From Nitrosopumilus piranensis (lineage in GTDB: Archaea; Thermoproteota; Nitrososphaeria; Nitrososphaerales; Nitrosopumilaceae), in contig NZ_CP010868.1 in NCBI RefSeq assembly GCF_000875775.1, positions 62,001-126,000 of the forward strand: a stretch of 64,000 bases of DNA, in the 5' to 3' direction. The notes under the pieces were generated by a model that saw nothing but the letters and a program-made list of their open reading frames with translations, did not search any database and was not told the origin of the DNA. Both the position numbers and the translations under genes were made by a program. This document shows positions 1 to 64,000 of this stretch, piece by piece. Position 1 is the first letter of the stretch. Each line of letters begins with the position of its first letter.

Positions 1-214
1 TTGATTCCTCATGAGGTGCTTTCTGAAAATGCATGCCTCGGATAGTGCCTTTTTTAGCATTAAATGAAATATTGCATTGGACAAGATTTGAATTAAGTTT
101 GTTTTGTTCAAATATTTTTTTATCCCAAGATCTAGCAAAAAATCCTCGTTCGTCAGTCAGTTTTTTAATTTCTATAACAAATACATCTTTAAGCGGGGTT
201 TCAGTAAAAATCAT
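1..214 (-). CDS. dTDP-4-dehydrorhamnose 3,5-epimerase-like protein, N-terminal part (cut by window edge)
   Basis: RmlC-family enzymes epimerise C3 and/or C5 of 4-keto-6-deoxy nucleotide sugars in the cytoplasm. Reading the minus strand from an ATG at 214 gives 71 codons. They contain the RmlC-type opening, a segment with DERGFFARSW, and the cupin-strand motif GTIRGMHFQ, where family members have a TLRGLHYQ-like sequence. The rest lies outside the window. The start overlaps the stop of the upstream C-methyltransferase by 4 nt (ATGA), so the two are co-transcribed and probably act in one deoxysugar pathway. Because the neighbour is a CDP-glucose-forming enzyme, the substrate may be a CDP- rather than a dTDP-sugar; this is inference. 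Confidence 0.85.
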   Translation of the reverse strand, partial: MIFTETPLKDVFVIEIKKLTDERGFFARSWDKKIFEQNKLNSNLVQCNISFNAKKGTIRGMHFQKAPHEES

Positions 215-1455
215 GAGATTATTTCAACCTCAGGAATCAGTACAATAAATTTTCCACCCCAATTTCGAATAAATTGCAATTGTTCAATAATTTCATCTTT
301 TAAATTCCATGCTAAAATAACTACATAATCAGGGTTTGTTTCTGAAATTTTTTCAGGTGAAAAAATTGGAATTCCCGTTCCAGGTAAAAACAACCCTTGT
401 TTATATGGATCTAAATCAACAGTATAATCTAGAAAATCAGTTCCAATTCCACAATAATTCAACAAAGTATTTGCTTTTGCAGGAGCGCCATAACCAACAA
501 TAGTTTTAGATTCATTTTTAATTTGTTTAAAAAATGTCCAAATATTCTGTTTAATATTAATAATATGGTCCTGATAATTCTCATATGTAATTAATTTTGG
601 AATACCAAATTTTTCTTCTAACTTTAATTGCTTTGAAACAGATGTCTTTAAAGAAATTGTTTGGTTATTTTTATGCTTGATAAATAGTCGTAAAGATCCC
701 CCATGAATAGTAAATTCTTCAACATCAAAAATGTCCAAATCACAATGTGAGAAAATTTTTTGTAATGTGAATAATGAAAAATATGAGAAATGTTCATGAT
801 AAATCATGTCAAATTCTGTTTTTTCAATCATTTGTGACAAATAAGCAGAAAATTGAATTATCAAAACACCATTATCGTTTAATAATTTTTTTAATCCTTT
901 AACAAAATCTAACAAATTAGGAACATGAGGTAATACATTAAATGCAATCAAAATATCAGCTTTCTGTTTTACAGAAATTACTTCAGAAGCAGTTTGTTCA
1001 CCAAAGAATTTTGAGATAGTGGGAATACCTTTTTCTTCTGCAATTTTTGCAATATTTTTTGCAGGTTCTATTCCTAAAACAGGTATACCATTATTTTTGA
1101 AAAATTGCAACATATACCCATCATTACTTGCAATCTCTATAACATGATTTTTTTCATCTAGTTTAAATCTTTTAATTGTATTCATGACAAATTCTTGAAT
1201 GTGATGGATCCATGTTTTTGAAAATGATGAGTGATATGCATATTCTTCAAAAATGTTTTGAGGTTTTTCAAATTCATCAGTTTGAACCAAAAAACAGTTT
1301 TCGCACACATATGCTTTAAGAGGATAAAATGTTTCAGGTTTTTCTAAATTATCTGAGTTAAGATAAGAATTTGCAAGAGGGGTTTTCCCTAGATCAGCAA
1401 AAATATGTTTTAATGAAGAATTACAAAAACGACAATTCAATTCCACAATCTCCAT
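211..1455 (-). CDS. Zinc-ribbon sugar C-methyltransferase (TylC3/NovU-type)
   Basis: This is a SAM-dependent C-methyltransferase of the family that adds a methyl branch to a 4-keto nucleotide sugar. It has the three expected parts. An N-terminal four-Cys zinc site is formed by CRFC and CENC. A class I methyltransferase core carries the SAM motif VIEIASNDGYMLQFF. The C-terminal domain contains YGAPAKANTLLNY and ends near PGTGIPIFSPEKI. I place the start at the ATG at 1455 (414 residues) because it reduces the overlap with the upstream cytidylyltransferase to 19 nt; an ATG at 1476 would add seven residues. It sits between the cytidylyltransferase and the RmlC-like epimerase on one transcript, which suggests synthesis of a branched deoxysugar. 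The exact carbon methylated cannot be read from sequence. Confidence 0.88.
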   Translation of the reverse strand: MEIVELNCRFCNSSLKHIFADLGKTPLANSYLNSDNLEKPETFYPLKAYVCENCFLVQTDEFEKPQNIFEEYAYHSSFSKTWIHHIQEFVMNTIKRFKLDEKNHVIEIASNDGYMLQFFKNNGIPVLGIEPAKNIAKIAEEKGIPTISKFFGEQTASEVISVKQKADILIAFNVLPHVPNLLDFVKGLKKLLNDNGVLIIQFSAYLSQMIEKTEFDMIYHEHFSYFSLFTLQKIFSHCDLDIFDVEEFTIHGGSLRLFIKHKNNQTISLKTSVSKQLKLEEKFGIPKLITYENYQDHIINIKQNIWTFFKQIKNESKTIVGYGAPAKANTLLNYCGIGTDFLDYTVDLDPYKQGLFLPGTGIPIFSPEKISETNPDYVVILAWNLKDEIIEQLQFIRNWGGKFIVLIPEVEIIS

Positions 1456-2141
1456 TTTGCATTGTTTGAGTCCCATAATTTATTCAAATAATTTTTATCA
1501 CTTAATGTGTCCATAGGTTGATAAAAATCAACATGTTTAAACGCAGAGAGATTTTCTTCACAAGCCAATTTTTCTAAAGGAGTTTTTTCCCAAACAGTAT
1601 TATCCCCTTCTATATAATCAAAAATATCAGGTTCTAAAACAAAATAACCACCATTAACCCAAACATTTTCTAAAGGCGGTTTTTCTCTAAACTCAACAAC
1701 AAGGTTTTCTTTTAATTGTAAAATTCCATATTTTTCATTAGGATGACATGCAGTTACTGTAGCAAGTAATTGATGTTTTTTATGAAAATTTATCAAATCA
1801 GAAATATTTACGTTGTTTAATGTATCACCATAAGTAAAACAAAAGGTATTTTGATCAACATATTTTTGAACTCTCTTTAATCTTCCACCAGTCATTGTTT
1901 CAAGTCCGGTGTCAATAGCAATAACATTCCAAGACTCATCAAAAGATTTTACATATTCTTGAATCATATTTGATTTATAACCACAACATATCACAAAATC
2001 ATTTATTCCATAAAACGAATAAGATTTCATAATATGCCAAAGAATAGGTTTTCCACCAATTTCTACCAGAGGTTTTGGTTTTGTCCTAGTTTCTTCAAAA
2101 ATACGAGTTCCAAAGCCTCCGGCAAGTATAACACATTTCAT
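1437..2141 (-). CDS. rfbF: Glucose-1-phosphate cytidylyltransferase
   Basis: RfbF converts CTP and glucose 1-phosphate to CDP-glucose and pyrophosphate, the entry step to CDP-deoxysugars. The protein opens with MKCVILAGGFGTRIFEETR followed by KPKPLVEIGGKPILWHIM, the nucleotidyltransferase signature in the form specific to RfbF. It also has YGDTLNNVNI and a late VNGGYFVLEPDIFDYI segment. I choose the ATG at 2141 (234 residues), since the family begins directly with the MKAVILAGG-type strand; seven codons upstream look non-native. It lies first in a three-gene run with the C-methyltransferase and the RmlC-like epimerase. The expected next enzyme, CDP-glucose 4,6-dehydratase, is not obvious next to it and may lie beyond the left edge or be supplied by one of the SDR genes nearby. 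Confidence 0.92.
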   Translation of the reverse strand: MKCVILAGGFGTRIFEETRTKPKPLVEIGGKPILWHIMKSYSFYGINDFVICCGYKSNMIQEYVKSFDESWNVIAIDTGLETMTGGRLKRVQKYVDQNTFCFTYGDTLNNVNISDLINFHKKHQLLATVTACHPNEKYGILQLKENLVVEFREKPPLENVWVNGGYFVLEPDIFDYIEGDNTVWEKTPLEKLACEENLSAFKHVDFYQPMDTLSDKNYLNKLWDSNNAKWRLWN

Positions 2142-2263
2142 AGGTACAGTTTTTTTAAACAATATTTAGGTTATATTGATATTGATATGAAGAAATCAAA
2201 ATAATGAAAGATAAAATATTATCATTTTACATTTAAAGATTCAAAAAATGATAATCATTTATT

Positions 2264-4765
2264 TTAATTAACATCAGATTTTTGAATTGCGTTTTTATAA
2301 ATTTCTAAATATTTTTTGGATGTTGTTAATTTTGAAGTTTTTTCTGAAACTTTAATCATTTTTTGTTTGAATTTCTCTCTGAGATCAGAATTTGTTGCCA
2401 ATTCAAAAATAGAATTTGAAAGTTGATTTTCATCTCCATGTTCTACAAACAATGCATCATCATAATCAAGAATTTCTGTAAAAGTTTCACTATTAGAAAC
2501 AATACAAGGAGTTCCATGATAAATTGCATAAAATAAAGCTCCTGAAGAATCAGGATAAGGACGATAAATGTATAATGCAATTTCTGCCATATCAAACAAA
2601 TCTTCAGATTCATCATCATTAACATAGCCAACAAAAAATACACGGTTTTCTAAATTCAGTTTTTGTACCAAATTTTTCAACATTTTCTCATAAGGTTTTG
2701 CATCATCATCTGCCAAACCTGCAATAACTAATACATGATCTGGTATTTTATGATGGATTTTACTAAAACTTTTGATAATTATATCATAAGATTTTCTTGA
2801 AGTAATAACACCAAAACATAAAATTATTTTTTTGTCAGAAAATTTTGTGCTAATTCGTGTTTTTTCTAAATTAGTAGATTTTTTTTGTGGTGGAAGAATT
2901 AATGTATTAACTTCAATTTTATTTGATTCAATTCTATAAAAATCAATTAAACCATCTTTGTTGCCTGGAGCATCCACAATAATTTTATGGCTAAATCCAC
3001 AAATCATTTTAATAAAAATTTTCATGAATAATTCTATTACAGGCTTGGGAAGTTTTACAGGAATAATATCATTCATTATTTCCCATTTTCCTGATTGTTT
3101 AGAAACTAATGGGGCTCGTAAATCTACAATAATTTTTGATTTTGTTTGTGTTTTTAATAGAAATAACAAAAGTGGAAGTTTTAATGATGCAAAAATAGGT
3201 CCAAACATTCTCCATTCAAATGAAAAATGAACGATAAGGGGTTTTTCTTTTTTAATATAAGAGAATAAACTTCTAACAAAATGACCATAATGCCATATTC
3301 GTTTAGAATCTTTTACATTTTGATCAGATAACCATGTACGTAGATTTTTTTTTTGTGGACCTACGAAAAAAATTTCATAATCATGTCCTTTGTTTATTAT
3401 TTCTTGTAAACCCTCAAAGATTTGAGCAGTCCAATTTGTGAATCTATCAATATAAAATATTTTCTTTTTAATTTTATTTTCTTTTATAGTTTTAATAATT
3501 TGTAGAGCAGCTCGTTCAGAATTTTTGCCATCAAATCTTCCAATATATTTTTCAATATAATCATCACAATCTTTTTGAAGGATTGTTTTTTGGTATGCAG
3601 TTTCAATAGAAGATTTCAATGATTTTAAGTTATAGCAGGAAACAACTATGTCTTTATGAGTAAACAAATTTTCTCCAGTAGAATCATTTTGAAAATCTAA
3701 ATTTACTATAGGTTTTTTTAGAAAAGCTGCATAGTGAATTGCTCCTGTTCCACCATATGTTAACATCACATCATATTGATTAACAAGTTCTGCCAAATCT
3801 TCATTTTTGTATAAATTGATTTTATGAGATAATTTTGGTAAAATTTCATTTTCATATTCGCTCCATGAAGCACTTGAGGGATGAATTTTTATTGCTATTT
3901 CAAAATTATCAAACTTTAAAATTTCATTTACTGAGTTGATAATCATTTCTTGTTCGGAATGTTTTGAACATAATCCATGTTCGTGTCGTGCAGAGGGACA
4001 AAATAAAATTTTGATCTTTGAATTTTGTGGGGTATTTTTTGCTTCTTGTTTATTTAGATTAAAAAACATAGTATCATAATATGGATCTCCAACAACAAAT
4101 ATAGATGAAGAATCAAACCCTGCAGAAATTAATTTTTCAGGCCAATTTGAGGTAGTGCATAAATTTGCATTTCCGCTTATCATCTTATCTATGGGACTAT
4201 AGGAAAACAATCCCAGCTTAGTATATTTTAAAAGAAATAGAATAGTATGAGGAAAACTGTAATTTATAGATCTTAATGTTCTAAATAAGTAAGAATATTG
4301 TTTTAGAAAAAAGATTGTAGAGCTGGTAGTGGTAGTTTTAGTAGAAATACTTTTTATACCTTGATTTTTGAATGCATTTCTAACACGTGATCTAAATGTT
4401 TCAAATGTAGAATGAGCATTTAGGCGTAGATAACTTCTAAAAAACAGTACAATTAAAGGAATTTTTTTAAATTTTGAGGACAATGCGAATTCAATATTAT
4501 GAAAATCTAATGAGCTGTTTACCATCACGCAATCAGGATTTATTTCATTCAAAATTTCTAATGCATTATTATATTTTGTAGAATCAATAATTTTTGGATC
4601 ATTCATCTCAGAGGTTTTTAATTCATCTGTAGGAAATTTAACCCAAATAACTTCTAGTTGGGTATTTTTGCTTAATTCAGCGCATATGTTTTTACATTGT
4701 TGTGTTAATAAGTCATGGAGATGTGGTGATTTGTTATGAGGTATCAACACAGTGAATTTCTTCAT
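2264..4765 (-). CDS. Two-domain glycosyltransferase (GT-B fusion)
   Basis: The 833-residue protein appears to be two GT-B transferases in one chain. Residues about 1-415 resemble the CDP-glycerol glycerophosphotransferase / UDP-GlcNAc epimerase fold, with KIHPSS near 293-298 and a YGGTGAIH nucleotide-binding loop near 337-344. Residues about 434-825 are a GT4-like unit with FGVITSRKSYDIIIKSF, a VFFVGYV strand and the E-x7-E-like region around SSGALFYAIYHGTPCIVSN. No membrane segments or signal are seen. A cytoplasmic enzyme adding two successive sugars, or a sugar and a polyol phosphate, is the natural reading; donors and acceptors are unknown. Upstream and downstream gaps exceed 100 nt, so it may have its own promoter. 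Confidence 0.75.
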   Translation of the reverse strand: MKKFTVLIPHNKSPHLHDLLTQQCKNICAELSKNTQLEVIWVKFPTDELKTSEMNDPKIIDSTKYNNALEILNEINPDCVMVNSSLDFHNIEFALSSKFKKIPLIVLFFRSYLRLNAHSTFETFRSRVRNAFKNQGIKSISTKTTTTSSTIFFLKQYSYLFRTLRSINYSFPHTILFLLKYTKLGLFSYSPIDKMISGNANLCTTSNWPEKLISAGFDSSSIFVVGDPYYDTMFFNLNKQEAKNTPQNSKIKILFCPSARHEHGLCSKHSEQEMIINSVNEILKFDNFEIAIKIHPSSASWSEYENEILPKLSHKINLYKNEDLAELVNQYDVMLTYGGTGAIHYAAFLKKPIVNLDFQNDSTGENLFTHKDIVVSCYNLKSLKSSIETAYQKTILQKDCDDYIEKYIGRFDGKNSERAALQIIKTIKENKIKKKIFYIDRFTNWTAQIFEGLQEIINKGHDYEIFFVGPQKKNLRTWLSDQNVKDSKRIWHYGHFVRSLFSYIKKEKPLIVHFSFEWRMFGPIFASLKLPLLLFLLKTQTKSKIIVDLRAPLVSKQSGKWEIMNDIIPVKLPKPVIELFMKIFIKMICGFSHKIIVDAPGNKDGLIDFYRIESNKIEVNTLILPPQKKSTNLEKTRISTKFSDKKIILCFGVITSRKSYDIIIKSFSKIHHKIPDHVLVIAGLADDDAKPYEKMLKNLVQKLNLENRVFFVGYVNDDESEDLFDMAEIALYIYRPYPDSSGALFYAIYHGTPCIVSNSETFTEILDYDDALFVEHGDENQLSNSIFELATNSDLREKFKQKMIKVSEKTSKLTTSKKYLEIYKNAIQKSDVN

Positions 4766-4906
4766 AAAATGCCTTCCAAATTTTTATTCTTAAAGTTAAT
4801 GTTTGAACATAATCGTAGGTAGTTTTTTAAAAATAAAAAAATCATCTACATTCTAAAAATCTAATAATTAATTTTTAACACATTAGAAAAAATTTGCATT
4901 ATTTAT

Positions 4907-5875
4907 TCAAGTTGGTTTATAATATGATGCAGTAATTTTCAATCCCTGATCTAGTGTAACACTTGGTTTCCATTTTAAAAGCTTGATAGCTTTAGAATTA
5001 GACATTTGCAATTTTGGAATCTCCATTGCCCTTTTAGGAAAGCTGTTCCATTGAATTTTACCTTTGTAACCGGTAATTCTTGCAAGTTTCAATGCTAGTT
5101 CTTTTATTGTTACTGCTCTTCCAGTAGAAATATTGATGGACTCACCATGTAATTTGTTATTTTTACTTTCTGCTGCTAAAATATATGCAGCAAGTAAATC
5201 AGGTTCAAAAACAAAATCTCGTGAAGGTCTAGGATCACCTAGTTTAATCAATGATTTGTTATTATACATTTGATGAATAATACTTTCAATTACAAATTGA
5301 TGGTTATGTTTTCTACCATAAGAATTCGCATTTCTAAAAATTATTGCAGGGAACCCATATGCATCATACAAATACTTGAGAAATTTTTCAGAAGCAATCT
5401 TTGCTACAGCATAAGGACTTGCTGCTTGTAATTCAACATTTTCTGGAATTGGGAATTTGGTTTGTACACCATATTCTTCAGCAGAACCAGAAAAGATGAA
5501 ATGTTTTAATTTTGGGAGTGTACGTCTGGCTGCTTCAGCCATATTTACAACACCCATGAAATTTACGTTAAGTACTTCAGTTACATGTGTGAAACTGTAT
5601 GCAACAGATGTTTGAGCACCTAAATGAATTATAACATCAGGTTTGAAACTAGATAATGCATCTTGAATCGTAAGATAGTCTGTTAAGTCACCATAAAAGT
5701 ATGAAATGCCTTTTTTCTTGTCACCTCTAATCATAGATTCAGTATTTGGGGCTAATGCACGATCAGAGGAAGATACATTTCTAACTAAGGTTCCAAGAGT
5801 ATGGCCTTTTTGAAGTAATTTTGAACCAAGTTGATCCCCAAGAAAACCAGTCATACCAGTGACGAATATTTTCAT
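4907..5875 (-). CDS. NAD(P)-dependent nucleotide-sugar epimerase/dehydratase (extended SDR)
   Basis: This is an extended short-chain dehydrogenase of 322 residues acting on a nucleotide sugar. The Rossmann motif is GMTGFLGDQL near the N-terminus. The catalytic elements are FSGSAEEYG and the YAVAK pair (Tyr-x3-Lys). The loop after Lys and the SRDFVFEPDLLAAYILAAES segment are typical of GDP-mannose 4,6-dehydratase / RMD and CDP-glucose dehydratase relatives. The substrate cannot be fixed from this. It stands alone with about 140-nt gaps on both sides, on the same strand as the RfbF group. It is a candidate for the missing CDP-glucose 4,6-dehydratase step, but a 4-reductase or GDP-sugar role is equally possible. 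Confidence 0.8.
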   Translation of the reverse strand: MKIFVTGMTGFLGDQLGSKLLQKGHTLGTLVRNVSSSDRALAPNTESMIRGDKKKGISYFYGDLTDYLTIQDALSSFKPDVIIHLGAQTSVAYSFTHVTEVLNVNFMGVVNMAEAARRTLPKLKHFIFSGSAEEYGVQTKFPIPENVELQAASPYAVAKIASEKFLKYLYDAYGFPAIIFRNANSYGRKHNHQFVIESIIHQMYNNKSLIKLGDPRPSRDFVFEPDLLAAYILAAESKNNKLHGESINISTGRAVTIKELALKLARITGYKGKIQWNSFPKRAMEIPKLQMSNSKAIKLLKWKPSVTLDQGLKITASYYKPT

Positions 5876-6012
5876 AAATAACGCAACTTTTACAGTTTTA
5901 TAAGTTTGTCTGACTTTAAAATTCTCAGTTAAGAAAGAAATTGATTTCTTAATTCTTAAAACAATTAAAAATAAAAAAATTTAAAAAATGAAATTATATG
6001 AAAATTAAAGAA

Positions 6013-6543
6013 TTAATTATTTTTAATATAATTTACAAAACTATCAATAACAGTATTAGTTGCATGATTTAGATTGGAATCAGGAAGATATGCAAAAGGT
6101 ATGAGTAATCCAGTTAAATGCATTTCAGATTTTATTGATACTTTTGTACCATAATCAACATCTTCAAAAATAATTGTGATTTTTGTTCCTTTAGCATCAC
6201 CATCAAGAATTTCTAAAACATGATTTTCATATGGTGTTACTATATGTTTTACAGTTAATGTTGCAGTAATACCATTTTCATATATAGTTTCTTTAGCAAC
6301 TAAAACATTAGAATTTTGTTCAATAATTTCTACATCTAAGAAATTTTCTCGAAGAACAGAAGGATAGTTTGAAACATCTGCCATTAAGTCAAATAATTGT
6401 TTTTTTTCTATATTTACAATTTTAACAAAATTCTTTTCTGTAGTAATTTCTCGATATTCTGTAGGCAAAGTCACATAAATTACTAGAGATATGAATATTG
6501 CAGAATATATGCATAATAGAAGAGTTTGTTGTTTAGAAATCAA
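6013..6543 (-). CDS. Membrane-anchored SRPBCC (START-like) domain protein
   Basis: The 176-residue protein has one N-terminal hydrophobic segment (about residues 8-26, IYSAIFISLVIYVTLP), followed by a domain that reads as an SRPBCC/polyketide-cyclase-like helix-grip fold. That domain starts with an IEKKQLFDLMADVSNYP motif and alternates predicted strands up to a long C-terminal helix. Such domains bind hydrophobic ligands; no catalytic residue can be assigned. The start is TTG at 6543 and overlaps the stop of the upstream membrane glycosyltransferase by 4 nt, so the two are translationally coupled. A role in presenting or protecting a lipid-linked intermediate for that enzyme is inference only. 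Confidence 0.65.
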   Translation of the reverse strand: MISKQQTLLLCIYSAIFISLVIYVTLPTEYREITTEKNFVKIVNIEKKQLFDLMADVSNYPSVLRENFLDVEIIEQNSNVLVAKETIYENGITATLTVKHIVTPYENHVLEILDGDAKGTKITIIFEDVDYGTKVSIKSEMHLTGLLIPFAYLPDSNLNHATNTVIDSFVNYIKNN

Positions 6544-8450
6544 TTTTTCAAATTCCGAATCTCAAGAGAGTTTTTTATCATTTCTTCTACCCAGGTTATG
6601 GATCTACCTTCATCAAGTATAGCATTTTTCCAATGTTCTAATCCTTGAGGATCAGGTTCTCTAAACAATATTTGATTATAAACTTCAGTAATTTGTTTTG
6701 TTGCTATTCCCTCAGGAGAAACCAATAATTCTTCTTTAACATCATCAATGGTTTTTGTATTATTTAGAATAATATTTTTTAAATGTTCTATCTCATTTTG
6801 AGAAGGTTCTCGTTTAAGTATTAATTCATATAAGTGGTTCAGTTCAGATTCAATTTGAAATTCATTAATTTGTGTATGAGATTGCATAATAAATAATATC
6901 AAAACAGAACAAAGTATTGAAAGTATAATTATTTTATAAAATATATTTGATTTATTCCAAAATTTTTTGGCATGATTGTATAATAAAAATAGAGTAAAAA
7001 GTGAAATTAAAACGGATACAAAAATCCAAAAGAAGGGGTTTTCGTTAGGCCAAATGTTAATAACATATCTTACGCCTACATCTGGAAATATTTCAGCCAT
7101 TCCAAAATATACTTGGTTTGCTATGTCTGCTCTACCATCTCTAAAAAAATGAGCATATATGGTTCTTGCAAAGATTAAATTGAAACTTACTCCAATGTAA
7201 GTTGAAAAAATTAATAATAAATGAAAAATTTTATTCCTCGAATATTTTTCCAACAATACTGCAAAAGGGAATATAGCCAAAGGTAAAATGGGTAGCATAT
7301 ATCTACTTGGAAGAGACCAACCAGCAGCATTTCCGATTAGAATACTATGACTAGTCAAAAACAATACAACAATACTTACAATAGAAATTGTTAATATTCT
7401 ATCTTTAGCCCAAAGAAATTTCAGACCAAAAAAAGATAAAAGAACTATTGGTGAAAATAAGAAAAGACCATAACTTTGCCCAAATAATAAATTACTTAAT
7501 CCAGAAAATGATTTTAAGATTAAACCATGAATACTATCTGAAATTCCTTGAATGAAAAAAACGTTATAATCACCTCCAAGACCTGGATCTCCGCCTTCTA
7601 CTGGAGCCCCAACTGAATGTAATAATAAAAATAGAGTAAAGAAAATTGAAAACATTCCAACTAACTGAAAAATTCTATTAAATTTTCTGTGTTGAATCAA
7701 AATCATTGCCATTACAGGCAATAGTATTAATGGAAAAATCAAAAATGGGATTTTAAAAAATGGCATGAAACCTAAGATGGCACCAATTAAAGAAATATGA
7801 AGAAATGTTTTTTCAGTTTTAAAAAATAAATAGATTGCAGTAAGTACAAAAAATCCAGTTAGTAAATCAGGATACATACGTGGAGAAAAAACTAATTCAA
7901 TCGTAGCAAAACTAAACAATAAAGTTCCAAGAAATGCAATATTTTTTTTCGTATAATTAAGTAAAATTTTATAATACAAGACACCTTGAAGTGCAAAAAT
8001 AATATTCATAGTAATCATGGAACCTAAAATACCACCTAAGAAGTATCCAGGTGCAATAATTATCGAAGAACCAGGTTGCAAAAAATAACAATGCCCATCT
8101 CTAGCAGTTAAAGAATGATGTAATCTACAGCTGTCAACAGCATAATAAAGATCAGGAAATAATAATTTTTCATCTTTATTTGGATCTTTATAAAAATCAT
8201 CTGGATGAAGTGAAAAATGTCGAGTTATTGTAGAAGCAGTTTGAAGATAAAATGGCTCATCTCCAGAAAATAGTGCAAATGATTTATGGATAATGCGTTC
8301 ATTACTGGTTTCCCAAGTAGAATATTGATATACAGTAATGGAAAAAGATACAAAAAAAACTATTAAAAAAATACTTAATTCAGTTTTTGTAATTGGACTA
8401 TTAGAGTAAATTTTTTGAATTAAGGAGTAAAAGGAGTTTTTCATAGACAT
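6540..8450 (-). CDS. GT-C family membrane glycosyltransferase with two C-terminal DUF4214-like repeats
   Basis: This 636-residue polytopic protein has about ten to twelve hydrophobic segments. Its first extracytoplasmic loop carries SGDEPFYLQTAS, matching the acidic catalytic loop of GT39/GT83-type enzymes that take sugar from a polyprenyl phosphate donor. After the last membrane segment (about 500-525) come two copies of a roughly 45-residue unit: LYELILKREPSQNEIEHL and YNQILFREPDPQGLEHW. These match the DUF4214 pattern seen in bacterial surface and extracellular proteins. The start is the ATG at 8450 (a second Met lies two codons on). It is coupled to the SRPBCC gene by a 4-nt overlap and follows the DegT aminotransferase by 6 nt. 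Transfer of a modified sugar to a lipid or protein at the cell surface is likely. Confidence 0.8.
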   Translation of the reverse strand: MSMKNSFYSLIQKIYSNSPITKTELSIFLIVFFVSFSITVYQYSTWETSNERIIHKSFALFSGDEPFYLQTASTITRHFSLHPDDFYKDPNKDEKLLFPDLYYAVDSCRLHHSLTARDGHCYFLQPGSSIIIAPGYFLGGILGSMITMNIIFALQGVLYYKILLNYTKKNIAFLGTLLFSFATIELVFSPRMYPDLLTGFFVLTAIYLFFKTEKTFLHISLIGAILGFMPFFKIPFLIFPLILLPVMAMILIQHRKFNRIFQLVGMFSIFFTLFLLLHSVGAPVEGGDPGLGGDYNVFFIQGISDSIHGLILKSFSGLSNLLFGQSYGLFLFSPIVLLSFFGLKFLWAKDRILTISIVSIVVLFLTSHSILIGNAAGWSLPSRYMLPILPLAIFPFAVLLEKYSRNKIFHLLLIFSTYIGVSFNLIFARTIYAHFFRDGRADIANQVYFGMAEIFPDVGVRYVINIWPNENPFFWIFVSVLISLFTLFLLYNHAKKFWNKSNIFYKIIILSILCSVLILFIMQSHTQINEFQIESELNHLYELILKREPSQNEIEHLKNIILNNTKTIDDVKEELLVSPEGIATKQITEVYNQILFREPDPQGLEHWKNAILDEGRSITWVEEMIKNSLEIRNLKN

Positions 8451-8456
8451 TTTTCA

Positions 8457-9566
8457 TCATTGTTCAAAAAACTCATTAATTTTCCGACATACATATCTCA
8501 ATTGAGATTTGGTGAGAGTAGTAGATGACGGTAAAAACAAACCTCGTTTAGAAATTGATGAAGATACTTTGAATAAATCATCTTTCATTTTATAAGGGGG
8601 AAGAGTATGAAGAGGTGGAAAAAAGGGCCTAGTTTGAATATTTTTTTGTTCAAGAAATTTCATAAGTTTTAATTTTAATTTTTCAGTTTTTAAAAGAATG
8701 TCTACAAACCAAATTGTTTGTTCTTTTAAATTCGTTTCAACAAATTCAATTTCAGGAATGTGTGACAAATGTTTTTTATAAAATTTGTATAGTTCTTTTT
8801 TCTTTTTTATATTTGAAGATAATTTATTCATTTGTGCAACTCCCATTGCAGCTTGGAATTCTGTAAATTTGAAATTATAACCTATAGTATCATGAACAAA
8901 CACCTTGTTCATTTTTTGTTTATCTTCAAAAGATCTTCCAAAATCTTTTAGGGTAAGCAATTTTTTATAAATATTTTTTTTATTTGTAATAACCATTCCT
9001 CCCTGACCAGTAGTAATTATTTTAGGTATGCTAAAAGAAAATGCTGCAACATCACTTTGAGTGCCAATATGATGTTTCCCATAATAAGATCCAATTGCAT
9101 GGGCAGCATCTTCAATCAAAAAAAGATTATTTTTCTTGGCAAATTTAGAAAGTTTGTTTATATTTATAGAACGACCATTGTGGGCTACAAGCATTACAGC
9201 TTTAGTTTTTTTGGTTATCAATTTCATCAGTTTATTAAAATCTAAATTCATAGCAATAGGCTCAATATCAACAAGTACAGGTTTTGCACCAGTCATCTCT
9301 ACTGCATTTGGAGATGCTACAAATGTTAAATCAGGCACAATAACTTCATCACCATATCCAATTCCTAATGATTTAAGTCCAAGATACAGAGCTACAGTTC
9401 CAGATGTAACAGCACAAGCATATTTTATCCCAATAAATTCAGTAAACATTTTTTCAAATTTTCTAGTTTTTTTTGCCTCAGTATACCAACCAGATTCAAT
9501 AACAGAAAGTAATTCTTGTTTTTCTTTAATGCCAATTGATGGTTCAATTTGGAAAATTTTTTTCAA
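8457..9566 (-). CDS. DegT/DnrJ/EryC1/StrS sugar aminotransferase
   Basis: These PLP enzymes transaminate a 3- or 4-keto nucleotide sugar to the amino sugar. The 369-residue protein has the family layout: VTSGTVALYLGLKSLG at the cofactor phosphate site, GDEVIVPDLTFVASPNAV, the Asp-containing IEDAAHAIGS, and FSFSIPKIITTGQGG with the Schiff-base Lys at about residue 182. The start is TTG at 9566. It is divergent from an SDR epimerase with only about 60 nt between them, and is followed by a membrane glycosyltransferase 6 nt downstream. Its product would be a natural substrate for the beta-helix acyltransferase at 12520-13071. Whether it acts at C3 or C4 is not decidable here. Confidence 0.9.
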   Translation of the reverse strand: MKKIFQIEPSIGIKEKQELLSVIESGWYTEAKKTRKFEKMFTEFIGIKYACAVTSGTVALYLGLKSLGIGYGDEVIVPDLTFVASPNAVEMTGAKPVLVDIEPIAMNLDFNKLMKLITKKTKAVMLVAHNGRSININKLSKFAKKNNLFLIEDAAHAIGSYYGKHHIGTQSDVAAFSFSIPKIITTGQGGMVITNKKNIYKKLLTLKDFGRSFEDKQKMNKVFVHDTIGYNFKFTEFQAAMGVAQMNKLSSNIKKKKELYKFYKKHLSHIPEIEFVETNLKEQTIWFVDILLKTEKLKLKLMKFLEQKNIQTRPFFPPLHTLPPYKMKDDLFKVSSSISKRGLFLPSSTTLTKSQLRYVCRKINEFFEQ

Positions 9567-9629
9567 AGTTTGAAATCAACTATTAAAAAATGGTACAGTT
9601 AATAAAGCTAATTTCAAAGTTTGAATGTA

Positions 9630-10625
9630 ATGAAAAATAATTTCATTTTAGTTACAGGTGGTGCAGGATATATTGGAAGTGTTCTTACAAGAAAACTAGT
9701 AGAAAAAGGATACAAAGTTAGAATTTTAGATTCACTTATTTATGGAAAACAAGGAATTGAAGAACTTATTGATAATAGTTCAGTTGAATTTATTAAAGGT
9801 GATATTCGTGATGAAAAAATTGTTAAAGAATCGATCAAAGGAATTGATTGTATAGTACATTTATCCGCAATTGTCGGAGAGCCATTATGTAAAAAAATTC
9901 CAGAAGCTGCAAAACAAATTAATGAATTAGCTACAAAAAAATTAATTGATTTAAGTAAGCTAGAGGGAGTGAAACGTTTCATTTTTTCGTCAACATGTAG
10001 CAATTATGGAACAAGTGATGGGATTGCAAATGAAGAAAGTGATTTACACTTTCTTAGTTTATATTCAGAATGTAAAGTACATTCAGAAAAATATATTTTA
10101 GATTCAAAAACTGACAATTTTGAAACTTGTGTATTAAGATTTGCCACAGCATTTGGATTATCACCTAGAATGAGATTTGATTTACTTTTACAAGAATTTA
10201 TTAGAGATGCTTTGGTTAACAAAGAAATAATTTTATTTGGTGCAAACTATTGGCGTCCACTAGTACATGTAAATGACATATCTAATGCATGTATTCTATC
10301 TATTAATGGAAAAACTGAAAAAATTTCAGGCCAAGTTTACAATGTAGGAGATGATTCTCAAAATTACACAAAACAAGATTTGGCAAAGATTATTCAAGAT
10401 AAAATACCCTCAACAAAAATTTCAATTGTAGAATCAAAAAAAGATCCAAGAAATTACCAAGTTTCATTTAAAAAAATTAAAGAACAATTAGGTTTTTCAA
10501 TAACAAAATCAGCAAAAGATGGAATTGACGAAATAATTAATGAAGTAAATAATAATAATTTAGATCCACAAGAGTCAGAATTTTCGAATATGTCCAAATT
10601 AACAGAGAAAGTTAATGTTTACTAG
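9630..10625 (+). CDS. NAD-dependent epimerase/dehydratase (extended SDR)
   Basis: This extended SDR (331 residues) acts on a nucleotide sugar. The NAD-binding motif is LVTGGAGYIGSVLTR, then VHLSAIVGEPLCKK. The active-site Ser/Thr lies in FSSTCSNYG, and the Tyr-x3-Lys pair is in YSECK. RPLVHVNDISNACILSI is the usual late substrate-loop motif of the GalE/RfbB relatives. I use the ATG at 9630; a TTG three codons upstream is also open. It heads a plus-strand run with a pentapeptide-repeat protein and a polysaccharide deacetylase. The specific reaction (C4 epimerase, 4,6-dehydratase or 4-reductase) is not clear. Confidence 0.8.
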   Translation: MKNNFILVTGGAGYIGSVLTRKLVEKGYKVRILDSLIYGKQGIEELIDNSSVEFIKGDIRDEKIVKESIKGIDCIVHLSAIVGEPLCKKIPEAAKQINELATKKLIDLSKLEGVKRFIFSSTCSNYGTSDGIANEESDLHFLSLYSECKVHSEKYILDSKTDNFETCVLRFATAFGLSPRMRFDLLLQEFIRDALVNKEIILFGANYWRPLVHVNDISNACILSINGKTEKISGQVYNVGDDSQNYTKQDLAKIIQDKIPSTKISIVESKKDPRNYQVSFKKIKEQLGFSITKSAKDGIDEIINEVNNNNLDPQESEFSNMSKLTEKVNVY

Positions 10626-10662
10626 TTTAATATAATAAAATATTTGTGATTAACAATATAAA

Positions 10663-11313
10663 TTGAAAAATAAATTGGTAAAATGGATGCTATATCCAAA
10701 ATTTAGTAAAGGTAGTTTAGTAATTTCTATAGTTTTAGTAATTGTATTAACAATAACAATTCCAGAATTATTAAGTCTAAATGAGATAGATAAAATATAT
10801 TTAGAAAATGAAATAAAATGTGATATTAATAAAATACAGAGTAATATAGAATATAATTCAAAAAAGAATTCTTATCTAAATTTAGATTATAGTAATTGCG
10901 ATTTTGAAGGTATAGTTATTAATAAAATTGATTTAGAATTTGGAAATATGAAATTTGCCAATTTAGAAAATGCTCAAATATCTAACGCTAATTTAAAAAA
11001 TACTAATTTCTTTCGTGCAAATTTATACAACGCAAATTTAGAGAATAGTGATTTAACAAATTCAAATCTAGAGCGAGTAAATATAGAAAATGCAAATTTG
11101 AAAAATTCAAAATTAAATGGAGCATATTTCTATGGAGTAAATTTCAATAATGTAACATTGTATAATGCTAGTTTCTATAAAGCACACTTAGCAGGTTCAA
11201 ATTTTACTAATGTTGATTTGAATGGTGTTAATTTTACAGATGCTATATTTTATGTTGAAAATTTGGGAGAGACAATTTTTAAAAACTGTACAGGTTTTGA
11301 AAGATGTGAATAA
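10663..11313 (+). CDS. Membrane-anchored pentapeptide-repeat protein
   Basis: The 216-residue protein has one N-terminal membrane anchor (about residues 18-36, rich in VISIVLVIVLTITI) and a short charged stretch. From about residue 85 it has a run of pentapeptide repeats of the A(N/D)Lxx type, for example ANLENAQISNANLKNTNF. Such repeats form a right-handed quadrilateral beta-helix. The repeat domain would face outward if the anchor is N-in. The start is TTG at 10663 or ATG at 10687. The stop is 2 nt before the start of the deacetylase, so it is operonic with surface-polysaccharide genes. It could scaffold an envelope glycan complex; no enzymatic motif is seen. Confidence 0.75.
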   Translation: MKNKLVKWMLYPKFSKGSLVISIVLVIVLTITIPELLSLNEIDKIYLENEIKCDINKIQSNIEYNSKKNSYLNLDYSNCDFEGIVINKIDLEFGNMKFANLENAQISNANLKNTNFFRANLYNANLENSDLTNSNLERVNIENANLKNSKLNGAYFYGVNFNNVTLYNASFYKAHLAGSNFTNVDLNGVNFTDAIFYVENLGETIFKNCTGFERCE

Positions 11314-11315
11314 TT

Positions 11316-12137
11316 TTGGTTAAAAATTTACTTTCTATTGACTTAGAAGATTATTTTTGTGATCTTCCATTCAATAAATGGAAAAAATATGATAGCAGGA
11401 TTGAAAAAACAACAGATAAAATTTTAGATTTGCTTGACAAATATAATCACCAAGCTACATTTTTTTCATTAGGATATATTGGAGAAAAATTTCCAGAGCT
11501 TATCGAAAAAATTATTAAAAAAGGACATGAAATTGCAAGCCACGGGTATTATCATAAAGATTTAAGGAAAATTTCAAAAGAAATTTTTGAAGAAGACTTG
11601 TTAAAATCCATTAAAACTTTAGAACAAATTTCTGGAGAAAAGATATTGGGTTTTAGAGCTCCATTTTTTTCAATTGATGAAAATAATTTTGAAGTATTTC
11701 ACATCATGAAAAAATATCTAAAATATGATTCTAGTGTTTTTCCAGTAAAAACTCCATTATATGGACTTCCAAATGCGCCAAGAAAAATTTACAAAATGAA
11801 TGTAGATAATCCACTAATAAAAAATGATGAAGGAGATTTTTTAGAGATTCCTTTAGCTACTATAAGAATACCAATTATTGGAAATATCCCCATTGCAGGA
11901 GGATTCCACTTGAGATTTTTACCAATTAAATTTTTGAAATTTGGAATAAATCATTTGAATAAAACAGGGAATGTAGCAATGTGTTACATTCATCCAAAAG
12001 ATCTTGATCCAAAAATGCCACATATTCCAGAATATGCCTGGCATTATTATTGGGGGCTAAATTCTGCTGCAAAGAAATTCGAGTATCTTTTAAAAAATTT
12101 CAAATTTTCATCTGTGCGAGATAGTGTCTCATTCTAA
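11316..12137 (+). CDS. Polysaccharide deacetylase (NodB domain)
   Basis: This CE4-type NodB-homology enzyme of 273 residues removes acetyl groups from sugars. The metal and catalytic residues are visible: the Asp-Glu-Asp of SIDLEDYF, ATFFSLGYIGEKFPELI, the His pair in HEIASHGYYHKDL, and GFRAPFF. The C-terminal GNVAMCYIHPKDLDP carries the late His. This arrangement matches the PuuE/DUF3473-associated deacetylases of exopolysaccharide clusters. There is no signal peptide, so it probably acts in the cytoplasm or on the inner face on a lipid-linked or nucleotide-linked sugar. The start is TTG at 11316. Its 3' end overlaps the convergent acpS gene by 9 bp. Confidence 0.85.
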   Translation: MVKNLLSIDLEDYFCDLPFNKWKKYDSRIEKTTDKILDLLDKYNHQATFFSLGYIGEKFPELIEKIIKKGHEIASHGYYHKDLRKISKEIFEEDLLKSIKTLEQISGEKILGFRAPFFSIDENNFEVFHIMKKYLKYDSSVFPVKTPLYGLPNAPRKIYKMNVDNPLIKNDEGDFLEIPLATIRIPIIGNIPIAGGFHLRFLPIKFLKFGINHLNKTGNVAMCYIHPKDLDPKMPHIPEYAWHYYWGLNSAAKKFEYLLKNFKFSSVRDSVSF

Positions 12138-12485
12138 TTCATTAATTGGAAATAATACAAATGCTGTGGCAAATTTGTTAGTATGAGATAATGAAACAGA
12201 TGCATTATGAGAAAAAGGTAATTTCAATACAGGTTTAGAATTATTCATTTGAACTTCTATTTCAAAAAGATTTAATTTTTTTTTATCAACTGCTTTAATT
12301 GTTGCTTCTTTTGCACAAAACCTTGCAGCAAAATGAGGATAAGGATTAGATTTTTTCATACAATATTTGATTTCTTCAGGTGAAAATATTTTTTCATAAA
12401 ATGATTTTTTTTGTTCATAAGGCATGTTAGAAAATCGGGTGACTTCTTCAATATCTATTCCAATATTAAAAATTCTAGATTTCAT
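12129..12485 (-). CDS. acpS: Holo-[acyl-carrier-protein] synthase (4'-phosphopantetheinyl transferase)
   Basis: AcpS moves the 4'-phosphopantetheine arm of CoA onto the serine of an acyl carrier protein. The protein (118 residues, the usual AcpS size) has NIGIDIEEVTRF at the N-terminus with the metal-binding Asp, FAARFCAKEATIKA in the centre with the metal-binding Glu, and VSLSHTNKFATAFV at the end. I start it at the ATG at 12485; a longer open frame reaches 12602 but its extra residues look like random hydrophobic sequence and overlap the beta-helix gene. It lies 34 nt downstream of that acyltransferase. It is 670 nt from the acyl carrier protein gene, its obvious partner. AcpS and ACP together are unusual in archaea. 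Confidence 0.88.
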   Translation of the reverse strand: MKSRIFNIGIDIEEVTRFSNMPYEQKKSFYEKIFSPEEIKYCMKKSNPYPHFAARFCAKEATIKAVDKKKLNLFEIEVQMNNSKPVLKLPFSHNASVSLSHTNKFATAFVLFPINELE

Positions 12486-12519
12486 ACAAAAATGAAATAC
12501 AAATCTCTTTAATAATATT

Positions 12520-13071
12520 TCAAGATATTTTTTTAACAACTCTTGCAGGATTGCCAACAACAACACAATTATCAGGAACATCTGATGCAACCACACTACC
12601 AACAGCTGTTACAGAATTTTTTCCAATAGTTACATTATTAGTAATTATGGTACCTGGCATAATCATTGCTCCGGATTTTATAGTAACATTACCTACTTTT
12701 CTAGGGTATATTTTATGAAGATGATTATTTGCACTCATGTTAGAATGGGCAAAAATCATAACATTACTACCAATTGATACATTGTCACCAATCGTAACAA
12801 GATGAGGATACAATAAATCAATTAAAACATAAGGAGACATATGACATTGTTTTCCTATTTTAACTCCTCTTACACGTTGCATTGAGATAGAAAAGTTTGG
12901 AATGGGAGACGAATATGCAAAGTAATGAAATATCCAAGATTTAAGAAATCGCAATCTAACTTTAATTCTGCCCCAAGTGCCAGAATAACCATAGTCTTTC
13001 ATTAATTCTTGTTCTGCAATTCTAAAATTATCATCAGGTTGCAATGTTACTTCAACAATGAATTTCAACAT
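12520..13071 (-). CDS. Left-handed beta-helix (hexapeptide repeat) acyltransferase
   Basis: This 183-residue O- or N-acyltransferase is of the LacA/WbbJ/PglD superfamily. An N-terminal region of about 70 residues is followed by hexapeptide repeats that form the beta-helix, for example VKIGKQ, VTIGDNVSIGSNVMI, VTIKSGAMIMPGTII and VTIGKNSVTAVGSVV. It ends with the family signature VVVGNPARVVKKI. The His in MIFAHSN is the likely catalytic base. It is divergent from the acyl carrier protein operon (83 nt apart) and precedes acpS on the same strand. This context suggests that the acyl donor may be an acyl-ACP rather than acetyl-CoA, and that the acceptor is a sugar amine or hydroxyl. Both points are inference. 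Confidence 0.85.
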   Translation of the reverse strand: MLKFIVEVTLQPDDNFRIAEQELMKDYGYSGTWGRIKVRLRFLKSWIFHYFAYSSPIPNFSISMQRVRGVKIGKQCHMSPYVLIDLLYPHLVTIGDNVSIGSNVMIFAHSNMSANNHLHKIYPRKVGNVTIKSGAMIMPGTIITNNVTIGKNSVTAVGSVVASDVPDNCVVVGNPARVVKKIS

Positions 13072-13154
13072 ATGATTATAATACTTATGGAGAAAAAATT
13101 TATTTATCTTATTTAGAGTAAACGCTAAATTTGTTGCTTTTTTATATGAATTAA

Positions 13155-13394
13155 ATGTCTAAAAAACTCTTTGAAATCATAGCACATGTTATGTCAATTC
13201 CAGTTTCAGAAATTAACGACAAATCAGGTCCAGATACAATAGAATCATGGGATTCTTTTAATGGATTAGTATTATTAGATGAACTAGAAAGTACATTTGG
13301 TGTTAAATTTTCTTTAGAAGAGATTACAGATGTAAAAACAGTTGAGGACATTAAAAAACATCTAGTAAATCATGGAGTTAATTTAGATGAATGA
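13155..13394 (+). CDS. Acyl carrier protein
   Basis: The protein is a small acidic four-helix carrier of 79 residues. The attachment serine is Ser34 in ESWDSFNGLVLLDELE, where the canonical motif is DSL; helix II follows with the typical acidic face. A late KTVEDIKKHLVNHG segment corresponds to helix IV. It carries acyl groups as thioesters once AcpS (12129-12485) has added the phosphopantetheine arm. The next gene, a MaoC-type hydratase, starts 8 nt before its stop, so the two are translationally coupled. The divergence from DSL to DSF is common in stand-alone carriers of secondary metabolism. Archaea generally make membrane lipids without ACP, so a glycan or secondary role is more likely than fatty acid synthesis. 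Confidence 0.9.
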   Translation: MSKKLFEIIAHVMSIPVSEINDKSGPDTIESWDSFNGLVLLDELESTFGVKFSLEEITDVKTVEDIKKHLVNHGVNLDE

Positions 13395-13815
13395 TGAAAT
13401 AACGGTTTTAGATTTTTCTCAAATAAAAATTGGAATGGAAAAAAAATTTAGAATAGTGGTGACAGAGTATATGTTAGAAAGTTTTGCAAATTTATCAGGA
13501 GATTATAATCCATTACATATGAATGAAAACTATGCAACAAATACATCTTTTAGAAAACGCATATGTCATGGGATGTTATTATCTTCGTTTCTTTCAAGAT
13601 TAGTAGGAATGTATCTTCCAGGTCAAAATGCATTATACATATCCCAATCTCTAAAATTCCATTCACCCTGTTTTGTTAATGATAAAATTACCATAATAGG
13701 CAAGGTAGTTTCAAAAAGTGAATCTACACACATTATTACATTAAAAACTATAATTGTAAATGAATCTGGAAATTGTTTGGTAGATGGAGAAGCAAAAGTT
13801 TTGTTGAGGGAATAA
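13387..13815 (+). CDS. MaoC-like (R)-specific enoyl thioester hydratase
   Basis: This single hot-dog domain protein of 142 residues hydrates an enoyl thioester to the 3-hydroxyacyl thioester, or the reverse. The signature is FANLSGDYNPLHMNENYA, with the catalytic Asp39 and His44, followed by FRKRICHGMLLSSFLSRLVG. All catalytic residues are present. It overlaps the carrier protein gene by 8 nt and is followed 3 nt later by a FabG-like reductase. That order suggests interconversion of 3-oxo-, 3-hydroxy- and enoyl-acyl groups on the carrier. No ketosynthase is seen in the window, so chain extension is not implied. CoA substrates from central carbon metabolism remain possible. Confidence 0.87.
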   Translation: MNDEITVLDFSQIKIGMEKKFRIVVTEYMLESFANLSGDYNPLHMNENYATNTSFRKRICHGMLLSSFLSRLVGMYLPGQNALYISQSLKFHSPCFVNDKITIIGKVVSKSESTHIITLKTIIVNESGNCLVDGEAKVLLRE

Positions 13816-13818
13816 CAA

Positions 13819-14562
13819 TTGTTGAAAAATAAACGAGTTCTAATAACTGGTGCAAATGGTGGAATAGGTTCATCTATTACAAAAGCAATATTAGAAAACC
13901 AAGGAAAAGTGATTTTATTTTATCATAAAAATAAAGATCAAATTGATAAAATAATAGAAGATAATCTAGGACAAAAAACCAATATAGAGATATATCAAGT
14001 GGATTTATCAAAAAAGGAAGAAATTACTAATGTGTTATCTAAAACAATAAAGAATGGAATTGATATTTTTATTCATGCAGTAACATTGCCTATATCTCAT
14101 AATAAAATTCAAAATATTGATTGGAATGAATATCAAAAAAACATAGATTTACAGACTAAATCATTCTTTGAAATTACAAGAATATTAATTCCCACAATGA
14201 AAGAAAAGAAAAGATCAAGGATTATTAGTATTTTATCATCATATACTATAGGAACACCACCTAAGAGTATCAGTCCATATGTTGTTGGCAAATACTCATT
14301 ATTGGGTTTAGTAAAATGTATGGCAACAGAATTAGCACCCACTGGAATTACGGTGAATTGTATTTCACCTTCAATGACAAACACTCCTTTAATTGACAAA
14401 TTTCCCAAAAAACTAATAGAAATAAATGCTGTTCAAAATCCTCTTGGTAGAATATTAGAACCTTCAGACATTCTTTCAACAATATTATTTCTATGCGAAG
14501 ATAATTCAGACTTCATAACAGGTCAAAATATCATTATTAGTGGTGGAGAAATAATGTATTGA
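13819..14562 (+). CDS. SDR-family 3-oxoacyl-thioester reductase (FabG-like)
   Basis: This is a classical short-chain dehydrogenase of 247 residues. It has the cofactor motif ITGANGGIGSSI, an active Ser in SILSSY (about residue 140), Tyr154 and Lys158 in YVVGKYS, and the FabG-like VNCISPSMTNTPL and late FITGQNIIISGGE. The usual NNAG strand is replaced by IHAVTLP, a change seen in diverged members. The start is TTG at 13819 (a second TTG follows); no ATG fits. It follows the MaoC gene by 3 nt in the carrier operon. Reduction of 3-oxoacyl-ACP to (R)-3-hydroxyacyl-ACP is the likely reaction; a sugar substrate cannot be excluded. Confidence 0.82.
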   Translation: MLKNKRVLITGANGGIGSSITKAILENQGKVILFYHKNKDQIDKIIEDNLGQKTNIEIYQVDLSKKEEITNVLSKTIKNGIDIFIHAVTLPISHNKIQNIDWNEYQKNIDLQTKSFFEITRILIPTMKEKKRSRIISILSSYTIGTPPKSISPYVVGKYSLLGLVKCMATELAPTGITVNCISPSMTNTPLIDKFPKKLIEINAVQNPLGRILEPSDILSTILFLCEDNSDFITGQNIIISGGEIMY

Positions 14563-14619
14563 TTTTCTTAAAAAAAAGTATTAAAAGAAATTTTGAAGGG
14601 AAAAAGATTAACGTAAATA

Positions 14620-16401
14620 GTGAGAAATAGTAGCTGTTATAAAATGAATGAAGATAATCTAAGTTACTATATTAAAAAATCAAAACAGATTCAAAGAATT
14701 CATTCAGAACAGAGTAAAAAAATTGCTCTTCTGGGAAATTTCACTTTGAATGGGTTAAAAGAAGTGTTAGATGTTTTATCATATGAAAAAAAACTAGATC
14801 TGAAAATTTATGATTCACCATACGCACAATTTAAACAAGAAATAGTAAACCAGGACAGTAAATGGCATAGTTTCAGACCAGATCTTACTTTTTTAATTTT
14901 AGATTTTGATGCATTAGTAGGAGATACAAGATTCGAGTATTATTCATGGAATGAAGAAAAGCGAAAACAACTAATCAATAAAACATGCGATGAATTTGAA
15001 AACTTTTTAGTAAATGCACTAAATTCTCAAAATGGAAAAATCATAGTATCAAATTTTATTGTTCCTGATTTTTCACCATTTGGGATTTATGATTGTAAAG
15101 TAAAGTACTCGTTAAGAGATTTCGTTAATGCTTTAAATCAAACTATTAAAAAAAATGTAGAGAATTATCCATCTTTATATTCTATGGAATTTGATTTATT
15201 TTTCTTAAAATTTGGTGAAAAAAACCTTAAAGATCAAAAATTAAGATTTTTAGCTGACATCATAATATCTCCATCACATATACCAGATCTTGCAAAGAAA
15301 ATTATGGGATACATAAAACCACTATTTGGATTAACAAAAAAATGTCTTGTTTTAGATTTAGACAATACATTATGGGGAGGAATTTTGGGAGAAGATGGAT
15401 TAAATAATATTTTGCTAGATGAAAAAGCTCCTGGAAATGCATTTTTAGAATTTCAAAAGGTTATTCTTCAATTATACAATAGAGGGATAATTTTAGCAAT
15501 TAATAGTAAAAATAATTATTTAGATGTCAAGGAAGTTTTTAAAAAACATCCTAAAATGCTACTAAAAGAAAAAAATTTTGCAGATATTCAAATTAATTGG
15601 AATGATAAAGCATCTAACATGATTGAAATATCAAAAAATTTGAACATTGGAACAGATTCTTTTGTTTTTTGGGATGATGATCCAGTAAATAGAGAATTAA
15701 TAAGAAGCCAATGCCCAGAAATTACAGTTATAGATGTTCCAAAAGATCCAGCTCAATTTGCCAATACATTAAGGGAAACAGATGAATTTAACTCCTATAA
15801 CATAACTTTAGAGGATTCTCAAAAAGGTAAGATGTATGCAGAACAAAATTTGAGAAAAAAAGATCAAAAAAAATTTTCTAATTTAGATGAATTTTTGACT
15901 AGTTTACAAATGAAAATAAAAATAAAAAAAGCTGACAAATTTACAATTCCAAGAATATCTCAGCTAATTATGAAAACGAATCAATTTAATTTAACTACAA
16001 AAAGATATTTTCCAGAAGAAGTAGAAAAAATGGTTAACAGTAAAAATTATTTAGTTAAAACATTTTCTGTACAGGATAAATTTGGAGATAATGGTTTAAC
16101 AGGTTTATATATTGTAAATAAGGAAGAACCAAAAAAATGGAAGATAGACACATTTCTTATGAGTTGCAGAATAATGGGTAGAAATATTGAGAGAGTAATG
16201 ATGTCAGATTTAATAAATGAAGCAATAAAAGAAAGAGTTGAAAATATTTCAGGAGAATATATTTCTACAAAAAAAAATGAAGTGACAAGAGATCTGTATG
16301 ATAAATTAGGTTTTTCAAAACTAAATGAAAATACGTATGAATTAAAAAACCTGAAAAAAAATATCATAGATGTAGACAATATAGAAATTTCTAAAAATTA
16401 A
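14620..16401 (+). CDS. FkbH-like protein (HAD-IIIC phosphatase with GNAT domain)
   Basis: FkbH proteins take a three-carbon phosphate such as 1,3-bisphosphoglycerate, remove the phosphate and load the glyceryl unit on a carrier protein. The 593-residue protein has the family order. First comes an N-terminal SGNH-like region (about 35-220, starting KIALLGNFTLNG). Then a HAD domain has nucleophile motif CLVLDLDNTLWGG (Asp246, Asp248), an SKNN motif II and FVFWDDDPVNRE as motif IV. A C-terminal GNAT-like domain spans about 430-580 (MGRNIERVMMSDLINEA). The start is GTG at 14620 or ATG at 14644. It follows the ACP/MaoC/SDR genes by 57 nt and fits as the carrier-loading enzyme. Confidence 0.87.
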   Translation: MRNSSCYKMNEDNLSYYIKKSKQIQRIHSEQSKKIALLGNFTLNGLKEVLDVLSYEKKLDLKIYDSPYAQFKQEIVNQDSKWHSFRPDLTFLILDFDALVGDTRFEYYSWNEEKRKQLINKTCDEFENFLVNALNSQNGKIIVSNFIVPDFSPFGIYDCKVKYSLRDFVNALNQTIKKNVENYPSLYSMEFDLFFLKFGEKNLKDQKLRFLADIIISPSHIPDLAKKIMGYIKPLFGLTKKCLVLDLDNTLWGGILGEDGLNNILLDEKAPGNAFLEFQKVILQLYNRGIILAINSKNNYLDVKEVFKKHPKMLLKEKNFADIQINWNDKASNMIEISKNLNIGTDSFVFWDDDPVNRELIRSQCPEITVIDVPKDPAQFANTLRETDEFNSYNITLEDSQKGKMYAEQNLRKKDQKKFSNLDEFLTSLQMKIKIKKADKFTIPRISQLIMKTNQFNLTTKRYFPEEVEKMVNSKNYLVKTFSVQDKFGDNGLTGLYIVNKEEPKKWKIDTFLMSCRIMGRNIERVMMSDLINEAIKERVENISGEYISTKKNEVTRDLYDKLGFSKLNENTYELKNLKKNIIDVDNIEISKN

Positions 16402-16472
16402 TCTTAAATATCATATATATGACAAAATTTGAAGTGAGAACAATTTTAAGTTTCATTTTTACGTAAAATGTA

Positions 16473-17507
16473 ATGAGTAAAACAGTGTTGATTACAGGAA
16501 TTACAGGGCAAGATGGAGCATATCTTGCAAGATTTCTTTTAAGAAAAAACTATAAAGTTTTTGGTTCATATAGAAGATTATCCACACCAAACTTTTGGAG
16601 ATTACATTACTTAGGAATATTTGATAAAATTAAATTTCTTTCATGTGACGTTACAGATTCTAGATCAATCTCTGAATGCATACAAGAATCTAACCCTGAT
16701 GAAATTTTTCATTTAGCTGCACAAAGTTTTGTAGGGGCTTCCTTTCATCAACCATTATACACTACAGACATTACAGGTCTTGGCACAGTTAGAATGTTAG
16801 ATGAAATAAAAAGATCAAATAAAAAAATTAAATTTTATCAAGCATCTTCAAGTGAAATGTATGGAAGTGAGTCTTCTAAAATTAAAAATGAGTTAACAGA
16901 ATTTCATCCATCAAGTCCATATGCAATTGCAAAATTATATGCACACTGGACCGTGAATTTATACAGAAAAGCATATGGAGTACATGCAACATCCGGAATT
17001 TTGTTTAATCATGAATCATCCTTAAGAGGATTAGAATTTGTAACTAGAAAAATTTCTAATGGAATTGCAAAAATTTCTCTGGGGCTATCAAAAGAACTAA
17101 CATTAGGAAATGTTTCAGCACAAAGAGATTGGGGATACGCACCAGAATATATAGAAGGTATGTGGATGATGTTACAACAAAAAAATCCAGATGATTATGT
17201 TTTAGCTACAAATGAAGTGCATTCAGTAAAAGAATTTGTCCAAGAAGCTTGTAAAATTGCTGGAGTCCCATGTAAAAAAATCCAAATTTCAGAAACAAAT
17301 TTGAGGCCATTTGATCTTCAGTATTTATGTGGAGATTATTCTAAAGCAAAGAAAAAATTAGGTTGGAAACCAAAAACAAAGTTTAAAAAATTAGTTAAAT
17401 TAATGGTTGAGGAAGATATATCAAGGTGGGAAAGGTGGTTAAAGAAAGAATATTTTCCATGGGATGCAGCAACATCAGGAGAGGATTCAAAAATAATTAA
17501 TTCTTGA
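16473..17507 (+). CDS. gmd: GDP-mannose 4,6-dehydratase
   Basis: GMD converts GDP-mannose to GDP-4-keto-6-deoxymannose, the precursor of GDP-fucose, rhamnose and perosamine. The 344-residue protein carries LITGITGQDGAYLARFLL at the NADP site, DEIFHLAAQSFVGASFHQP, the SSSEMYG loop, and the YAIAK pair (Tyr150, Lys154). It also has FNHESSLRGLEFVTRKI, where the family usually has NHESPRRG, and RDWGYAPEYIEGMWMMLQ. A TATA-like element centred near 16447 lies about 26 nt upstream of the ATG, so the message may be leaderless. The 3' end overlaps the convergent GT2 gene by 11 bp. The mannose isomerase at 18400-19425 could feed it. Confidence 0.9.
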   Translation: MSKTVLITGITGQDGAYLARFLLRKNYKVFGSYRRLSTPNFWRLHYLGIFDKIKFLSCDVTDSRSISECIQESNPDEIFHLAAQSFVGASFHQPLYTTDITGLGTVRMLDEIKRSNKKIKFYQASSSEMYGSESSKIKNELTEFHPSSPYAIAKLYAHWTVNLYRKAYGVHATSGILFNHESSLRGLEFVTRKISNGIAKISLGLSKELTLGNVSAQRDWGYAPEYIEGMWMMLQQKNPDDYVLATNEVHSVKEFVQEACKIAGVPCKKIQISETNLRPFDLQYLCGDYSKAKKKLGWKPKTKFKKLVKLMVEEDISRWERWLKKEYFPWDAATSGEDSKIINS

Positions 17508-18369
17508 TTTTAATTTTACTTATTCCATATAATACAACAGACATTAGAAGAAGCATCGTCCCTATCATCATAGAGCCAATAGCAGAAACAAGAAGTGGAA
17601 TAGGAAAAAATCTTACTTCATTAAAAAAAGATATAGACCAAATTAGAAACCCAACTCCAATAATTAACAATAGCATTCCAGGAATTCCCAGATATTTTAG
17701 AGGATGAGAAATTGCAATGGATTCTATTAAAGATGTTATTACCTCACTAATATGCGAAATAGGATCTTTAGTAGAAGTTTTTTCACCAGTATTGTAACTA
17801 ACGGTTACACCAACTTCAACAATATTTAATTTCTTTCTAGATGCATCAATTAAAATTTCTGAATCAGCACCAAACCCATTTGTCCTAAAAGAAATGACAG
17901 AAACCGCTTTTTTTGAATAAGAACGAAATCCACTTTGAGTATCTCTAAAAGGTAATTCAGATGCTAAGTTAGTCATAGAATCTAAAAATTTGTTACCAAA
18001 TTTCCTATATGAAGGCATTTCATCTTTATTTGAACGAAATCCAATTACAATATCCACTCTTTCATTAATTATGGGAGAAATCAATTTAGGAATTTCTTTT
18101 GGAGAAAACTGTCCGTCACCGTCAATAGTTATCATTACATCAAAGTTTTCATTTTTTGCAAAATCAAATAGAGTTCTCATAGCTGCCCCCTTACCAAAAT
18201 TTTTTTCATGTTCAATTACTGTGGCTCCTGCTTTTTTTGCTTCTGTAGATGTATTATCATTAGAGCCATCATCACAAACAATTACACGATCAACATATTG
18301 AAGTATATTTTTTACCAGTGTTCTAATTATCTTCCCCTCATTAAATGCAGGAATACACGCAATAATCAT
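17497..18369 (-). CDS. GT2 polyprenyl-phosphate sugar transferase (DPM1/GtrB-like) with two C-terminal membrane segments
   Basis: This GT-A family 2 enzyme of 290 residues transfers a sugar from a nucleotide to polyprenyl (dolichyl) phosphate. It starts with CIPAFNEGKIIRTLV and then CDDGSNDNT. Next come the DxD-type ITIDGDGQFSPKEIPKL, the RSNKDEMPSYRKFGNKF arginine loop and FRDTQSGFRSYSK. The last 80 residues hold two hydrophobic hairpins, as in GtrB-type proteins, anchoring it to the cytoplasmic face of the membrane. The product would supply donors for GT-C enzymes such as those at 6540 and 20685. It is separated by 30 nt from the isomerase upstream on the same strand. Confidence 0.88.
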   Translation of the reverse strand: MIIACIPAFNEGKIIRTLVKNILQYVDRVIVCDDGSNDNTSTEAKKAGATVIEHEKNFGKGAAMRTLFDFAKNENFDVMITIDGDGQFSPKEIPKLISPIINERVDIVIGFRSNKDEMPSYRKFGNKFLDSMTNLASELPFRDTQSGFRSYSKKAVSVISFRTNGFGADSEILIDASRKKLNIVEVGVTVSYNTGEKTSTKDPISHISEVITSLIESIAISHPLKYLGIPGMLLLIIGVGFLIWSISFFNEVRFFPIPLLVSAIGSMMIGTMLLLMSVVLYGISKIKIKN

Positions 18370-18399
18370 AATAATAGAATTTTTAACCTAGTCTAAAAA

Positions 18400-19425
18400 C
18401 TATTCTAGATTAGAATCAAGATGATTTTTTACAAAATCAATAGATTTGATAGTAGAAGGGTCTATTCCAGAATAGATGGCTTTGTAAATTGTGGCATAAT
18501 CAAGTCTATAAATTAAATCCATCAATTTTGATAATATATTACCATTAACTGAAAATACTTCAAAATACTCAATTTTATTTTCATTAAAGTATTTTTTTAA
18601 GATTTGCCAACGTTCTTTAGTTTTAGAATAATCATTGTTACCTTGAATAAGTATAGGTCGAAGTGATGATGATTTTTCCCATGCTACAATTCCATTATGA
18701 CAAGACTCGATAACATCTTCAATAATTACATGAGATTTTGCATTTTCCTGTAATGAAGATTTGAATCTGATTGCTGCAGCCTGTAATCCATGTGGATAAT
18801 AAATTAACGGAATGTTTGTAATCCATTGAGACAATAAAAGTGAAGGATTTGTTTCTGTAAGATTTTCAGAGTTTATTAATTTTTGAGTATTTTCCAACAC
18901 AGATATGGATTCATCAATATCATTTTCAGTAATTGGTAAAAACGGTTTTAAAATTTTAAGCAATGAATAAACATATGTAACAAAAGATGATCTGGGAGAA
19001 TGCATTTTTTTAATCATATGAAATTCTAGATTATGCTTTTTACAAAATTCCTGCATTTTACCACCTGATGAAAATGCAATAAGATTACAGTGAAGTTCTC
19101 TTGCGGTTTTTAAAACATTTAGCGTCTCAACAGTGTTCCCAGATATGCTTATTGTAATTACTAGAGTTTTAGAGTTTACTGTTTTTGGTAGTAGATATCC
19201 TTTAACCAAAGTTATATGAATATCATTTTTTGAAAAAATTGAATAGAAAAGATTCCCTATTGCACCAGAGCCACCCATACCTGCAATCACAATATGATCA
19301 ATATCAGAAAAGGAAGTTACATCCAAGTCTGAAGAGTATGCATCTTTTGCCAATTTTGGCCATTGGTCATAGATTTTATGCATACCCGAAGGATCAAATT
19401 TTTCTAAATCAAATTTAGTAAGCAT
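18400..19425 (-). CDS. Bifunctional phosphoglucose/phosphomannose isomerase
   Basis: This archaeal PGI/PMI of 341 residues interconverts glucose 6-phosphate, fructose 6-phosphate and mannose 6-phosphate. Two SIS domains are visible: HIVIAGMGGSGAIGNLF with VKGYLLPKTV and ISISGNTVETLNVL in the first, and a second half with RFKSSLQENAKSHVIIED. The SPRSSFVTYVYSLLKIL segment corresponds to the family's PRAALGYLF loop with the catalytic Arg. It belongs with the surrounding sugar genes as the link from central metabolism to GDP-mannose. It precedes the polyprenyl-phosphate transferase on the same strand with a 30-nt gap. Length matches the family. Confidence 0.9.
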   Translation of the reverse strand: MLTKFDLEKFDPSGMHKIYDQWPKLAKDAYSSDLDVTSFSDIDHIVIAGMGGSGAIGNLFYSIFSKNDIHITLVKGYLLPKTVNSKTLVITISISGNTVETLNVLKTARELHCNLIAFSSGGKMQEFCKKHNLEFHMIKKMHSPRSSFVTYVYSLLKILKPFLPITENDIDESISVLENTQKLINSENLTETNPSLLLSQWITNIPLIYYPHGLQAAAIRFKSSLQENAKSHVIIEDVIESCHNGIVAWEKSSSLRPILIQGNNDYSKTKERWQILKKYFNENKIEYFEVFSVNGNILSKLMDLIYRLDYATIYKAIYSGIDPSTIKSIDFVKNHLDSNLE

Positions 19426-19509
19426 ACTAAAATAAAATCAATTCAAATCAATATAATTATTATCAAATCAACGACATGCTATTATGAAACTAGATTAAAA
19501 GTCAAAATA

Positions 19510-20682
19510 TTGAATATTTTACTACTCTCTCAATTCTTCTCAATTACAAAAGGAGGTGGAGAATATGTCTTCAAATTAATGGCAAAAAATCTCACAGAAA
19601 ATGGCCATAAAGTATGGGTAATTACAAACAAAGTGAAAGGCGAAACATATCCAAACTTAGCTAACCTTAAAATTATCATGGTCAATCCAACGCTAGAATA
19701 TAAAGGAGGACTGCCACCAACTTTTTTAGACAATATTAGATATGTCATCAATACATTTCAAGCGGGGAAAAAAATCATTAAAGAACAAAACATCGATATT
19801 ATTCATTCAAATAATTTTTCGCCGTCACTTGCGGGTTCACTAATGTCATACTTTACAAAAAAACCACACATCATAACAATTTTTGACATTTTCTCTCAAA
19901 ATGATAAAGACTTTTGGAGAAAATGGATAAAGCAGGTAAAAGTTTCAAAAATTAATGCAATATTAGTACCATGGTTTGAAAAAATTCTTATAAAAACAAG
20001 ATATGATGCAATCTACACAATTAGTGATGCATCCAAAAACGATATCCTCAAGATGAATACAAAAAAACCAATATACAACATTCCACCAAGCATAGAAGAT
20101 ACAGTTCAGTTAAATGAAAAAATAATTCCATTCCAATTCATATGTATTAGCAGATTGGTATTTTACAAGAATTTAGAAATAATAATTAACGCAATGTCAG
20201 TTGTAGTAAAATCAATTCCACAATGTAAAGTAATCATAATTGGAGATGGTCCACATAAAGAATCATTACAAATACTAATTAAAAACTTAGAATTAGAAAA
20301 GAACATTATATTCAAAGGATATACAACATCGGCTGAAAAAATGAAATTAATTTCAGAATCAAACGCAATGCTATTTCCAAGTATTTTAGAAGGATTTGGT
20401 TTAGTTATTTTAGAAGCATTTTCTCAGAGTAAACCAGTATTAGTATCAGATATTCCTCCAATGTCAGATATTATTATTCACAATGAGACAGGTTTTGTTC
20501 TTGATGAAAATAATTACAAAATATGGGCAGAACACATTACAAAGTTAATTAAAAATCCACAATTATCCAAAAAAATGGGAGAGAATGGTAACAATCTACT
20601 TAAGATAAAATACAATCGAAAACAATTCTATGATAAATTAATTAAAATGTATAATGATATAGCTAGCGATTTAGGAGAATAG
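19510..20682 (+). CDS. GT4 family glycosyltransferase
   Basis: This retaining GT-B glycosyltransferase has 390 residues. The N-terminal acceptor domain opens LLLSQFFSITKGGGEYVFKL with the glycine-rich GT4 loop. The donor domain carries ICISRLVFYKNLEIIINAM, KVIIIGDGPHKESLQIL, IIFKGYT and the E-x7-E motif FPSILEGFGLVILEAFSQS. No membrane segment is seen; it should act on a lipid-linked acceptor at the inner membrane face. The start is TTG at 19510. A GT-C-like membrane protein starts 2 nt after its stop, so they form a two-gene unit. Confidence 0.88.
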   Translation: MNILLLSQFFSITKGGGEYVFKLMAKNLTENGHKVWVITNKVKGETYPNLANLKIIMVNPTLEYKGGLPPTFLDNIRYVINTFQAGKKIIKEQNIDIIHSNNFSPSLAGSLMSYFTKKPHIITIFDIFSQNDKDFWRKWIKQVKVSKINAILVPWFEKILIKTRYDAIYTISDASKNDILKMNTKKPIYNIPPSIEDTVQLNEKIIPFQFICISRLVFYKNLEIIINAMSVVVKSIPQCKVIIIGDGPHKESLQILIKNLELEKNIIFKGYTTSAEKMKLISESNAMLFPSILEGFGLVILEAFSQSKPVLVSDIPPMSDIIIHNETGFVLDENNYKIWAEHITKLIKNPQLSKKMGENGNNLLKIKYNRKQFYDKLIKMYNDIASDLGE

Positions 20683-20684
20683 TA

Positions 20685-21896
20685 TTGATTATTCAAAATA
20701 ATAAGATCATCATTTGGACAGTATTTGTATTTTCAATTAGCATAGTTTTGATTAGTTTTGTTTCAGTAATATTTCCAGCTTTGATCCCACTATCAAATAC
20801 AATAGATATTCCAGGAATAGAATCAGTAACACCAAATCCATATGAGATGGGAGTATGGTCAGGAGTAATAATTATTTCAAATATTATAATTTTTGGTCTA
20901 CTATTTTTGTATTTTAAAAATAAATTACCTAAACCAATTTCATATGAATTAAAAAGATTATTTGCATTTGAAATTTCAAAGAAGAACACATTAATCATCT
21001 TAATTATTTTATTTGGAATATACATTTCTACAAGTGCATCAGAAATATTACAAGAAGAAGAGTATAGTGATTTTATAAAGATTAAAGAAGTATTACAGTA
21101 TTGGTCTATTGAGAGAATTAATTCATTTGAACCACATGTGAATTATTTTTTATTATCAACATCAATGGCTATTTTTGGAAGTTATAAAGTAATTCCATTT
21201 TTCGGAAGTTTAGGATTATTGGTTACAACTTTTTTTATTACTTATACTATCACACAAAAAAGATTTGCAGGAATAATATCAACTATAATATTAATGCAAA
21301 GCAATTTGTTTTTGACATATGATACATCAGCCACATATACAAATTTTTGGATACTTTTTTATTTATTGTCACTATTTTTTGTTTATAGATCTTGGCCACT
21401 TTCACCAGTATCATATTTAATTTCCATTCCGTCGAAAATTTTAACCATCATGTTTTTTCCAATGTCAATTTATTTTATTTTACGGTCAGATATTTCAAAA
21501 AATAAGAAAACTATTGTAATTTCAACAATCTTGGCAGTTGTAATTATAGGTGGGATTATTGGATCAGGTATAGGTTCTGCTCAACGAAATGAAGTAACAG
21601 AAGAAAAATTTAGTTCTAAAGAGATGTTGATGGGATTTTCATCTTTTGCAACACAATTAAGATTTGATGGATTAGTTTTATTATTTATGATTCCATTAAT
21701 TGTTGGATTATTTATTGTTTCAAAAAACGGAATCAAACATGGAGAATCCATGATGTTGCTAATTGCAGGTTTACTTCTAATTGCACCAATTATTACAGGT
21801 TTTACAAATCAGACAAACCAGCCATACAGATTTGTGCCATTAGTAGTATTTTTTGCAATAGGTGTCGGAGTACTATTGTCTAAGAGACAGGTCTGA
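20685..21896 (+). CDS. Polytopic membrane protein, probable GT-C type glycosyltransferase
   Basis: This 403-residue protein has about nine to ten hydrophobic segments. The first loop after a membrane segment contains EEEYSDFIKIKEVLQYW and then FEPHVNYFLLSTSMAIFG, a layout like the acidic catalytic loop and the following helix of GT-C enzymes. The middle alternates short loops with TM helices, including SQRN-like polar turns. I do not recognise a named family. The start is TTG at 20685, 2 nt after the GT4 stop. Its 3' end overlaps the convergent secreted-protein gene by 17 bp. Transfer of sugars from polyprenyl phosphate at the outer face is the best guess. Confidence 0.6.
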   Translation: MIIQNNKIIIWTVFVFSISIVLISFVSVIFPALIPLSNTIDIPGIESVTPNPYEMGVWSGVIIISNIIIFGLLFLYFKNKLPKPISYELKRLFAFEISKKNTLIILIILFGIYISTSASEILQEEEYSDFIKIKEVLQYWSIERINSFEPHVNYFLLSTSMAIFGSYKVIPFFGSLGLLVTTFFITYTITQKRFAGIISTIILMQSNLFLTYDTSATYTNFWILFYLLSLFFVYRSWPLSPVSYLISIPSKILTIMFFPMSIYFILRSDISKNKKTIVISTILAVVIIGGIIGSGIGSAQRNEVTEEKFSSKEMLMGFSSFATQLRFDGLVLLFMIPLIVGLFIVSKNGIKHGESMMLLIAGLLLIAPIITGFTNQTNQPYRFVPLVVFFAIGVGVLLSKRQV

Positions 21897-22320
21897 CAAA
21901 AGTCCAAATTGATTTCATAGTATCTCCAGATTCTACATAATATCCATCATGTGCAAATCTAGCAAGATGAATATTTTTGCTGCTGTAAGTATCAAAAAGG
22001 GAGGTACTTGAGACTAATCCTTCAGTAGTAAATGTTTCAAATTGTACTCTACGTATTACTTGAAATTTTTGTTCATCAATAGTAATGATTGGATCTGTTC
22101 CTAGTGATGCCTCATAATTTAAGAAAGAATTCAATCTATTTTTATTTAGATCAGAAAATTTTGATGATTCTAAATAAACGATTAATGTTCCATCTGAATT
22201 TCTAACAGTTGTTTGTGCCAAAATAAAGATATTATCTCCAAGTTCTGTTGAAAATGTACCATATGAAGAAGCAATTGGTAAAAATAAAAAAACCACTGAA
22301 AAGAAAATAATTTTGTTCAT
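21880..22320 (-). CDS. Secreted hypothetical protein
   Basis: I do not recognise this 146-residue protein. It begins with a clear Sec-type signal peptide (MNKIIFFSVVFLFLPIASSYG) and then a mostly beta-strand domain without cysteines, ending WTFVRPVS. No metal or catalytic motif is visible. It is 25 nt downstream of the MoaD-MoeB fusion gene on the same strand, so it may be co-transcribed, though the functional link is unclear. The 3' end overlaps the convergent membrane protein by 17 bp. Confidence 0.7.
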   Translation of the reverse strand: MNKIIFFSVVFLFLPIASSYGTFSTELGDNIFILAQTTVRNSDGTLIVYLESSKFSDLNKNRLNSFLNYEASLGTDPIITIDEQKFQVIRRVQFETFTTEGLVSSTSLFDTYSSKNIHLARFAHDGYYVESGDTMKSIWTFVRPVS

Positions 22321-22345
22321 AATATCAACATAATTTTGAAGATTA

Positions 22346-23689
22346 TTAATTTGCCGTTTTTATAGAAGTCCTGTTTCCAAGTAATTCTTTGTATAACAAA
22401 ATTGCTTCTTGTTCATCTTTTGGTCCAACTACTACGGCCGAACCCTTTTTCATAAAACTAACTGACATATCATTTGTTCGCAGTGATAATCCAAGTTCAC
22501 CCTGATTCTCGACTAGAAATCCTTTTTCTTTTGCAATGTTTGTAACAGATTCAACATCAAGATCAAGGGTATGAGTAGGAGTTATAGAGAATGTTCTCTT
22601 TCCCCTGTTTCTTCCACACAGTTCTTCTAAGAGCAGTTCCTCTTTAACAACTTCTTCTGATTTTCCAGTTCCACACACAGGACACTCTTCTGCTCTAAAT
22701 GTTCTAGTGCTTGTAAAGTCCAAATTCTCAATATCAACATGAAGTATCTTATCAGAGAGACTAGGCTTTTTGCCCATAACAACTTTGACTGCTTCGGCAA
22801 CCTCGATTCCGCCAACAATTGATAGAATAGATGGATGTACTCCTTCAATGCTGCATGTAGGCATGGTATCCTCATCTAATGCAGGAAACATACAGTGGTA
22901 ACACGCACTAGTCCCAGGTAGAATGGTAAAAATCTGACCAGATACTCCAACTGCAGCACCAGTTACAAATGGAATACCAAACTTCACACATGCCTTATTG
23001 AGAGCATATCGTGCATTGACACTATCAAGGGCATCAACTACAACATCACAGCCTTCAACTACTTCTAGTGCAGTGTAATCATTGACTGAAACTGCTAATG
23101 CCTCTATTTTACAATCAGGATTTAGTTTTTGTAATTTCTTTGCTGCAACTTCAACTTTAACTTGACCTACATCATCTTCATCAAACATTGTCTGTCTATG
23201 TAGATTAGATAGTTCAATTATATCTCTGTCAACAATTCTCAGAGTTCCTACACCCATTGCAGCAAGTCTAGAAGTTATGGGATTTCCCAGTCCGCCAGTT
23301 CCAACTACACAGATTTTAGAGTTTTTTAGTTTGAGCTGCCCATTATATCCAATCTCTTCAAGCATTACCTGACGAGAAAATTTGTCTAGTTCTTTTTTGG
23401 ATAATTCTTGAGAGCCGCCAGCTACTGCAGGTAAGATATACACCTCATCGTTGTCATTAAGTACAGTATCCATCCCACTAGAAAATTTTGCATTCTTTCC
23501 GTTAATGTAAATATTAATCAAAGAACGAGGAGTGCCATCACCTTCCAATACTCTTCTCTTAAAATCATCACCCATCACTTCAGATATTTTTGCAAACGCA
23601 TCTTGGAGTGAATCAGCTGAAATCTCTGTCTTTTTCTCCCCGCCGCCTTGATTTAGCACAGATGGAATTGTAAATGTAATATTTGCCAT
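22346..23689 (-). CDS. MoaD/ThiS ubiquitin-like domain fused to an E1-like adenylyltransferase (MoeB/ThiF)
   Basis: Residues 1-92 are a ubiquitin-fold sulfur carrier ending in the Gly-Gly of PAVAGG, and residues about 95-345 are an E1-like activating domain. E1 features are FSRQVMLEEIGYNGQLKL, the ATP loop VVGTGGLGNP, DRDIIELSNLHRQTMF and zinc Cys pairs CYHC and CPVC. The usual catalytic-Cys loop reads PTCSIEGV. A further 90-residue C-terminal domain is unassigned. E1 enzymes adenylate the carrier's C-terminal Gly; here the Gly-Gly is internal, so either it is released by cleavage or the domain is regulatory. It lies 1 nt downstream of threonine synthase, which hints at sulfur transfer to an activated homoserine; this is inference. 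Confidence 0.87.
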   Translation of the reverse strand: MANITFTIPSVLNQGGGEKKTEISADSLQDAFAKISEVMGDDFKRRVLEGDGTPRSLINIYINGKNAKFSSGMDTVLNDNDEVYILPAVAGGSQELSKKELDKFSRQVMLEEIGYNGQLKLKNSKICVVGTGGLGNPITSRLAAMGVGTLRIVDRDIIELSNLHRQTMFDEDDVGQVKVEVAAKKLQKLNPDCKIEALAVSVNDYTALEVVEGCDVVVDALDSVNARYALNKACVKFGIPFVTGAAVGVSGQIFTILPGTSACYHCMFPALDEDTMPTCSIEGVHPSILSIVGGIEVAEAVKVVMGKKPSLSDKILHVDIENLDFTSTRTFRAEECPVCGTGKSEEVVKEELLLEELCGRNRGKRTFSITPTHTLDLDVESVTNIAKEKGFLVENQGELGLSLRTNDMSVSFMKKGSAVVVGPKDEQEAILLYKELLGNRTSIKTAN

Positions 23690-23690
23690 A

Positions 23691-24911
23691 TTAGTTTACT
23701 ACCGCCGATACTTCTGAAATGTCTGCCTTGAGCACCTTAGGCTTTTGCAATACTTCCATTATAGATTCAGTTGCTTTGAGACCGTTTCCAGTAACATAAC
23801 ATACCACTTTGTCGTTTTTGTCAATTTTGCCCTGTTCAACCATCTTTTGCAGTACAGATACAGACACACCACCTGCAGGCTCGGTAAATATCCCCTCAGT
23901 CTTGGCTAGGAGTATAATTGCATCTAAAATCTCCTGATTATTGCATTCTTCTGCAAATCCGTCATACTGCTCCAATCTCTTTAGCACATATCGCCCATCT
24001 CCAGGATCACCTATTGCAAGACTCTTGGCAACAGTATCTGGATTTTCAACTGGAATTACATCTTTTGAATTTTTCTTAAACGCATCAACTACAGGGGCAC
24101 ATCCATGTGGTTGTGCTGCAATCATGTGCATGTTTGATACGTCACCTAACAGCGAAACTGTTTGAAGTTCTTCAAATCCCTTACAAATTGCATTAAGCAT
24201 AGCACCACTACCCACTGGAACTATTAGTTGATCAGGTACCTGCCAGTCAAGTTGTTCTGCAACTTCAAAAGCCAAAGTTTTAGAGCCTTCAACATAGTGT
24301 GAACGCATGTTAATGTTAACTATACCAATTCCTTTGCTATCACCAATTTGTGCAGCGATTCTATTTGCATCATCATAAGTTCCATCCACTGCAACATAGT
24401 TTGCACCATAAGATAATGCTTGTGTGATCTTTGCCATCTCGATATTACTTGGAGCAAACACATGACATGGAAATCCACCTTTTGCTGCATGTGCAGCAGT
24501 AGCTGATGCCAAATTACCAGTGGAGGCACAACCAACAGCTGACAGTCCAAATTCCTTTGCTTTTGAAACTGCAACTCCGGCAGGTCTGTCTTTGAATGAA
24601 AATGTTGGGTTTACAGAATCATTTTTGATATACAAATTATTCAAACCAAGTGCCTTACCAAGATTCTCAGCTTTGGTAAGTGGTGTCATTCCAGCATCAA
24701 TGGATACAATATTTGATTTGTTTTCTATTGGCAGTAGTTCAAAATATCGCCAATAAGTATGCTCACGGTTAGTGAAGGTATCTTTTGTAACTGCTGGAAA
24801 ATCATACTTTACATCTAGTGGCCCAAAACAATCATCGCAGATATACTTGAAAGTAGATTCATACTCTTTTTTACACTCTCTACACTGTAATGATGTTCTT
24901 GCCAAGATCAA
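23691..24911 (-). CDS. thrC: Threonine synthase
   Basis: This PLP enzyme converts O-phosphohomoserine to threonine. The 406-residue protein has an N-terminal zinc-ribbon-like region (CRECKKEY and CDDCFGPLD). The lysine motif NPTFSFKDRPAGVAVSKA follows, then the phosphate-binding STGNLASATAAHAAKGG, and GSGAMLNAICKGF and VTGNGLKATE near the end. All are typical of archaeal ThrC. The start is TTG at 24911; no ATG is available nearby upstream. It is directly followed by the MoaD-MoeB fusion gene (1-nt gap). The family also contains cysteate and related synthases, so a specialised beta- or gamma-replacement reaction with a sulfur carrier is possible. Confidence 0.9.
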   Translation of the reverse strand: MILARTSLQCRECKKEYESTFKYICDDCFGPLDVKYDFPAVTKDTFTNREHTYWRYFELLPIENKSNIVSIDAGMTPLTKAENLGKALGLNNLYIKNDSVNPTFSFKDRPAGVAVSKAKEFGLSAVGCASTGNLASATAAHAAKGGFPCHVFAPSNIEMAKITQALSYGANYVAVDGTYDDANRIAAQIGDSKGIGIVNINMRSHYVEGSKTLAFEVAEQLDWQVPDQLIVPVGSGAMLNAICKGFEELQTVSLLGDVSNMHMIAAQPHGCAPVVDAFKKNSKDVIPVENPDTVAKSLAIGDPGDGRYVLKRLEQYDGFAEECNNQEILDAIILLAKTEGIFTEPAGGVSVSVLQKMVEQGKIDKNDKVVCYVTGNGLKATESIMEVLQKPKVLKADISEVSAVVN

Positions 24912-25123
24912 TTTTTTGCCTTAAAAGATAGATAAAAAATCCTAATATCAAGTTAAGTAATACTTAATTTTTCGATATAAAAAATATAATAAAAATTTTA
25001 TTATTATTTGCAAAAAAATAGAAGAGGATGAGGTATTTTGAGAAAAATTCATAAAAATACATTATTTTGTAAATTTTTCAAAAAGTAGCAAGGTTTTTAC
25101 AGATTTTATCAAAGTAGAATTTT

Positions 25124-25690
25124 ATGAATAAGGCTGTAGGAGGAGTCATTGGGGGGGTTATAGTTTTTGCAGTAATTTTAGGTGTTATTCTTTCATTAAA
25201 TCCAGATTCAGATGTAGCAGAAGTGGAAGATACATTAGATAAAGAGATTCTACCAATAGATGTTCCAGAGATTGAAGAGAAATTAAATGAAATTGAAGAA
25301 ATTGCCAACAGTACAGAATATGAAATATTAGAAAGAGAATGGCAAACATCAGGACCATTTCAAATTGACAGAAAAGAGTACGCTATTGGAGAAAAGATTT
25401 TCATAAGAATTGGAGGGTTACAGTATTTAGAAAAGGGGCAGATTGCAGTAATGATGCCATTAAATGCGACTCATCAGAAAGTATACCTTACAATTCCTTT
25501 TGATGAATCTAAAAAATCAGCATTCAATTATTATCTAGAGCCACAATTATCAGCAACTAGAGATATTTGTTCTGTTAATGATCTTATTGGAAAGTGGACA
25601 CTAGTTTTTAGAGGAACAGAATACCAAAACCTATATTTCAAAATAATAGATAAAGTTGTACCTGGAACAAATGTTGAACCAGTTTGTTAG
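25124..25690 (+). CDS. Membrane-anchored hypothetical protein
   Basis: I do not recognise this 188-residue protein. One hydrophobic N-terminal segment (VIGGVIVFAVILGVILSL) anchors it. An acidic, probably helical stretch (residues about 30-65) and a compact extracytoplasmic beta-domain with two cysteines follow. The cysteines, in DICSVND and at the C-terminal residue, could form a disulfide. The domain begins after REWQTSGPFQIDRKEYAIGE. It lies between the convergent his operon end (stop-to-stop gap of 1 nt) and threonine synthase. A 210-bp AT-rich region precedes it, in which I see no other gene. Such small anchored proteins are common in thaumarchaea. Confidence 0.65.
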   Translation: MNKAVGGVIGGVIVFAVILGVILSLNPDSDVAEVEDTLDKEILPIDVPEIEEKLNEIEEIANSTEYEILEREWQTSGPFQIDRKEYAIGEKIFIRIGGLQYLEKGQIAVMMPLNATHQKVYLTIPFDESKKSAFNYYLEPQLSATRDICSVNDLIGKWTLVFRGTEYQNLYFKIIDKVVPGTNVEPVC

Positions 25691-25691
25691 A

Positions 25692-26021
25692 CTATTTTTC
25701 TAAGTTGTGATGAAAGCAAACTTTTTCACCTGTATGACATGCAGGTCCTGATGGCTCTACAAGATAAATAATTGCATCTGAATCACAATCAACTAGAATT
25801 TCGCTAACTTTTTGAGTATTACCAGACTCTTCGCCTTTCATCCACAGTTTGTTTCGTGAACGACTCCAAAACCAGGAATTTCCAGTTTTTTTTGTCAATT
25901 CAAGAGATTCTTTATTAGAGTATGCTAGAGTCAAAACATCTTTCGTATTTGCATCCTGAACAATAACTGGAACTAGCCCATCGCCTTTGGCAAAATCAAT
26001 TTCTTCAACTGTTTTATCCAT
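25692..26021 (-). CDS. hisI: Phosphoribosyl-AMP cyclohydrolase
   Basis: HisI opens the adenine ring of phosphoribosyl-AMP, step 3 of histidine synthesis. The 109-residue single-domain protein has [15 protein letters not shown], the [16 protein letters not shown] substrate motif, and the zinc/magnesium site [11 protein letters not shown] with [13 protein letters not shown]. It lacks a fused HisE domain. It is the last gene of the his run, 22 nt after hisF. A separate phosphoribosyl-ATP pyrophosphatase (hisE) is not seen in the window, so that step must be encoded elsewhere. Confidence 0.93.
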
Positions 26022-26043
26022 GATTCATTATCACAAAATTTCC

Positions 26044-26844
26044 TTATAATCGTACAGAAATGTTTTTACCTCTAAGAATTTCTTTAACTCTATTAACTGA
26101 TTGCTCTTCATAGTGAAAAATAGATGCTGCCAAAGCAGCATCAACATCGGATTTTTCAAATATTTCATACATATCTTCAGGCTTGCCACATCCACCAGAA
26201 GCAATAACAGGTACAGAAACAGCATCCACTACATTTTTGGTAAGTAAAATATCATACCCATCTTTAGTTCCATCTTTATCTATACTAGTTAGTAGCACTT
26301 CTCCAGCACCAAGATCTGTTGCTTTTTTTGCCCATTGAATTGCATCAAAATTGGTTCCTTGTTTTCCACCATAAATGAAAACTTCAAACCAGAATTTTTT
26401 TCCATTTTCCTCAAACATTGTTTTTGTAGAGTCTTCTGAATAGTTTCGTTTTGCATCTATGGCTATTACAATACATTGTTTTCCAAATATCGTCATCAGA
26501 TCAGTTAGTAGTGAGGGATTCTTTACAGCACCTGTATTTATTCCAACTTTATCTGCGCCACTAAGCAAAATATTTCTTGCATCCTCCATGCTATTTACTC
26601 CACCACCCACAGTAAATGGAATATCAATTACTTTGGCAACACTAGATACTAGTTCTTTGATTGTTTTTCTTTTTTCTTGAGATGCAGTTATGTCTAAAAA
26701 GACCAATTCATCTGCTCCACCTTCACTATATTTTGCTGCAAGTTCTACTGGATCTCCTGCATCTTTGATTGATTCAAAGTTTAATCCCTTTACTACTCGT
26801 CCGTTGTCGACATCTAAACAAGGGATTATTCGTTTAGTTAACAA
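26044..26844 (-). CDS. hisF: Imidazole glycerol phosphate synthase cyclase subunit
   Basis: HisF uses ammonia from HisH to make imidazole glycerol phosphate and AICAR. It is a beta/alpha barrel of 266 residues with [17 protein letters not shown], the catalytic Asp in CLDVD and in the [12 protein letters not shown] strand, the first-half phosphate motif FTVGGGVNS, and [14 protein letters not shown] start it at the TTG at 26844, because the family starts at this lysine-rich strand; the longer open frame to 26880 adds twelve odd residues. With this start it overlaps hisA by 11 nt. The partner HisH lies two genes upstream. Confidence 0.92.
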
Positions 26845-27544
26845 GTTGTTTTGCCTCCTTAATTGAAACCTTATTTTCATACAATGCTTTACCCAAAATT
26901 ACTGCAAATGCATTTTTTGTTTGTACATTGGACACATCATCAATTTTTGATATTCCACCACTTGCAATAATATTTGCATTTTGTATTGCACATGCTTTTT
27001 CTAAATATTCCAGATCTGGGCCCTCCATTGTTCCATCTTTACTTACATTTGTGAGTAGAAATTCGGTGAATCCCATGCTTACAAATTCATTTATTGCATC
27101 AAGTAATGGTGTTTTTGTACTCTCTTGCCAGCCATGTGTAACAATAAAGCCATCTATATGATCAACTGAAATTACAATTTTTGAAAATCCATATTTTTTG
27201 GCAAGACGCTGTAACAGTTCTCTGTCTTTGAATGCCAAAGTACCAATAACAATTCTAGTAGCAAAAGAGATTGCTCTATCAATGACTGCCTCATTACGTA
27301 AACCACCAGCTACCTCAACAGGTATTGATAAGGATTTGGTGATTTTTTCAATTAAATCTAAATTGTTACCAATTCCAATTGTTGCATCCAAATCAACAAT
27401 GTGTAACATGTCTGCTCCTGCTTCTTGCCATTTTTGGGCAACTGACATAGGATCATCGCTGTACACTGTTTTCTGTTTAGGATCACCTTTGTACAGCCGA
27501 ACTACTTGTCCTTCCATCAGATCAATTGCTGGAATTATTTTCAT
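26834..27544 (-). CDS. hisA: Phosphoribosylformimino-5-aminoimidazole carboxamide ribotide isomerase
   Basis: HisA performs the Amadori rearrangement of ProFAR, step 4 of the pathway. The 236-residue barrel protein starts [20 protein letters not shown] with the catalytic Asp and has [34 protein letters not shown] with the second Asp, and [13 protein letters not shown]. The start at 27544 overlaps the hisH stop by 4 nt, which argues against the slightly longer frame at 27553. The family relation to HisF is clear from the shared half-barrel repeats. Confidence 0.93.
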
Positions 27545-28143
27545 TTGGAACACTCTCGTAAGAAATTCTTTAGCATTAGTGCACCAACATCACCTGACTT
27601 TTCTGGGTGGAATTGAGTTCCAAAATAATTATCTTTTTGAACGATAGCTGGAACTTTGATATCATAATCAGATTCAGCAACTACAACATCTTGTGTTGCA
27701 GGATTTACTCTGTACGAGTGTACAAAGTAAACCCAAGAATTGTTTTCTACCCCTTCAAGAATTTTACTTTCTTTTTTTATCTCAAGTGCATTCCATCCCA
27801 TATGTGGAACTTTTAGAGTATCAGGCAGAACAACAACATCACCACTAATTATTCCAAGACCTCTTTCTTTTCCCTCTTGGCTTTTCTCAAAGAACATCTC
27901 CATGCCTAGGCATATTCCAAATACAGGGGTTTCACCAACAACTTTAAGAAAATCTACAGAATTACGATTTATGCTTTGTATTGCAGGATCAAAATTTCCG
28001 ACCCCTGGCAAAAAGATTCCATCGTATCCTGTTAGAGTGTCAGCTTGAGTTTGTACCTCAACTGTTGCGTTTTGTTTTTCTAATGCATTTTTAAGGCTGA
28101 AAATATTTCCAGCCCCATAATCAAATATTGCAATTTTTGTCAT
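27541..28143 (-). CDS. hisH: Imidazole glycerol phosphate synthase glutamine amidotransferase subunit
   Basis: HisH hydrolyses glutamine and passes ammonia to HisF. The 200-residue class I glutaminase has IFDYGAGNIFSLKNALE, FLPGVGNFDPAI, the nucleophile Cys in FGICLGMEMFFE, and the His-Glu pair in TQFHPEKSGDVG. It overlaps hisB by 1 nt upstream (TAATG) and hisA by 4 nt downstream. That tight packing indicates one transcript and translational coupling. Confidence 0.94.
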   Translation of the reverse strand: MTKIAIFDYGAGNIFSLKNALEKQNATVEVQTQADTLTGYDGIFLPGVGNFDPAIQSINRNSVDFLKVVGETPVFGICLGMEMFFEKSQEGKERGLGIISGDVVVLPDTLKVPHMGWNALEIKKESKILEGVENNSWVYFVHSYRVNPATQDVVVAESDYDIKVPAIVQKDNYFGTQFHPEKSGDVGALMLKNFLRECSK

Positions 28144-28730
28144 TACATTGCGCCTTTTGTACTGGGAATTCCTTTTTGTTTTGAGTCTTTAGAACATGCA
28201 ATTCTAAATGCTACTGCCAGAGATTTTATTGCTGCCTCTACCTTGTGATGATCATTATCTCCATACTTTACAGTAAGGTGGATACAGCTGTTTAGGTTCT
28301 GTAGTAAAGATTGGAAAAAGTGTTCAAGATCTTCTTTTGATACATCTTCAATCTTTGTTCTCTTTATAGACAAAGTTAATTTGTAAAATGGTCTTTTCAC
28401 CAAATCCACTGAAGCTTCAGCTAGTGATTCATCCATTGGTACTGATGCATAGCTAAATCTTGTAACACCTGCTCTATTTCCCAGTGCTTTATCAATTGCA
28501 TTTCCAATTGTAATTGCAGTGTCTTCAATTAAATGGTGTACAATATTGTCTTTTGATTTTGCTTTCACTGTTAAATCCAACATTGCATGTTTCCCAAATG
28601 CAGTGATTAGGTGATCAACAAAGTTTACACCAGTAAATACACTAGTTTTTCCATTACCATCAATGCTAACTGTAACTGAAACGTCTGTTTCTTTAGTTTC
28701 GCGTTTGATTTTACTTGAGCGTTTTTTCAT
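28143..28730 (-). CDS. hisB: Imidazoleglycerol-phosphate dehydratase
   Basis: This is the single-domain IGPD of 195 residues (step 7). Metal ligands sit in [17 protein letters not shown] and in [15 protein letters not shown], with a second set near the end in [18 protein letters not shown]. The start ATG at 28730 gives a short basic N-terminal tail (KKRSSKIKR). It does not carry a phosphatase domain, unlike the bifunctional enterobacterial HisB. The preceding HAD gene may supply the phosphatase. Confidence 0.94.
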
Positions 28731-28758
28731 CTTATCACCTAAGAATACTGATATTTTA

Positions 28759-29679
28759 TCAAACTAAATTTAATACCTTCGGAATATCGTCAATTGATTC
28801 CAGAATCATATCCACGCCTGACTCAGCAAACATTTTACGCCTGTCTTCAGGACTTGTACTTGTGCCTACAATTGCACAAAATGTGGTTGGATTTCCTGTT
28901 GCTGTTGCGTCTTTTGCCATCATATAATCTTCCATAGAGTCACCTACATAAAGACAGTTTTTTGATTTCATAGACTGGATGGCACGAATTAGTGTTACAG
29001 GGTTTGGTTTTGCAAGTTCTCTTGGTTCATCTTCTAAAAATGCTGAACTTTGAGTATCAAAGTAATCAAGCATATCTTTTAGTGAATAACGAATAGATTC
29101 AATTCCTCTGCCTGTAACAATTGCTAGTTTTTTTCCAAACTCTTTTTGTAATGTTTGTAATAAAGATATAGACAAGATTACTTTATCATTTGAGATCATT
29201 CCCTCTTTAGAAAACCTTGATTGTTTTCCAAATAATTTTTTGTATAATTCTGGTCCAAAAAAAAGCTGATCAAATACAGAATACAAAGGATTGTTGTGGC
29301 GATCATTTAATGAACCTAATTTAGATAAAATTTCAGAAAGATCACAAATTGATTCAAGATAAGATTGAACAGAAAGTATTCCAGTCTTATCAGCATTTGA
29401 AATAACTTTGTAGATAAATTCAGATGGTTCTTTGTTTAGTTTGTTAGCCGCATACAATGACAGCACTGCAGCATATGTTAGATCAACTTCATCATTAAAT
29501 CCCCCTGATGCTTTGAATCCATCAATTATTTTGTGATCAATAACTATTGAATCAATGCCTGCAAATTCTTTGAGTACATATCTGCAAGTCTCATCAATTG
29601 TTTTGTCATAAGATTGTGTAATATCAACTAGTACTCCATCACAATCAAAGATTATAGAATCAAACTTTTGGGCGGTCAA
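28759..29679 (-). CDS. HAD-superfamily hydrolase, candidate histidinol-phosphate phosphatase
   Basis: This is a HAD phosphatase of 306 residues. Motif I is [12 protein letters not shown], a large helical cap runs about 25-175, motif II/III elements are AIVTGRG and AKPNPVTLI, and motif IV is [17 protein letters not shown]. It lies between hisC and hisB, 2 nt after hisC. Histidinol phosphatase is the only activity between HisC and HisD with no other candidate in the run, so position argues for that role. The insert at about 60-130 is longer than in simple phosphoglycolate phosphatases. The start is TTG at 29679. Activity is inferred from gene order, not from a substrate motif. Confidence 0.8.
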
Positions 29680-29681
29680 TT

Positions 29682-30752
29682 TTATCCTAAAAGATCACGT
29701 ATTGCTAAAAGAAATTTAGAATTCATTTCTTTGGTTCCAACTGTAACACGTAAACATCCTAGATGAGAACCAATCTTCCCTAGTTTACGTATGGAAATTC
29801 CTTGTTCGACTAGTGCAGCAAAAACACGCTTATCTGCGCCTTTTGCATCAAATAACACAAAATTAGCGTTGGAATCAAAGACAGTAAATGCATCATATTT
29901 ACGTAGATTCACAATGATTTTCTTACGCTCACTTTTGATGATTTCTGCTGCCTCCCTCATTTGATCCACTTTTTCTAGAGAAGCAATTCCGGCCTCAATT
30001 GCAAGGGTGTTTAGAGGATAAGGGTATTGTAACACTTGATTGAAAACTTCAACTATTTTCTTGTTTGCAACAAAATATCCTAGGCGTAAACCTGCAAGAC
30101 CAAATGCTTTGGAGAATGTTTTGACAACAATAAGATTATCATATTTTTTGGTTAATGAGACAGTTGATGAATCACCAAACTCACCATATGCTTCATCGAT
30201 AATTACTAATCCATCGAATTTTTTGATCAAAGATTCTAGTTTATTTTTTGAGAATTGAAATCCAGTTGGATTATTTGGAGAGTCCAAGTAAAGGATTTGA
30301 CATTTTTTCAAGTTAGCATTGAATTTTTCAATATCTAGTTTCATATCTGATGAGAATGGGATCTTGGTACAAGGAATTCCATATAGTTTACATCTTTCTT
30401 CAAAGAATCCAAATGTTGGATCTGATGTTAGAATCCTAGTTTTTTTGGATGCTAAGTTTGCTAAAAATAAATCCAAGATTTGATCAGAACCATTTCCAAC
30501 ACCAATCATTTTTTCAGGAACTTTAAGATATTTTGATAGTTTAGATACTAGTTTTTCAACTCCACCTAAGGGGTATTCTCTAACATCAGAATTTGCTCTA
30601 GCATAAGAAATGACATCTTGCTGAAATTTTTTGTTTATTACAAAGTTCTCATTAGAATCCAGTTTTAATACATCATCAAATTTCTCAGGTTTTTTGTAAC
30701 CACCTATCTTTGCATATTCTTCTAGTTTTTTTGCATACCACGTATTTTTCAT
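29682..30752 (-). CDS. hisC: Histidinol-phosphate aminotransferase
   Basis: HisC is a PLP class I/II aminotransferase making L-histidinol phosphate (step 8). The 356-residue protein has LKLDSNENFVINKKF, VGNGSDQILDLFLA at the cofactor site, LDSPNNPTGFQFS, VIIDEAYGEFGD, the lysine motif VVKTFSKAFGLAGLRLGYF, and LRVTVGTKEMNSKFL. The start overlaps the stop of hisD by 4 nt. All key residues appear present. Confidence 0.93.
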   Translation of the reverse strand: MKNTWYAKKLEEYAKIGGYKKPEKFDDVLKLDSNENFVINKKFQQDVISYARANSDVREYPLGGVEKLVSKLSKYLKVPEKMIGVGNGSDQILDLFLANLASKKTRILTSDPTFGFFEERCKLYGIPCTKIPFSSDMKLDIEKFNANLKKCQILYLDSPNNPTGFQFSKNKLESLIKKFDGLVIIDEAYGEFGDSSTVSLTKKYDNLIVVKTFSKAFGLAGLRLGYFVANKKIVEVFNQVLQYPYPLNTLAIEAGIASLEKVDQMREAAEIIKSERKKIIVNLRKYDAFTVFDSNANFVLFDAKGADKRVFAALVEQGISIRKLGKIGSHLGCLRVTVGTKEMNSKFLLAIRDLLG

Positions 30753-32014
30753 AGCAATCTACCTCTAACTGCCTCATAGTGATTTGGCAATCCTTCTGCT
30801 AAAGTAAAATTCTCCAAAGATTTTGATATTTTCTGTAAATCTTTTTTGCTAGTTTCTATTTTAGTTAAGAGTTTTACAAAGTCTAGAACAGATAAAGAAC
30901 CTCGAGTTTTACCAAATCTGTTTGTGGGCAAGATGTGATTTGAACCTAGTAAATAATCACTAGCTGAAGATGGGCTGTTTTTTCCTGACAAAATCAAGCC
31001 TGGATTTTTTATTTTATTCCACTTTTTGACATTTTTACTGATAATTTCCAAGTGTTCAGGTGCCAGTTCATTTGCAATTTCAATAATGTCAGATGTCTTG
31101 CCAACACCAATGAATCCATTTGATTCAAGACTAGACTTTACAATATTTGAACGCTGCATATTTTTGAGTTTAGAGTTTACACTGGATTGAATCCTCTTTG
31201 CAATTGAGTTTGAGGTAGTCAGTGCATAACAAAAAGTATCTGAAGAGTGTTCTGCTTGAGAAATAAGATCTAATGCTGCAAGTTCAACATCTCCTTCTGA
31301 ATCAATAATAACTCCTAGTTCAGTTGGTCCTGCTATCATATCTATTGATACATTATTACTAACTAGATATTTTGCCAAGGTTACAAATGAACCACCCGGT
31401 CCAACAATCTTGTCTACCTTTTTGATAGTACGCGTTCCGTATGTTAATGCTGCAATAGATTGCGCACCACCAGTTTTATAAATTTCAGTTGCTCCACAAA
31501 CATCAGCTGCTACAATTGTTAATGGATCGATATTACCTGAAGAATCAGGTGGAGATACTATAACAATTCTTTTTACACCAGCAATTTTTGCAGGAATAAC
31601 TGACATTATAGCAGAACTTGGATATCTTGCTGAGCCACCTGGAACATAACATCCTACACTATCAATAGGAACAAATGACTTTGAGAGTTTTGTTCCATTG
31701 AATTTTATTGTAATGTCTTTGAATTGACGTTTTACTGCAGATTCTGCTTTTGATAATCTTGATTTTGCAAGTTTGATTGCAGAGATGTCTCTTGTTGAAA
31801 CTTTAGAGTATGCATTATCAATTTCACGTTTTGAAACTCTTAATGATGAAATCTTTCCTGCACCAAATTTTTTTTCATATTTTTTTAGTGCAGTGTCTCC
31901 ATTCTTTTTTACATCTTTGAGAATGGATTCCACAATTTTCTGGTATTTTGAAGAGTTTTTTGTGCCTATTTTATTTAGAAACTGCTTTTTGTTAGTAATG
32001 GAAATGATTTTCAT
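30749..32014 (-). CDS. hisD: Histidinol dehydrogenase
   Basis: HisD oxidises L-histidinol to histidine in two NAD-dependent steps. The 421-residue protein has FVPIDSVGCYVPGGSARYPS, the metal site in SQAEHSSDTFCYAL, IAGPTELGVIID, LAPEHLEIISKN, and the late SPSSASDYLLGSNHILPT with the catalytic His residues. The ATG at 32014 shares one base with the hisG stop, which selects it over the adjacent TTG. It is the second gene of the his run. Confidence 0.94.
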   Translation of the reverse strand: MKIISITNKKQFLNKIGTKNSSKYQKIVESILKDVKKNGDTALKKYEKKFGAGKISSLRVSKREIDNAYSKVSTRDISAIKLAKSRLSKAESAVKRQFKDITIKFNGTKLSKSFVPIDSVGCYVPGGSARYPSSAIMSVIPAKIAGVKRIVIVSPPDSSGNIDPLTIVAADVCGATEIYKTGGAQSIAALTYGTRTIKKVDKIVGPGGSFVTLAKYLVSNNVSIDMIAGPTELGVIIDSEGDVELAALDLISQAEHSSDTFCYALTTSNSIAKRIQSSVNSKLKNMQRSNIVKSSLESNGFIGVGKTSDIIEIANELAPEHLEIISKNVKKWNKIKNPGLILSGKNSPSSASDYLLGSNHILPTNRFGKTRGSLSVLDFVKLLTKIETSKKDLQKISKSLENFTLAEGLPNHYEAVRGRLL

Positions 32015-32991
32015 CAATTTTCTTCATCACGTTTGATCTCCTCAAGTTCCAAGATTTGTCGTGGTTCATGTACTACTAATCCTTGTGCAATCTTTCGTAA
32101 TTTAGGAATTATTTTGTGAAATTCAGACTTTTTGATTACAGTATTGACTCCATACCAACCATCTTCACTTAGTGGACTAATTGTTGGCTTTTTCAATGAT
32201 GAGATTTGTTTTAGCATATTTGGTAAATTCTTCTCTTCAACATTTAGGTAAATGTGCAGATATTTTTTGCCATGTACTGCTCCTCGCATCAAAGTTACAA
32301 TATCAAAAATCTTTTCTCGTTTTGCTTTGTCTTTAAGTGATTTTTTGTTTACTATCAAGTGTGCAGTTGAAGTTAGAACTTCATCTACAATTTTGAGTTT
32401 ATTTTGTTGTAATGTAGTTCCAGTTTCAGTCACATCCATAATTGCATCCACATCTTCTGGGGGTTTTGCCTCTGTTGCCCCAAATGATAGATGAATTTGA
32501 ACTGATTTGTTAGTTCCAATACGTAGCCAAGGAGTAACAATTTGTGGATCTTTGTTTCCAAAGTATTTCTTGTAAGACTTGCAGTTCTTGATAAAACGAG
32601 ATGCAGTTGTAAGATATTCAGAAGAAATTCTAAGAGTCTTTTTCTTTTTTGCATAATCGGCAATCATAGCATCTAGATTTTTGTATCGATAATTATCAGG
32701 AAATGCAATTACAAGTCGAATCTTTCCATATTCTAAATCTAAAATTGGTTCGACATCAGCTTTTGTTTCACCAACCCAATCTTTTCCAGTAATCCCTACA
32801 TCGTATAATCCTTCATTAACTAGAGTTGGGATCTCTTGAGGTCTTAGCATCTTTACAACAATTTTTGGATCGTCAAGATATACTCTGTAAGTTCTATTCT
32901 TACGATTTACCTTAGTCCATGCTCGTTCCAAGAGCTTGAATGTAGCCTCCTCTAAACTTCCCTTAGGAATTGCAAATCTTACTTCGGACAT
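32014..32991 (-). CDS. hisG: ATP phosphoribosyltransferase, long form
   Basis: HisG starts histidine synthesis from ATP and PRPP and is feedback-inhibited by histidine. The 325-residue protein is the long form. Its catalytic domain has FAIPKGSLEEATFKLLERA and a VDAIMDVTETGTTLQQN phosphate loop, followed by a roughly 80-residue ACT-like regulatory domain (about 240-315). I choose the ATG at 32991: a GGAG sequence 7 nt upstream is a good ribosome-binding site and lies inside the longer open frame. It is the first his gene, 36 nt after the HMG-CoA reductase on the same strand. Confidence 0.93.
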   Translation of the reverse strand: MSEVRFAIPKGSLEEATFKLLERAWTKVNRKNRTYRVYLDDPKIVVKMLRPQEIPTLVNEGLYDVGITGKDWVGETKADVEPILDLEYGKIRLVIAFPDNYRYKNLDAMIADYAKKKKTLRISSEYLTTASRFIKNCKSYKKYFGNKDPQIVTPWLRIGTNKSVQIHLSFGATEAKPPEDVDAIMDVTETGTTLQQNKLKIVDEVLTSTAHLIVNKKSLKDKAKREKIFDIVTLMRGAVHGKKYLHIYLNVEEKNLPNMLKQISSLKKPTISPLSEDGWYGVNTVIKKSEFHKIIPKLRKIAQGLVVHEPRQILELEEIKRDEEN

Positions 32992-33027
32992 GGTATCTCC
33001 TTTCAATTTGTCTATATAATAACGTCA

Positions 33028-34284
33028 TTAATTTTGTTCAAGCAACTCTTTTGCTCTATTTACTGAAATGTTATTTTCTTCAATCATCTTAGAAACTATC
33101 TTATCAATCTGCTCAGTGGTGGCACCTGCGGCAGATGCTAGATTTCTTGCATGCAGTCTCATGTGTCCTTTCTGAATTCCATCAGTTGCAAGTGCTCTCA
33201 TTGCACTAAAGTTCTGAGCCAATCCTGTTGCAGTAATTATACATGCCATCTCTTTTGCAGATTCTACACCTAGAATTTTTGTGCATATTTTTGCAATAGG
33301 ATGAACATTAATGATCCCACCAACAATTCCAACAGATAATGGAATTTCCAAAGTTCCAACAAGATTTCCATCAGAATCTTTTTGCCATTCAGACAATGAA
33401 CGATATTGTCCAGAGCGTGCAGCATAGGCATTTGCTGCAGCCTCGATTGCACGACTATCTTGTCCAGTAGCATTAGATACTGCAATAATTCCATTCATGA
33501 TTCCTTTGTTGTGAGTTACTGCCCTATACACATCATGTTTTGCAAATTGATATGCACGGATCATATTATCTACAACTTCTTCTCCACCAATTGATTCTTT
33601 ATCAAAGATAACAGTTGCCTTTACCATACGTCTTGTAGAATAGTTAGATAATATTCTAAGAAGTGTTTTTCCCCCAGTTAATTTTTCAATTAATGGTGCA
33701 ACACCTTCACACATAGTATTGGTCACATTTGCACCCATTGCATCACCTACATCAATTAATAGTTCAACTATTAACATTGGTTCAAAATCTGTATCAAGTT
33801 TTTTGCAGATGATTTCTTTTGCTCCTTTTCCCATCTTAGAAAGAGTATTGCTTTTTGAATTAGCTATTTCTAGAATCTCTTGAGTGTTTTCCATAATTTT
33901 AGAAATAGCATTATCAATATCTGTACATAAAACTTGAATCTGCCCTATACTGTAAGATTCATCAGATGTCACTGCAAATCCACCTTTGGGTCTTGCAAGC
34001 TTGGCTGCTTTTGATGCTGCTGCAATCACAGAAGGTTCTTCAATCACCATAGGAACAAGGTAATCCTTATTGTTGATTTTGAAATTAGTTGCAACACCTA
34101 ATGGAAGCGAAAATATTCCAAATGCATTTTCTACCATCTTATCTGCTTTGTCAAATGTAATTCCACCATAAGGTAACTCAAGTGATTTAATGTCATCGTC
34201 TGATAGATTTGCAAAATTTTTGATAACATCTAGTCTTTCTTTTCTTGATTTTTCAAAAAATTTTGGAATTGATGAATCAGGCAT
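33028..34284 (-). CDS. Hydroxymethylglutaryl-CoA reductase, class II type
   Basis: HMG-CoA reductase makes mevalonate for archaeal isoprenoid lipids. The 418-residue protein has the class II style sequences: VIEEPSVIAAASKAAKLAR with the catalytic Glu, GDAMGANVTNTMCEGVAP, the Lys in VTHNKGIMNGIIA, the Asp in NATGQDSRAIEAA, and the His in TDGIQKGHMRLHARNL. Class I enzymes read differently at the Glu and DAMGMN positions. The cofactor preference (NADH or NADPH) cannot be told. It lies 1 nt after the sugar dehydrogenase and 36 nt before hisG. Confidence 0.9.
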   Translation of the reverse strand: MPDSSIPKFFEKSRKERLDVIKNFANLSDDDIKSLELPYGGITFDKADKMVENAFGIFSLPLGVATNFKINNKDYLVPMVIEEPSVIAAASKAAKLARPKGGFAVTSDESYSIGQIQVLCTDIDNAISKIMENTQEILEIANSKSNTLSKMGKGAKEIICKKLDTDFEPMLIVELLIDVGDAMGANVTNTMCEGVAPLIEKLTGGKTLLRILSNYSTRRMVKATVIFDKESIGGEEVVDNMIRAYQFAKHDVYRAVTHNKGIMNGIIAVSNATGQDSRAIEAAANAYAARSGQYRSLSEWQKDSDGNLVGTLEIPLSVGIVGGIINVHPIAKICTKILGVESAKEMACIITATGLAQNFSAMRALATDGIQKGHMRLHARNLASAAGATTEQIDKIVSKMIEENNISVNRAKELLEQN

Positions 34285-34285
34285 T

Positions 34286-35377
34286 TTACTTTAATATCCT
34301 CAATAATTTATCATCATTAGCATCTGGAAAACCTTTTCCATCAGTGTTAGAGGTAATCACGTAAAGATATCCATCGGGTCCCTGAACCACATCACGAACA
34401 CGTCCAATTCCACTAAGTATGGATTTTTGAGAACTTAGTCCTTCTTCAAAATCTACCTGATACAAATTTGATGCCCTCATTGATGCCATAATGAATGGAA
34501 ATTCAAAATCAAATTTATCACCAGTGTAAAATAAAATTCCCCCAGGTTCTATACTTGGATCATAACAGAGAAGAGCATTTTCAAAATTAGTACCTCCTGA
34601 ACATTGCTGTTCAGGCCAACCATAATTTTTACCTGCTAAAATTACATTAATTTCATCATTTTTTTCAGGTCCAAATTCTGCAACATACAAGTTTCCATTA
34701 TCATCCCACGTCATTCCTTGAGGATTTCTGTGCCCTAATGAATAAACAGGGGAATTTGAAAATGGGTTATCTTCTGGAATGGTTCCATCATCATTTAGTC
34801 TTAAAATTTTTCCAGACAAGGAGTTAAGATCTTGTGGCAAATGTGAGGAATCAGATACAGTACCAGTTCCTACGTACAATTTTTCATCAGGTCCAAATTT
34901 GATAAATCCTCCATTTGTAAAAGAAGAACCAGGTATTTTGTCAAAAATTGTTTCTGCATCTTTAAGTTTATTTTCAGATTCAGTTATTCGTAAGATTTTA
35001 TTCCATAAATTTCCATTTTCTTCATAAGTCAAAAATACATAGATATAATTATTATCTAAAAAATTTGGATGTAACGTAATTCCCAATAGCCCTCCATCAA
35101 AGACATTAGCTGAACGTAATGCAGCAAGAGGAGATTCTAATTGTTTATCATTTTCAATAACTCGAATGAAACCATCTTTTTCTGTTACAAAAATTCGATT
35201 ATCAGATACTGCAATAGAACGAGGTTTATCCAGATTTTCTGCTAAAATTATTACTGAATCACTCTTAGAATTAGAATTGGGTTCGGGTAATGGAATAGGA
35301 TCAGATGGAGATGTTAAAACAAATATTGAAAATACAACAGCAATAACAACTACTGCAGCTGAAATTTTTTTATCCAT
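34286..35377 (-). CDS. Membrane-anchored PQQ-type glucose/sorbosone dehydrogenase family protein
   Basis: This is a six-bladed beta-propeller of the soluble PQQ glucose dehydrogenase (GSDH/Yli) family, 363 residues. An N-terminal hydrophobic anchor (AAVVVIAVVFSIFVLT) and a Ser/Pro/Asn-rich linker precede it. Blade motifs include NLDKPRSIAVSDNRIFVTEK, GGLLGITLHPNF, GGFIKFGPDEKLYVGTGT, LGHRNPQGMTWD (the His-Arg-Asn-Pro-Gln core), AEFGPEKNDEINVI and YGWPEQQC. It likely faces outward. A TATA-like TAATTAATATG about 28 nt upstream of the ATG suggests it heads the transcript. The substrate is unknown; many relatives act on aldoses, and some have no shown PQQ activity. Confidence 0.85.
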   Translation of the reverse strand: MDKKISAAVVVIAVVFSIFVLTSPSDPIPLPEPNSNSKSDSVIILAENLDKPRSIAVSDNRIFVTEKDGFIRVIENDKQLESPLAALRSANVFDGGLLGITLHPNFLDNNYIYVFLTYEENGNLWNKILRITESENKLKDAETIFDKIPGSSFTNGGFIKFGPDEKLYVGTGTVSDSSHLPQDLNSLSGKILRLNDDGTIPEDNPFSNSPVYSLGHRNPQGMTWDDNGNLYVAEFGPEKNDEINVILAGKNYGWPEQQCSGGTNFENALLCYDPSIEPGGILFYTGDKFDFEFPFIMASMRASNLYQVDFEEGLSSQKSILSGIGRVRDVVQGPDGYLYVITSNTDGKGFPDANDDKLLRILK

Positions 35378-35430
35378 AGAAATTCAAGTTTTTCAGTTCA
35401 TATTAATTACTTTCAAGAATTCAATAAAGC

Positions 35431-35438
35431 GTATATAC
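35431..35438 (+). promoter_or_regulatory. TATA box for initiator tRNA-Met
   Basis: The sequence GTATATAC is centred about 26 nt upstream of the first base of the tRNA, the usual archaeal TATA-to-start distance. No other promoter-like element is closer. Confidence 0.7.
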
Positions 35439-35460
35439 GGCTCGTGTTAATTTCTGGATT

Positions 35461-35550
35461 AGCGGGGTGGGGAAGCCAGACTATTTAGGGCTAGGTCATC
35501 CCGGCGGGCTCATAACCCGCAGTTCAGTAGTTCAAATCTACTCCCCGCTA
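35461..35550 (+). tRNA. Initiator tRNA-Met (CAT anticodon) with a predicted D-loop intron
   Basis: The acceptor stem pairs AGCGGGG with CCCCGCT, with A1:U72 and discriminator A73. The anticodon arm is GCGGG-CTCATAA-CCCGC; the three G:C pairs next to the loop and A1:U72 are marks of an archaeal initiator. The T arm is AGTAG-TTCAAAT-CTACT. CCA is not encoded. The D arm is too long by 15 nt; removing 35480-35494 restores a normal D loop (AAGCCAGGTCAT between GGG and CCC) and a 75-nt molecule. Confidence 0.95.
35480..35494 (+). other. Predicted 15-nt tRNA intron in the D loop
   Basis: AGCC (exon) can pair with GGCT (intron end), flanked by three-base bulges AGA and AGG. Cutting each bulge after its second base removes exactly 15 nt. 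An inner CTA/TAG pair with a tight loop completes a bulge-helix-bulge-like fold, the target of archaeal tRNA splicing endonuclease. The outer helix is only partly regular, so this is a relaxed motif at a non-canonical position. Confidence 0.7.
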
Positions 35551-35953
35551 TCTGTAAATTTAGATATTTTCTCACATAATTATTGAAGTATTGTTTTCAA
35601 ATTTTACCTAAAATTAATGAAACAAGAGTAATTCAAATAATAGTTTTAGGTGTGAGTTACTGTTTAAATTTCAAGATGCGAATAAATTATCTTTGAGATT
35701 ATGTATTATTTTAGAATAGGTTGATCTACTTTACAATTATCGTCATGTATTATTTAGCAATTAAAAATATTCTAGCATAAAAGGTTGTTTTTCCATTATT
35801 TTTTAAATATGTAATCAGGCGCAATAACTGGTATTCATTACTAACAACCTTAGGATAATACACATCTCAAAAAATTCAGTCTCAAATAAGACAAAAAAGA
35901 AAAAAATAAATTTTTTAGGATCATATTTTTATCTCAACATTTTTTTTATAGGT
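35551..35953. other. AT-rich intergenic region, no gene seen
   Basis: About 400 bp between tRNA-Met and the next gene. It is very AT-rich, with many stops in all frames. I see no convincing small gene, RNA or direct repeat of the tRNA 3' end. Poly-A and poly-T runs near 35889-35950 could hold the promoter for the GT2 gene. Confidence 0.5.
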
Positions 35954-36781
35954 ATGGAAGTTACAGTAATCGTTCCAGCTAAAAATGAAGAAAAAAATAT
36001 TTTTCACTCCATTAAAAGTCTCTTAGATCAAACAATAAAACCATTAAAAATAATTATTGTATTAGATAGATGTACTGACAATACTGAAAAAATTGTTGAT
36101 GAATTAATTAATAAAAATAAAGGGATAATTAAAATTATTAAAAAATCAACAAAATATCCCAAAACTATCATCAAAGCTTATTGTATAGCTGAAACAATAA
36201 ATGTAGGGTTAGAAAAAGCAAAACCTTTTTCAGAATTTATAATGATTGCGAATGCAGATTCCATATTTTCTAAAGATTACCTAAAAGAATGTCTCAATAT
36301 TTTTACAAATGATGAAAAATGTGGCATGGTAGGATTTGCACATTATTCAAACATTTCAGGTTCGGGATATTTGATTAGAAGTTCAATTCTTCCAAACTTG
36401 AATAATCAGATTAAGGAATGTGCTGCAGAAGATACTTACATACAATTTTCTGTGTTAAATTTAGGTTATTCAATCAAGAATTTGAAAAAATCAACAGTTA
36501 CACTTTTGAGAGAAAGGGGAGGAAATTCTATTTTTGAACGGATAAAATATTCATTTTCAAAAGGATATGCATCATACACATTAGGGTATTCGTTTGGTTA
36601 CGAATTAGTTAGAACAATTTATTGGATACTGAAAGGAAATTTTTCATCGTTTGCAATTATTTTGGGTTTTACTTATGCACTATTAAAAAAAATCGAAAAA
36701 TTAGACATAGCATCAACAGATATTGTTAAACAATGGCAGAAAAAAAGGATTAATTTAGAATTATTCAAAAAAACATTCTAA
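35954..36781 (+). CDS. GT2 family glycosyltransferase
   Basis: This GT-A family 2 transferase has 275 residues. It opens VTVIVPAKNEEKNIFHSIKS, then LDRCTDNTEKIVDEL and the DxD-like ANADSIFSKDYL. AEDTYIQFSVLNLGY has the catalytic Glu-Asp of the family. A weakly hydrophobic C-terminal region (ILKGNFSSFAIILGFTYALL) may attach it to the membrane. It is the first gene after tRNA-Met and stands alone on the plus strand, converging on the epimerase gene with a 19-nt gap. Donor and acceptor are unknown. Confidence 0.82.
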   Translation: MEVTVIVPAKNEEKNIFHSIKSLLDQTIKPLKIIIVLDRCTDNTEKIVDELINKNKGIIKIIKKSTKYPKTIIKAYCIAETINVGLEKAKPFSEFIMIANADSIFSKDYLKECLNIFTNDEKCGMVGFAHYSNISGSGYLIRSSILPNLNNQIKECAAEDTYIQFSVLNLGYSIKNLKKSTVTLLRERGGNSIFERIKYSFSKGYASYTLGYSFGYELVRTIYWILKGNFSSFAIILGFTYALLKKIEKLDIASTDIVKQWQKKRINLELFKKTF

Positions 36782-36800
36782 ATTAATGCATGATTTTATT

Positions 36801-37871
36801 TTAATTTAGATATTGATAGATAAGTGACAAAATTTGGTCAGAAGAATGCCCATCTCCATAAGGGGAATTTCGGGGCAGTTTTAGTTTAGAATTATTGGTT
36901 TTATGTATTTCACTGATTATATTTTCTTTATTGGTACCAATCACTTTTGCAAATTTTGATTTTACAGATTCAGGCCTATCAGTTGTTTTTCGTACAACTA
37001 GAGCAAACTTCTTAATTGATGGAGAAGTAACTTCTTCTTGTATTCCACCAGAATCAGTAATTATAAATTTACAGGATTTCATAAGATACAAAAAATCAAA
37101 GTAGCCAACAGGAGAAATTAAAGTTACATTTTTAGATTTTTTTAATAAATCATACAAATTTAATTTTTTTAAATTTGATTTTGTTCTAGGATGAATAGGG
37201 AATATTATTGGTATAGGTGATTTAATAATAGCATTACATAAATTGCTTAAAGTTTTTGCGTTATCAATATTTTCTGCTCTATGTAAAGTTGTTAGTATAA
37301 ATTCTGAAGGTGTTTCAATTTTTGATTTTTTTAATGAAGTGGGTAAATAATTTTCAATTGCATCAATAACAGTATTTCCGGTTACAAAAATTTTTCCATG
37401 AACATTTTCATTTATTAGAGATTTTTTTGCATTGGCAGTAGCAGCAAAAAGTAAATCAGATATATGATCAACCATAATTCTATTATGTTCTTCTTGCATG
37501 CGCCAATCATGACTTCGTAATCCCGATTCCACATGTGCGATAGGAATTTTGTTCTTTAAAGCAGCCAAAGAAGAACCAAGAACAGTATTAGTATCTCCTT
37601 GAACACACAGTATTGCAGGATTTATTTTTTTTATAACATCATTAATTTTTTTTATGATTTGACTAATTTGTAATGTAGGTTCTCTTTTTGTTAATTTAAA
37701 TTTAAAATCAGGAGAAGGAAGTTCTAACTCTTCAATGAATTGTAATGACATATTATAATCATAGTGTTGACCTGTATGAACAAAAATCATATCATTTTTG
37801 ATTTTTTTTATAATAGGCGCTAATTTGATAATTTCGGGTCTAGTGCCAGTCACCAAAAGAATTTTTTTCAT
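36801..37871 (-). CDS. wecB: UDP-N-acetylglucosamine 2-epimerase (non-hydrolysing)
   Basis: This enzyme interconverts UDP-GlcNAc and UDP-ManNAc, a source of N-acetylmannosamine derivatives for surface glycans. The 356-residue GT-B-like protein has LLVTGTRPEIIKLAPIIKK, the FVHTGQHYDYNMS motif, VQGDTNTVLGSSLAAL, HVESGLRSHDWRMQEEHNR and ITDSGGIQEEV. All signature residues are present. It lies at the 3' end of a minus-strand glycan run, after the GT-C-like gene with a 67-nt gap. Confidence 0.92.
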   Translation of the reverse strand: MKKILLVTGTRPEIIKLAPIIKKIKNDMIFVHTGQHYDYNMSLQFIEELELPSPDFKFKLTKREPTLQISQIIKKINDVIKKINPAILCVQGDTNTVLGSSLAALKNKIPIAHVESGLRSHDWRMQEEHNRIMVDHISDLLFAATANAKKSLINENVHGKIFVTGNTVIDAIENYLPTSLKKSKIETPSEFILTTLHRAENIDNAKTLSNLCNAIIKSPIPIIFPIHPRTKSNLKKLNLYDLLKKSKNVTLISPVGYFDFLYLMKSCKFIITDSGGIQEEVTSPSIKKFALVVRKTTDRPESVKSKFAKVIGTNKENIISEIHKTNNSKLKLPRNSPYGDGHSSDQILSLIYQYLN

Positions 37872-37938
37872 CCCGTTTTTTATAAAAATTATCTATATAA
37901 AGATCAATTTTTTAAAACAAGAAATTATTTTTAACAAA

Positions 37939-39375
37939 TTAAGATATATTATGAGATAATCTAATTATTTCAAATTTACCCTGTGCAAATAATATAGTTG
38001 ATTTTAATGACGGGGATTTTTGTATGATGGATTTTAGGGATAAACCATTTTGGTCATTTGTATCAATAATAAATGTAAAAATCTGAAATTTGTTTACTAC
38101 AAAAGACAATAAATTTGGATTTGAGGGAAATCCAGTGTAGTCTTTTCCCTTCTCCCAAACCTCTGGGGAGGGATCAGCAGCAAAAATTAATTTATTTGTG
38201 TAAAATGAGGCAGGGTAAGATAATGAGAATGGTACTACAGAAATTCTTTGAATATTTTTATTATCATTCACATAATTGAAACAAGCCAAAAGGTCTTTTG
38301 AAATTAGTCTTTTAGTTTTATTTGTTTGAAAAAAATATGCTAGCCTAAAGAAACACAATATCAAAACAGAAGAAATAAGGATTATAAAAATAGAAAAATC
38401 TAATCTTAAAATCATTTCAGAAAATATTACAGACAAAGGAATGATTCCATATACGAGATAACGATAGTTATCTCCAAATTTCCATAGTATTGATATAATC
38501 AAAAAAAACATTCCCCAAATTATTAAGAATGAATTTTCTAATGTAAGATCTATAAAATCATTAAAATAAAAAACTACTGGAAATAAAATCAACCAGGGTA
38601 TTCTTTGTAAAATTTGTATTGGATTACCAAATTTTTTTGTGCCTTTATAATTTCCTTGTCTGAAATGATATCTAAGTATAGAAATATGTCCACAAAATAT
38701 TTTTTTATAGAATCCCTTAGAAATAATGATAGTTGATATGATTCCCAAAGGTAATGAAGATAAAATAAAGAAAGAAATTCGATAGTCAATTATAAGAAAG
38801 ATTATACTGATTGAAATGGAAGTAAAGAATAGTGACTGTGCAGCCATTTTATGACTCAAAAGAATTCCAACTACTGAAAAAATAGAGATTATGAGAAGTA
38901 ATATGGAAAAATGAGAAATGGAGAAAAATACAGTTAATAAAAAGACATTAAGAAAAAACCAACCCATAGGTCTAGGAGTTACCGAAAATGATTCTATAAT
39001 ATTGATAGGAGTTATGGCATAAACTAATGATGAGATCAATGCTACCTCATATCCAAAAGTTTGACTTATGATATAGTATAGTAATACTATTGATGAAAAA
39101 TCAAAAAGTATTCCAATAAATTGAGTAGGAGGTATTTTTTGTTTTCCAACAAATGGAGAAATTATTAGATGTAGAAGTGGTGGATATGAATAAGTACCTT
39201 TGAATAAAAACGAATTAAGAGTAGAGGGGATTTTTCTCTCATTCCAAATTTGTTTTGCGGCAGTTAAATTGTAGTATGAATCTACAGTATCGAGTTTAAG
39301 TATTATTTGAGGCAACATTCTAACTAATAACCCCACAACTAGTATTGTGTAAAAAATTTCATTGTGAAATTCCAT
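37939..39375 (-). CDS. GT-C-like polytopic membrane protein
   Basis: This 478-residue protein has about ten to twelve hydrophobic segments. The first outer loop has KLDTVDSYYNLTAAKQIW, which resembles the Asp-containing DSYYHL-type loop of STT3/AglB and other GT-C enzymes. LFKGTYSYPPLLHLII follows, as in such proteins. The C-terminal 110 residues are soluble and outward-facing, without a recognised WWDYG motif. It may be a lipid-linked sugar transferase or an oligosaccharyl-transferase-like protein. I cannot name a family with certainty. Confidence 0.62.
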   Translation of the reverse strand: MEFHNEIFYTILVVGLLVRMLPQIILKLDTVDSYYNLTAAKQIWNERKIPSTLNSFLFKGTYSYPPLLHLIISPFVGKQKIPPTQFIGILFDFSSIVLLYYIISQTFGYEVALISSLVYAITPINIIESFSVTPRPMGWFFLNVFLLTVFFSISHFSILLLIISIFSVVGILLSHKMAAQSLFFTSISISIIFLIIDYRISFFILSSLPLGIISTIIISKGFYKKIFCGHISILRYHFRQGNYKGTKKFGNPIQILQRIPWLILFPVVFYFNDFIDLTLENSFLIIWGMFFLIISILWKFGDNYRYLVYGIIPLSVIFSEMILRLDFSIFIILISSVLILCFFRLAYFFQTNKTKRLISKDLLACFNYVNDNKNIQRISVVPFSLSYPASFYTNKLIFAADPSPEVWEKGKDYTGFPSNPNLLSFVVNKFQIFTFIIDTNDQNGLSLKSIIQKSPSLKSTILFAQGKFEIIRLSHNIS

Positions 39376-39507
39376 ATCTCAACATATTCACCCGTATTTT
39401 GTTATTAAAATAATTCAATTTCATCAATTGTTAAAATTTTTCATAATTCTTATTTAGGAACAGTTTAAAATGAATAAATCCTCACAGTACTAGACAATAT
39501 TTGTTTT

Positions 39508-40302
39508 TTATTCTTCTTTTGTTTTTATACCAATAACAAATTCTTGATTGTTCAAAAGTTTTATCTCAAAACCATTCATAGATAGAATATCACTAATTTT
39601 TGGAATAAGATTTTTGTTGTGTATCTCTATGATAATTTTATTACATTTTTGTAGGGTATTTTTAGATCCATATAGACAATCAAGTTCAGCGCCTTCAATA
39701 TCCACCTTTATCAATCCAATTTTATCATCAATATGAGAAATTAGATTATCAAGAGTTTCAGCCTCTACAGTTATCGAATTATTAAAATCATCACGAATTT
39801 CAGTTATTAAACTTGATAATGAAGACCAGCCATTTTTTGTTGCTAAGGTCAAATTTTTTTTTTCACTATATACTGCTTTGTTGAATAAAATAATGTTTTT
39901 CAGATTATTTAATTTGATATTTCTTTTAAGAATGTTATATGTTAATGGATGTGCTTCAATAGATATAATTTGGTTTTTTGGGTTTTGGTATGACATATCT
40001 ATAGTATACTTTCCAATATTTGCGCCCACATCTATGAATATTTCATCTTTGCCAATATTGAAATATGGAGATAATGATGGTTCTCTATCATCATCAACCC
40101 AAATCCCATAATCATCATATCCACGCCTTACAAAAGATTTTTTTCCATTTTTAGTAACTATAATTTCTTTGGAGAGAAAGAAACTACTCATTTTAATGTT
40201 ATGCCGAATCAGAAAATCATCCCTTTTTTTCTTACCCATCACTCGTAAAGGTATCCTAATCATAACGTAGATTATTTTTGCTAGTTCTACTTGAAAATTC
40301 AT
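39508..40302 (-). CDS. FkbM family SAM-dependent methyltransferase
   Basis: This class I methyltransferase of 264 residues belongs to the FkbM family, which O-methylates sugars and other glycan parts. SAM-binding motif I is FIDVGANIGKYTIDMS, followed by ISIEAHPLTYNILKRNI and the family signature LIKVDIEGAELDCLYGS. I start at the ATG at 40302, which shares four bases with the GT4 stop and has a GGGGAG ribosome site 5 nt upstream. A GTG four codons earlier is open but less likely. The coupling with the GT4 gene suggests it methylates a sugar added by that enzyme or a neighbour. Confidence 0.87.
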   Translation of the reverse strand: MNFQVELAKIIYVMIRIPLRVMGKKKRDDFLIRHNIKMSSFFLSKEIIVTKNGKKSFVRRGYDDYGIWVDDDREPSLSPYFNIGKDEIFIDVGANIGKYTIDMSYQNPKNQIISIEAHPLTYNILKRNIKLNNLKNIILFNKAVYSEKKNLTLATKNGWSSLSSLITEIRDDFNNSITVEAETLDNLISHIDDKIGLIKVDIEGAELDCLYGSKNTLQKCNKIIIEIHNKNLIPKISDILSMNGFEIKLLNNQEFVIGIKTKEE

Positions 40303-41318
40303 TTCACTCCCCACAGGCTTAGATAAGTATCGGATAATTTATTCCATGTCTGCAATTTTGCAAATTCATATCCTTTTTCAATTTTTTTTTCAGTTTCATC
40401 AAAATTATCAACATAATAAATTATTTTTTCTGCCAATTGTTCTGATGAGTTACATGTAATTGTCATGTCTAATGAATCTAGATAATCTTGTTTTAGAGGA
40501 TTATCATAAACTGAAAATACTAATCTTTTTTTTATCAGAGATTCCAATATTCCCAAATATCCAGTGCAAAATACAAATTGGTTTTTATCAATAAATTTAT
40601 CAGGATTAGTGATACCATGAATTTTTATATTTAGATTATTTTCTTCATTTAGTTTTATAATGGTGTCTTTTAGACTACCATCCCCACAAATATCAACTAT
40701 CAAGTTTACTCCAATTTTATCTTTGATTAGTTTGATGGCTTTTATGAATAATAAAATACCCGTATCTTTTTCTAATCTGCCAATAAATGTAAATGAATTA
40801 TTCGACACTTTTGTTATTTTTGATGGAATAACACCTCCATATGATATATGATTAGTTTTTGTTTTATACCACTTTACGATGTATTTTCCAATACAGATAT
40901 TTCCATTTGTTAGTAACTCACTTAATTTTCTTAGTAAAAATATTTTTCTTGGTATTGGTACAAATCCCTCAAAGCCATGATAGGTGATAAAAACATGCTT
41001 AAAAGGAAATAATATTCTAAATGGCAAATAGTAGAAAACAAAAACTCTATAATCATGGCAATGAACTATATCAGAATTTTTTATCAATGTTTTATTTTTG
41101 TATAACCACTTCCAAGTATTAAGTAGATTTTCTAACGGGAATCTAATTATATTAATTTCATTAATTGTTTCTTGATCATGTAATTTTTTTTCATATTTTC
41201 GTGTCAAGACAGTAACTTGATGTCCTTTTTTAATAATTTCATTTGTTACTTGTAAAACATGTTTTTCTACACCACCTATATTGGGATAAAAATTAGGAGT
41301 TATCATTAAAATCTTCAC
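40299..41318 (-). CDS. GT4 family glycosyltransferase
   Basis: This retaining GT-B enzyme has 339 residues. The N-terminal domain begins ILMITPNFYPNIGGVEKHV, the classic GT4 loop, and has DIVHCHDYRVF. The donor domain has FTFIGRLEKDTGILLFIKA and LIVDICGDGSLKDTI. The expected E-x7-E region reads GYLGILESLIKKRLVFSVYD, in which the first Glu is not obvious, so this is a slightly diverged member. The start is GTG at 41318. It overlaps the FkbM methyltransferase start by 4 nt. Confidence 0.82.
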   Translation of the reverse strand: MKILMITPNFYPNIGGVEKHVLQVTNEIIKKGHQVTVLTRKYEKKLHDQETINEINIIRFPLENLLNTWKWLYKNKTLIKNSDIVHCHDYRVFVFYYLPFRILFPFKHVFITYHGFEGFVPIPRKIFLLRKLSELLTNGNICIGKYIVKWYKTKTNHISYGGVIPSKITKVSNNSFTFIGRLEKDTGILLFIKAIKLIKDKIGVNLIVDICGDGSLKDTIIKLNEENNLNIKIHGITNPDKFIDKNQFVFCTGYLGILESLIKKRLVFSVYDNPLKQDYLDSLDMTITCNSSEQLAEKIIYYVDNFDETEKKIEKGYEFAKLQTWNKLSDTYLSLWGVK

Positions 41319-41432
41319 ACATCACATCTCCTAAATATTAATTATGAAATTGTAGCGTAATAATTCTTAGGATTGTCTTTGTTGATATTTTAATACAAAA
41401 TTCAATCATGTGTTCTTCTTACCTCTATATTT

Positions 41433-42400
41433 TCAACCATGAAATAAAATCTTCTTTTTAAAAAATCCTGAATGTATTCCAAGAAATTGCCCAAGATTTA
41501 TTGTAAAAAGTATAATCGGACCTTTCCAAAGAGCAGAAATTTCAGTGGTGACAATTTTAAGACCATTTTTTCTTTTAATAAAATACAAAAAATAGTAAAA
41601 ACATCCCAAACTTAACGCAGTCGGTATTAAAATAGGACTAATTATGCCTACAAAAAGTAAAGAGATGAATGCATAACCTAAAACTAGTAATTTAGCATAA
41701 TGTCTTCGTCCATATTTCTTATTCATTACAAGTCCTAAAATTCCATCACCTTTGGCATACAAATACCACTGTTTAAGAACAGCTTTCAGATTGTTTCGAC
41801 ATCTCCAAAAAACTACAGCATCTTTTGCAAATACAAAATTAAATTTTTGTTCTACAAGTCTTAAATCAAAAAGAGTATCTTCAGCAGTAAGAGAATTTTC
41901 AGGATATCCTTGGACTTTTTCCCAACATTTTTTACGAAAACAGATAGATCTGCTAGAAGGGAGAAATTCTTTTTCATTTATTTGTTCAATTTTTGGAAAG
42001 GTTAACTCTGCAAGAATTTTTTCAAATTTTGATTTAGCATCTGGTAAATAAAATCCAGATACAACATCTATATCGTCATCTATTTTTTCCACCAATTTTT
42101 CTAACCAATCTTTTTTTGGAGTAGAACCAGCATCAGTAACGGCGATAATATCGTTTTTTGTAGATTTAATTGCTATGTTTCTACCTTTTGCAATATTAGT
42201 ATTTTTTTTTGGATTAGTTTTATAACAGAAGATCTTTTTGAGTAATCTTGAATTATAGATATAGTTTTATCTGTTGAACCACCATCTACAATAATAATTT
42301 CATCAGCTAATAATGTCTGATTTAGTAATGAATCTAACAGCGTTGAAATATTATCCTCTTCGTTTTTCACTGTACAAATAATTGAAATATTTTTAGTCAT
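41433..42400 (-). pseudogene. GT2 glycosyltransferase interrupted by a -1 frameshift at an A9 run
   Basis: Two open frames together make one GT2 protein of about 322 residues. The first (42400 to 42173) has SIICTVKNEEDNISTLLDSL and IIIVDGGSTDKT. The second carries on, without a start codon, as NIAKGRNIAIKSTKNDIIAV, then TDAGSTPKKDW, the LTAEDTLFDLRL catalytic region and two C-terminal membrane segments. The join lies in a run of nine A on the coding strand (42210-42218). One more A would restore the frame. The run, read as CAA AAA AAA, also fits a -1 slippery site. It may be a real loss, a sequencing error at a homopolymer, or a gene kept alive by slippage. The GT4 gene upstream is 3 nt away. 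Confidence 0.85.
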
Positions 42401-42403
42401 TTT

Positions 42404-43507
42404 TTACTTATTACCTAAATTTATTTTCACAAGTTCTTTTTCTATTTGAGGGGAAATTCCATCCCAATCATATTGAGATGAAAAGTTTAATCCTTTACTA
42501 ATGAAATTATCAACTAAAGACGAATCAGTTAATAATTTTTTAATGGCAAATACTATTGAATTAGTATCATTAGATTTTATAAAAAACGTTACACCCTTAT
42601 AGATTTTTGATCTCTCAAAGTTATCTGTAGTAATTACAGGAATACCACACGCCATAGCTTCTATATTGACTATTTCAAAACCATCCCTTAAAACAGGATT
42701 TATGAAAATATCAGCACTTCGTAAAAATTCTGGGATTTGATTTGGATGTTTTTTTCCTAACAATATCATATTTTTGGGAAAATCATATTTATCTTTCTGT
42801 TCTCCAATCAAGTAAAAATTAATTTCAGATAATTGTCTTGCTGCTTCTATCAGATAATCAATTCCTTTAATTTTTTCAATTCTACCTATAAAAATAACTG
42901 AGGGTTTTTTGAGAAGGTTGGATTTTTTACCAGATGTACAAAATATTTTTGTATCAATTCCATTTGGAATTATTTTTATTTTTTTTGCACCTCTTTTTTT
43001 TGCAAGTTCTGCAAGATAATCACTATAAGTTATTACCAAATTACTTTTTGATAATGCTTCATTTTCAACATGCAATCTAAATTTCCAAAACCAATTCCAA
43101 TATATTTTGGGTAAAAATGTTCTTAACGAATCTTGAGTGATGAAATTTTCTGTATACAAACTATGAATATGAGATACTACAGGAACACCCAACCCTATCG
43201 AAGCATATGTATCATATGGATTATGTGCATAGAGGATATCAGGTTGGAAATTTTTAATATGTTTTTTAACTAATTGTTTTTTTTTATAAAGATAATAGTA
43301 AACCCAAAAATTTGTTTTTGGAACATTAAATGATGATATTGTTACAATTGGAAATTCAGTAGTGGTATTTTCATCTTGAAATCTTTTATGTGCAATTACC
43401 TGAATTTCATGTTTTTTCCCTAAGCGTTTTGTAACTTCATAAGAAACTCTTTCAATCCCCCCAGTAAACACATTACCAAACCTTCCTGTTACAACAAGTA
43501 TTTTCAT
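42404..43507 (-). CDS. GT4 family glycosyltransferase
   Basis: This is a 367-residue GT-B enzyme. ILVVTGRFGNVFTGGIERVS opens the acceptor domain. VIFIGRIEKIKGIDYLIEAA, MILLGKKHPNQIPEFLRSA and the E-x7-E motif RDGFEIVNIEAMACGIPVIT define the donor domain. It is the first gene of the minus-strand run that continues with the frameshifted GT2 (3-nt gap). It is divergent from the flippase gene with about 140 bp between. It likely extends a lipid-linked oligosaccharide. Confidence 0.9.
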   Translation of the reverse strand: MKILVVTGRFGNVFTGGIERVSYEVTKRLGKKHEIQVIAHKRFQDENTTTEFPIVTISSFNVPKTNFWVYYYLYKKKQLVKKHIKNFQPDILYAHNPYDTYASIGLGVPVVSHIHSLYTENFITQDSLRTFLPKIYWNWFWKFRLHVENEALSKSNLVITYSDYLAELAKKRGAKKIKIIPNGIDTKIFCTSGKKSNLLKKPSVIFIGRIEKIKGIDYLIEAARQLSEINFYLIGEQKDKYDFPKNMILLGKKHPNQIPEFLRSADIFINPVLRDGFEIVNIEAMACGIPVITTDNFERSKIYKGVTFFIKSNDTNSIVFAIKKLLTDSSLVDNFISKGLNFSSQYDWDGISPQIEKELVKINLGNK

Positions 43508-43647
43508 AATCTAAACAAAATTTATAATAATACTGTTTCAATAATGTTTTTCACAATACTTCATTTAGTACTAAAATTATCTTTATCGGTAGATTAAACA
43601 AATCAATGATTCTAAAGTAATAAAAACGGCAATATTCATTTTTTGTA

Positions 43648-45135
43648 GTGGAACCCATACGTCTTAGATATTCAGGAATTGTTGTTTTTTTATCCAAATT
43701 CTTGAGTCTTTTGACAGGGCTTATTTTTACAGTAATTGTGACAAATAGACTTACAGAAGCAGATTTTGGAATATGGCAGGTTATCCAAACGACTCAAGGA
43801 TATACAATTTTTTTGATACCCATAGTATCGTATTGGACTGTTAGATATTTTTCTAGAGGTACAAATGTTGGTAGAACAAGTGCTATTGGATCATTAATTG
43901 TAGCTATTCCTGCAACAGGAATTTATTTTATTGCTACATCATTTTTTATTGGAACACTTGATGTATCAATTTTTTATTTTCTATTAGGATGGTTTCAAAT
44001 TCCGCTTAGTTTTATGATCGGATCACTTGAATCAACAACACAAGGTACAAAACCTCAACGTATGAGTTATGCATTCATTATTTCTGAGGTCGCAAAAATT
44101 ATTTTTGCAGTTCCTCTATTAGTTGTTCTTGATCAGGGATTAGATGTTATAATAACAATAGTGATAGCTACACAAATTGTTCAGATGTTAATGCTAGTTA
44201 TGTACAACCGAGATTACCTTAAAGAAGAATTTAACTATCAAATAATGAAACATTGGTTAAAAATATCTTGGATGCCCATCCTAACAGCAGTTCCTGGTTT
44301 AATTTACACTTTTGATGTTGCAATTGTTACATACATTACAAAATCTACAGAAGTAATTGCATTCTACAAAGCAGCATTTTTGATTGCTAATTTAATAACA
44401 TATGCACAATTTTTGGGAATAGCACTTTATCCAAAAATTATGAAAGGAGGTACATCCGAAGATATAGAATCAATTCTAAAACTTTTATTGATGTTTTTAA
44501 TTCCTCTTGCCATAGGAACGTATTTTCTATCAGAACATTTGTTATTTTTGTTAAAAAATAGTTATCTAGAATCGTTTATGGCATTACAAATTCTTATTCC
44601 AAGTTCAATAGTAATTGTATTTTATTTATTTTTTGATAATATACTAACAGGTACAGTCCATACAGAAATTGAGAAAAATGTATCATTTAAAAAATTATTT
44701 AAAAGTAGACTGTTTTTAGTTTCAAAAATTGGAATATCTTGGTCGGTAGCATATCTCATACTTTTGTATTTACTTTTATTTTTTATTTCACCAAATATAG
44801 ACGATTATAGTTCAATTTCAGCAATATGGGCCATCGCAACATTGATTTCTCTACTTCCATTTACAATCTACAAAGGAATTATTTCAAGAAGAATTTTGTA
44901 TTTTCATATTCCATGGAATAGTTTAGGCAAATTTGCATTATCATCTATTGCAATGATAATTTCATTGTTAATTATTATGCCTCTTATTGATTTTGGTGTG
45001 TCTAAGATTACATTTGCATTTTTTATTGGTGGAGAAATAATTGTTGCAACAGGTGTTTATTTTATTATTTTATACACCATAGATAAAGAATTTAGATCAA
45101 TGATAAAATCAGCCAAGAAAGCAATAACAGAATAA
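43648..45135 (+). CDS. Polysaccharide flippase, Wzx/MOP superfamily
   Basis: This 495-residue protein has 12 to 14 hydrophobic segments and follows the MOP/MATE flippase pattern. IVVFLSKFLSLLTGLIFTVI forms helix 1, then VTNRLTEADFGIWQVIQT, the conserved loop after it. A second half repeats the layout (around WMPILTAVPGLIYTFDVAIV). It moves lipid-linked oligosaccharides from the inner to the outer face. The start is GTG at 43648. It stands alone on the plus strand beside glycosyltransferase genes, so it likely exports the glycan they build. There is an 86-nt gap to the radical SAM gene, convergent. Confidence 0.85.
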   Translation: MEPIRLRYSGIVVFLSKFLSLLTGLIFTVIVTNRLTEADFGIWQVIQTTQGYTIFLIPIVSYWTVRYFSRGTNVGRTSAIGSLIVAIPATGIYFIATSFFIGTLDVSIFYFLLGWFQIPLSFMIGSLESTTQGTKPQRMSYAFIISEVAKIIFAVPLLVVLDQGLDVIITIVIATQIVQMLMLVMYNRDYLKEEFNYQIMKHWLKISWMPILTAVPGLIYTFDVAIVTYITKSTEVIAFYKAAFLIANLITYAQFLGIALYPKIMKGGTSEDIESILKLLLMFLIPLAIGTYFLSEHLLFLLKNSYLESFMALQILIPSSIVIVFYLFFDNILTGTVHTEIEKNVSFKKLFKSRLFLVSKIGISWSVAYLILLYLLLFFISPNIDDYSSISAIWAIATLISLLPFTIYKGIISRRILYFHIPWNSLGKFALSSIAMIISLLIIMPLIDFGVSKITFAFFIGGEIIVATGVYFIILYTIDKEFRSMIKSAKKAITE

Positions 45136-45221
45136 AAATTATGAAAAATATTTTGTCCAAAAATAACACAAAAATTTGTACACAAATGTATCTATTTTAA
45201 AATCTAATAATGAATTTTAGT

Positions 45222-46886
45222 TTACATTGTTGCTTGTGCTGCGTCATGGAACATCTGACTCTTTGCACAACCAGCAGCAAGTTCATCACCTGCTCCACGT
45301 CTCATAAGACCTCTGTATAGACCGTCTTCGAGCTTCACACCTTCTCTTTCTTCCCATTCTTCAACAGTGATAGAGTATTTCTTTTGTATTCTGTCTCTAT
45401 ACCATTCAGGGATTACATTAAATGCACAAAATGGAACAATTCTAAGGTCAGGAGTAACATAGTGAATATCACATCTTTGTAGTCTTTCCAAGTCTTCGTT
45501 GTATTTGTCTTGGAAGTGCATCATACCAAGGAATAGTCCTTTAACATGCCAAGAACCAACTGAATCAAATGATCTCTTCATCAAGATGTTACCGAACATT
45601 TTTGCCAAGTCTAATCCGGCTGGTTGTTTCTTTGAATCAACAAATCCTTTGAGTTTTCTGACAACTTCAAGCATTGTAAAATACTTGTTTTTACCAGAAC
45701 GAATCTCTTCTGCTTTATCTTCAAACAATTCCAACATTCCTTGAATGTCACAGAATTTGGTTAATGGAACAAACTTCTTTGTTTCTTCATCCTCAAAGAT
45801 GTATGTTCCTGCACCACAAGCAAAGTGAATAGATAATTCGTATTTTGGTTTGCTTGAGAATGCTTCAATTACATTTGTTAGTGGCATACAACTTGGTACT
45901 GGGAACCAATCATCAATAGTTACCTCACCATTTGTTTGCTCTTCAATTCTTTGAATACAATCAGGAACTGTAATTCTGTATTTTTCACGTTCAGTCTTAC
46001 CCATTCTACCAGTAAGTGATACTGGTTGGAAGTTTACAGCGTGAACCACATCCATATTCTTTTGAGCATATCGAATAATTCCACCTAGTTCATGATCATT
46101 AATTGATTTGATTACTGTTGGAACAAATACTACAGTAGTTCCAGTCTTTCTGCAACTATCAAGTGCATATGGGATTTCCCAGTGATTCTTTGGGTTTGTT
46201 CTTGCAGTTACACCATCAAATGAAAGATACAAATTGTTACATCCAGCAAGCCTTACTTCACGTGCTGCCTCTGGATCCATTGCATGTCTAATACCGTTAG
46301 TGTTCATCTGAATATGATCAACACCTTCTTCTTTCATAATTTTGATAACATCAGCAATATCATCTCTAAGCATTGGCTCACCACCAGTAATTTGCATAGA
46401 GTTTCCTGGAATTGGTCTTTCTGCTCTTAGAGTCTTCATCATTCCTCTGATTTGAGTATGATCTGGTTCATACATGTAAGCACCTTCTAGACCCTTCTTT
46501 ACATAAAAGAAACAATACCAACATGTCAAGTCACATCTGTTAGTTACAATCATGTTTGCAAGTCCACTATGAGACAAATGGTTTGAACATAATCCACAGT
46601 TATTTGGACAAGAACATTTGTCAATCATTACATTTGGAGCATGAGCACCTTTGCCATCCATCCAGTAAGTACTAAATTTCTTGTATAATTCGTAAGAACC
46701 AAAGTATAATTCCTCACATTCACCATGAGTTGGACAAACTTTGGACATGAATACTTTGTTGTCTCTCTCAAAGACTTCTGCATCCAAAATCATGTTACAA
46801 TCTGGACAGATACTTTGAGTGAATCTGATAGTAGATTTTTTACCTAGATTTTTAGTGGTTTGATTAGATATCTGAATTAGAGCCAT
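45222..46886 (-). CDS. Radical SAM protein, tetraether lipid synthase (Tes)-like
   Basis: Tes-type enzymes (MJ0619 family) join archaeol chains to form tetraether lipids. The 554-residue protein has an N-terminal four-Cys zinc-like region (SICPDCNMIL, VCPTHGECE), a CSCPNNCGLCSNH cluster, the radical SAM motif NRCDLTCWYCFF, the GGEPMLRDD motif and MNTNGIR. A Cys-rich C-terminal part (CDIHYVTPD, PFCAFNVIPEW) follows. No B12-binding domain is seen. I start at the ATG at 46886: a TATA element 32 nt upstream lies inside the longer frame to 46931, so the long start would lie upstream of the message. Exact substrate is inferred from family resemblance. Confidence 0.78.
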   Translation of the reverse strand: MALIQISNQTTKNLGKKSTIRFTQSICPDCNMILDAEVFERDNKVFMSKVCPTHGECEELYFGSYELYKKFSTYWMDGKGAHAPNVMIDKCSCPNNCGLCSNHLSHSGLANMIVTNRCDLTCWYCFFYVKKGLEGAYMYEPDHTQIRGMMKTLRAERPIPGNSMQITGGEPMLRDDIADVIKIMKEEGVDHIQMNTNGIRHAMDPEAAREVRLAGCNNLYLSFDGVTARTNPKNHWEIPYALDSCRKTGTTVVFVPTVIKSINDHELGGIIRYAQKNMDVVHAVNFQPVSLTGRMGKTEREKYRITVPDCIQRIEEQTNGEVTIDDWFPVPSCMPLTNVIEAFSSKPKYELSIHFACGAGTYIFEDEETKKFVPLTKFCDIQGMLELFEDKAEEIRSGKNKYFTMLEVVRKLKGFVDSKKQPAGLDLAKMFGNILMKRSFDSVGSWHVKGLFLGMMHFQDKYNEDLERLQRCDIHYVTPDLRIVPFCAFNVIPEWYRDRIQKKYSITVEEWEEREGVKLEDGLYRGLMRRGAGDELAAGCAKSQMFHDAAQATM

Positions 46887-46914
46887 GCCTACATTGGGCA
46901 TTTTTCCGAAATGG

Positions 46915-46921
46915 TATATAA
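46915..46921 (-). promoter_or_regulatory. TATA box of the Tes-like radical SAM gene
   Basis: On the minus strand the sequence reads ATTATATAC, about 30 nt upstream of the ATG at 46886. It supports the shorter start and a message with a leader of only a few bases. Confidence 0.55.
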
Positions 46922-46970
46922 TGCATTTCATACTTGGCCTCGGGTGGAATTTAGGAACCAGGCATACGTG

Positions 46971-46980
46971 ATTTAAATAT
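46971..46980 (+). promoter_or_regulatory. TATA box of the TrmB-like regulator gene
   Basis: ATTTAAATAT is centred about 27 nt upstream of the ATG at 47003. The spacing implies a leaderless message. It is divergent from the radical SAM promoter, so the two share a region of about 115 bp. Confidence 0.55.
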
Positions 46981-47002
46981 CAAAACTAATCGACTAGATC
47001 GC

Positions 47003-47770
47003 ATGAGTATATCTGATAAGACAAGAAAGGCATTAGAAAAAATTGGTCTAACAAGTTATGAGATCAGAACATTTTCTGTATTACTAAAATCAGGGGAATT
47101 AACAGCATCAGAGCTTAGTCAAAAATCAGGAGTGCCATATTCAAAAATTTATGAAGTTCTAGGAACACTAGAGGAGAAAGGTTGGATTGGAACAGATGAT
47201 TCCAGACCAACAAAGTATTTTGCAAAATCACCATCAACAGGGTTAGAAACTACAAAACAGAAAATGGAAAATGATTTTTCACAAAATCAGAGTGTTATTC
47301 TAAATGAGCTCGTTCCATTATATGAAAAAAGTGGAACTAGTGAAAAACCAGACATTTGGGTATTATCAGGTGCAGTAAACATTGCAGCAAAAATTCTAGA
47401 AATGGTTGAAACTTGTAGAAATGAAGTCATGATTGCATTACCTGAAGCTGGAGAAGAATTAGTTAAACAAGCATTACCAAAATTAAGATCACTTCATGAT
47501 AAAGGAGTTGAGATCACTATTCTTACATCAGATAAAATGGATAAAGAATCCATCAAAGCAATTAAACGAGTTGCTACAGTTAAAGTCAAGAAAGGTTTGT
47601 TTGGAGGAGGTATAATTTCAGATAAAAAATATGTTGTAATTTTATTAGGTCCTGAAATTGCGGGTGAGAATTCCTCAGATGTAGTTGCAATTTGGGCAGA
47701 TCATGCAGGATTAGCTGGATTTGCACGTCAATATTTTGAATATTTATTAAAAGATTCAAAGAAGGTGTAA
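47003..47770 (+). CDS. TrmB family transcriptional regulator
   Basis: This is an archaeal TrmB-type regulator of 255 residues. An N-terminal winged helix (residues about 8-75) has IGLTSYEIRTFSVLLKSGEL, then SELSQKSGVPYSKIYEVLGT as recognition helix. A linker helix follows, then a C-terminal effector domain resembling a PLD-like fold (WVLSGAVNIAAKILEMVE, VEITILTSDKMD). TrmB proteins usually sense sugars, though many thaumarchaeal ones have unknown ligands. It is divergent from the Tes-like gene and 2 nt from the DtxR-like gene downstream. It may control one or both. Confidence 0.88.
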   Translation: MSISDKTRKALEKIGLTSYEIRTFSVLLKSGELTASELSQKSGVPYSKIYEVLGTLEEKGWIGTDDSRPTKYFAKSPSTGLETTKQKMENDFSQNQSVILNELVPLYEKSGTSEKPDIWVLSGAVNIAAKILEMVETCRNEVMIALPEAGEELVKQALPKLRSLHDKGVEITILTSDKMDKESIKAIKRVATVKVKKGLFGGGIISDKKYVVILLGPEIAGENSSDVVAIWADHAGLAGFARQYFEYLLKDSKKV

Positions 47771-47772
47771 GT

Positions 47773-48231
47773 ATGGATGGATTAAATGATGAAGAGACTC
47801 TATTTGTAGGAACAGCTGAAGCTGAACATGTAGAGATGTATCTTAAAGCAATTTGGCATATCAAAGAAAGAGGAGAAGAAGTCAAAATTAGTACAATTGC
47901 AAAAATGCTCAATGTAAGGCAACCAAGTGTTGTTCAAATGTTAAAGAAGCTAAACAGTAAGAATTTGGTCACTTACAACAAGGCAGGAGTAAAACTTACA
48001 GGAGAGGGTCAGGCTATTGGATCTAGTATGATGAGAAATAGTAGACTACTAGAAGTTCTAATGGATAGTGCACTCAAAGTTGATATCGATGAAGAAATGG
48101 TATGTGGAATTGAACATCATATGAACAAACAATTTACAGATGCATTATGTACAATGCTTAAACATCCAAGAAAGTGTCCACATGATCACGACATTCCAGT
48201 TGGAGAATGTTGTAAATCAGATTCAGGATAA
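47773..48231 (+). CDS. DtxR/MntR family metal-dependent regulator
   Basis: This 152-residue metal-responsive repressor has an N-terminal winged helix. It starts AEHVEMYLKAIWHIKERGEE with the DtxR pattern, then ISTIAKMLNVRQPSVVQMLK as recognition helix. The dimerisation and metal-binding domain has EEMVCGIEHHMNKQFTDAL, where Cys, Glu and His are metal ligands in iron-type regulators. It ends HPRKCPHDHDIPVGECC. There is no SH3 domain. The start is 3 nt after the TrmB stop. Iron or manganese is the likely effector. Confidence 0.88.
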   Translation: MDGLNDEETLFVGTAEAEHVEMYLKAIWHIKERGEEVKISTIAKMLNVRQPSVVQMLKKLNSKNLVTYNKAGVKLTGEGQAIGSSMMRNSRLLEVLMDSALKVDIDEEMVCGIEHHMNKQFTDALCTMLKHPRKCPHDHDIPVGECCKSDSG

Positions 48232-48270
48232 TATCCCAAAAGATATATCATCTTAGAAAATATACCAATC

Positions 48271-48435
48271 ATGGCATGTTTTTGTGGATGTGAAACATAT
48301 CAAAAAAATGATGATGGTTTTAAAATTGCATGTGTAAAGTGTGGACATGGACCTCAAAATCATGATGAAGAATTCAGAGCTGCGGCAAGAAAGAACGAAT
48401 CACAAAGTCAAAAACGTGATGCAGATTTTGGATAG
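48271..48435 (+). CDS. Small zinc-site protein, 54 residues
   Basis: An ATG at 48271 opens a 54-codon frame that starts MACFCGCETYQ and continues IACVKCGHGPQNHDEEF. Two closely spaced Cys groups (CFCGC and CVKCGH) look like a zinc knuckle, and the tail is charged. I do not recognise a family. It follows the DtxR-like gene by 39 nt on the same strand and ends 3 nt before the stop of the convergent YjbQ gene. Codon use and the Cys pattern argue it is real. Confidence 0.65.
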   Translation: MACFCGCETYQKNDDGFKIACVKCGHGPQNHDEEFRAAARKNESQSQKRDADFG

Positions 48436-48438
48436 AAC

Positions 48439-48858
48439 TTATTTACCAATTATTTTTACTAAAACTCTTTTTGGTCGTTTTCCATCAAATTCACCATAGA
48501 ATATTTGTTCCCAAGGACCAAAATCTAATTGGCCATTAGTAATTGCAATGACTACCTCTCTTCCCATCACTTGACGTTTTAGATGAGCATCTGCATTATC
48601 TTCTCCAGTGTCATTGTGTTTGTATTGATCAACTGGAGCATGAGGAGCTAATTCTTCTAACCACTTTTCATAATCATGAAGTAATCCACCTTCATTGTCA
48701 TTGATAAAAACACTTGCAGTAATATGCATCGCATTAACAAGGCATAAACCTTCTTTGACCTTGCTTTCGTTAACTAATTTTCTTATGTCAGGAGTGATAT
48801 TAACAAAGCCTCTACGTGATTGAACATTAAAGGTTAGATATTCAGTTAACGAATTCAT
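48439..48858 (-). CDS. YjbQ family protein (secondary thiamine-phosphate synthase type)
   Basis: The 139-residue protein matches the YjbQ/UPF0047 family, whose members show weak thiamine-phosphate synthase activity. Key motifs are [31 protein letters not shown], the [20 protein letters not shown] stretch with His and Asp residues at the active site, and [19 protein letters not shown]. The length fits the family. Biological function is unsettled for the family as a whole. Confidence 0.88.
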
Positions 48859-49028
48859 AATTTTTCTAGGTTAATCATCAATTAAAATCATAGGCAGGCT
48901 CAGAACTCAAGATCCTCATCATCATTTCAAAGGGATAGGTTCATCACCACCTGCAAGGCATATTTGAGGAGATTCCTATTGAGTCTTTCAAGAAGCTTGA
49001 TAAATGGCCATTAGATTATTCATTCAAA

Positions 49029-49442
49029 ATGGTTGCAATTGACACTCCAGCATCAGTGGAAAGTTTTAGAAGATTTATCATCTCAAGTACATGCAAATCT
49101 TATGCCCCAAGAAGTTATTTAGAAGACTCTGAAGTATTTGCTGAAAGAGAAGATAGTCTAGGTGCAATTTATGTAGAAGCAGCTGATAAAGTAACTTTAA
49201 AAAAAATTAGAGACATTACATTTGTTAATGCTAGAGATATTCTAGGAATTATTTATAATTCAAAAAGTGGCAATACATCTCTAAAATGGCGTCAATTAAA
49301 GAGAAATCACGGCAAGGTTACTGGAGAGGCATCTGCAAATTCATTAACAAATTTAGCCGAGTCAGGAGTTCTAACTTTGGATTGGGTTGAAAGTTATCTA
49401 AAGAAAAAATCTGAAGAAAAAACTAACGAAGTAACAAACTAA
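49029..49442 (+). CDS. Hypothetical protein
   Basis: I do not recognise this 137-residue protein. It is soluble, mixed helix and strand, basic in the centre (KWRQLKRNHGK) and ends in a Lys/Glu-rich tail (VESYLKKKSEEKTNEVTN). The first ATG is at 49029. The frame stays open back to a stop at 48936, and the upstream codons (IPIESFKKLDKWPLDYSFK) look protein-like, yet no ATG, GTG or TTG lies among them. It precedes pelota by 32 nt on the same strand, which may hint at translation or RNA quality control. The start is uncertain. Confidence 0.6.
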   Translation: MVAIDTPASVESFRRFIISSTCKSYAPRSYLEDSEVFAEREDSLGAIYVEAADKVTLKKIRDITFVNARDILGIIYNSKSGNTSLKWRQLKRNHGKVTGEASANSLTNLAESGVLTLDWVESYLKKKSEEKTNEVTN

Positions 49443-49474
49443 ACTCTTTTCTCTTTGTAGACTAGAATAACAAT

Positions 49475-50524
49475 ATGATTACAAAGAAAATTGATGAGAA
49501 TTTAATTTCTGTCATTCCAGAAGATTCAGATGATCTTTTGAATCTACGTAGGATAATTAAAGAAAATGACAAAATTATTGGTGATACAACCAGAGTACTA
49601 AAGCAAGATAAAGACTATTCAAGACCTGACAAAGGAGAGAGAATTAAAGTTAGAATTGCATTAACCGTAGAAAAGATTTCATTAGATAATGTGTTAGATA
49701 GATTAAGAGTTGGAGGAACGATTTCTGAATCAAGTAATGAGTCAGTACCTCATGGGAGTCATCATTCATTTATTTTAAAAATTAATGATGGAATTACGAT
49801 ATCAAAGAAAAAGTGGTTACCATTTGAAAAAAATCTTTTAGAATCAAGTAATAATCAAATTGGTTTTGTGCTTGTAGCAATAGACACAGGAGATAGTGGA
49901 ATTGCAAGACTAAGAGGAACACATTTGGAATTTATGCCAAATATCTATTCAGGCTCAGGTGGAAAGAGATACAAAACTAATTTCAACATTGAAAAATTCT
50001 TTGAGCAAGTACAACAAGCAGTTTCAACTATTCTAAAAGAAAGAGATACAATAGTGGTTTTTGGACCAGGTGAAACGAAGAAAAGATTTGCAAATTTTAT
50101 TCAAAAATCTCAAAATCTACAAAAATTCAAAGTACATGTTGTAGAAGGGATAGATTCTGGAGGAGAAGATGGAATTTACACATTTACAAAATCCAATATA
50201 ATGAAAGAGATCATGTCAGATAGTAAACTAGCAAAAGTATCTTCAATTATTGATAAAGTCATGCTCCTTGCAAATAAAAAAAGTAAGAAATTCACTATGG
50301 GTTTTGATGAGACATTTAATGCAAATCAAATGGGCGCAGTTGAATCCCTTGTTTTTTCAGATAAAGCAATTCAAGATGATGAACAGAAAATGATAGATTT
50401 TCTAAACGATGTTGAAAGTAAGGGAGTGAAAATGTATAGTGTCGACTCATCTACAGATATTGGTCTAAGAGTAACGGGATTAGGAGGAATTATTTCCTTA
50501 TTACGATATTCAATAGAATCTTAA
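49475..50524 (+). CDS. pelA: mRNA surveillance protein pelota (Dom34)
   Basis: Pelota binds stalled ribosomes in place of release factor aRF1 and recruits ABCE1 to split them. The 349-residue protein has three eRF1-like domains. The N-terminal Sm-like domain runs about 1-130 (SVIPEDSDDLLNLRRII). The central domain has FVLVAIDTGDSGIARLRG and VVFGPGETKKRFA. The C-terminal domain has TMGFDETFNANQMGAVESLV and MYSVDSSTDIGLRVTGLGGI. No GGQ motif is seen, as expected for pelota. It ends in a shared four-base stop overlap (TTAA) with the convergent cutA. Confidence 0.92.
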   Translation: MITKKIDENLISVIPEDSDDLLNLRRIIKENDKIIGDTTRVLKQDKDYSRPDKGERIKVRIALTVEKISLDNVLDRLRVGGTISESSNESVPHGSHHSFILKINDGITISKKKWLPFEKNLLESSNNQIGFVLVAIDTGDSGIARLRGTHLEFMPNIYSGSGGKRYKTNFNIEKFFEQVQQAVSTILKERDTIVVFGPGETKKRFANFIQKSQNLQKFKVHVVEGIDSGGEDGIYTFTKSNIMKEIMSDSKLAKVSSIIDKVMLLANKKSKKFTMGFDETFNANQMGAVESLVFSDKAIQDDEQKMIDFLNDVESKGVKMYSVDSSTDIGLRVTGLGGIISLLRYSIES

Positions 50525-50832
50525 TTTGTTGATTCTATCAGCCAATCAAGATAGGGCTTGTTTATTGAAGTTACATCAATTTCAGCAATTTCAGGAACAT
50601 CATATGGATGAGTTTCCTTAATTTTTTCTTTGAGTAATTTTTTGTTTTTTGATGTAGTTTTAAAGATAGCAATGTATTCAGAGGCATTTTCAATTTTTTG
50701 ATTCCAAGAATAGATCGAAGAAATTTTAGAAATATTAACACATGCCACTATCTTATTTTTTACAAACACTTTTGCAATTTTTGTAATTGATTTTTTATCA
50801 GGATATGTTGAGATTATCACTGCTGGTTTCAT
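50521..50832 (-). CDS. cutA: CutA-like divalent-cation tolerance protein
   Basis: This 103-residue trimeric ferredoxin-fold protein is of the CutA1 family. Motifs are VIISTYPDKKSITKIAKVFV, VACVNISKISSIYSWNQKIE (Ser/Ile-Tyr-x-Trp core), KIKETHPYDVPEIAEIDV and the final YLDWLIEST. Function is linked to metal tolerance in bacteria and is not settled in archaea. It is convergent with pelota and divergent from the site-2 protease gene. Confidence 0.92.
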   Translation of the reverse strand: MKPAVIISTYPDKKSITKIAKVFVKNKIVACVNISKISSIYSWNQKIENASEYIAIFKTTSKNKKLLKEKIKETHPYDVPEIAEIDVTSINKPYLDWLIESTN

Positions 50833-50875
50833 AGTAACCGATAAATGTACGTACCTTAAAAAAATTACAATTAGT

Positions 50876-52072
50876 TTGGAACTTGATTTTATTACTCAAA
50901 ATTCGATTATTTATGTATTAATGGCATGGGTCATTATTGTAATTGTTGCAAAGGGATTAAAATTAGAAAAACATGGTTTTGAAATAAAGGCGTACAGTTT
51001 AACTTACAAAAATAAACAAGTTAATTCAGTACTGTTAAAACTTCTTAGTCGTACAAGAAGAGGAATTAGAGTTTTTGCAGATGTAAGTGTAATTTCAGGT
51101 TTTATCATGATGGGTTTTGCATTTTGGTTTTTGCTAAATAATGTTGCAAACTTTTTTGTTGCACAAACAGAATTCGCAGAATTAACAGTTCTTATTCCAG
51201 GAGTTACACTAACTTCAGCGGCATCAATTACATACTTTTTACTATCAATTCCAGTTGTACTCGTAATTCATGAAGGAGCACACGGTATTGTTGCAGCTTT
51301 AGAAAAAATTAAGATCAAAACAGGAGGTTTTGCCATATTTATCGCAATGTTTGCAGGTTTCGTAGAGCCCGATGAAGAAGAGTTCAACAAAGCAAAGAAG
51401 ATTTCAAAACTCAGGGTAATTGGCGCAGGAGCTACATCAAATGTAATTTTTGCATTTGTGTTAGGAGCAATTTTGCTTACAAATCCATTTTTTGCAATGG
51501 TTTTACCTGAACCGCTATTGAGTGCATTTTATGAATTACCGGAAGGAGTTCTAATTCTTTCAATCATTGAGAATTCAGGGGCTGAACAAGCAGGATTGCT
51601 TGCAAATGACATCATTACATCAATCAACGATAAGCCGATTTTGAGTCCAGTTGATTTTCCCAGTTTGAATCCTGGAGATATGGCAAGTGTGTCAGTACTT
51701 AGAGATGGGCAACCTTTAGAATTTAATCTTGAAGTAATGCCAGCACCTGATGATCCAGAAAGAGGATTAATTGGAATTATGAGAGATAATTCATTTGCAT
51801 ACAAACCTGTAATGAATTTCATTGAATGGAATGATCCAAATGTTTCAATGTTTCTCTTATGGCTTTGGATGATATCATTTTTTATTGGAATAATCAACAT
51901 GCTTCCATTACCAATTTTAGATGGCGGAAAATTCATTCATACAATAATTGATAAAAGAATTTCTGAAAAATCTGTAAATGGCGTAATGTGGGGAATCTAT
52001 GCATTCACCTTTGTATTATTTGGCCTAAATATTGCCCTATCATATGTAAAGTCAGGTTGGTTCACAATATAG
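50876..52072 (+). CDS. Site-2 protease-like membrane metalloprotease (M50) with PDZ domain
   Basis: This intramembrane zinc protease of 398 residues has about six to seven hydrophobic segments. The zinc motif is VLVIHEGAHGIVAA (His132, Glu133, His136), and the third ligand lies in NMLPLPILDGGKFIHT. A PDZ domain sits between them (about 215-300: ILSIIENSGAEQAGLLANDI). Such enzymes cut anchored regulators or signal remnants. The start is TTG at 50876. There is no obvious anti-sigma-like partner beside it, as expected in archaea. Confidence 0.9.
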   Translation: MELDFITQNSIIYVLMAWVIIVIVAKGLKLEKHGFEIKAYSLTYKNKQVNSVLLKLLSRTRRGIRVFADVSVISGFIMMGFAFWFLLNNVANFFVAQTEFAELTVLIPGVTLTSAASITYFLLSIPVVLVIHEGAHGIVAALEKIKIKTGGFAIFIAMFAGFVEPDEEEFNKAKKISKLRVIGAGATSNVIFAFVLGAILLTNPFFAMVLPEPLLSAFYELPEGVLILSIIENSGAEQAGLLANDIITSINDKPILSPVDFPSLNPGDMASVSVLRDGQPLEFNLEVMPAPDDPERGLIGIMRDNSFAYKPVMNFIEWNDPNVSMFLLWLWMISFFIGIINMLPLPILDGGKFIHTIIDKRISEKSVNGVMWGIYAFTFVLFGLNIALSYVKSGWFTI

Positions 52073-52115
52073 AAAATACCTAAAGAATCATTAATGAAAA
52101 AAAATATTTAAACTC

Positions 52116-53030
52116 ATGAAATGTGACGGGTGTGAAAATTCAGCAGTTTACACTAGAAAATATTCTGGACAAAAACTCTGTTCAGAATGTTTCTCAAATT
52201 CCATTGTAAGAAAAACTGCAAAGACTATTTCCAAGCACAAAATGATTCAAAATGATGAACTGGTAGCAGTTGCAGTTTCAGGAGGAAAAGACTCCTTAGC
52301 ACTCTTAAAAATCATTCATGAAATGTCATCTACTCATAATTTTAGAATCAAAGCAATTACTATTGATGAAGGAATTCCAGGATATAGAAATGAGGCATTA
52401 GAAATTGTAGAGAAGTTTTGTGGAGAATTGGGTGTAGAACACAAAATTTACTCTTACAAAGATCTCTTTGAATTAACACTTGATGAAGCATTAGATTTGA
52501 GGGAAAATGAAAAAACATCATCATGTTCAATTTGTGGAACTTTAAGAAGGAGGGCAATTGATCATGCTGCAAAAGATATTGGCGCAGATGTTATTGCAAC
52601 TGGACATAATCTGGATGACATATTACAAACATTTGTCATAAATATGCTTTCAGGAGATACCAATAAGATTGGATGGATGGATCCTGATACATCTTCAAAT
52701 TCATTACGAAAAATAAAACCATTTTGTGAAATATACGAATCAGAAATAGTATTTTATGCATTTACAAACGACATACCATTTCAATCAGAACCTTGTCCTC
52801 ACATGAATGAGGGAATAAGAACTGAAATTCGTGAATTTCTAAATTCATTAGAAAAGCAACATAGTGGAATTAAAAATAATTTGTATAAATCAGTTCTAAG
52901 AGTATCTAATATTGTAAAAGAATCAAACTATAAAGAAAAAATGAGTTGTAAGAAATGTGGTAGTGACTGTACTGGAAATGTATGCGCAGTTTGCAACATG
53001 GTTTTGAAACTAAAAGAAAACCAAACCTAA
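52116..53030 (+). CDS. tRNA 2-thiolation protein, TtuA/Ncs6 (CTU1) type
   Basis: The protein is an ATP pyrophosphatase that adenylates a tRNA uridine before 2-thiolation. The 304-residue protein has an N-terminal zinc finger (CDGCENSAVY, LCSECF), the PP-loop AVSGGKDSLALLKII, and Cys residues at SCSICGTLRRRAID and SEPCPHMN that bind an iron-sulfur cluster in TtuA. ATGHNLDDILQTFVINML is the family helix. A C-terminal zinc finger follows (CKKCGSDC, CAVCNMVL). A ubiquitin-like sulfur carrier such as the MoaD domain at 22346-23689 would be a natural donor partner, though this is inference. Confidence 0.9.
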   Translation: MKCDGCENSAVYTRKYSGQKLCSECFSNSIVRKTAKTISKHKMIQNDELVAVAVSGGKDSLALLKIIHEMSSTHNFRIKAITIDEGIPGYRNEALEIVEKFCGELGVEHKIYSYKDLFELTLDEALDLRENEKTSSCSICGTLRRRAIDHAAKDIGADVIATGHNLDDILQTFVINMLSGDTNKIGWMDPDTSSNSLRKIKPFCEIYESEIVFYAFTNDIPFQSEPCPHMNEGIRTEIREFLNSLEKQHSGIKNNLYKSVLRVSNIVKESNYKEKMSCKKCGSDCTGNVCAVCNMVLKLKENQT

Positions 53031-53033
53031 TGC

Positions 53034-53042
53034 AAATATAAC
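53034..53042 (+). promoter_or_regulatory. TATA box for SRP RNA
   Basis: AAATATAAC is centred about 25 nt upstream of the first base of the paired 5' end of the SRP RNA. Confidence 0.55.
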
Positions 53043-53060
53043 ATACTTTGTTTTAGGAAA

Positions 53061-53383
53061 AATGGTAGTAGGTAGGATTAGGGTGCCAGCCGTGCCCTGT
53101 TCTGAAACCGGCTATATGCAGAGATCAGTAACTGTTGGGTAAATCTCTAGATGGGTAATTCCCGCTTGGTGTGCGGAAATGAAATCACGCCGAGGCGGGT
53201 GGTTGCAGGACTAGAATTATCCGAAGGGATGACTTCTAAGACCGAACCATCGAAAGGGATGAGGTCCGGGAGGGAGCAATCCTAAGGTGGAGCATCCACG
53301 CTTCCTCGTCAACGTGGCGGATCTTGTATGCCTTGAAATGGGGCTATTCGTCTAGACTGGAACCAACAGATCTGCTACCATTT
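53061..53383 (+). ncRNA. ffs: 7S signal recognition particle RNA
   Basis: The region holds the SRP domain with GAGGTCCGGGAGGGAGCAATC, matching helix 8 with its GGAG-type tetraloop and asymmetric loop. The 5' part has GGGTGCCAGCCGTGCCCTG and the helix 3/4 pattern of archaeal SRP RNAs. The termini pair: AATGGTAG at 53061 with CTACCATT ending at 53382, giving about 322 nt, the expected archaeal size. A small open frame inside it (53324-53524) is not a gene. Exact ends are predicted from this pairing. Confidence 0.85.
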
Positions 53384-53409
53384 ATTATTAAAATCAAATT
53401 TACAAGATC

Positions 53410-53742
53410 ATGGAAGGAATTATTTCATTTGGCAATAAAAGAAGTTATGAGGAGTTTAAGAAACAAATTCCAACTCAGGTCTTGCCGCTTTTTGATTCAA
53501 TTAGAGTATTTTGTTTATCCTTAGGAGAAAATGCGATAGAAGATGTCAGAATGCATAGAGTTGTTTTTTGTAAGTCAATGACATTTCGATGGTTTGCAGA
53601 TGTTGAACCACAAAAAGAAGGAGTCGTTATAAAAATTCAAAAAAATAGAAAAGAGCCTACAATAATCATCAATATCCATAAAGACCAAAAAATTTCAGAA
53701 TTTGAAGATTTGATTAAAGAAGCATATAAAGAAATTCACTAA
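53410..53742 (+). CDS. Hypothetical protein, DUF5655-like
   Basis: The 110-residue protein starts MEGIISFGNKRSYEEFKKQI and continues FDSIRVFCLSLGENAIEDVR, a pattern seen in DUF5655-like domains. Those are small alpha/beta folds sometimes fused to nucleases. It ends ISEFEDLIKEAYKEIH. No catalytic residue is clear. It lies 27 nt after the SRP RNA and shares a 4-bp stop overlap with the convergent acylphosphatase. The family name is a resemblance, not a firm call. Confidence 0.6.
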   Translation: MEGIISFGNKRSYEEFKKQIPTQVLPLFDSIRVFCLSLGENAIEDVRMHRVVFCKSMTFRWFADVEPQKEGVVIKIQKNRKEPTIIINIHKDQKISEFEDLIKEAYKEIH

Positions 53743-54017
53743 TACAAAACATCAAACTTTGAAAATTCACCAGTATATTTTTCGTTTCTAATTTCCACAT
53801 CTTCAACGATTGCATTTGCAGGACCACCATGAGCCCATTCAATCAAACGACTAACATTTTCTTCATCACCTTCTAAAACAGCCTCAACACGTCCATCTTT
53901 GAGATTTTTTACCCATCCAAAAACATCATTTTGAATTGCTCTTGTTTTCAATGTCTGACGAAAAAAAACACCTTGAACTCTACCAGTTACAAAAATCCTA
54001 ATTCGTTGATTTGACAT
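53739..54017 (-). CDS. acyP: Acylphosphatase
   Basis: This is a 92-residue ferredoxin-like enzyme that hydrolyses carboxyl-phosphate bonds. The signature is IFVTGRVQGVFFRQTLKTRA with the catalytic Arg, and GWVKNLKDGRVEAVLEGDE with the catalytic Asn. Both residues are present. It ends against the preceding gene with a 4-bp overlap. Confidence 0.94.
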   Translation of the reverse strand: MSNQRIRIFVTGRVQGVFFRQTLKTRAIQNDVFGWVKNLKDGRVEAVLEGDEENVSRLIEWAHGGPANAIVEDVEIRNEKYTGEFSKFDVLY

Positions 54018-54067
54018 TTAACAGAGAGTTCTCGGAGCTATTAATCAATTTTAGGTTAAAGAGAAAA

Positions 54068-54802
54068 CTACTTTCTTTCTTTTATTCTAGCTCTACCAGT
54101 CTTTCTTGCAGCAATGCTTCCGACTTTAGCTCCTGGAGGAGCATCTCTTGAGACAGTAGAACTTTGTCCAACGTGTTGATGACGACCACCACCATGAGGG
54201 TGAACATAAGCTGCTTGAGCAACACCTCGAACTATTGGGTATTTCTTTCCTTTAGCTTTGAAGTTTCTCCATTTTCCACCTGCACTCATAAATGGTCTTT
54301 CACTAGAACCGCCTCCAGCTAGAGTTCCAATCATAGCTCTATTTTTTGGGTTTAGAGTAGTGAATTTTCCAGAAGGAAGTTTAACAGTAACACCCTCATC
54401 ACCATGAGAGAAAACAGTTGCATCAGTTCCTGCAGATTTAACAATTGCACCACCATCACCAAAGTGCTTTTCAATATTACATACAATAGTTCCATCAGGA
54501 ATATTTTGAATGCTAATTACATTTCCTTTCTCAATTTTTGATTTTAATCCAAATTGTAAAGTAGTGCCTACTTTTGCCCCAAGAACTGCTGGAACAAACG
54601 ATACAGACCCATCTTCAAATCTAACTTTAGCTAAAGGTGCTTCTCTACCACGCTCGTGAACAAGGTCAATAATCTCACCTGCATGTTGTTCAGATAGCGG
54701 AAAACGAGGATAGTTTGCTTTGGTTCCTACTTTGCCAGTAGAAGTAGATCTAAATTGATTTCCTCCACGGCCACGTCTTCTTACTAATGGTCTCTTACCC
54801 AA
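54068..54802 (-). CDS. rpl2: Large ribosomal subunit protein uL2
   Basis: Ribosomal protein uL2 (244 residues) lies at the peptidyl transferase centre. The basic N-terminus is MGKRPLVRRRGRGGNQF. LVHERGREAPLAKVRFED and the C-terminal AAYVHPHGGGRHQHVGQ with the invariant His are diagnostic. The start is TTG at 54802, with a TATA-like CTTAAAATCC about 29 nt upstream. The gene stands alone here, outside a ribosomal operon. Confidence 0.95.
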   Translation of the reverse strand: MGKRPLVRRRGRGGNQFRSTSTGKVGTKANYPRFPLSEQHAGEIIDLVHERGREAPLAKVRFEDGSVSFVPAVLGAKVGTTLQFGLKSKIEKGNVISIQNIPDGTIVCNIEKHFGDGGAIVKSAGTDATVFSHGDEGVTVKLPSGKFTTLNPKNRAMIGTLAGGGSSERPFMSAGGKWRNFKAKGKKYPIVRGVAQAAYVHPHGGGRHQHVGQSSTVSRDAPPGAKVGSIAARKTGRARIKERK

Positions 54803-54877
54803 GCTGATCGTTTCCTACCTAAAGAGGATTTTAAGCTTGTGATTTTTACCTGTCATTTGAGAAAATTACCACAAAGG

Positions 54878-54885
54878 TATAAAAA
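54878..54885 (+). promoter_or_regulatory. TATA box of the CDC48-type ATPase gene
   Basis: TATAAAAA is centred 26 nt upstream of the ATG at 54907. This places the transcript start at or next to that ATG and argues against the TTG at 54901. Confidence 0.6.
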
Positions 54886-54906
54886 TTAGACAGAGGGCAT
54901 TTGAGT

Positions 54907-57075
54907 ATGAGCCAAAATGCCCTATCTCTAAAAGTTTTGGAAGCATACACTAGAGATGTTGGAAGAGGAGTAGCAAGAATTGATTATGATTCTATGGATA
55001 CGTTAAATGCCTCAACAGGCGATGTTATAGAAATTAAAGGTAAGAGAAGAACAGTTGCAAAATGTCTTCCACTGTATCCATCTGATGAAGGAAAAGGGAT
55101 TATCAGAATTGATGGACTTGGAAGAAATAATTCGGGTATTGCAATTGGAGACACAATTTCAGTTAGAAAAATCAAAGCAGTAGCTGCAGAAAAGGTAGTA
55201 GTTGCCCCATTAGAGGCAATTCCACCAATTGATGAAAGATACCTTGCAGATGCTTTAGAGAGTGTTCCTTTAATTAAAGGAGACAATGTAATGGTTCCAT
55301 ATTTTGGTGGACGTTTAACTTTTCAAGTAATCGGGGTCACACCAGCTGCTGATGCAGTTTTGATTACACAAAAGACAGTTTTCCATATTGCAGAAAAAGG
55401 AGAAACATTACGTGGAGTTCCACAAGTAACCTATGAAGACATTGGTGGTTTGACTGATGAGATAAAGAAAGTAAGAGAGATGATTGAACTTCCATTAAGA
55501 CATCCAGAAATCTTTGAAAAATTAGGAATTGAAGCACCAAAAGGCGTATTATTGTATGGACCTCCAGGAACTGGTAAAACATTACTTGCTAAAGCTGTTG
55601 CAAATGAAAGTAATGCACATTTTATCAGCATTTCAGGTCCAGAAATCATGAGCAAGTTTTATGGTGAAAGTGAAGCAAGATTAAGAGAAATTTTCAAAGA
55701 GGCAAGAGAAAAAGCTCCATCAATTATTTTTGTTGATGAAATAGATTCAATTGCACCAAAAAGAGAAGAAGTTACTGGAGAAGTTGAAAGAAGAGTTGTT
55801 TCACAAATGTTATCCTTAATGGATGGGTTGGAGGCAAGAGGTAAAGTAATTGTAATTTCTGCCACAAACAGACCAAATGCAATTGATCCTGCACTTAGAA
55901 GACCAGGTAGATTTGACAGAGAAATTGAGATCAAAGTTCCAGATAAAAAAGGAAGAAAAGACATTCTTGCAATTCACAGTAGAAACATGCCATTATCTGA
56001 TGATGTAAATATTGACAAGATCTCATCAGTTAGCCATGGATATGTTGGAGCAGATTTGGAATATCTATGTAAAGAGGCTGCGATGAAATGCTTGAGAAGA
56101 TTATTGCCTATTCTAAATCTTGAGGAAGAAAAAATTCCACCTGAAACATTAGACAAACTAATTGTGAATCATGAAGACTTCCAAAAGGCATTGATTGAGG
56201 TAACACCATCTGGAATGAGAGAAGTATTCATTGAAAATCCAGATGTAAAGTGGGATGAAGTAGGTGGTTTAGAAGATGTAAAACGAGAATTACAGGAAGC
56301 AGTTGAATGGCCAATGAAGTATCCAGGTCTTTATGATAAATTAGGACATACCATGCCAAGAGGCATATTACTTCATGGTCCAAGTGGCACAGGTAAAACA
56401 TTACTTGCTAAAGCTGTTGCAACACAAAGTGAAGCAAACTTTGTTTCTGTTAGAGGTCCAGAATTATTATCTAAATGGGTTGGGGAATCAGAAAGAGGAA
56501 TTAGAGAGATTTTCAAAAGAGCAAGACAGTCTGCCCCATGTGTAATTTTCTTTGATGAAATAGATTCTATTGCGCCAATTAGAGGAGCAGGTGGTGAAAC
56601 TGCAGTTACTGAAAGAGTTGTCAGTCAATTACTTACAGAGTTAGACGGAATGGAAAACATGCATGGAGTTGTTGTCTTGGCTGCAACAAATAGAGCAGAT
56701 ATGATCGATCCAGCTTTACTAAGACCAGGCAGATTTGACAAAATCATTCAAGTACCAAATCCAGATAAAGATAGCAGAAAACGTATCTTAGAAATTAATG
56801 CTGAAAAGATACCTATGGGAGATGATGTAGACATAGATAAGATTGCTGAAATTACAGATGGAATGAGTGGAGCTGACACTTCATCTATTGCAAATACTGC
56901 AGTTTCATTAGTTATTCATGAATACCTAGACAAACACCCAGACGTCAAAGACGTTGAAAAAAATAGTATTGATGCCAAGGTAACTATGAAACATTTTGAA
57001 GAGGCAGTAAAGAAAGTAAGAGAACAAAAAGACCTCAAGATGGGAGAAAAATTAGTTGCTTCCTATTACAGGTAG
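54907..57075 (+). CDS. CDC48/VCP-like AAA ATPase
   Basis: This hexameric unfoldase has 722 residues. The N domain (about 1-180) has [20 protein letters not shown] and a double-psi fold. The D1 ring has [18 protein letters not shown] and [20 protein letters not shown]. The D2 ring has [34 protein letters not shown] and the arginine-finger regions RPGRFD. In D2 the Walker A has Ser where Pro is common. The ATG at 54907 fits a TATA box 26 nt upstream. The C-terminus ends [11 protein letters not shown], with the aromatic end seen in archaeal VCP-like proteins. Confidence 0.95.
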
Positions 57076-57107
57076 TTTTAATTAAATAACAAATCTAATT
57101 CTCATAA

Positions 57108-58397
57108 ATGTCAGAATACAGAGGGTATGAAGCAAACTCGTTAGAATTTCTTAAAAAAAGTCAAGTCAAAGTAGGAGATTCAGTAAAAATTCTCACAGAT
57201 ATAACGTATTCAGGCATAATTATGCCAAGATACGAACATAGTGATGACAAGCATATTGTTTTGAAACTAAAGAGCGGATATAATGTGGGGTTAGAGATTG
57301 CAAAAATTAAGAAAGTTGAGAAAATTCAATCCTCAGAAAAAATTATTGATAAACCTGAAAAAATAAGCAAAATAGAAGGATTACCAAAAGTTTTGTTACT
57401 CTCAACAGGTGGAACAATTGCAAGTAAAGTAGACTATAGAACAGGAGCAGTTACTCCAATATTGACTGCTGAAGAATTAAACTCATCAGTTCCCGAACTT
57501 TCAAAAATTGCAAATATCGATACAGAAGTTTTGTTATCAGAATACTCTGAAAATATAATGCCAGAAAACTGGTTAGAAATTGCAAAAAAAATTAGTACTT
57601 ATTCAAATTCAGATTATTCAGGAATTATTATTGCTCATGGAACTGATACAATGCATTACACGTCATCATTTCTTTCATTTGCACTAGCAGGATTTCCAAT
57701 ACCAATTGTTTTAGTTGGCTCACAAAGATCTTCAGATAGAGCATCATCTGATGCAGCATTAAATTTGATAGGCGCAGTAAAATTCATCACAGAATGTAAA
57801 ACAAAAGGTGTTTACATCATCATGCATAATGATGAAAATGACAATACTGTTGCATGCCATATTGGAACACGAGTTAGGAAAAATCATACTAGTAAACGAG
57901 GCGCATTTCAAACAATAGGAGATAATCCTGCATTCATAATTGCAGAAGAAAAAATTCAAAAAAATATGTCTAAAGAGTTCTATAAGACTCAGGAATTTCA
58001 ACCAAAAATTAATCTAGATACAAAGATTGCGTTGGTAAAATATTATCCAGGATATGATCCAAAATTAATTGAACACATAATAGATAACGGATACAAAGGA
58101 ATAATCTTTGAAGGAACAGGATTAGGACATGTTGGAAGAGTGATGTATGATTCTGTGAAAAAAGCCAACGAAAAGGGAATGTTTCTAGGCATGACATCAC
58201 AGTGTATTGATGGAAGAATAAGAATGACAGTATATGAGAGTGGAAGAGATCTTCTAAATTTAGGCATAATTCCTTTAGAAAATATGCTTCCAGAGGTAGC
58301 ACTAGTAAAAGCAATGTGGGCCCTTGGAAACACTCAGAATATTGAAGATGTAAAAGAAATTATGCTTGATAACATTGCATCTGAAATATCAATTTAG
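57108..58397 (+). CDS. gatD: Glu-tRNA(Gln) amidotransferase subunit D
   Basis: GatD is the asparaginase-like subunit that makes ammonia from glutamine or asparagine for GatE. The 429-residue protein has an N-terminal AnPRT-like domain (VKVGDSVKILTDI) and then two asparaginase motifs. LLSTGGTIASKVDYRTGAV carries the nucleophile Thr and IIAHGTDTMHYTS carries Thr-Asp. QCIDGRIRMTVYESG lies near the end. A TATA-like TTAATTAAATAA about 26-30 nt upstream of the ATG suggests its own promoter. It forms an operon with gatE, 8 nt downstream. Confidence 0.95.
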   Translation: MSEYRGYEANSLEFLKKSQVKVGDSVKILTDITYSGIIMPRYEHSDDKHIVLKLKSGYNVGLEIAKIKKVEKIQSSEKIIDKPEKISKIEGLPKVLLLSTGGTIASKVDYRTGAVTPILTAEELNSSVPELSKIANIDTEVLLSEYSENIMPENWLEIAKKISTYSNSDYSGIIIAHGTDTMHYTSSFLSFALAGFPIPIVLVGSQRSSDRASSDAALNLIGAVKFITECKTKGVYIIMHNDENDNTVACHIGTRVRKNHTSKRGAFQTIGDNPAFIIAEEKIQKNMSKEFYKTQEFQPKINLDTKIALVKYYPGYDPKLIEHIIDNGYKGIIFEGTGLGHVGRVMYDSVKKANEKGMFLGMTSQCIDGRIRMTVYESGRDLLNLGIIPLENMLPEVALVKAMWALGNTQNIEDVKEIMLDNIASEISI

Positions 58398-58405
58398 GAG
58401 AAAAA

Positions 58406-60310
58406 ATGGCAGAATTTTCAATAGATGGATTGGGAGTTAAAGTAGGACTAGAGATTCATCAACAACTTGACACAAATAAAAAATTATTTTGTAATTGTAC
58501 ACCTATTGATACAGAGGAATATTCTATCAAATTTCAAAGGAAATTACGTGCTGCCAAAAGTGAATTAGGCGAATATGATCCTGCAGCACTATTTGAAAAA
58601 TCAAAATCAAAAACTATAATGTATTTTGCAAATACAGAAAGTAGTTGTTTAGTTGAACAAGATGAAGAACCACCACATGAATTAGATGATGATGCAAAGA
58701 GAACTGCATTAATTATTGCATCATCTCTAAGTTCACAAGTATTTAGTGAAATATATCCAATGAGAAAAACTGTAGTAGATGGTTCAAACACTACAGGATT
58801 TCAACGTACAATGTTAATTTCACAAGGAGGTTCTTTCAATGTAGATGGAAAAAAAATTGGAATTCAATCTATTTGTCTTGAAGAAGATGCTGCAAAAATT
58901 TTAGGAGAAGAGGGTTCAATCAAGAAATATGGCTTAGAGCGTTTAGGAATTCCTCTAGTCGAGATTGCCACTGAACCATTTGAAGTAAAACCACATGAAA
59001 TTAAAAAAATTGCATTGGCACTAGGAAGAATTCTGAGAAGCACTAAAAAAGTGATAAGAGGTTTGGGTTCAATTCGACAAGATGTAAATGTTTCAATTAA
59101 GGATGGGGGTGTTGTAATAGAAGTAAAGGGAGTTCAACAGCTTGATCAATTAGAAAAAGTGGTGGAATATGAGGCTAAAAGGCAACACGGATTATTAAAA
59201 ATCTCAAAAAAATTACAAGAAATTGATTGTATTCACAACAATAATGATAGAAAAGACATTACAGAATTATTCAAAAAATGTAGTTCAAAAATTATTCAAA
59301 ATGCCATAAAGAAAAATCAGAAAATATTTGGTATTGCATTTAGAGACATGGCAGGTATGTTTGGATATTCACCATACGAAGGAATTAGATTAGGAAAAGA
59401 AGTAGCAGAACTAGTACGATTTTTTGGAATAGGTGGAGTTTTTCATTCTGATGAGTTACCAAATTACGGTGTTGAAAATGAAGACATTGATGATTTGAAA
59501 AGAATTTTAGAAATCAATGATAATGATGGGTTTCTGATTTTGGCAGCTCCAGAAGAGAAAATGGAGATAGTCACAGATCAGATAATTTTGAGAATCGAAT
59601 ACATTAGAAATGAAGGAATTCCAATCGATACAAGATTAGCAACTCAAAGTGGAGAAACTAAATTTCTGAGACCAAGACCAGGTGCAGCAAGAATGTATCC
59701 TGAAACAGATATTCCTCCAATAATAATTTCAAAAGCAGAATTAGATAATGCAATAGAGAATATTCCCAAATCATGGGATGATTCAATCAAAGATCTACAA
59801 ACAAAATATCAACTAAATCTTCAATTATCAGAACAACTTTTTGATTCAAACTATTTTGAATTATTTGAAAGTATAATTGGGAAAACCAAAGTAAGCCCAA
59901 CATTTGTAGCATCAATATTATGTTCAACTATAACAAATTTAGAAAGAAGTGGATTAGATTCAAAATTATTAAAAAACAAAGAAATAGAAAAAACATTTCA
60001 ATTTTTGGAAGAAGGAATAATTACTAAAGAATCAGTTGAAATTATTTTTGAAAACATTATGAACGGAAAGTCTCAGACAATAGAAGAGGCAATGAAAAAT
60101 GCTTCAATTGAAACTGTGGATGAGTCAGAATTAGAGGTATTTTGTCATCAAATTGTTGAAAATAATCAGGAAATTATAAAAAATCAAAAAGAAAGGGCAA
60201 TTGGACCTCTAATGGGAATTGCAATGAAGGAATTAAGAGGTAAAGCATCTGGAGAAACAATCAACAAACTTCTTTTAAAAAATATCAAAAACAAATTAGA
60301 AAATAACTAA
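58406..60310 (+). CDS. gatE: Glu-tRNA(Gln) amidotransferase subunit E
   Basis: GatE (634 residues) phosphorylates Glu-tRNA(Gln) and amidates it to Gln-tRNA(Gln). It belongs to the GatB/PET112 superfamily with the cradle motif VGLEIHQQLDTNKKLFCNC and PMRKTVVDGSNTTGFQRT. It also has GSIRQDVNVSI and LRPRPGAARMYPETDIPPI. An AspRS-like insert sits about 260-400, and a C-terminal YqeY-like tail ends GKASGETINKLL. It lies 8 nt after gatD and ends just before tRNA-Leu on the opposite strand. Confidence 0.95.
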   Translation: MAEFSIDGLGVKVGLEIHQQLDTNKKLFCNCTPIDTEEYSIKFQRKLRAAKSELGEYDPAALFEKSKSKTIMYFANTESSCLVEQDEEPPHELDDDAKRTALIIASSLSSQVFSEIYPMRKTVVDGSNTTGFQRTMLISQGGSFNVDGKKIGIQSICLEEDAAKILGEEGSIKKYGLERLGIPLVEIATEPFEVKPHEIKKIALALGRILRSTKKVIRGLGSIRQDVNVSIKDGGVVIEVKGVQQLDQLEKVVEYEAKRQHGLLKISKKLQEIDCIHNNNDRKDITELFKKCSSKIIQNAIKKNQKIFGIAFRDMAGMFGYSPYEGIRLGKEVAELVRFFGIGGVFHSDELPNYGVENEDIDDLKRILEINDNDGFLILAAPEEKMEIVTDQIILRIEYIRNEGIPIDTRLATQSGETKFLRPRPGAARMYPETDIPPIIISKAELDNAIENIPKSWDDSIKDLQTKYQLNLQLSEQLFDSNYFELFESIIGKTKVSPTFVASILCSTITNLERSGLDSKLLKNKEIEKTFQFLEEGIITKESVEIIFENIMNGKSQTIEEAMKNASIETVDESELEVFCHQIVENNQEIIKNQKERAIGPLMGIAMKELRGKASGETINKLLLKNIKNKLENN

Positions 60311-60313
60311 TTA

Positions 60314-60398
60314 TGCGGGAGATGGGATTTGAACCCACGAACTCCTAAAAGATAAGGATCTGAACCTTACGCCGTTGGCCAAGCTGGGCGACTCCCGC
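60314..60398 (-). tRNA. tRNA-Leu (CAG anticodon)
   Basis: On the minus strand the acceptor GCGGGAG pairs with CTCCCGC, with discriminator A. The anticodon arm is AAGGT-TCAGATC-type with loop CAG. A long variable arm (class II) and T loop GGGTTCAAATCCC follow. The total is 85 nt, with no CCA encoded and no intron visible. Confidence 0.94.
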
Positions 60399-60467
60399 AT
60401 TGTGAATTTTTGAAATCTAGAATAAGTTTCTTTATTATACTGAAAGTATAACATCTATCAATCCAAA

Positions 60468-60638
60468 ATGGGAATAGAATTCAAAGAAGTTTATTGTATA
60501 AATTGTAAAAAAATACTAGGACGTTATAACGTTAAATTTTATGACGATGATAAAATTTCAGAGTTGTTAAAGACAACTCATTCTACTCATGTCAGAAAAG
60601 GGCATCAGATAAATATCAAAAAATTTGTAAAAGATTAA
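60468..60638 (+). CDS. Small zinc-site protein, 56 residues
   Basis: An ATG at 60468 opens a 56-codon frame with EVYCINCKKILGRYNVKFY, then a region with HSTHVRKGHQINI and a basic end. The CxxC and the three His residues look like a small zinc site. I do not recognise a family. A TATA-like TATTATAC lies about 30 nt upstream. Its stop shares TTAA with the convergent HAD gene. Conserved spacing and the Cys/His pattern argue it is real. Confidence 0.65.
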   Translation: MGIEFKEVYCINCKKILGRYNVKFYDDDKISELLKTTHSTHVRKGHQINIKKFVKD

Positions 60639-61168
60639 TTTAATTTTTTAATTGCTTCAGAAAGATTTGAAATTCTGTGAACAGTATTTTCAGCAATATG
60701 TTGATTCCATGGTTGAGAATAAAGAATTACATTTTTGTTATTTTCTAGAAATTTTAATGCATTTAATGGCGAATCATCAATAAAAACATCATAATCTAAA
60801 TTAGCTTTCATGGGACCATCAACTACTGAAATATAGTTATCATAAGAGATGTTGTGATGTTCTAACCAATTCTTCACAAAAGAATCAGTCGAACGTTCTC
60901 TTGCAGTTACAATATCTACTTGACCAATATCAGAGAGATTTTTTGTAACTGTTGCCAAATTTTCTTCAGTAGGTGGGATTGAAGTCCAATTTTCCCAACA
61001 GGAGTTTAATTCAGAATAAAAGTCATAACGATCAATTTCAAATTTTTTCCAAAAATCCCAATCAGTAATCTGGTGCTTTAAAATCTCTTGTCTGACTGAA
61101 TTGTTGTGATTTAACCATGACTGGATAACATCAGCAAGTACACCATCTACATCTAATGCGATTTTCAT
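60635..61168 (-). CDS. HAD hydrolase, 5'(3')-deoxyribonucleotidase-like
   Basis: This 177-residue protein is in the NT5C-like HAD group. Motif I is IALDVDGVLADVIQSW, motif II/III elements are IVTARERSTD and the Lys of DGPMKANLDYD, and motif IV is VFIDDSPLNALKF. These enzymes remove 5' phosphate from nucleotides, though substrate range varies. It follows dnaJ by 5 nt on the same strand, possibly read through from the chaperone operon. Confidence 0.82.
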   Translation of the reverse strand: MKIALDVDGVLADVIQSWLNHNNSVRQEILKHQITDWDFWKKFEIDRYDFYSELNSCWENWTSIPPTEENLATVTKNLSDIGQVDIVTARERSTDSFVKNWLEHHNISYDNYISVVDGPMKANLDYDVFIDDSPLNALKFLENNKNVILYSQPWNQHIAENTVHRISNLSEAIKKLN

Positions 61169-61173
61169 ATTAT

Positions 61174-62259
61174 TTAGTCAATAGTTTGTTTAAATTCATC
61201 AAGGAGATTTTTTTGATGTTTACTAAGTTTTTTAGGAATGTTTACAATAATTCTAACATACTGATCTCCTCTACCTCTAGAATTGATATGAGGCACGCCT
61301 TTTCCTTTTAGTTTGATAATTGTGTTTGGTTGACTTCCAGAATCAACCTTAATTTTTTCTGTTCCTTCTAAGGTTGGAACAACTACTTCGCATCCTAACG
61401 CTGCATCAACCATTGAAATATCTTGATCATAGAAGATATCTTTTCCATCTCTATTGAATTTTGGATGAGGTTGTACTCTCACTCTAACAATTAGATCACC
61501 ATTAGAACCTCCAGGCACTTCATTTCCTTCATTAGGTACAGTATAATCACCTGAATCAATTCCAGGTGGAATATCAAATGTAACTTTTTTTGAACCTTTT
61601 TTCTTTCCTTGACCTTTACAATCACCACATGGTGTTTCAATAAGTGAGCCTTGGCCTCTACAGGTAGAACAGGGTGCCGCAGTAACAAATGAAGCAAATC
61701 CCATATTACGAGTTTGTCTTACTTGACCTTGTCCATTACATGAGGAACATGTCTTTTTATCGGTACCAGGTTTACAACCCGAGCCACTACAGGTGTCACA
61801 TTGAATTTGTTTTTGTAATTCAATTTCCATTTGTTTGCCATGTAAAACATCTTCTAGTGTGACGGATGTTTGATATAGAATATCAGAACCTCGTTCTTGA
61901 CCAAATCCAAATCCACCACCTCCACGACCAAAGATTGATTCAAAAATAGAATCGAATCCGCCACCTCCACGACCAAAGATATCGCTAAAGTCTCCACGTG
62001 CACCTTGAAATATATCTTCACTAGAATATCTTCCATCTACACCTGCATGTCCGTGTTGATCGTATAGTTGTTTTTTTTCAGGATCAGAAAGGACTGCATA
62101 TGCTTCAGATATTTCCTTAAAATGTTCTGCAGCTTCAGAAGATTGATTTCTATCAGGATGGAATTTTAATGCTAATTTTCTATATTGTTTTTTAATTTCA
62201 TCATTTGAAGATGATTTAGATACTCCTAAAACTTCATAATAATCTCTTTTTGCAGACAT
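61174..62259 (-). CDS. dnaJ: Molecular chaperone DnaJ
   Basis: This type I Hsp40 of 361 residues stimulates DnaK. The J domain has [14 protein letters not shown], a Gly/Phe-rich linker follows ([14 protein letters not shown]), and there are four zinc repeats: [27 protein letters not shown] and CGDCKGQGK. The C-terminal substrate-binding domain includes [20 protein letters not shown]. It is 49 nt after dnaK on the same strand, the usual archaeal order. The pair is commonly taken to have entered archaea from bacteria. Confidence 0.95.
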
Positions 62260-62308
62260 GAATCATTCCTTTATTCTAATTGATGTATAAATGGTTGAGT
62301 TATGAAAA

Positions 62309-64000
62309 TTAGTTAGTTTTTGTTTCATCATTTGAAGATGAGTTAGTTGTTTGTCCATCAGCACCTTGTTGTCCATCAGCACCTTGTTGTCCATCAGCAC
62401 CTTGTTGTCCATCAGCACCTTGTTGTCCATCAGCACCAGGTGGTGGGGCTGCATTTTTGTATAGTTCTGTAGTCACTTCATTTACTAGAGATTGTAAGGC
62501 TTCAAGTTTTGGTTTTAATTCTTCAGGTTCTTTATCTAAAACTTCTTTTACTTCTTTGACAGCATCAGTAATTTTAATTCCTTGTTCTTGAGAAATTTTG
62601 TCTTTTAGATCATGATTAACTAATTTTTCAGTAGTGTAAATGTAACTTTCTGCTTCATTTTTAAGATCAATCTTTTCTTTCTTCTTTTTATCTTCCTCAG
62701 AGAATTTTTCAGCATCTTCCTTTAATTTTTCAATTTCTTCTTCAGAAAGCTTTGTTTTTGTTTCAATAGTAATTTTTGCTTCTTTTTGGGTTCCAAGATC
62801 TTTTGCAGTAACATTTATGATTCCATTTGCATCAATATCAAATTTTACTTCAATTTGAGGTACTCCTCTTGGAGCAGGAGGCAAATCTGTAAGATTAAAG
62901 CTGCCTAATGATACATTATCTGTGGCCATAGGTCTTTCACCTTGTACGACATGAATAGTTACGGCTGTCTGATTATCAGCTGCAGTTGTAAACACTTTAC
63001 TTTTTGATGTAGGAATGGTAGTGTTTCTTTCAATTAATGGTTCTCGAACACCACCTAGAGTTTCAATTCCCAAAGTTAATGGGGTTACATCTAGTAGAAC
63101 TATATCACTAGTAACATCTCCAGCAATAATTCCTGCTTGGATAGCAGCACCCATTGCAACTGCTTCCATAGGATCAACACCAGATTCAACTTCTTTTCCT
63201 ATAACGTCACTAACAAATTTTTTAACTAGTGGAATTCTTGTAGGTCCGCCAATCATGACTATTTTATCAATATCAGAAGTTGAGAGCTTTGCATCTTCAA
63301 GTGATTTTTGTATTGAAGGTTTACATCGATCAACTATAGGTCTGATTAATTCATCTAATTTAGATCTGGTTAATCTTAATTCAAGATTCTTTGCACCAGA
63401 TGATGGATCATGTGCGATAAATGGTAAATTAATATCAGTTTCCATAACAGTAGATAATTCAATTTTTGCTTTTTCTGCAGCTTCTCTTATTCTTGTCATT
63501 GCAGTTGTGTCTTGAGAAAGATCAACTCCTTCTTTTTTCTTGAATTCATCAACAACATAATCAATCAAAACTTTATCCATATCAGTTCCACCTAGTTGAG
63601 TATCTCCAGAGGTACTCATTACTTCAAAAACACCACCTCCCATTTCCATGATGGTAACATCTAATGTTCCACCACCAAAATCAAATACAAGAATCTTCAT
63701 GTCTTCTTTTGCTTTATCTAGTCCAAATGCTAAGGATGCTGCAGTTGGTTCATTAATTATTCTAACAACATCAAGCCCAGCAATTGTTCCTGCATCTTTG
63801 GTTGCTTGACGTTGATTATCATCAAAATATGCTGGAACTGTGATAACTGCTTTTTCTACAGATTCACCAACAAATGCTTCAGCATCTTTTTTTATTTTTT
63901 GTAGAATGAATGAAGAGATTTGTTGAGGTTTGTATTCTTTATCTTGAATTTTAAATGTGTAATCAGAACCCATTTTTCGTTTTGCTGCAACAATAGTATT
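62309..64000 (-). CDS. dnaK: Molecular chaperone DnaK (N-terminus beyond window)
   Basis: This is a Hsp70 whose first 65 or so residues lie past the right edge; the frame is open to 64000 ([15 protein letters not shown]). The Met at 63973 is internal, since it matches the RRMGTDYK position of DnaK. ATPase motifs are [38 protein letters not shown] and [15 protein letters not shown]. The substrate domain starts [16 protein letters not shown]. The tail is unusual: about five copies of GADGQQ just before the end. DnaJ follows by 49 nt. Confidence 0.95.
62348..62437 (-). repeat. 18-bp tandem repeat coding the DnaK C-terminal GADGQQ units
   Basis: Five copies of an 18-bp unit (core CCATCAGCACC, on the plus strand, at 62355, 62373, 62391, 62409 and 62427). 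The units are almost identical at DNA level, so they are probably recent expansions. They encode a flexible, low-complexity tail. Confidence 0.85.

Follow-up and report, generated by a model that had tools for sequence, protein, structure and literature searches.

We propose that the window, the whole 64,000-nucleotide stretch of DNA analyzed here, encodes a dedicated carrier-protein module that probably attaches an acyl group to an amino sugar in the surface glycan. We favor this reading with modest confidence, and within it we infer the substrate, the order of steps, the choice between N- and O-acylation, and the acceptor. It is supported by a core of four proteins that is conserved in the Nitrosopumilaceae: FkbH, an acyl carrier protein (ACP), AcpS, and a left-handed beta-helix (LbH) acyltransferase. 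The original prediction of a carrier cassette in a surface-glycan setting, with FkbH as loader and LbH as acyltransferase, is largely upheld. The open-access PMC literature on FkbH in archaea and on ACP in Nitrosopumilus yielded nothing on the cassette.

Gene content and layout of the cassette

The window belongs to a 1.71 Mb, Nitrosopumilus-like genome. Its cassette consists of two divergent transcription units, 83 nt apart, and the intergenic stretch (13072..13154) is probably their shared promoter. The minus-strand pair encodes an AcpS-type 4'-phosphopantetheinyl transferase (12129..12485) and the hexapeptide LbH acyltransferase (12520..13071), while the plus-strand run encodes the 79-aa ACP (13155..13394), a MaoC-type (R)-hydratase/dehydratase (13387..13815), a FabG-like SDR reductase (13819..14562), and the predicted loader FkbH (14620..16401), whose true start is likely the ATG at 14644. 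As predicted, ACP and MaoC overlap by exactly 8 nt (13387-13394), and MaoC and SDR are separated by exactly 3 nt (13816-13818). The surrounding genes encode a polysaccharide deacetylase (PDA) with DUF3473 (11316..12137, plus strand), convergent with AcpS and overlapping its 3' end by 9 nt; a GDP-mannose 4,6-dehydratase-like (Gmd) protein directly 3' of FkbH (16473..17507, plus strand); and a DegT-family sugar aminotransferase (8457..9566, minus strand; PF01041, 337 bits).

All six cassette genes are present and score above their family cut-offs. AcpS matches PF01648 with 60.4 bits (cut-off 25) and carries the GIDI (GIDIEEV) and AKEA (ARFCAKEA) motifs; its score of 57.6 is slightly under the TIGR00516 equivalog cut-off of 59.8. 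The original gene call had begun AcpS at 12602, to which the open frame reaches, but comparison with homologues places the conserved start, MKSRIFNIGIDIEEV, at 12485; AcpS therefore does not overlap LbH, and the apparent overlap comes from taking the TTG at 12602 as the start. The ACP matches PF00550 with 27.1 bits (cut-off 20.8) and has its attachment residue, Ser34, within WDSF. Similarly, MaoC (PF01575, 71.3 bits, cut-off 27) retains an intact GDxNPxH motif, the SDR (PF13561, 142.9 bits, cut-off 27) its YxxxK motif, and LbH (PF00132, 41.1 bits, cut-off 27) a conserved FAH(S/N)NP-type motif. Genome-wide, there is a single AcpS and a single PF00550 match, the cassette ACP.

Most archaea, this ammonia oxidizer included, make no bacterial-type fatty acids. 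Profile searches of this genome detected neither a ketoacyl synthase (PF00109), the enzyme required for type II fatty acid synthesis, nor KAS III (PF08541), so a fatty-acid or polyketide role was rejected, and the original statement that no ketosynthase is present holds across the whole genome.

Conservation and variation among relatives

Our family sample of 200 genomes yielded 28 intact loci, and the kit is present in about a fifth of the family, in interchangeable versions. FkbH, ACP, LbH, and AcpS are constant in the intact loci. ACP lies close to FkbH in 27 of them, the remaining locus stopping at a contig edge, and AcpS lies within 3.5 kb of FkbH in 26, which bears out the expected co-occurrence of the three. 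LbH is found in all 28 and is divergent next to FkbH in 25. Because the cassette is conserved across these loci, a chance origin is excluded. Compared with its relatives, the window's cassette is rearranged in its ACP-MaoC-SDR-FkbH order and has PDA outside the LbH unit, an observation that we count against our main reading.

The long branch formed by the window FkbH in the tree was counted in the same way. A single clade of Nitrosopumilaceae FkbH proteins that includes the window was favored in an 89-row tree (SH-aLRT 95) and was not rejected under a mixture model (p 0.62); for a single archaeal origin of FkbH, the AU test on 30 rows gave p = 0.031 under LG+G4 and 0.083 under the mixture model. 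This long branch, the patchy distribution, and the decayed copies in two relatives (G124, with a broken FkbH and a stop in AcpS, and G081) would agree with a functionless remnant of horizontal transfer, but in the window's strain such a remnant is very improbable, given six open frames, intact catalytic motifs, and tight packing.

Archaea have been described as lacking ACP machinery save for a few transfers (PMC3533463). The original prediction said much the same, which is fair: a PF01648 match occurs in 39 of the 398 genomes of the phylum, and a second archaeal ACP/AcpS system, of a different kind, exists. Archaea and candidate-phylum bacteria pair FkbH-ACP with a dedicated AcpS; mainstream bacteria do not. 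For instance, uncharacterized clostridial modules (L144, L145, L149, L151) contain the same MaoC-SDR-FkbH-ACP set as the window, with LbH nearby and DegT in some, whereas they have no AcpS alongside and their FkbH is a distant relative of the window's. Bacterial FkbH-ACP modules occur in glycan settings with N-acyltransferase families, such as a PglD-type LbH with DegT and a glycosyltransferase in L149, or an aminoglycoside-N-acetyltransferase family protein in L131 and L139; the L131 locus also contains FliS, and L145 contains MotB.

Proposed loading and editing of the carrier-bound group

FkbH matches TIGR01686 with 306.9 bits, about twice the cut-off of 146.65, and FkbH_N (PF21211) with 61.8 bits (cut-off 27). 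Its HAD catalytic motifs (DLDNT; SKNN, as INSKNN; and DDDP, as DDDPVN) are strictly conserved, which implies a phosphorylated substrate. The GNAT-like C-terminal domain carries the SCRxMGRxxE motif (SCRIMGR), and the structure model matches the HAD structure 3slr and GNAT folds. In the proposed pathway, AcpS would convert apo-ACP to holo-ACP at Ser34, and FkbH would then use a phosphorylated C3 acid (1,3-bisphosphoglycerate being the likeliest), remove the phosphate, and load glyceryl onto the ACP. That such groups do occur on surface glycans is shown by a flagellin sugar that bears glyceric acid.

FkbH with a free-standing ACP is also the hallmark of tetronate and methoxymalonyl-ACP operons (mad7/mad8, PMC7489565), where glyceryl-S-ACP is the expected first product. 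Nevertheless, a natural-product or polyketide-like pathway of this type, small and placed in a glycan region by happenstance, is a scarcely credible reading of the cassette. In contrast to those operons, the window has no FabH-like condensing enzyme or polyketide synthase, in keeping with the genome-wide result above, and adds a dedicated AcpS, MaoC, and LbH, all within a glycan locus; moreover, the cassette lacks an FkbG-type methyltransferase and paired dehydrogenases, and the sugar genes are conserved neighbors.

MaoC and a methylmalonyl-CoA-epimerase-like VOC protein are alternatives for the slot after ACP. They never occur together and have been swapped repeatedly; among 27 related loci, 8 have VOC in place of MaoC. 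The SDR, rare in the archaeal set (the window, L077, and the decayed copy L080), co-occurs with MaoC and never with VOC, which fits a MaoC-then-SDR order. MaoC and SDR may edit the ACP-bound acyl group, perhaps to lactyl; the simplest route using both would dehydrate glyceryl-ACP to a pyruvoyl-type thioester and reduce this to lactyl-ACP. The action of MaoC on glyceryl-ACP is putative, and the VOC protein in the same slot speaks against a settled view of the editing chemistry. A glyceryl-to-lactyl precedent in the bryostatin loading module was sought without success in the literature searched, and it carries no weight here. Archaeal minimal loci (L128, L130, L133, L181-L183) lack both MaoC and VOC, which suggests that the first product of FkbH can serve without editing.

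The usual 3-hydroxyacyl chemistry of MaoC and FabG-like SDRs could also indicate that the ACP carries (R)-3-hydroxybutyryl or another 3-hydroxyacyl group, supplied by the 3HP/4HB carbon-fixation cycle as acetoacetyl- or crotonyl-CoA, with MaoC hydrating, SDR reducing, and the GNAT part of FkbH shifting the acyl group from CoA to ACP. Indeed, the Pseudomonas syringae viosamine island (vioA, vioB, vioR, vioS, acp) makes an N-hydroxyacyl amino sugar for flagellin, known to bear 3-hydroxybutyryl, and shares with the window an ACP, a FabG-like reductase/SDR, an LbH protein (there the sugar N-acyltransferase VioB), and a sugar aminotransferase (VioA) (PMC3927599); AntD, a structural neighbor of the window LbH, has been crystallized with 3-hydroxybutyryl-CoA. 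However, the island builds its acyl chain with a KAS III (VioS), absent from this genome, and FkbH, MaoC, AcpS, and PDA are not among its listed genes. Together with the phosphorylated substrate implied for FkbH, the absence of SDR from most relatives and of MaoC from some, and the fact that 3-hydroxybutyryl-CoA could reach LbH directly, without an ACP, these differences make a 3-hydroxyacyl group unlikely.

Proposed acyl transfer, candidate acceptors, and biological meaning

Under the favored reading of amino-sugar acylation, LbH would transfer the acyl group to an amine on a sugar that is afterwards exported into the glycan. Its structure model (pLDDT 90.6) confirms the left-handed beta-helix, and its neighbors, the best ones included, are mostly CoA-dependent O-acetyltransferases, with the maltose/galactoside type close to it and the N-acyltransferase AntD among the top 50; use of ACP and N-acylation are therefore putative activities that the structure does not show. 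These neighbors, and an MBOAT (DltB-like, 150.8 bits) with a DltD/SGNH-like partner in or near some relatives' cassettes (L096, L079, L082, L072), could instead mean that the ACP feeds Dlt/MBOAT-like O-acylation of a glycan or membrane acceptor. We consider this quite improbable, since LbH is universal in the intact loci while MBOAT occurs in few, and a nearby PDA or DegT points to an amine acceptor. Unlike those relatives, the window's genome gave no MBOAT (PF03062) match in a profile search, and a Dlt-type D-alanylation role in this strain was rejected.

The amine may be exposed by a cytoplasmic PDA or produced by a Gmd/DegT route, and the DegT pathway named in the original prediction is now one of two candidates. 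It is strengthened by Gmd, a possible source of the 4-keto sugar, by RmlA/RmlB/FdtA in relatives, and by the clostridial module with DegT, PglD-type LbH, and glycosyltransferase, but DegT occurs in only 15 of 28 loci, 2.7-8 kb distant, whereas PDA is the direct same-strand neighbor of LbH in 25. The PDA has no obvious signal peptide. No PDA lies nearby in L075/L076, which we also count against the main reading. Exosortase A (XrtA) exopolysaccharide clusters resemble the system in that the PDA matches TIGR03006 best and the AMP ligase that replaces FkbH in some relatives matches TIGR03098, but both fall under the curated cut-offs (222 of 276.2 and 220 of 592 bits). In the Raetz (LpxC-LpxD) and Nod factor (NodB-NodA-NodF) pathways, an amino sugar is deacetylated and then N-acylated from acyl-ACP, LpxD being an LbH protein; this is an analogy only, as the window PDA is not LpxC, its LbH is not LpxD, and a fatty acyl chain is absent.

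More tentatively, ammonia-oxidizing archaea might possess a chassis of AcpS, ACP, and LbH, often with PDA, devoted solely to surface-glycan acylation. Its loader would be exchangeable: FkbH, an AMP ligase, or a protein in which AMP-binding, PP-binding, and LbH parts are fused. What FkbH loads would be edited in one of two ways that exclude each other, by MaoC, alone or together with SDR (from glyceryl through pyruvoyl to lactyl), or by the VOC protein (inversion at C2). If true, two alternative glyceryl-ACP edits common to archaea and bacteria would represent an undescribed diversification of surface sugars.

The presence of AcpS and ACP in widespread marine and soil archaea, in a plainly non-fatty-acid setting, separates having an ACP from making fatty acids. 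Furthermore, the exclusivity of MaoC and VOC offers a way to test directly the FkbH-ACP chemistry of surface glycans, bacterial ones included, and acylated surface sugars on abundant ammonia oxidizers would bear on recognition by viruses and grazers.

The cassette in its genome

All six genes of the original prediction were found in the window at 12129-16401, with AcpS and the hexapeptide acyltransferase LbH on the minus strand and ACP, MaoC, the FabG-like reductase SDR and FkbH on the plus strand. Each scores over its Pfam cut-off, FkbH reaches twice its NCBIfam cut-off, and the overlaps and gaps described for the carrier genes proved exact. Intact motifs comprise WDS34F in ACP, GIDI and AKEA in AcpS, GDxNPxH in MaoC, YxxxK in SDR, DLDNT/DDDP and SCRxxGR in FkbH, and FAH in LbH. 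The AcpS frame is open from 12602, yet homologues start at MKSRIFNIGID, which corresponds to 12485 and leaves 34 nt between AcpS and LbH. The predicted structure of FkbH combines a HAD domain (3slr) with a GNAT domain; the fold of LbH is predicted confidently and does not discriminate N- from O-transfer, nor ACP from CoA.

The genome is complete (1.71 Mb) and holds a single AcpS and a single PF00550 protein, with no KAS III, ketoacyl synthase or MBOAT anywhere in it. The claimed absence of a ketosynthase thus extends to the whole genome, and the cassette is its only 4'-phosphopantetheine carrier system detected at the thresholds used.

GC content is 0.277 in the glycan region (4900-21900) and 0.267 in the cassette, against 0.324 in 22346-64000, which is consistent with a variable island. 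The window also encodes, on the minus strand, a protein of 833 aa in which one half is Epimerase_2-like and the other GT4 (2264-4765), and a membrane protein of 636 aa whose C-terminal domain is DUF4214 (6540-8450).

Distribution, architecture and origin

FkbH over the cut-off occurs in 29 of 200 genomes of the family and PF01648 in 37 by a loose scan; the loci of at least three further genomes (G066, G181 and G048) also contain AcpS. Among 398 Thermoproteota genomes, over-cut-off FkbH is confined to this family and a second one, f14 (G209, G491 and G523); a genome-collection scan found it elsewhere in Nitrososphaerales MAGs, Woesearchaeota, CPR, Omnitrophota, Clostridia, Bacteroidota and others.

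Across 28 intact Nitrosopumilaceae loci, including the window's own, the thaumarchaeal co-occurrence of ACP, AcpS and FkbH raised in the original prediction is evident, with ACP in 27 (the remaining locus is cut off by a contig end) and AcpS in 26. LbH is present in all 28 and a polysaccharide deacetylase (PDA) in 26. LbH is divergent from the adjoining FkbH in 25 loci, PDA adjoins LbH on the same strand in 25, at a spacing of -49 to 67 nt, and AcpS has a GT2 gene next to it in 19. Relatives share the order FkbH-ACP-(MaoC or VOC)-AcpS, VOC being a methylmalonyl-CoA-epimerase-like protein; the window's order is rearranged.

Two cassettes are decayed: L080, in G124 of the window's genus, has FkbH in three pieces and a stop within AcpS, and L091, in G081, has FkbH broken by several stops. 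A contig labelled Nitrospina sp. SP265 (L116) carries a Nitrosopelagicus-like cassette nested within the archaeal clade and is probably misbinned.

In an 89-row tree, Nitrosopumilaceae FkbH proteins, including the window's, form one group (SH-aLRT 95), with Nitrososphaerales at two places and f14 at a third. A single thaumarchaeal origin (p 0.03-0.08) is neither favoured nor firmly rejected, and the window's own FkbH, which sits on a long branch, is placed with uncertainty.

Outside the family, AcpS adjoins FkbH-ACP in Woesearchaeota, Nitrososphaerales, CPR and Omnitrophota; it lies within 3.5 kb of FkbH in none of 36 loci from mainstream bacterial phyla. On a simple reading, hosts with a housekeeping AcpS would need no linked copy, and hosts without one would carry AcpS along.

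A different archaeal ACP system was seen in other Thermoproteota families (loci L199-L216 and L222). There, AcpS lies near a sugar-nucleotidyltransferase-like protein of ~400 aa (PF13562) in 15 of 24 AcpS loci, ACP was detected in 10 of these 15, and two of three tested PF13562 proteins beside AcpS gave a weak hexapeptide match.

Proposed editing chemistry and candidate sources of the acceptor amine

The slot after ACP in Nitrosopumilaceae loci holds MaoC in 19 cases, VOC in eight and never both. The best match of the VOC protein is methylmalonyl-CoA epimerase, under the cut-off (79 vs 114.95). Mapped on the FkbH tree (42 MaoC and 21 VOC rows), the two alternate through at least four changes within the Nitrosopumilaceae clade and at least 10 overall. 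SDR is restricted in this family's set to the window, L077 and, as a decayed copy, L080; outside it, SDR occurs in seven loci, all with MaoC. No VOC locus, within the set or beyond it, contains SDR.

If its substrate is a 2,3-dihydroxypropionyl thioester, MaoC would yield the enol form of pyruvoyl, which SDR could then reduce to lactyl; this order fits the co-occurrence of SDR with MaoC and never with VOC. By analogy with its epimerase relatives acting on methylmalonyl, VOC might catalyse inversion at C2 of either glyceryl or lactyl. Some archaeal loci have neither MaoC nor VOC, which suggests that unmodified glyceryl may be usable. LbH is proposed to acylate a sugar amine afterwards.

Two sources of that amine are present. 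PDA is tied to LbH through gene order, and deacetylation followed by reacylation would resemble LpxC-LpxD or NodB-NodA; in the window, a pentapeptide-repeat protein with a membrane-like N-terminal segment lies immediately upstream of PDA (10663-11313, plus strand). The DegT route is represented in the window by Gmd (GDP-mannose 4,6-dehydratase-like) and DegT, in relatives by RmlA and RmlB, each over its NCBIfam cut-off, and also by FdtA; DegT lies in the flanks of 15 of the 28 loci. A clostridial locus (L149) has the same MaoC-SDR-FkbH-ACP set as the window, alongside DegT and a PglD-type LbH. Other FkbH-ACP pairs occur with an aminoglycoside-N-acetyltransferase family protein, in one locus together with FliS. 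We consider the two sources about equally probable, PDA being slightly favoured for archaea.

Exchangeable loaders

AcpS loci of G030, G086, G093, G084, G168 and G128 carry an AMP ligase (PF00501) and LbH without FkbH, most of them with a second ACP type. In the Nitrosopumilaceae genome G097, AMP-binding, PP-binding and hexapeptide domains are united in one protein of 1339 aa (L084:3829-8527), a fusion of loader, carrier and acyltransferase, which is followed by an Sfp-like transferase. Some loci also carry an MBOAT with a DltD-like partner.

Bacteria are known to N-acylate surface sugars in an ACP-dependent manner, as in the viosamine island (PMC3927599). A flagellin sugar bearing a glyceric-acid group is also known (PMC3068675). 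Rare archaeal ACP/AcpS acquired by transfer were noted in 2012 (PMC3533463), and our search of the open-access literature found no description of FkbH in archaea; judging by their titles, the four papers that mention both deal with natural products of bacteria. What is new here is the mutual exclusivity of MaoC and VOC and the swapping of loaders. The loader, editor and MBOAT variants across loci indicate that AcpS and LbH serve as a chassis for changing sets of loaders and editors.
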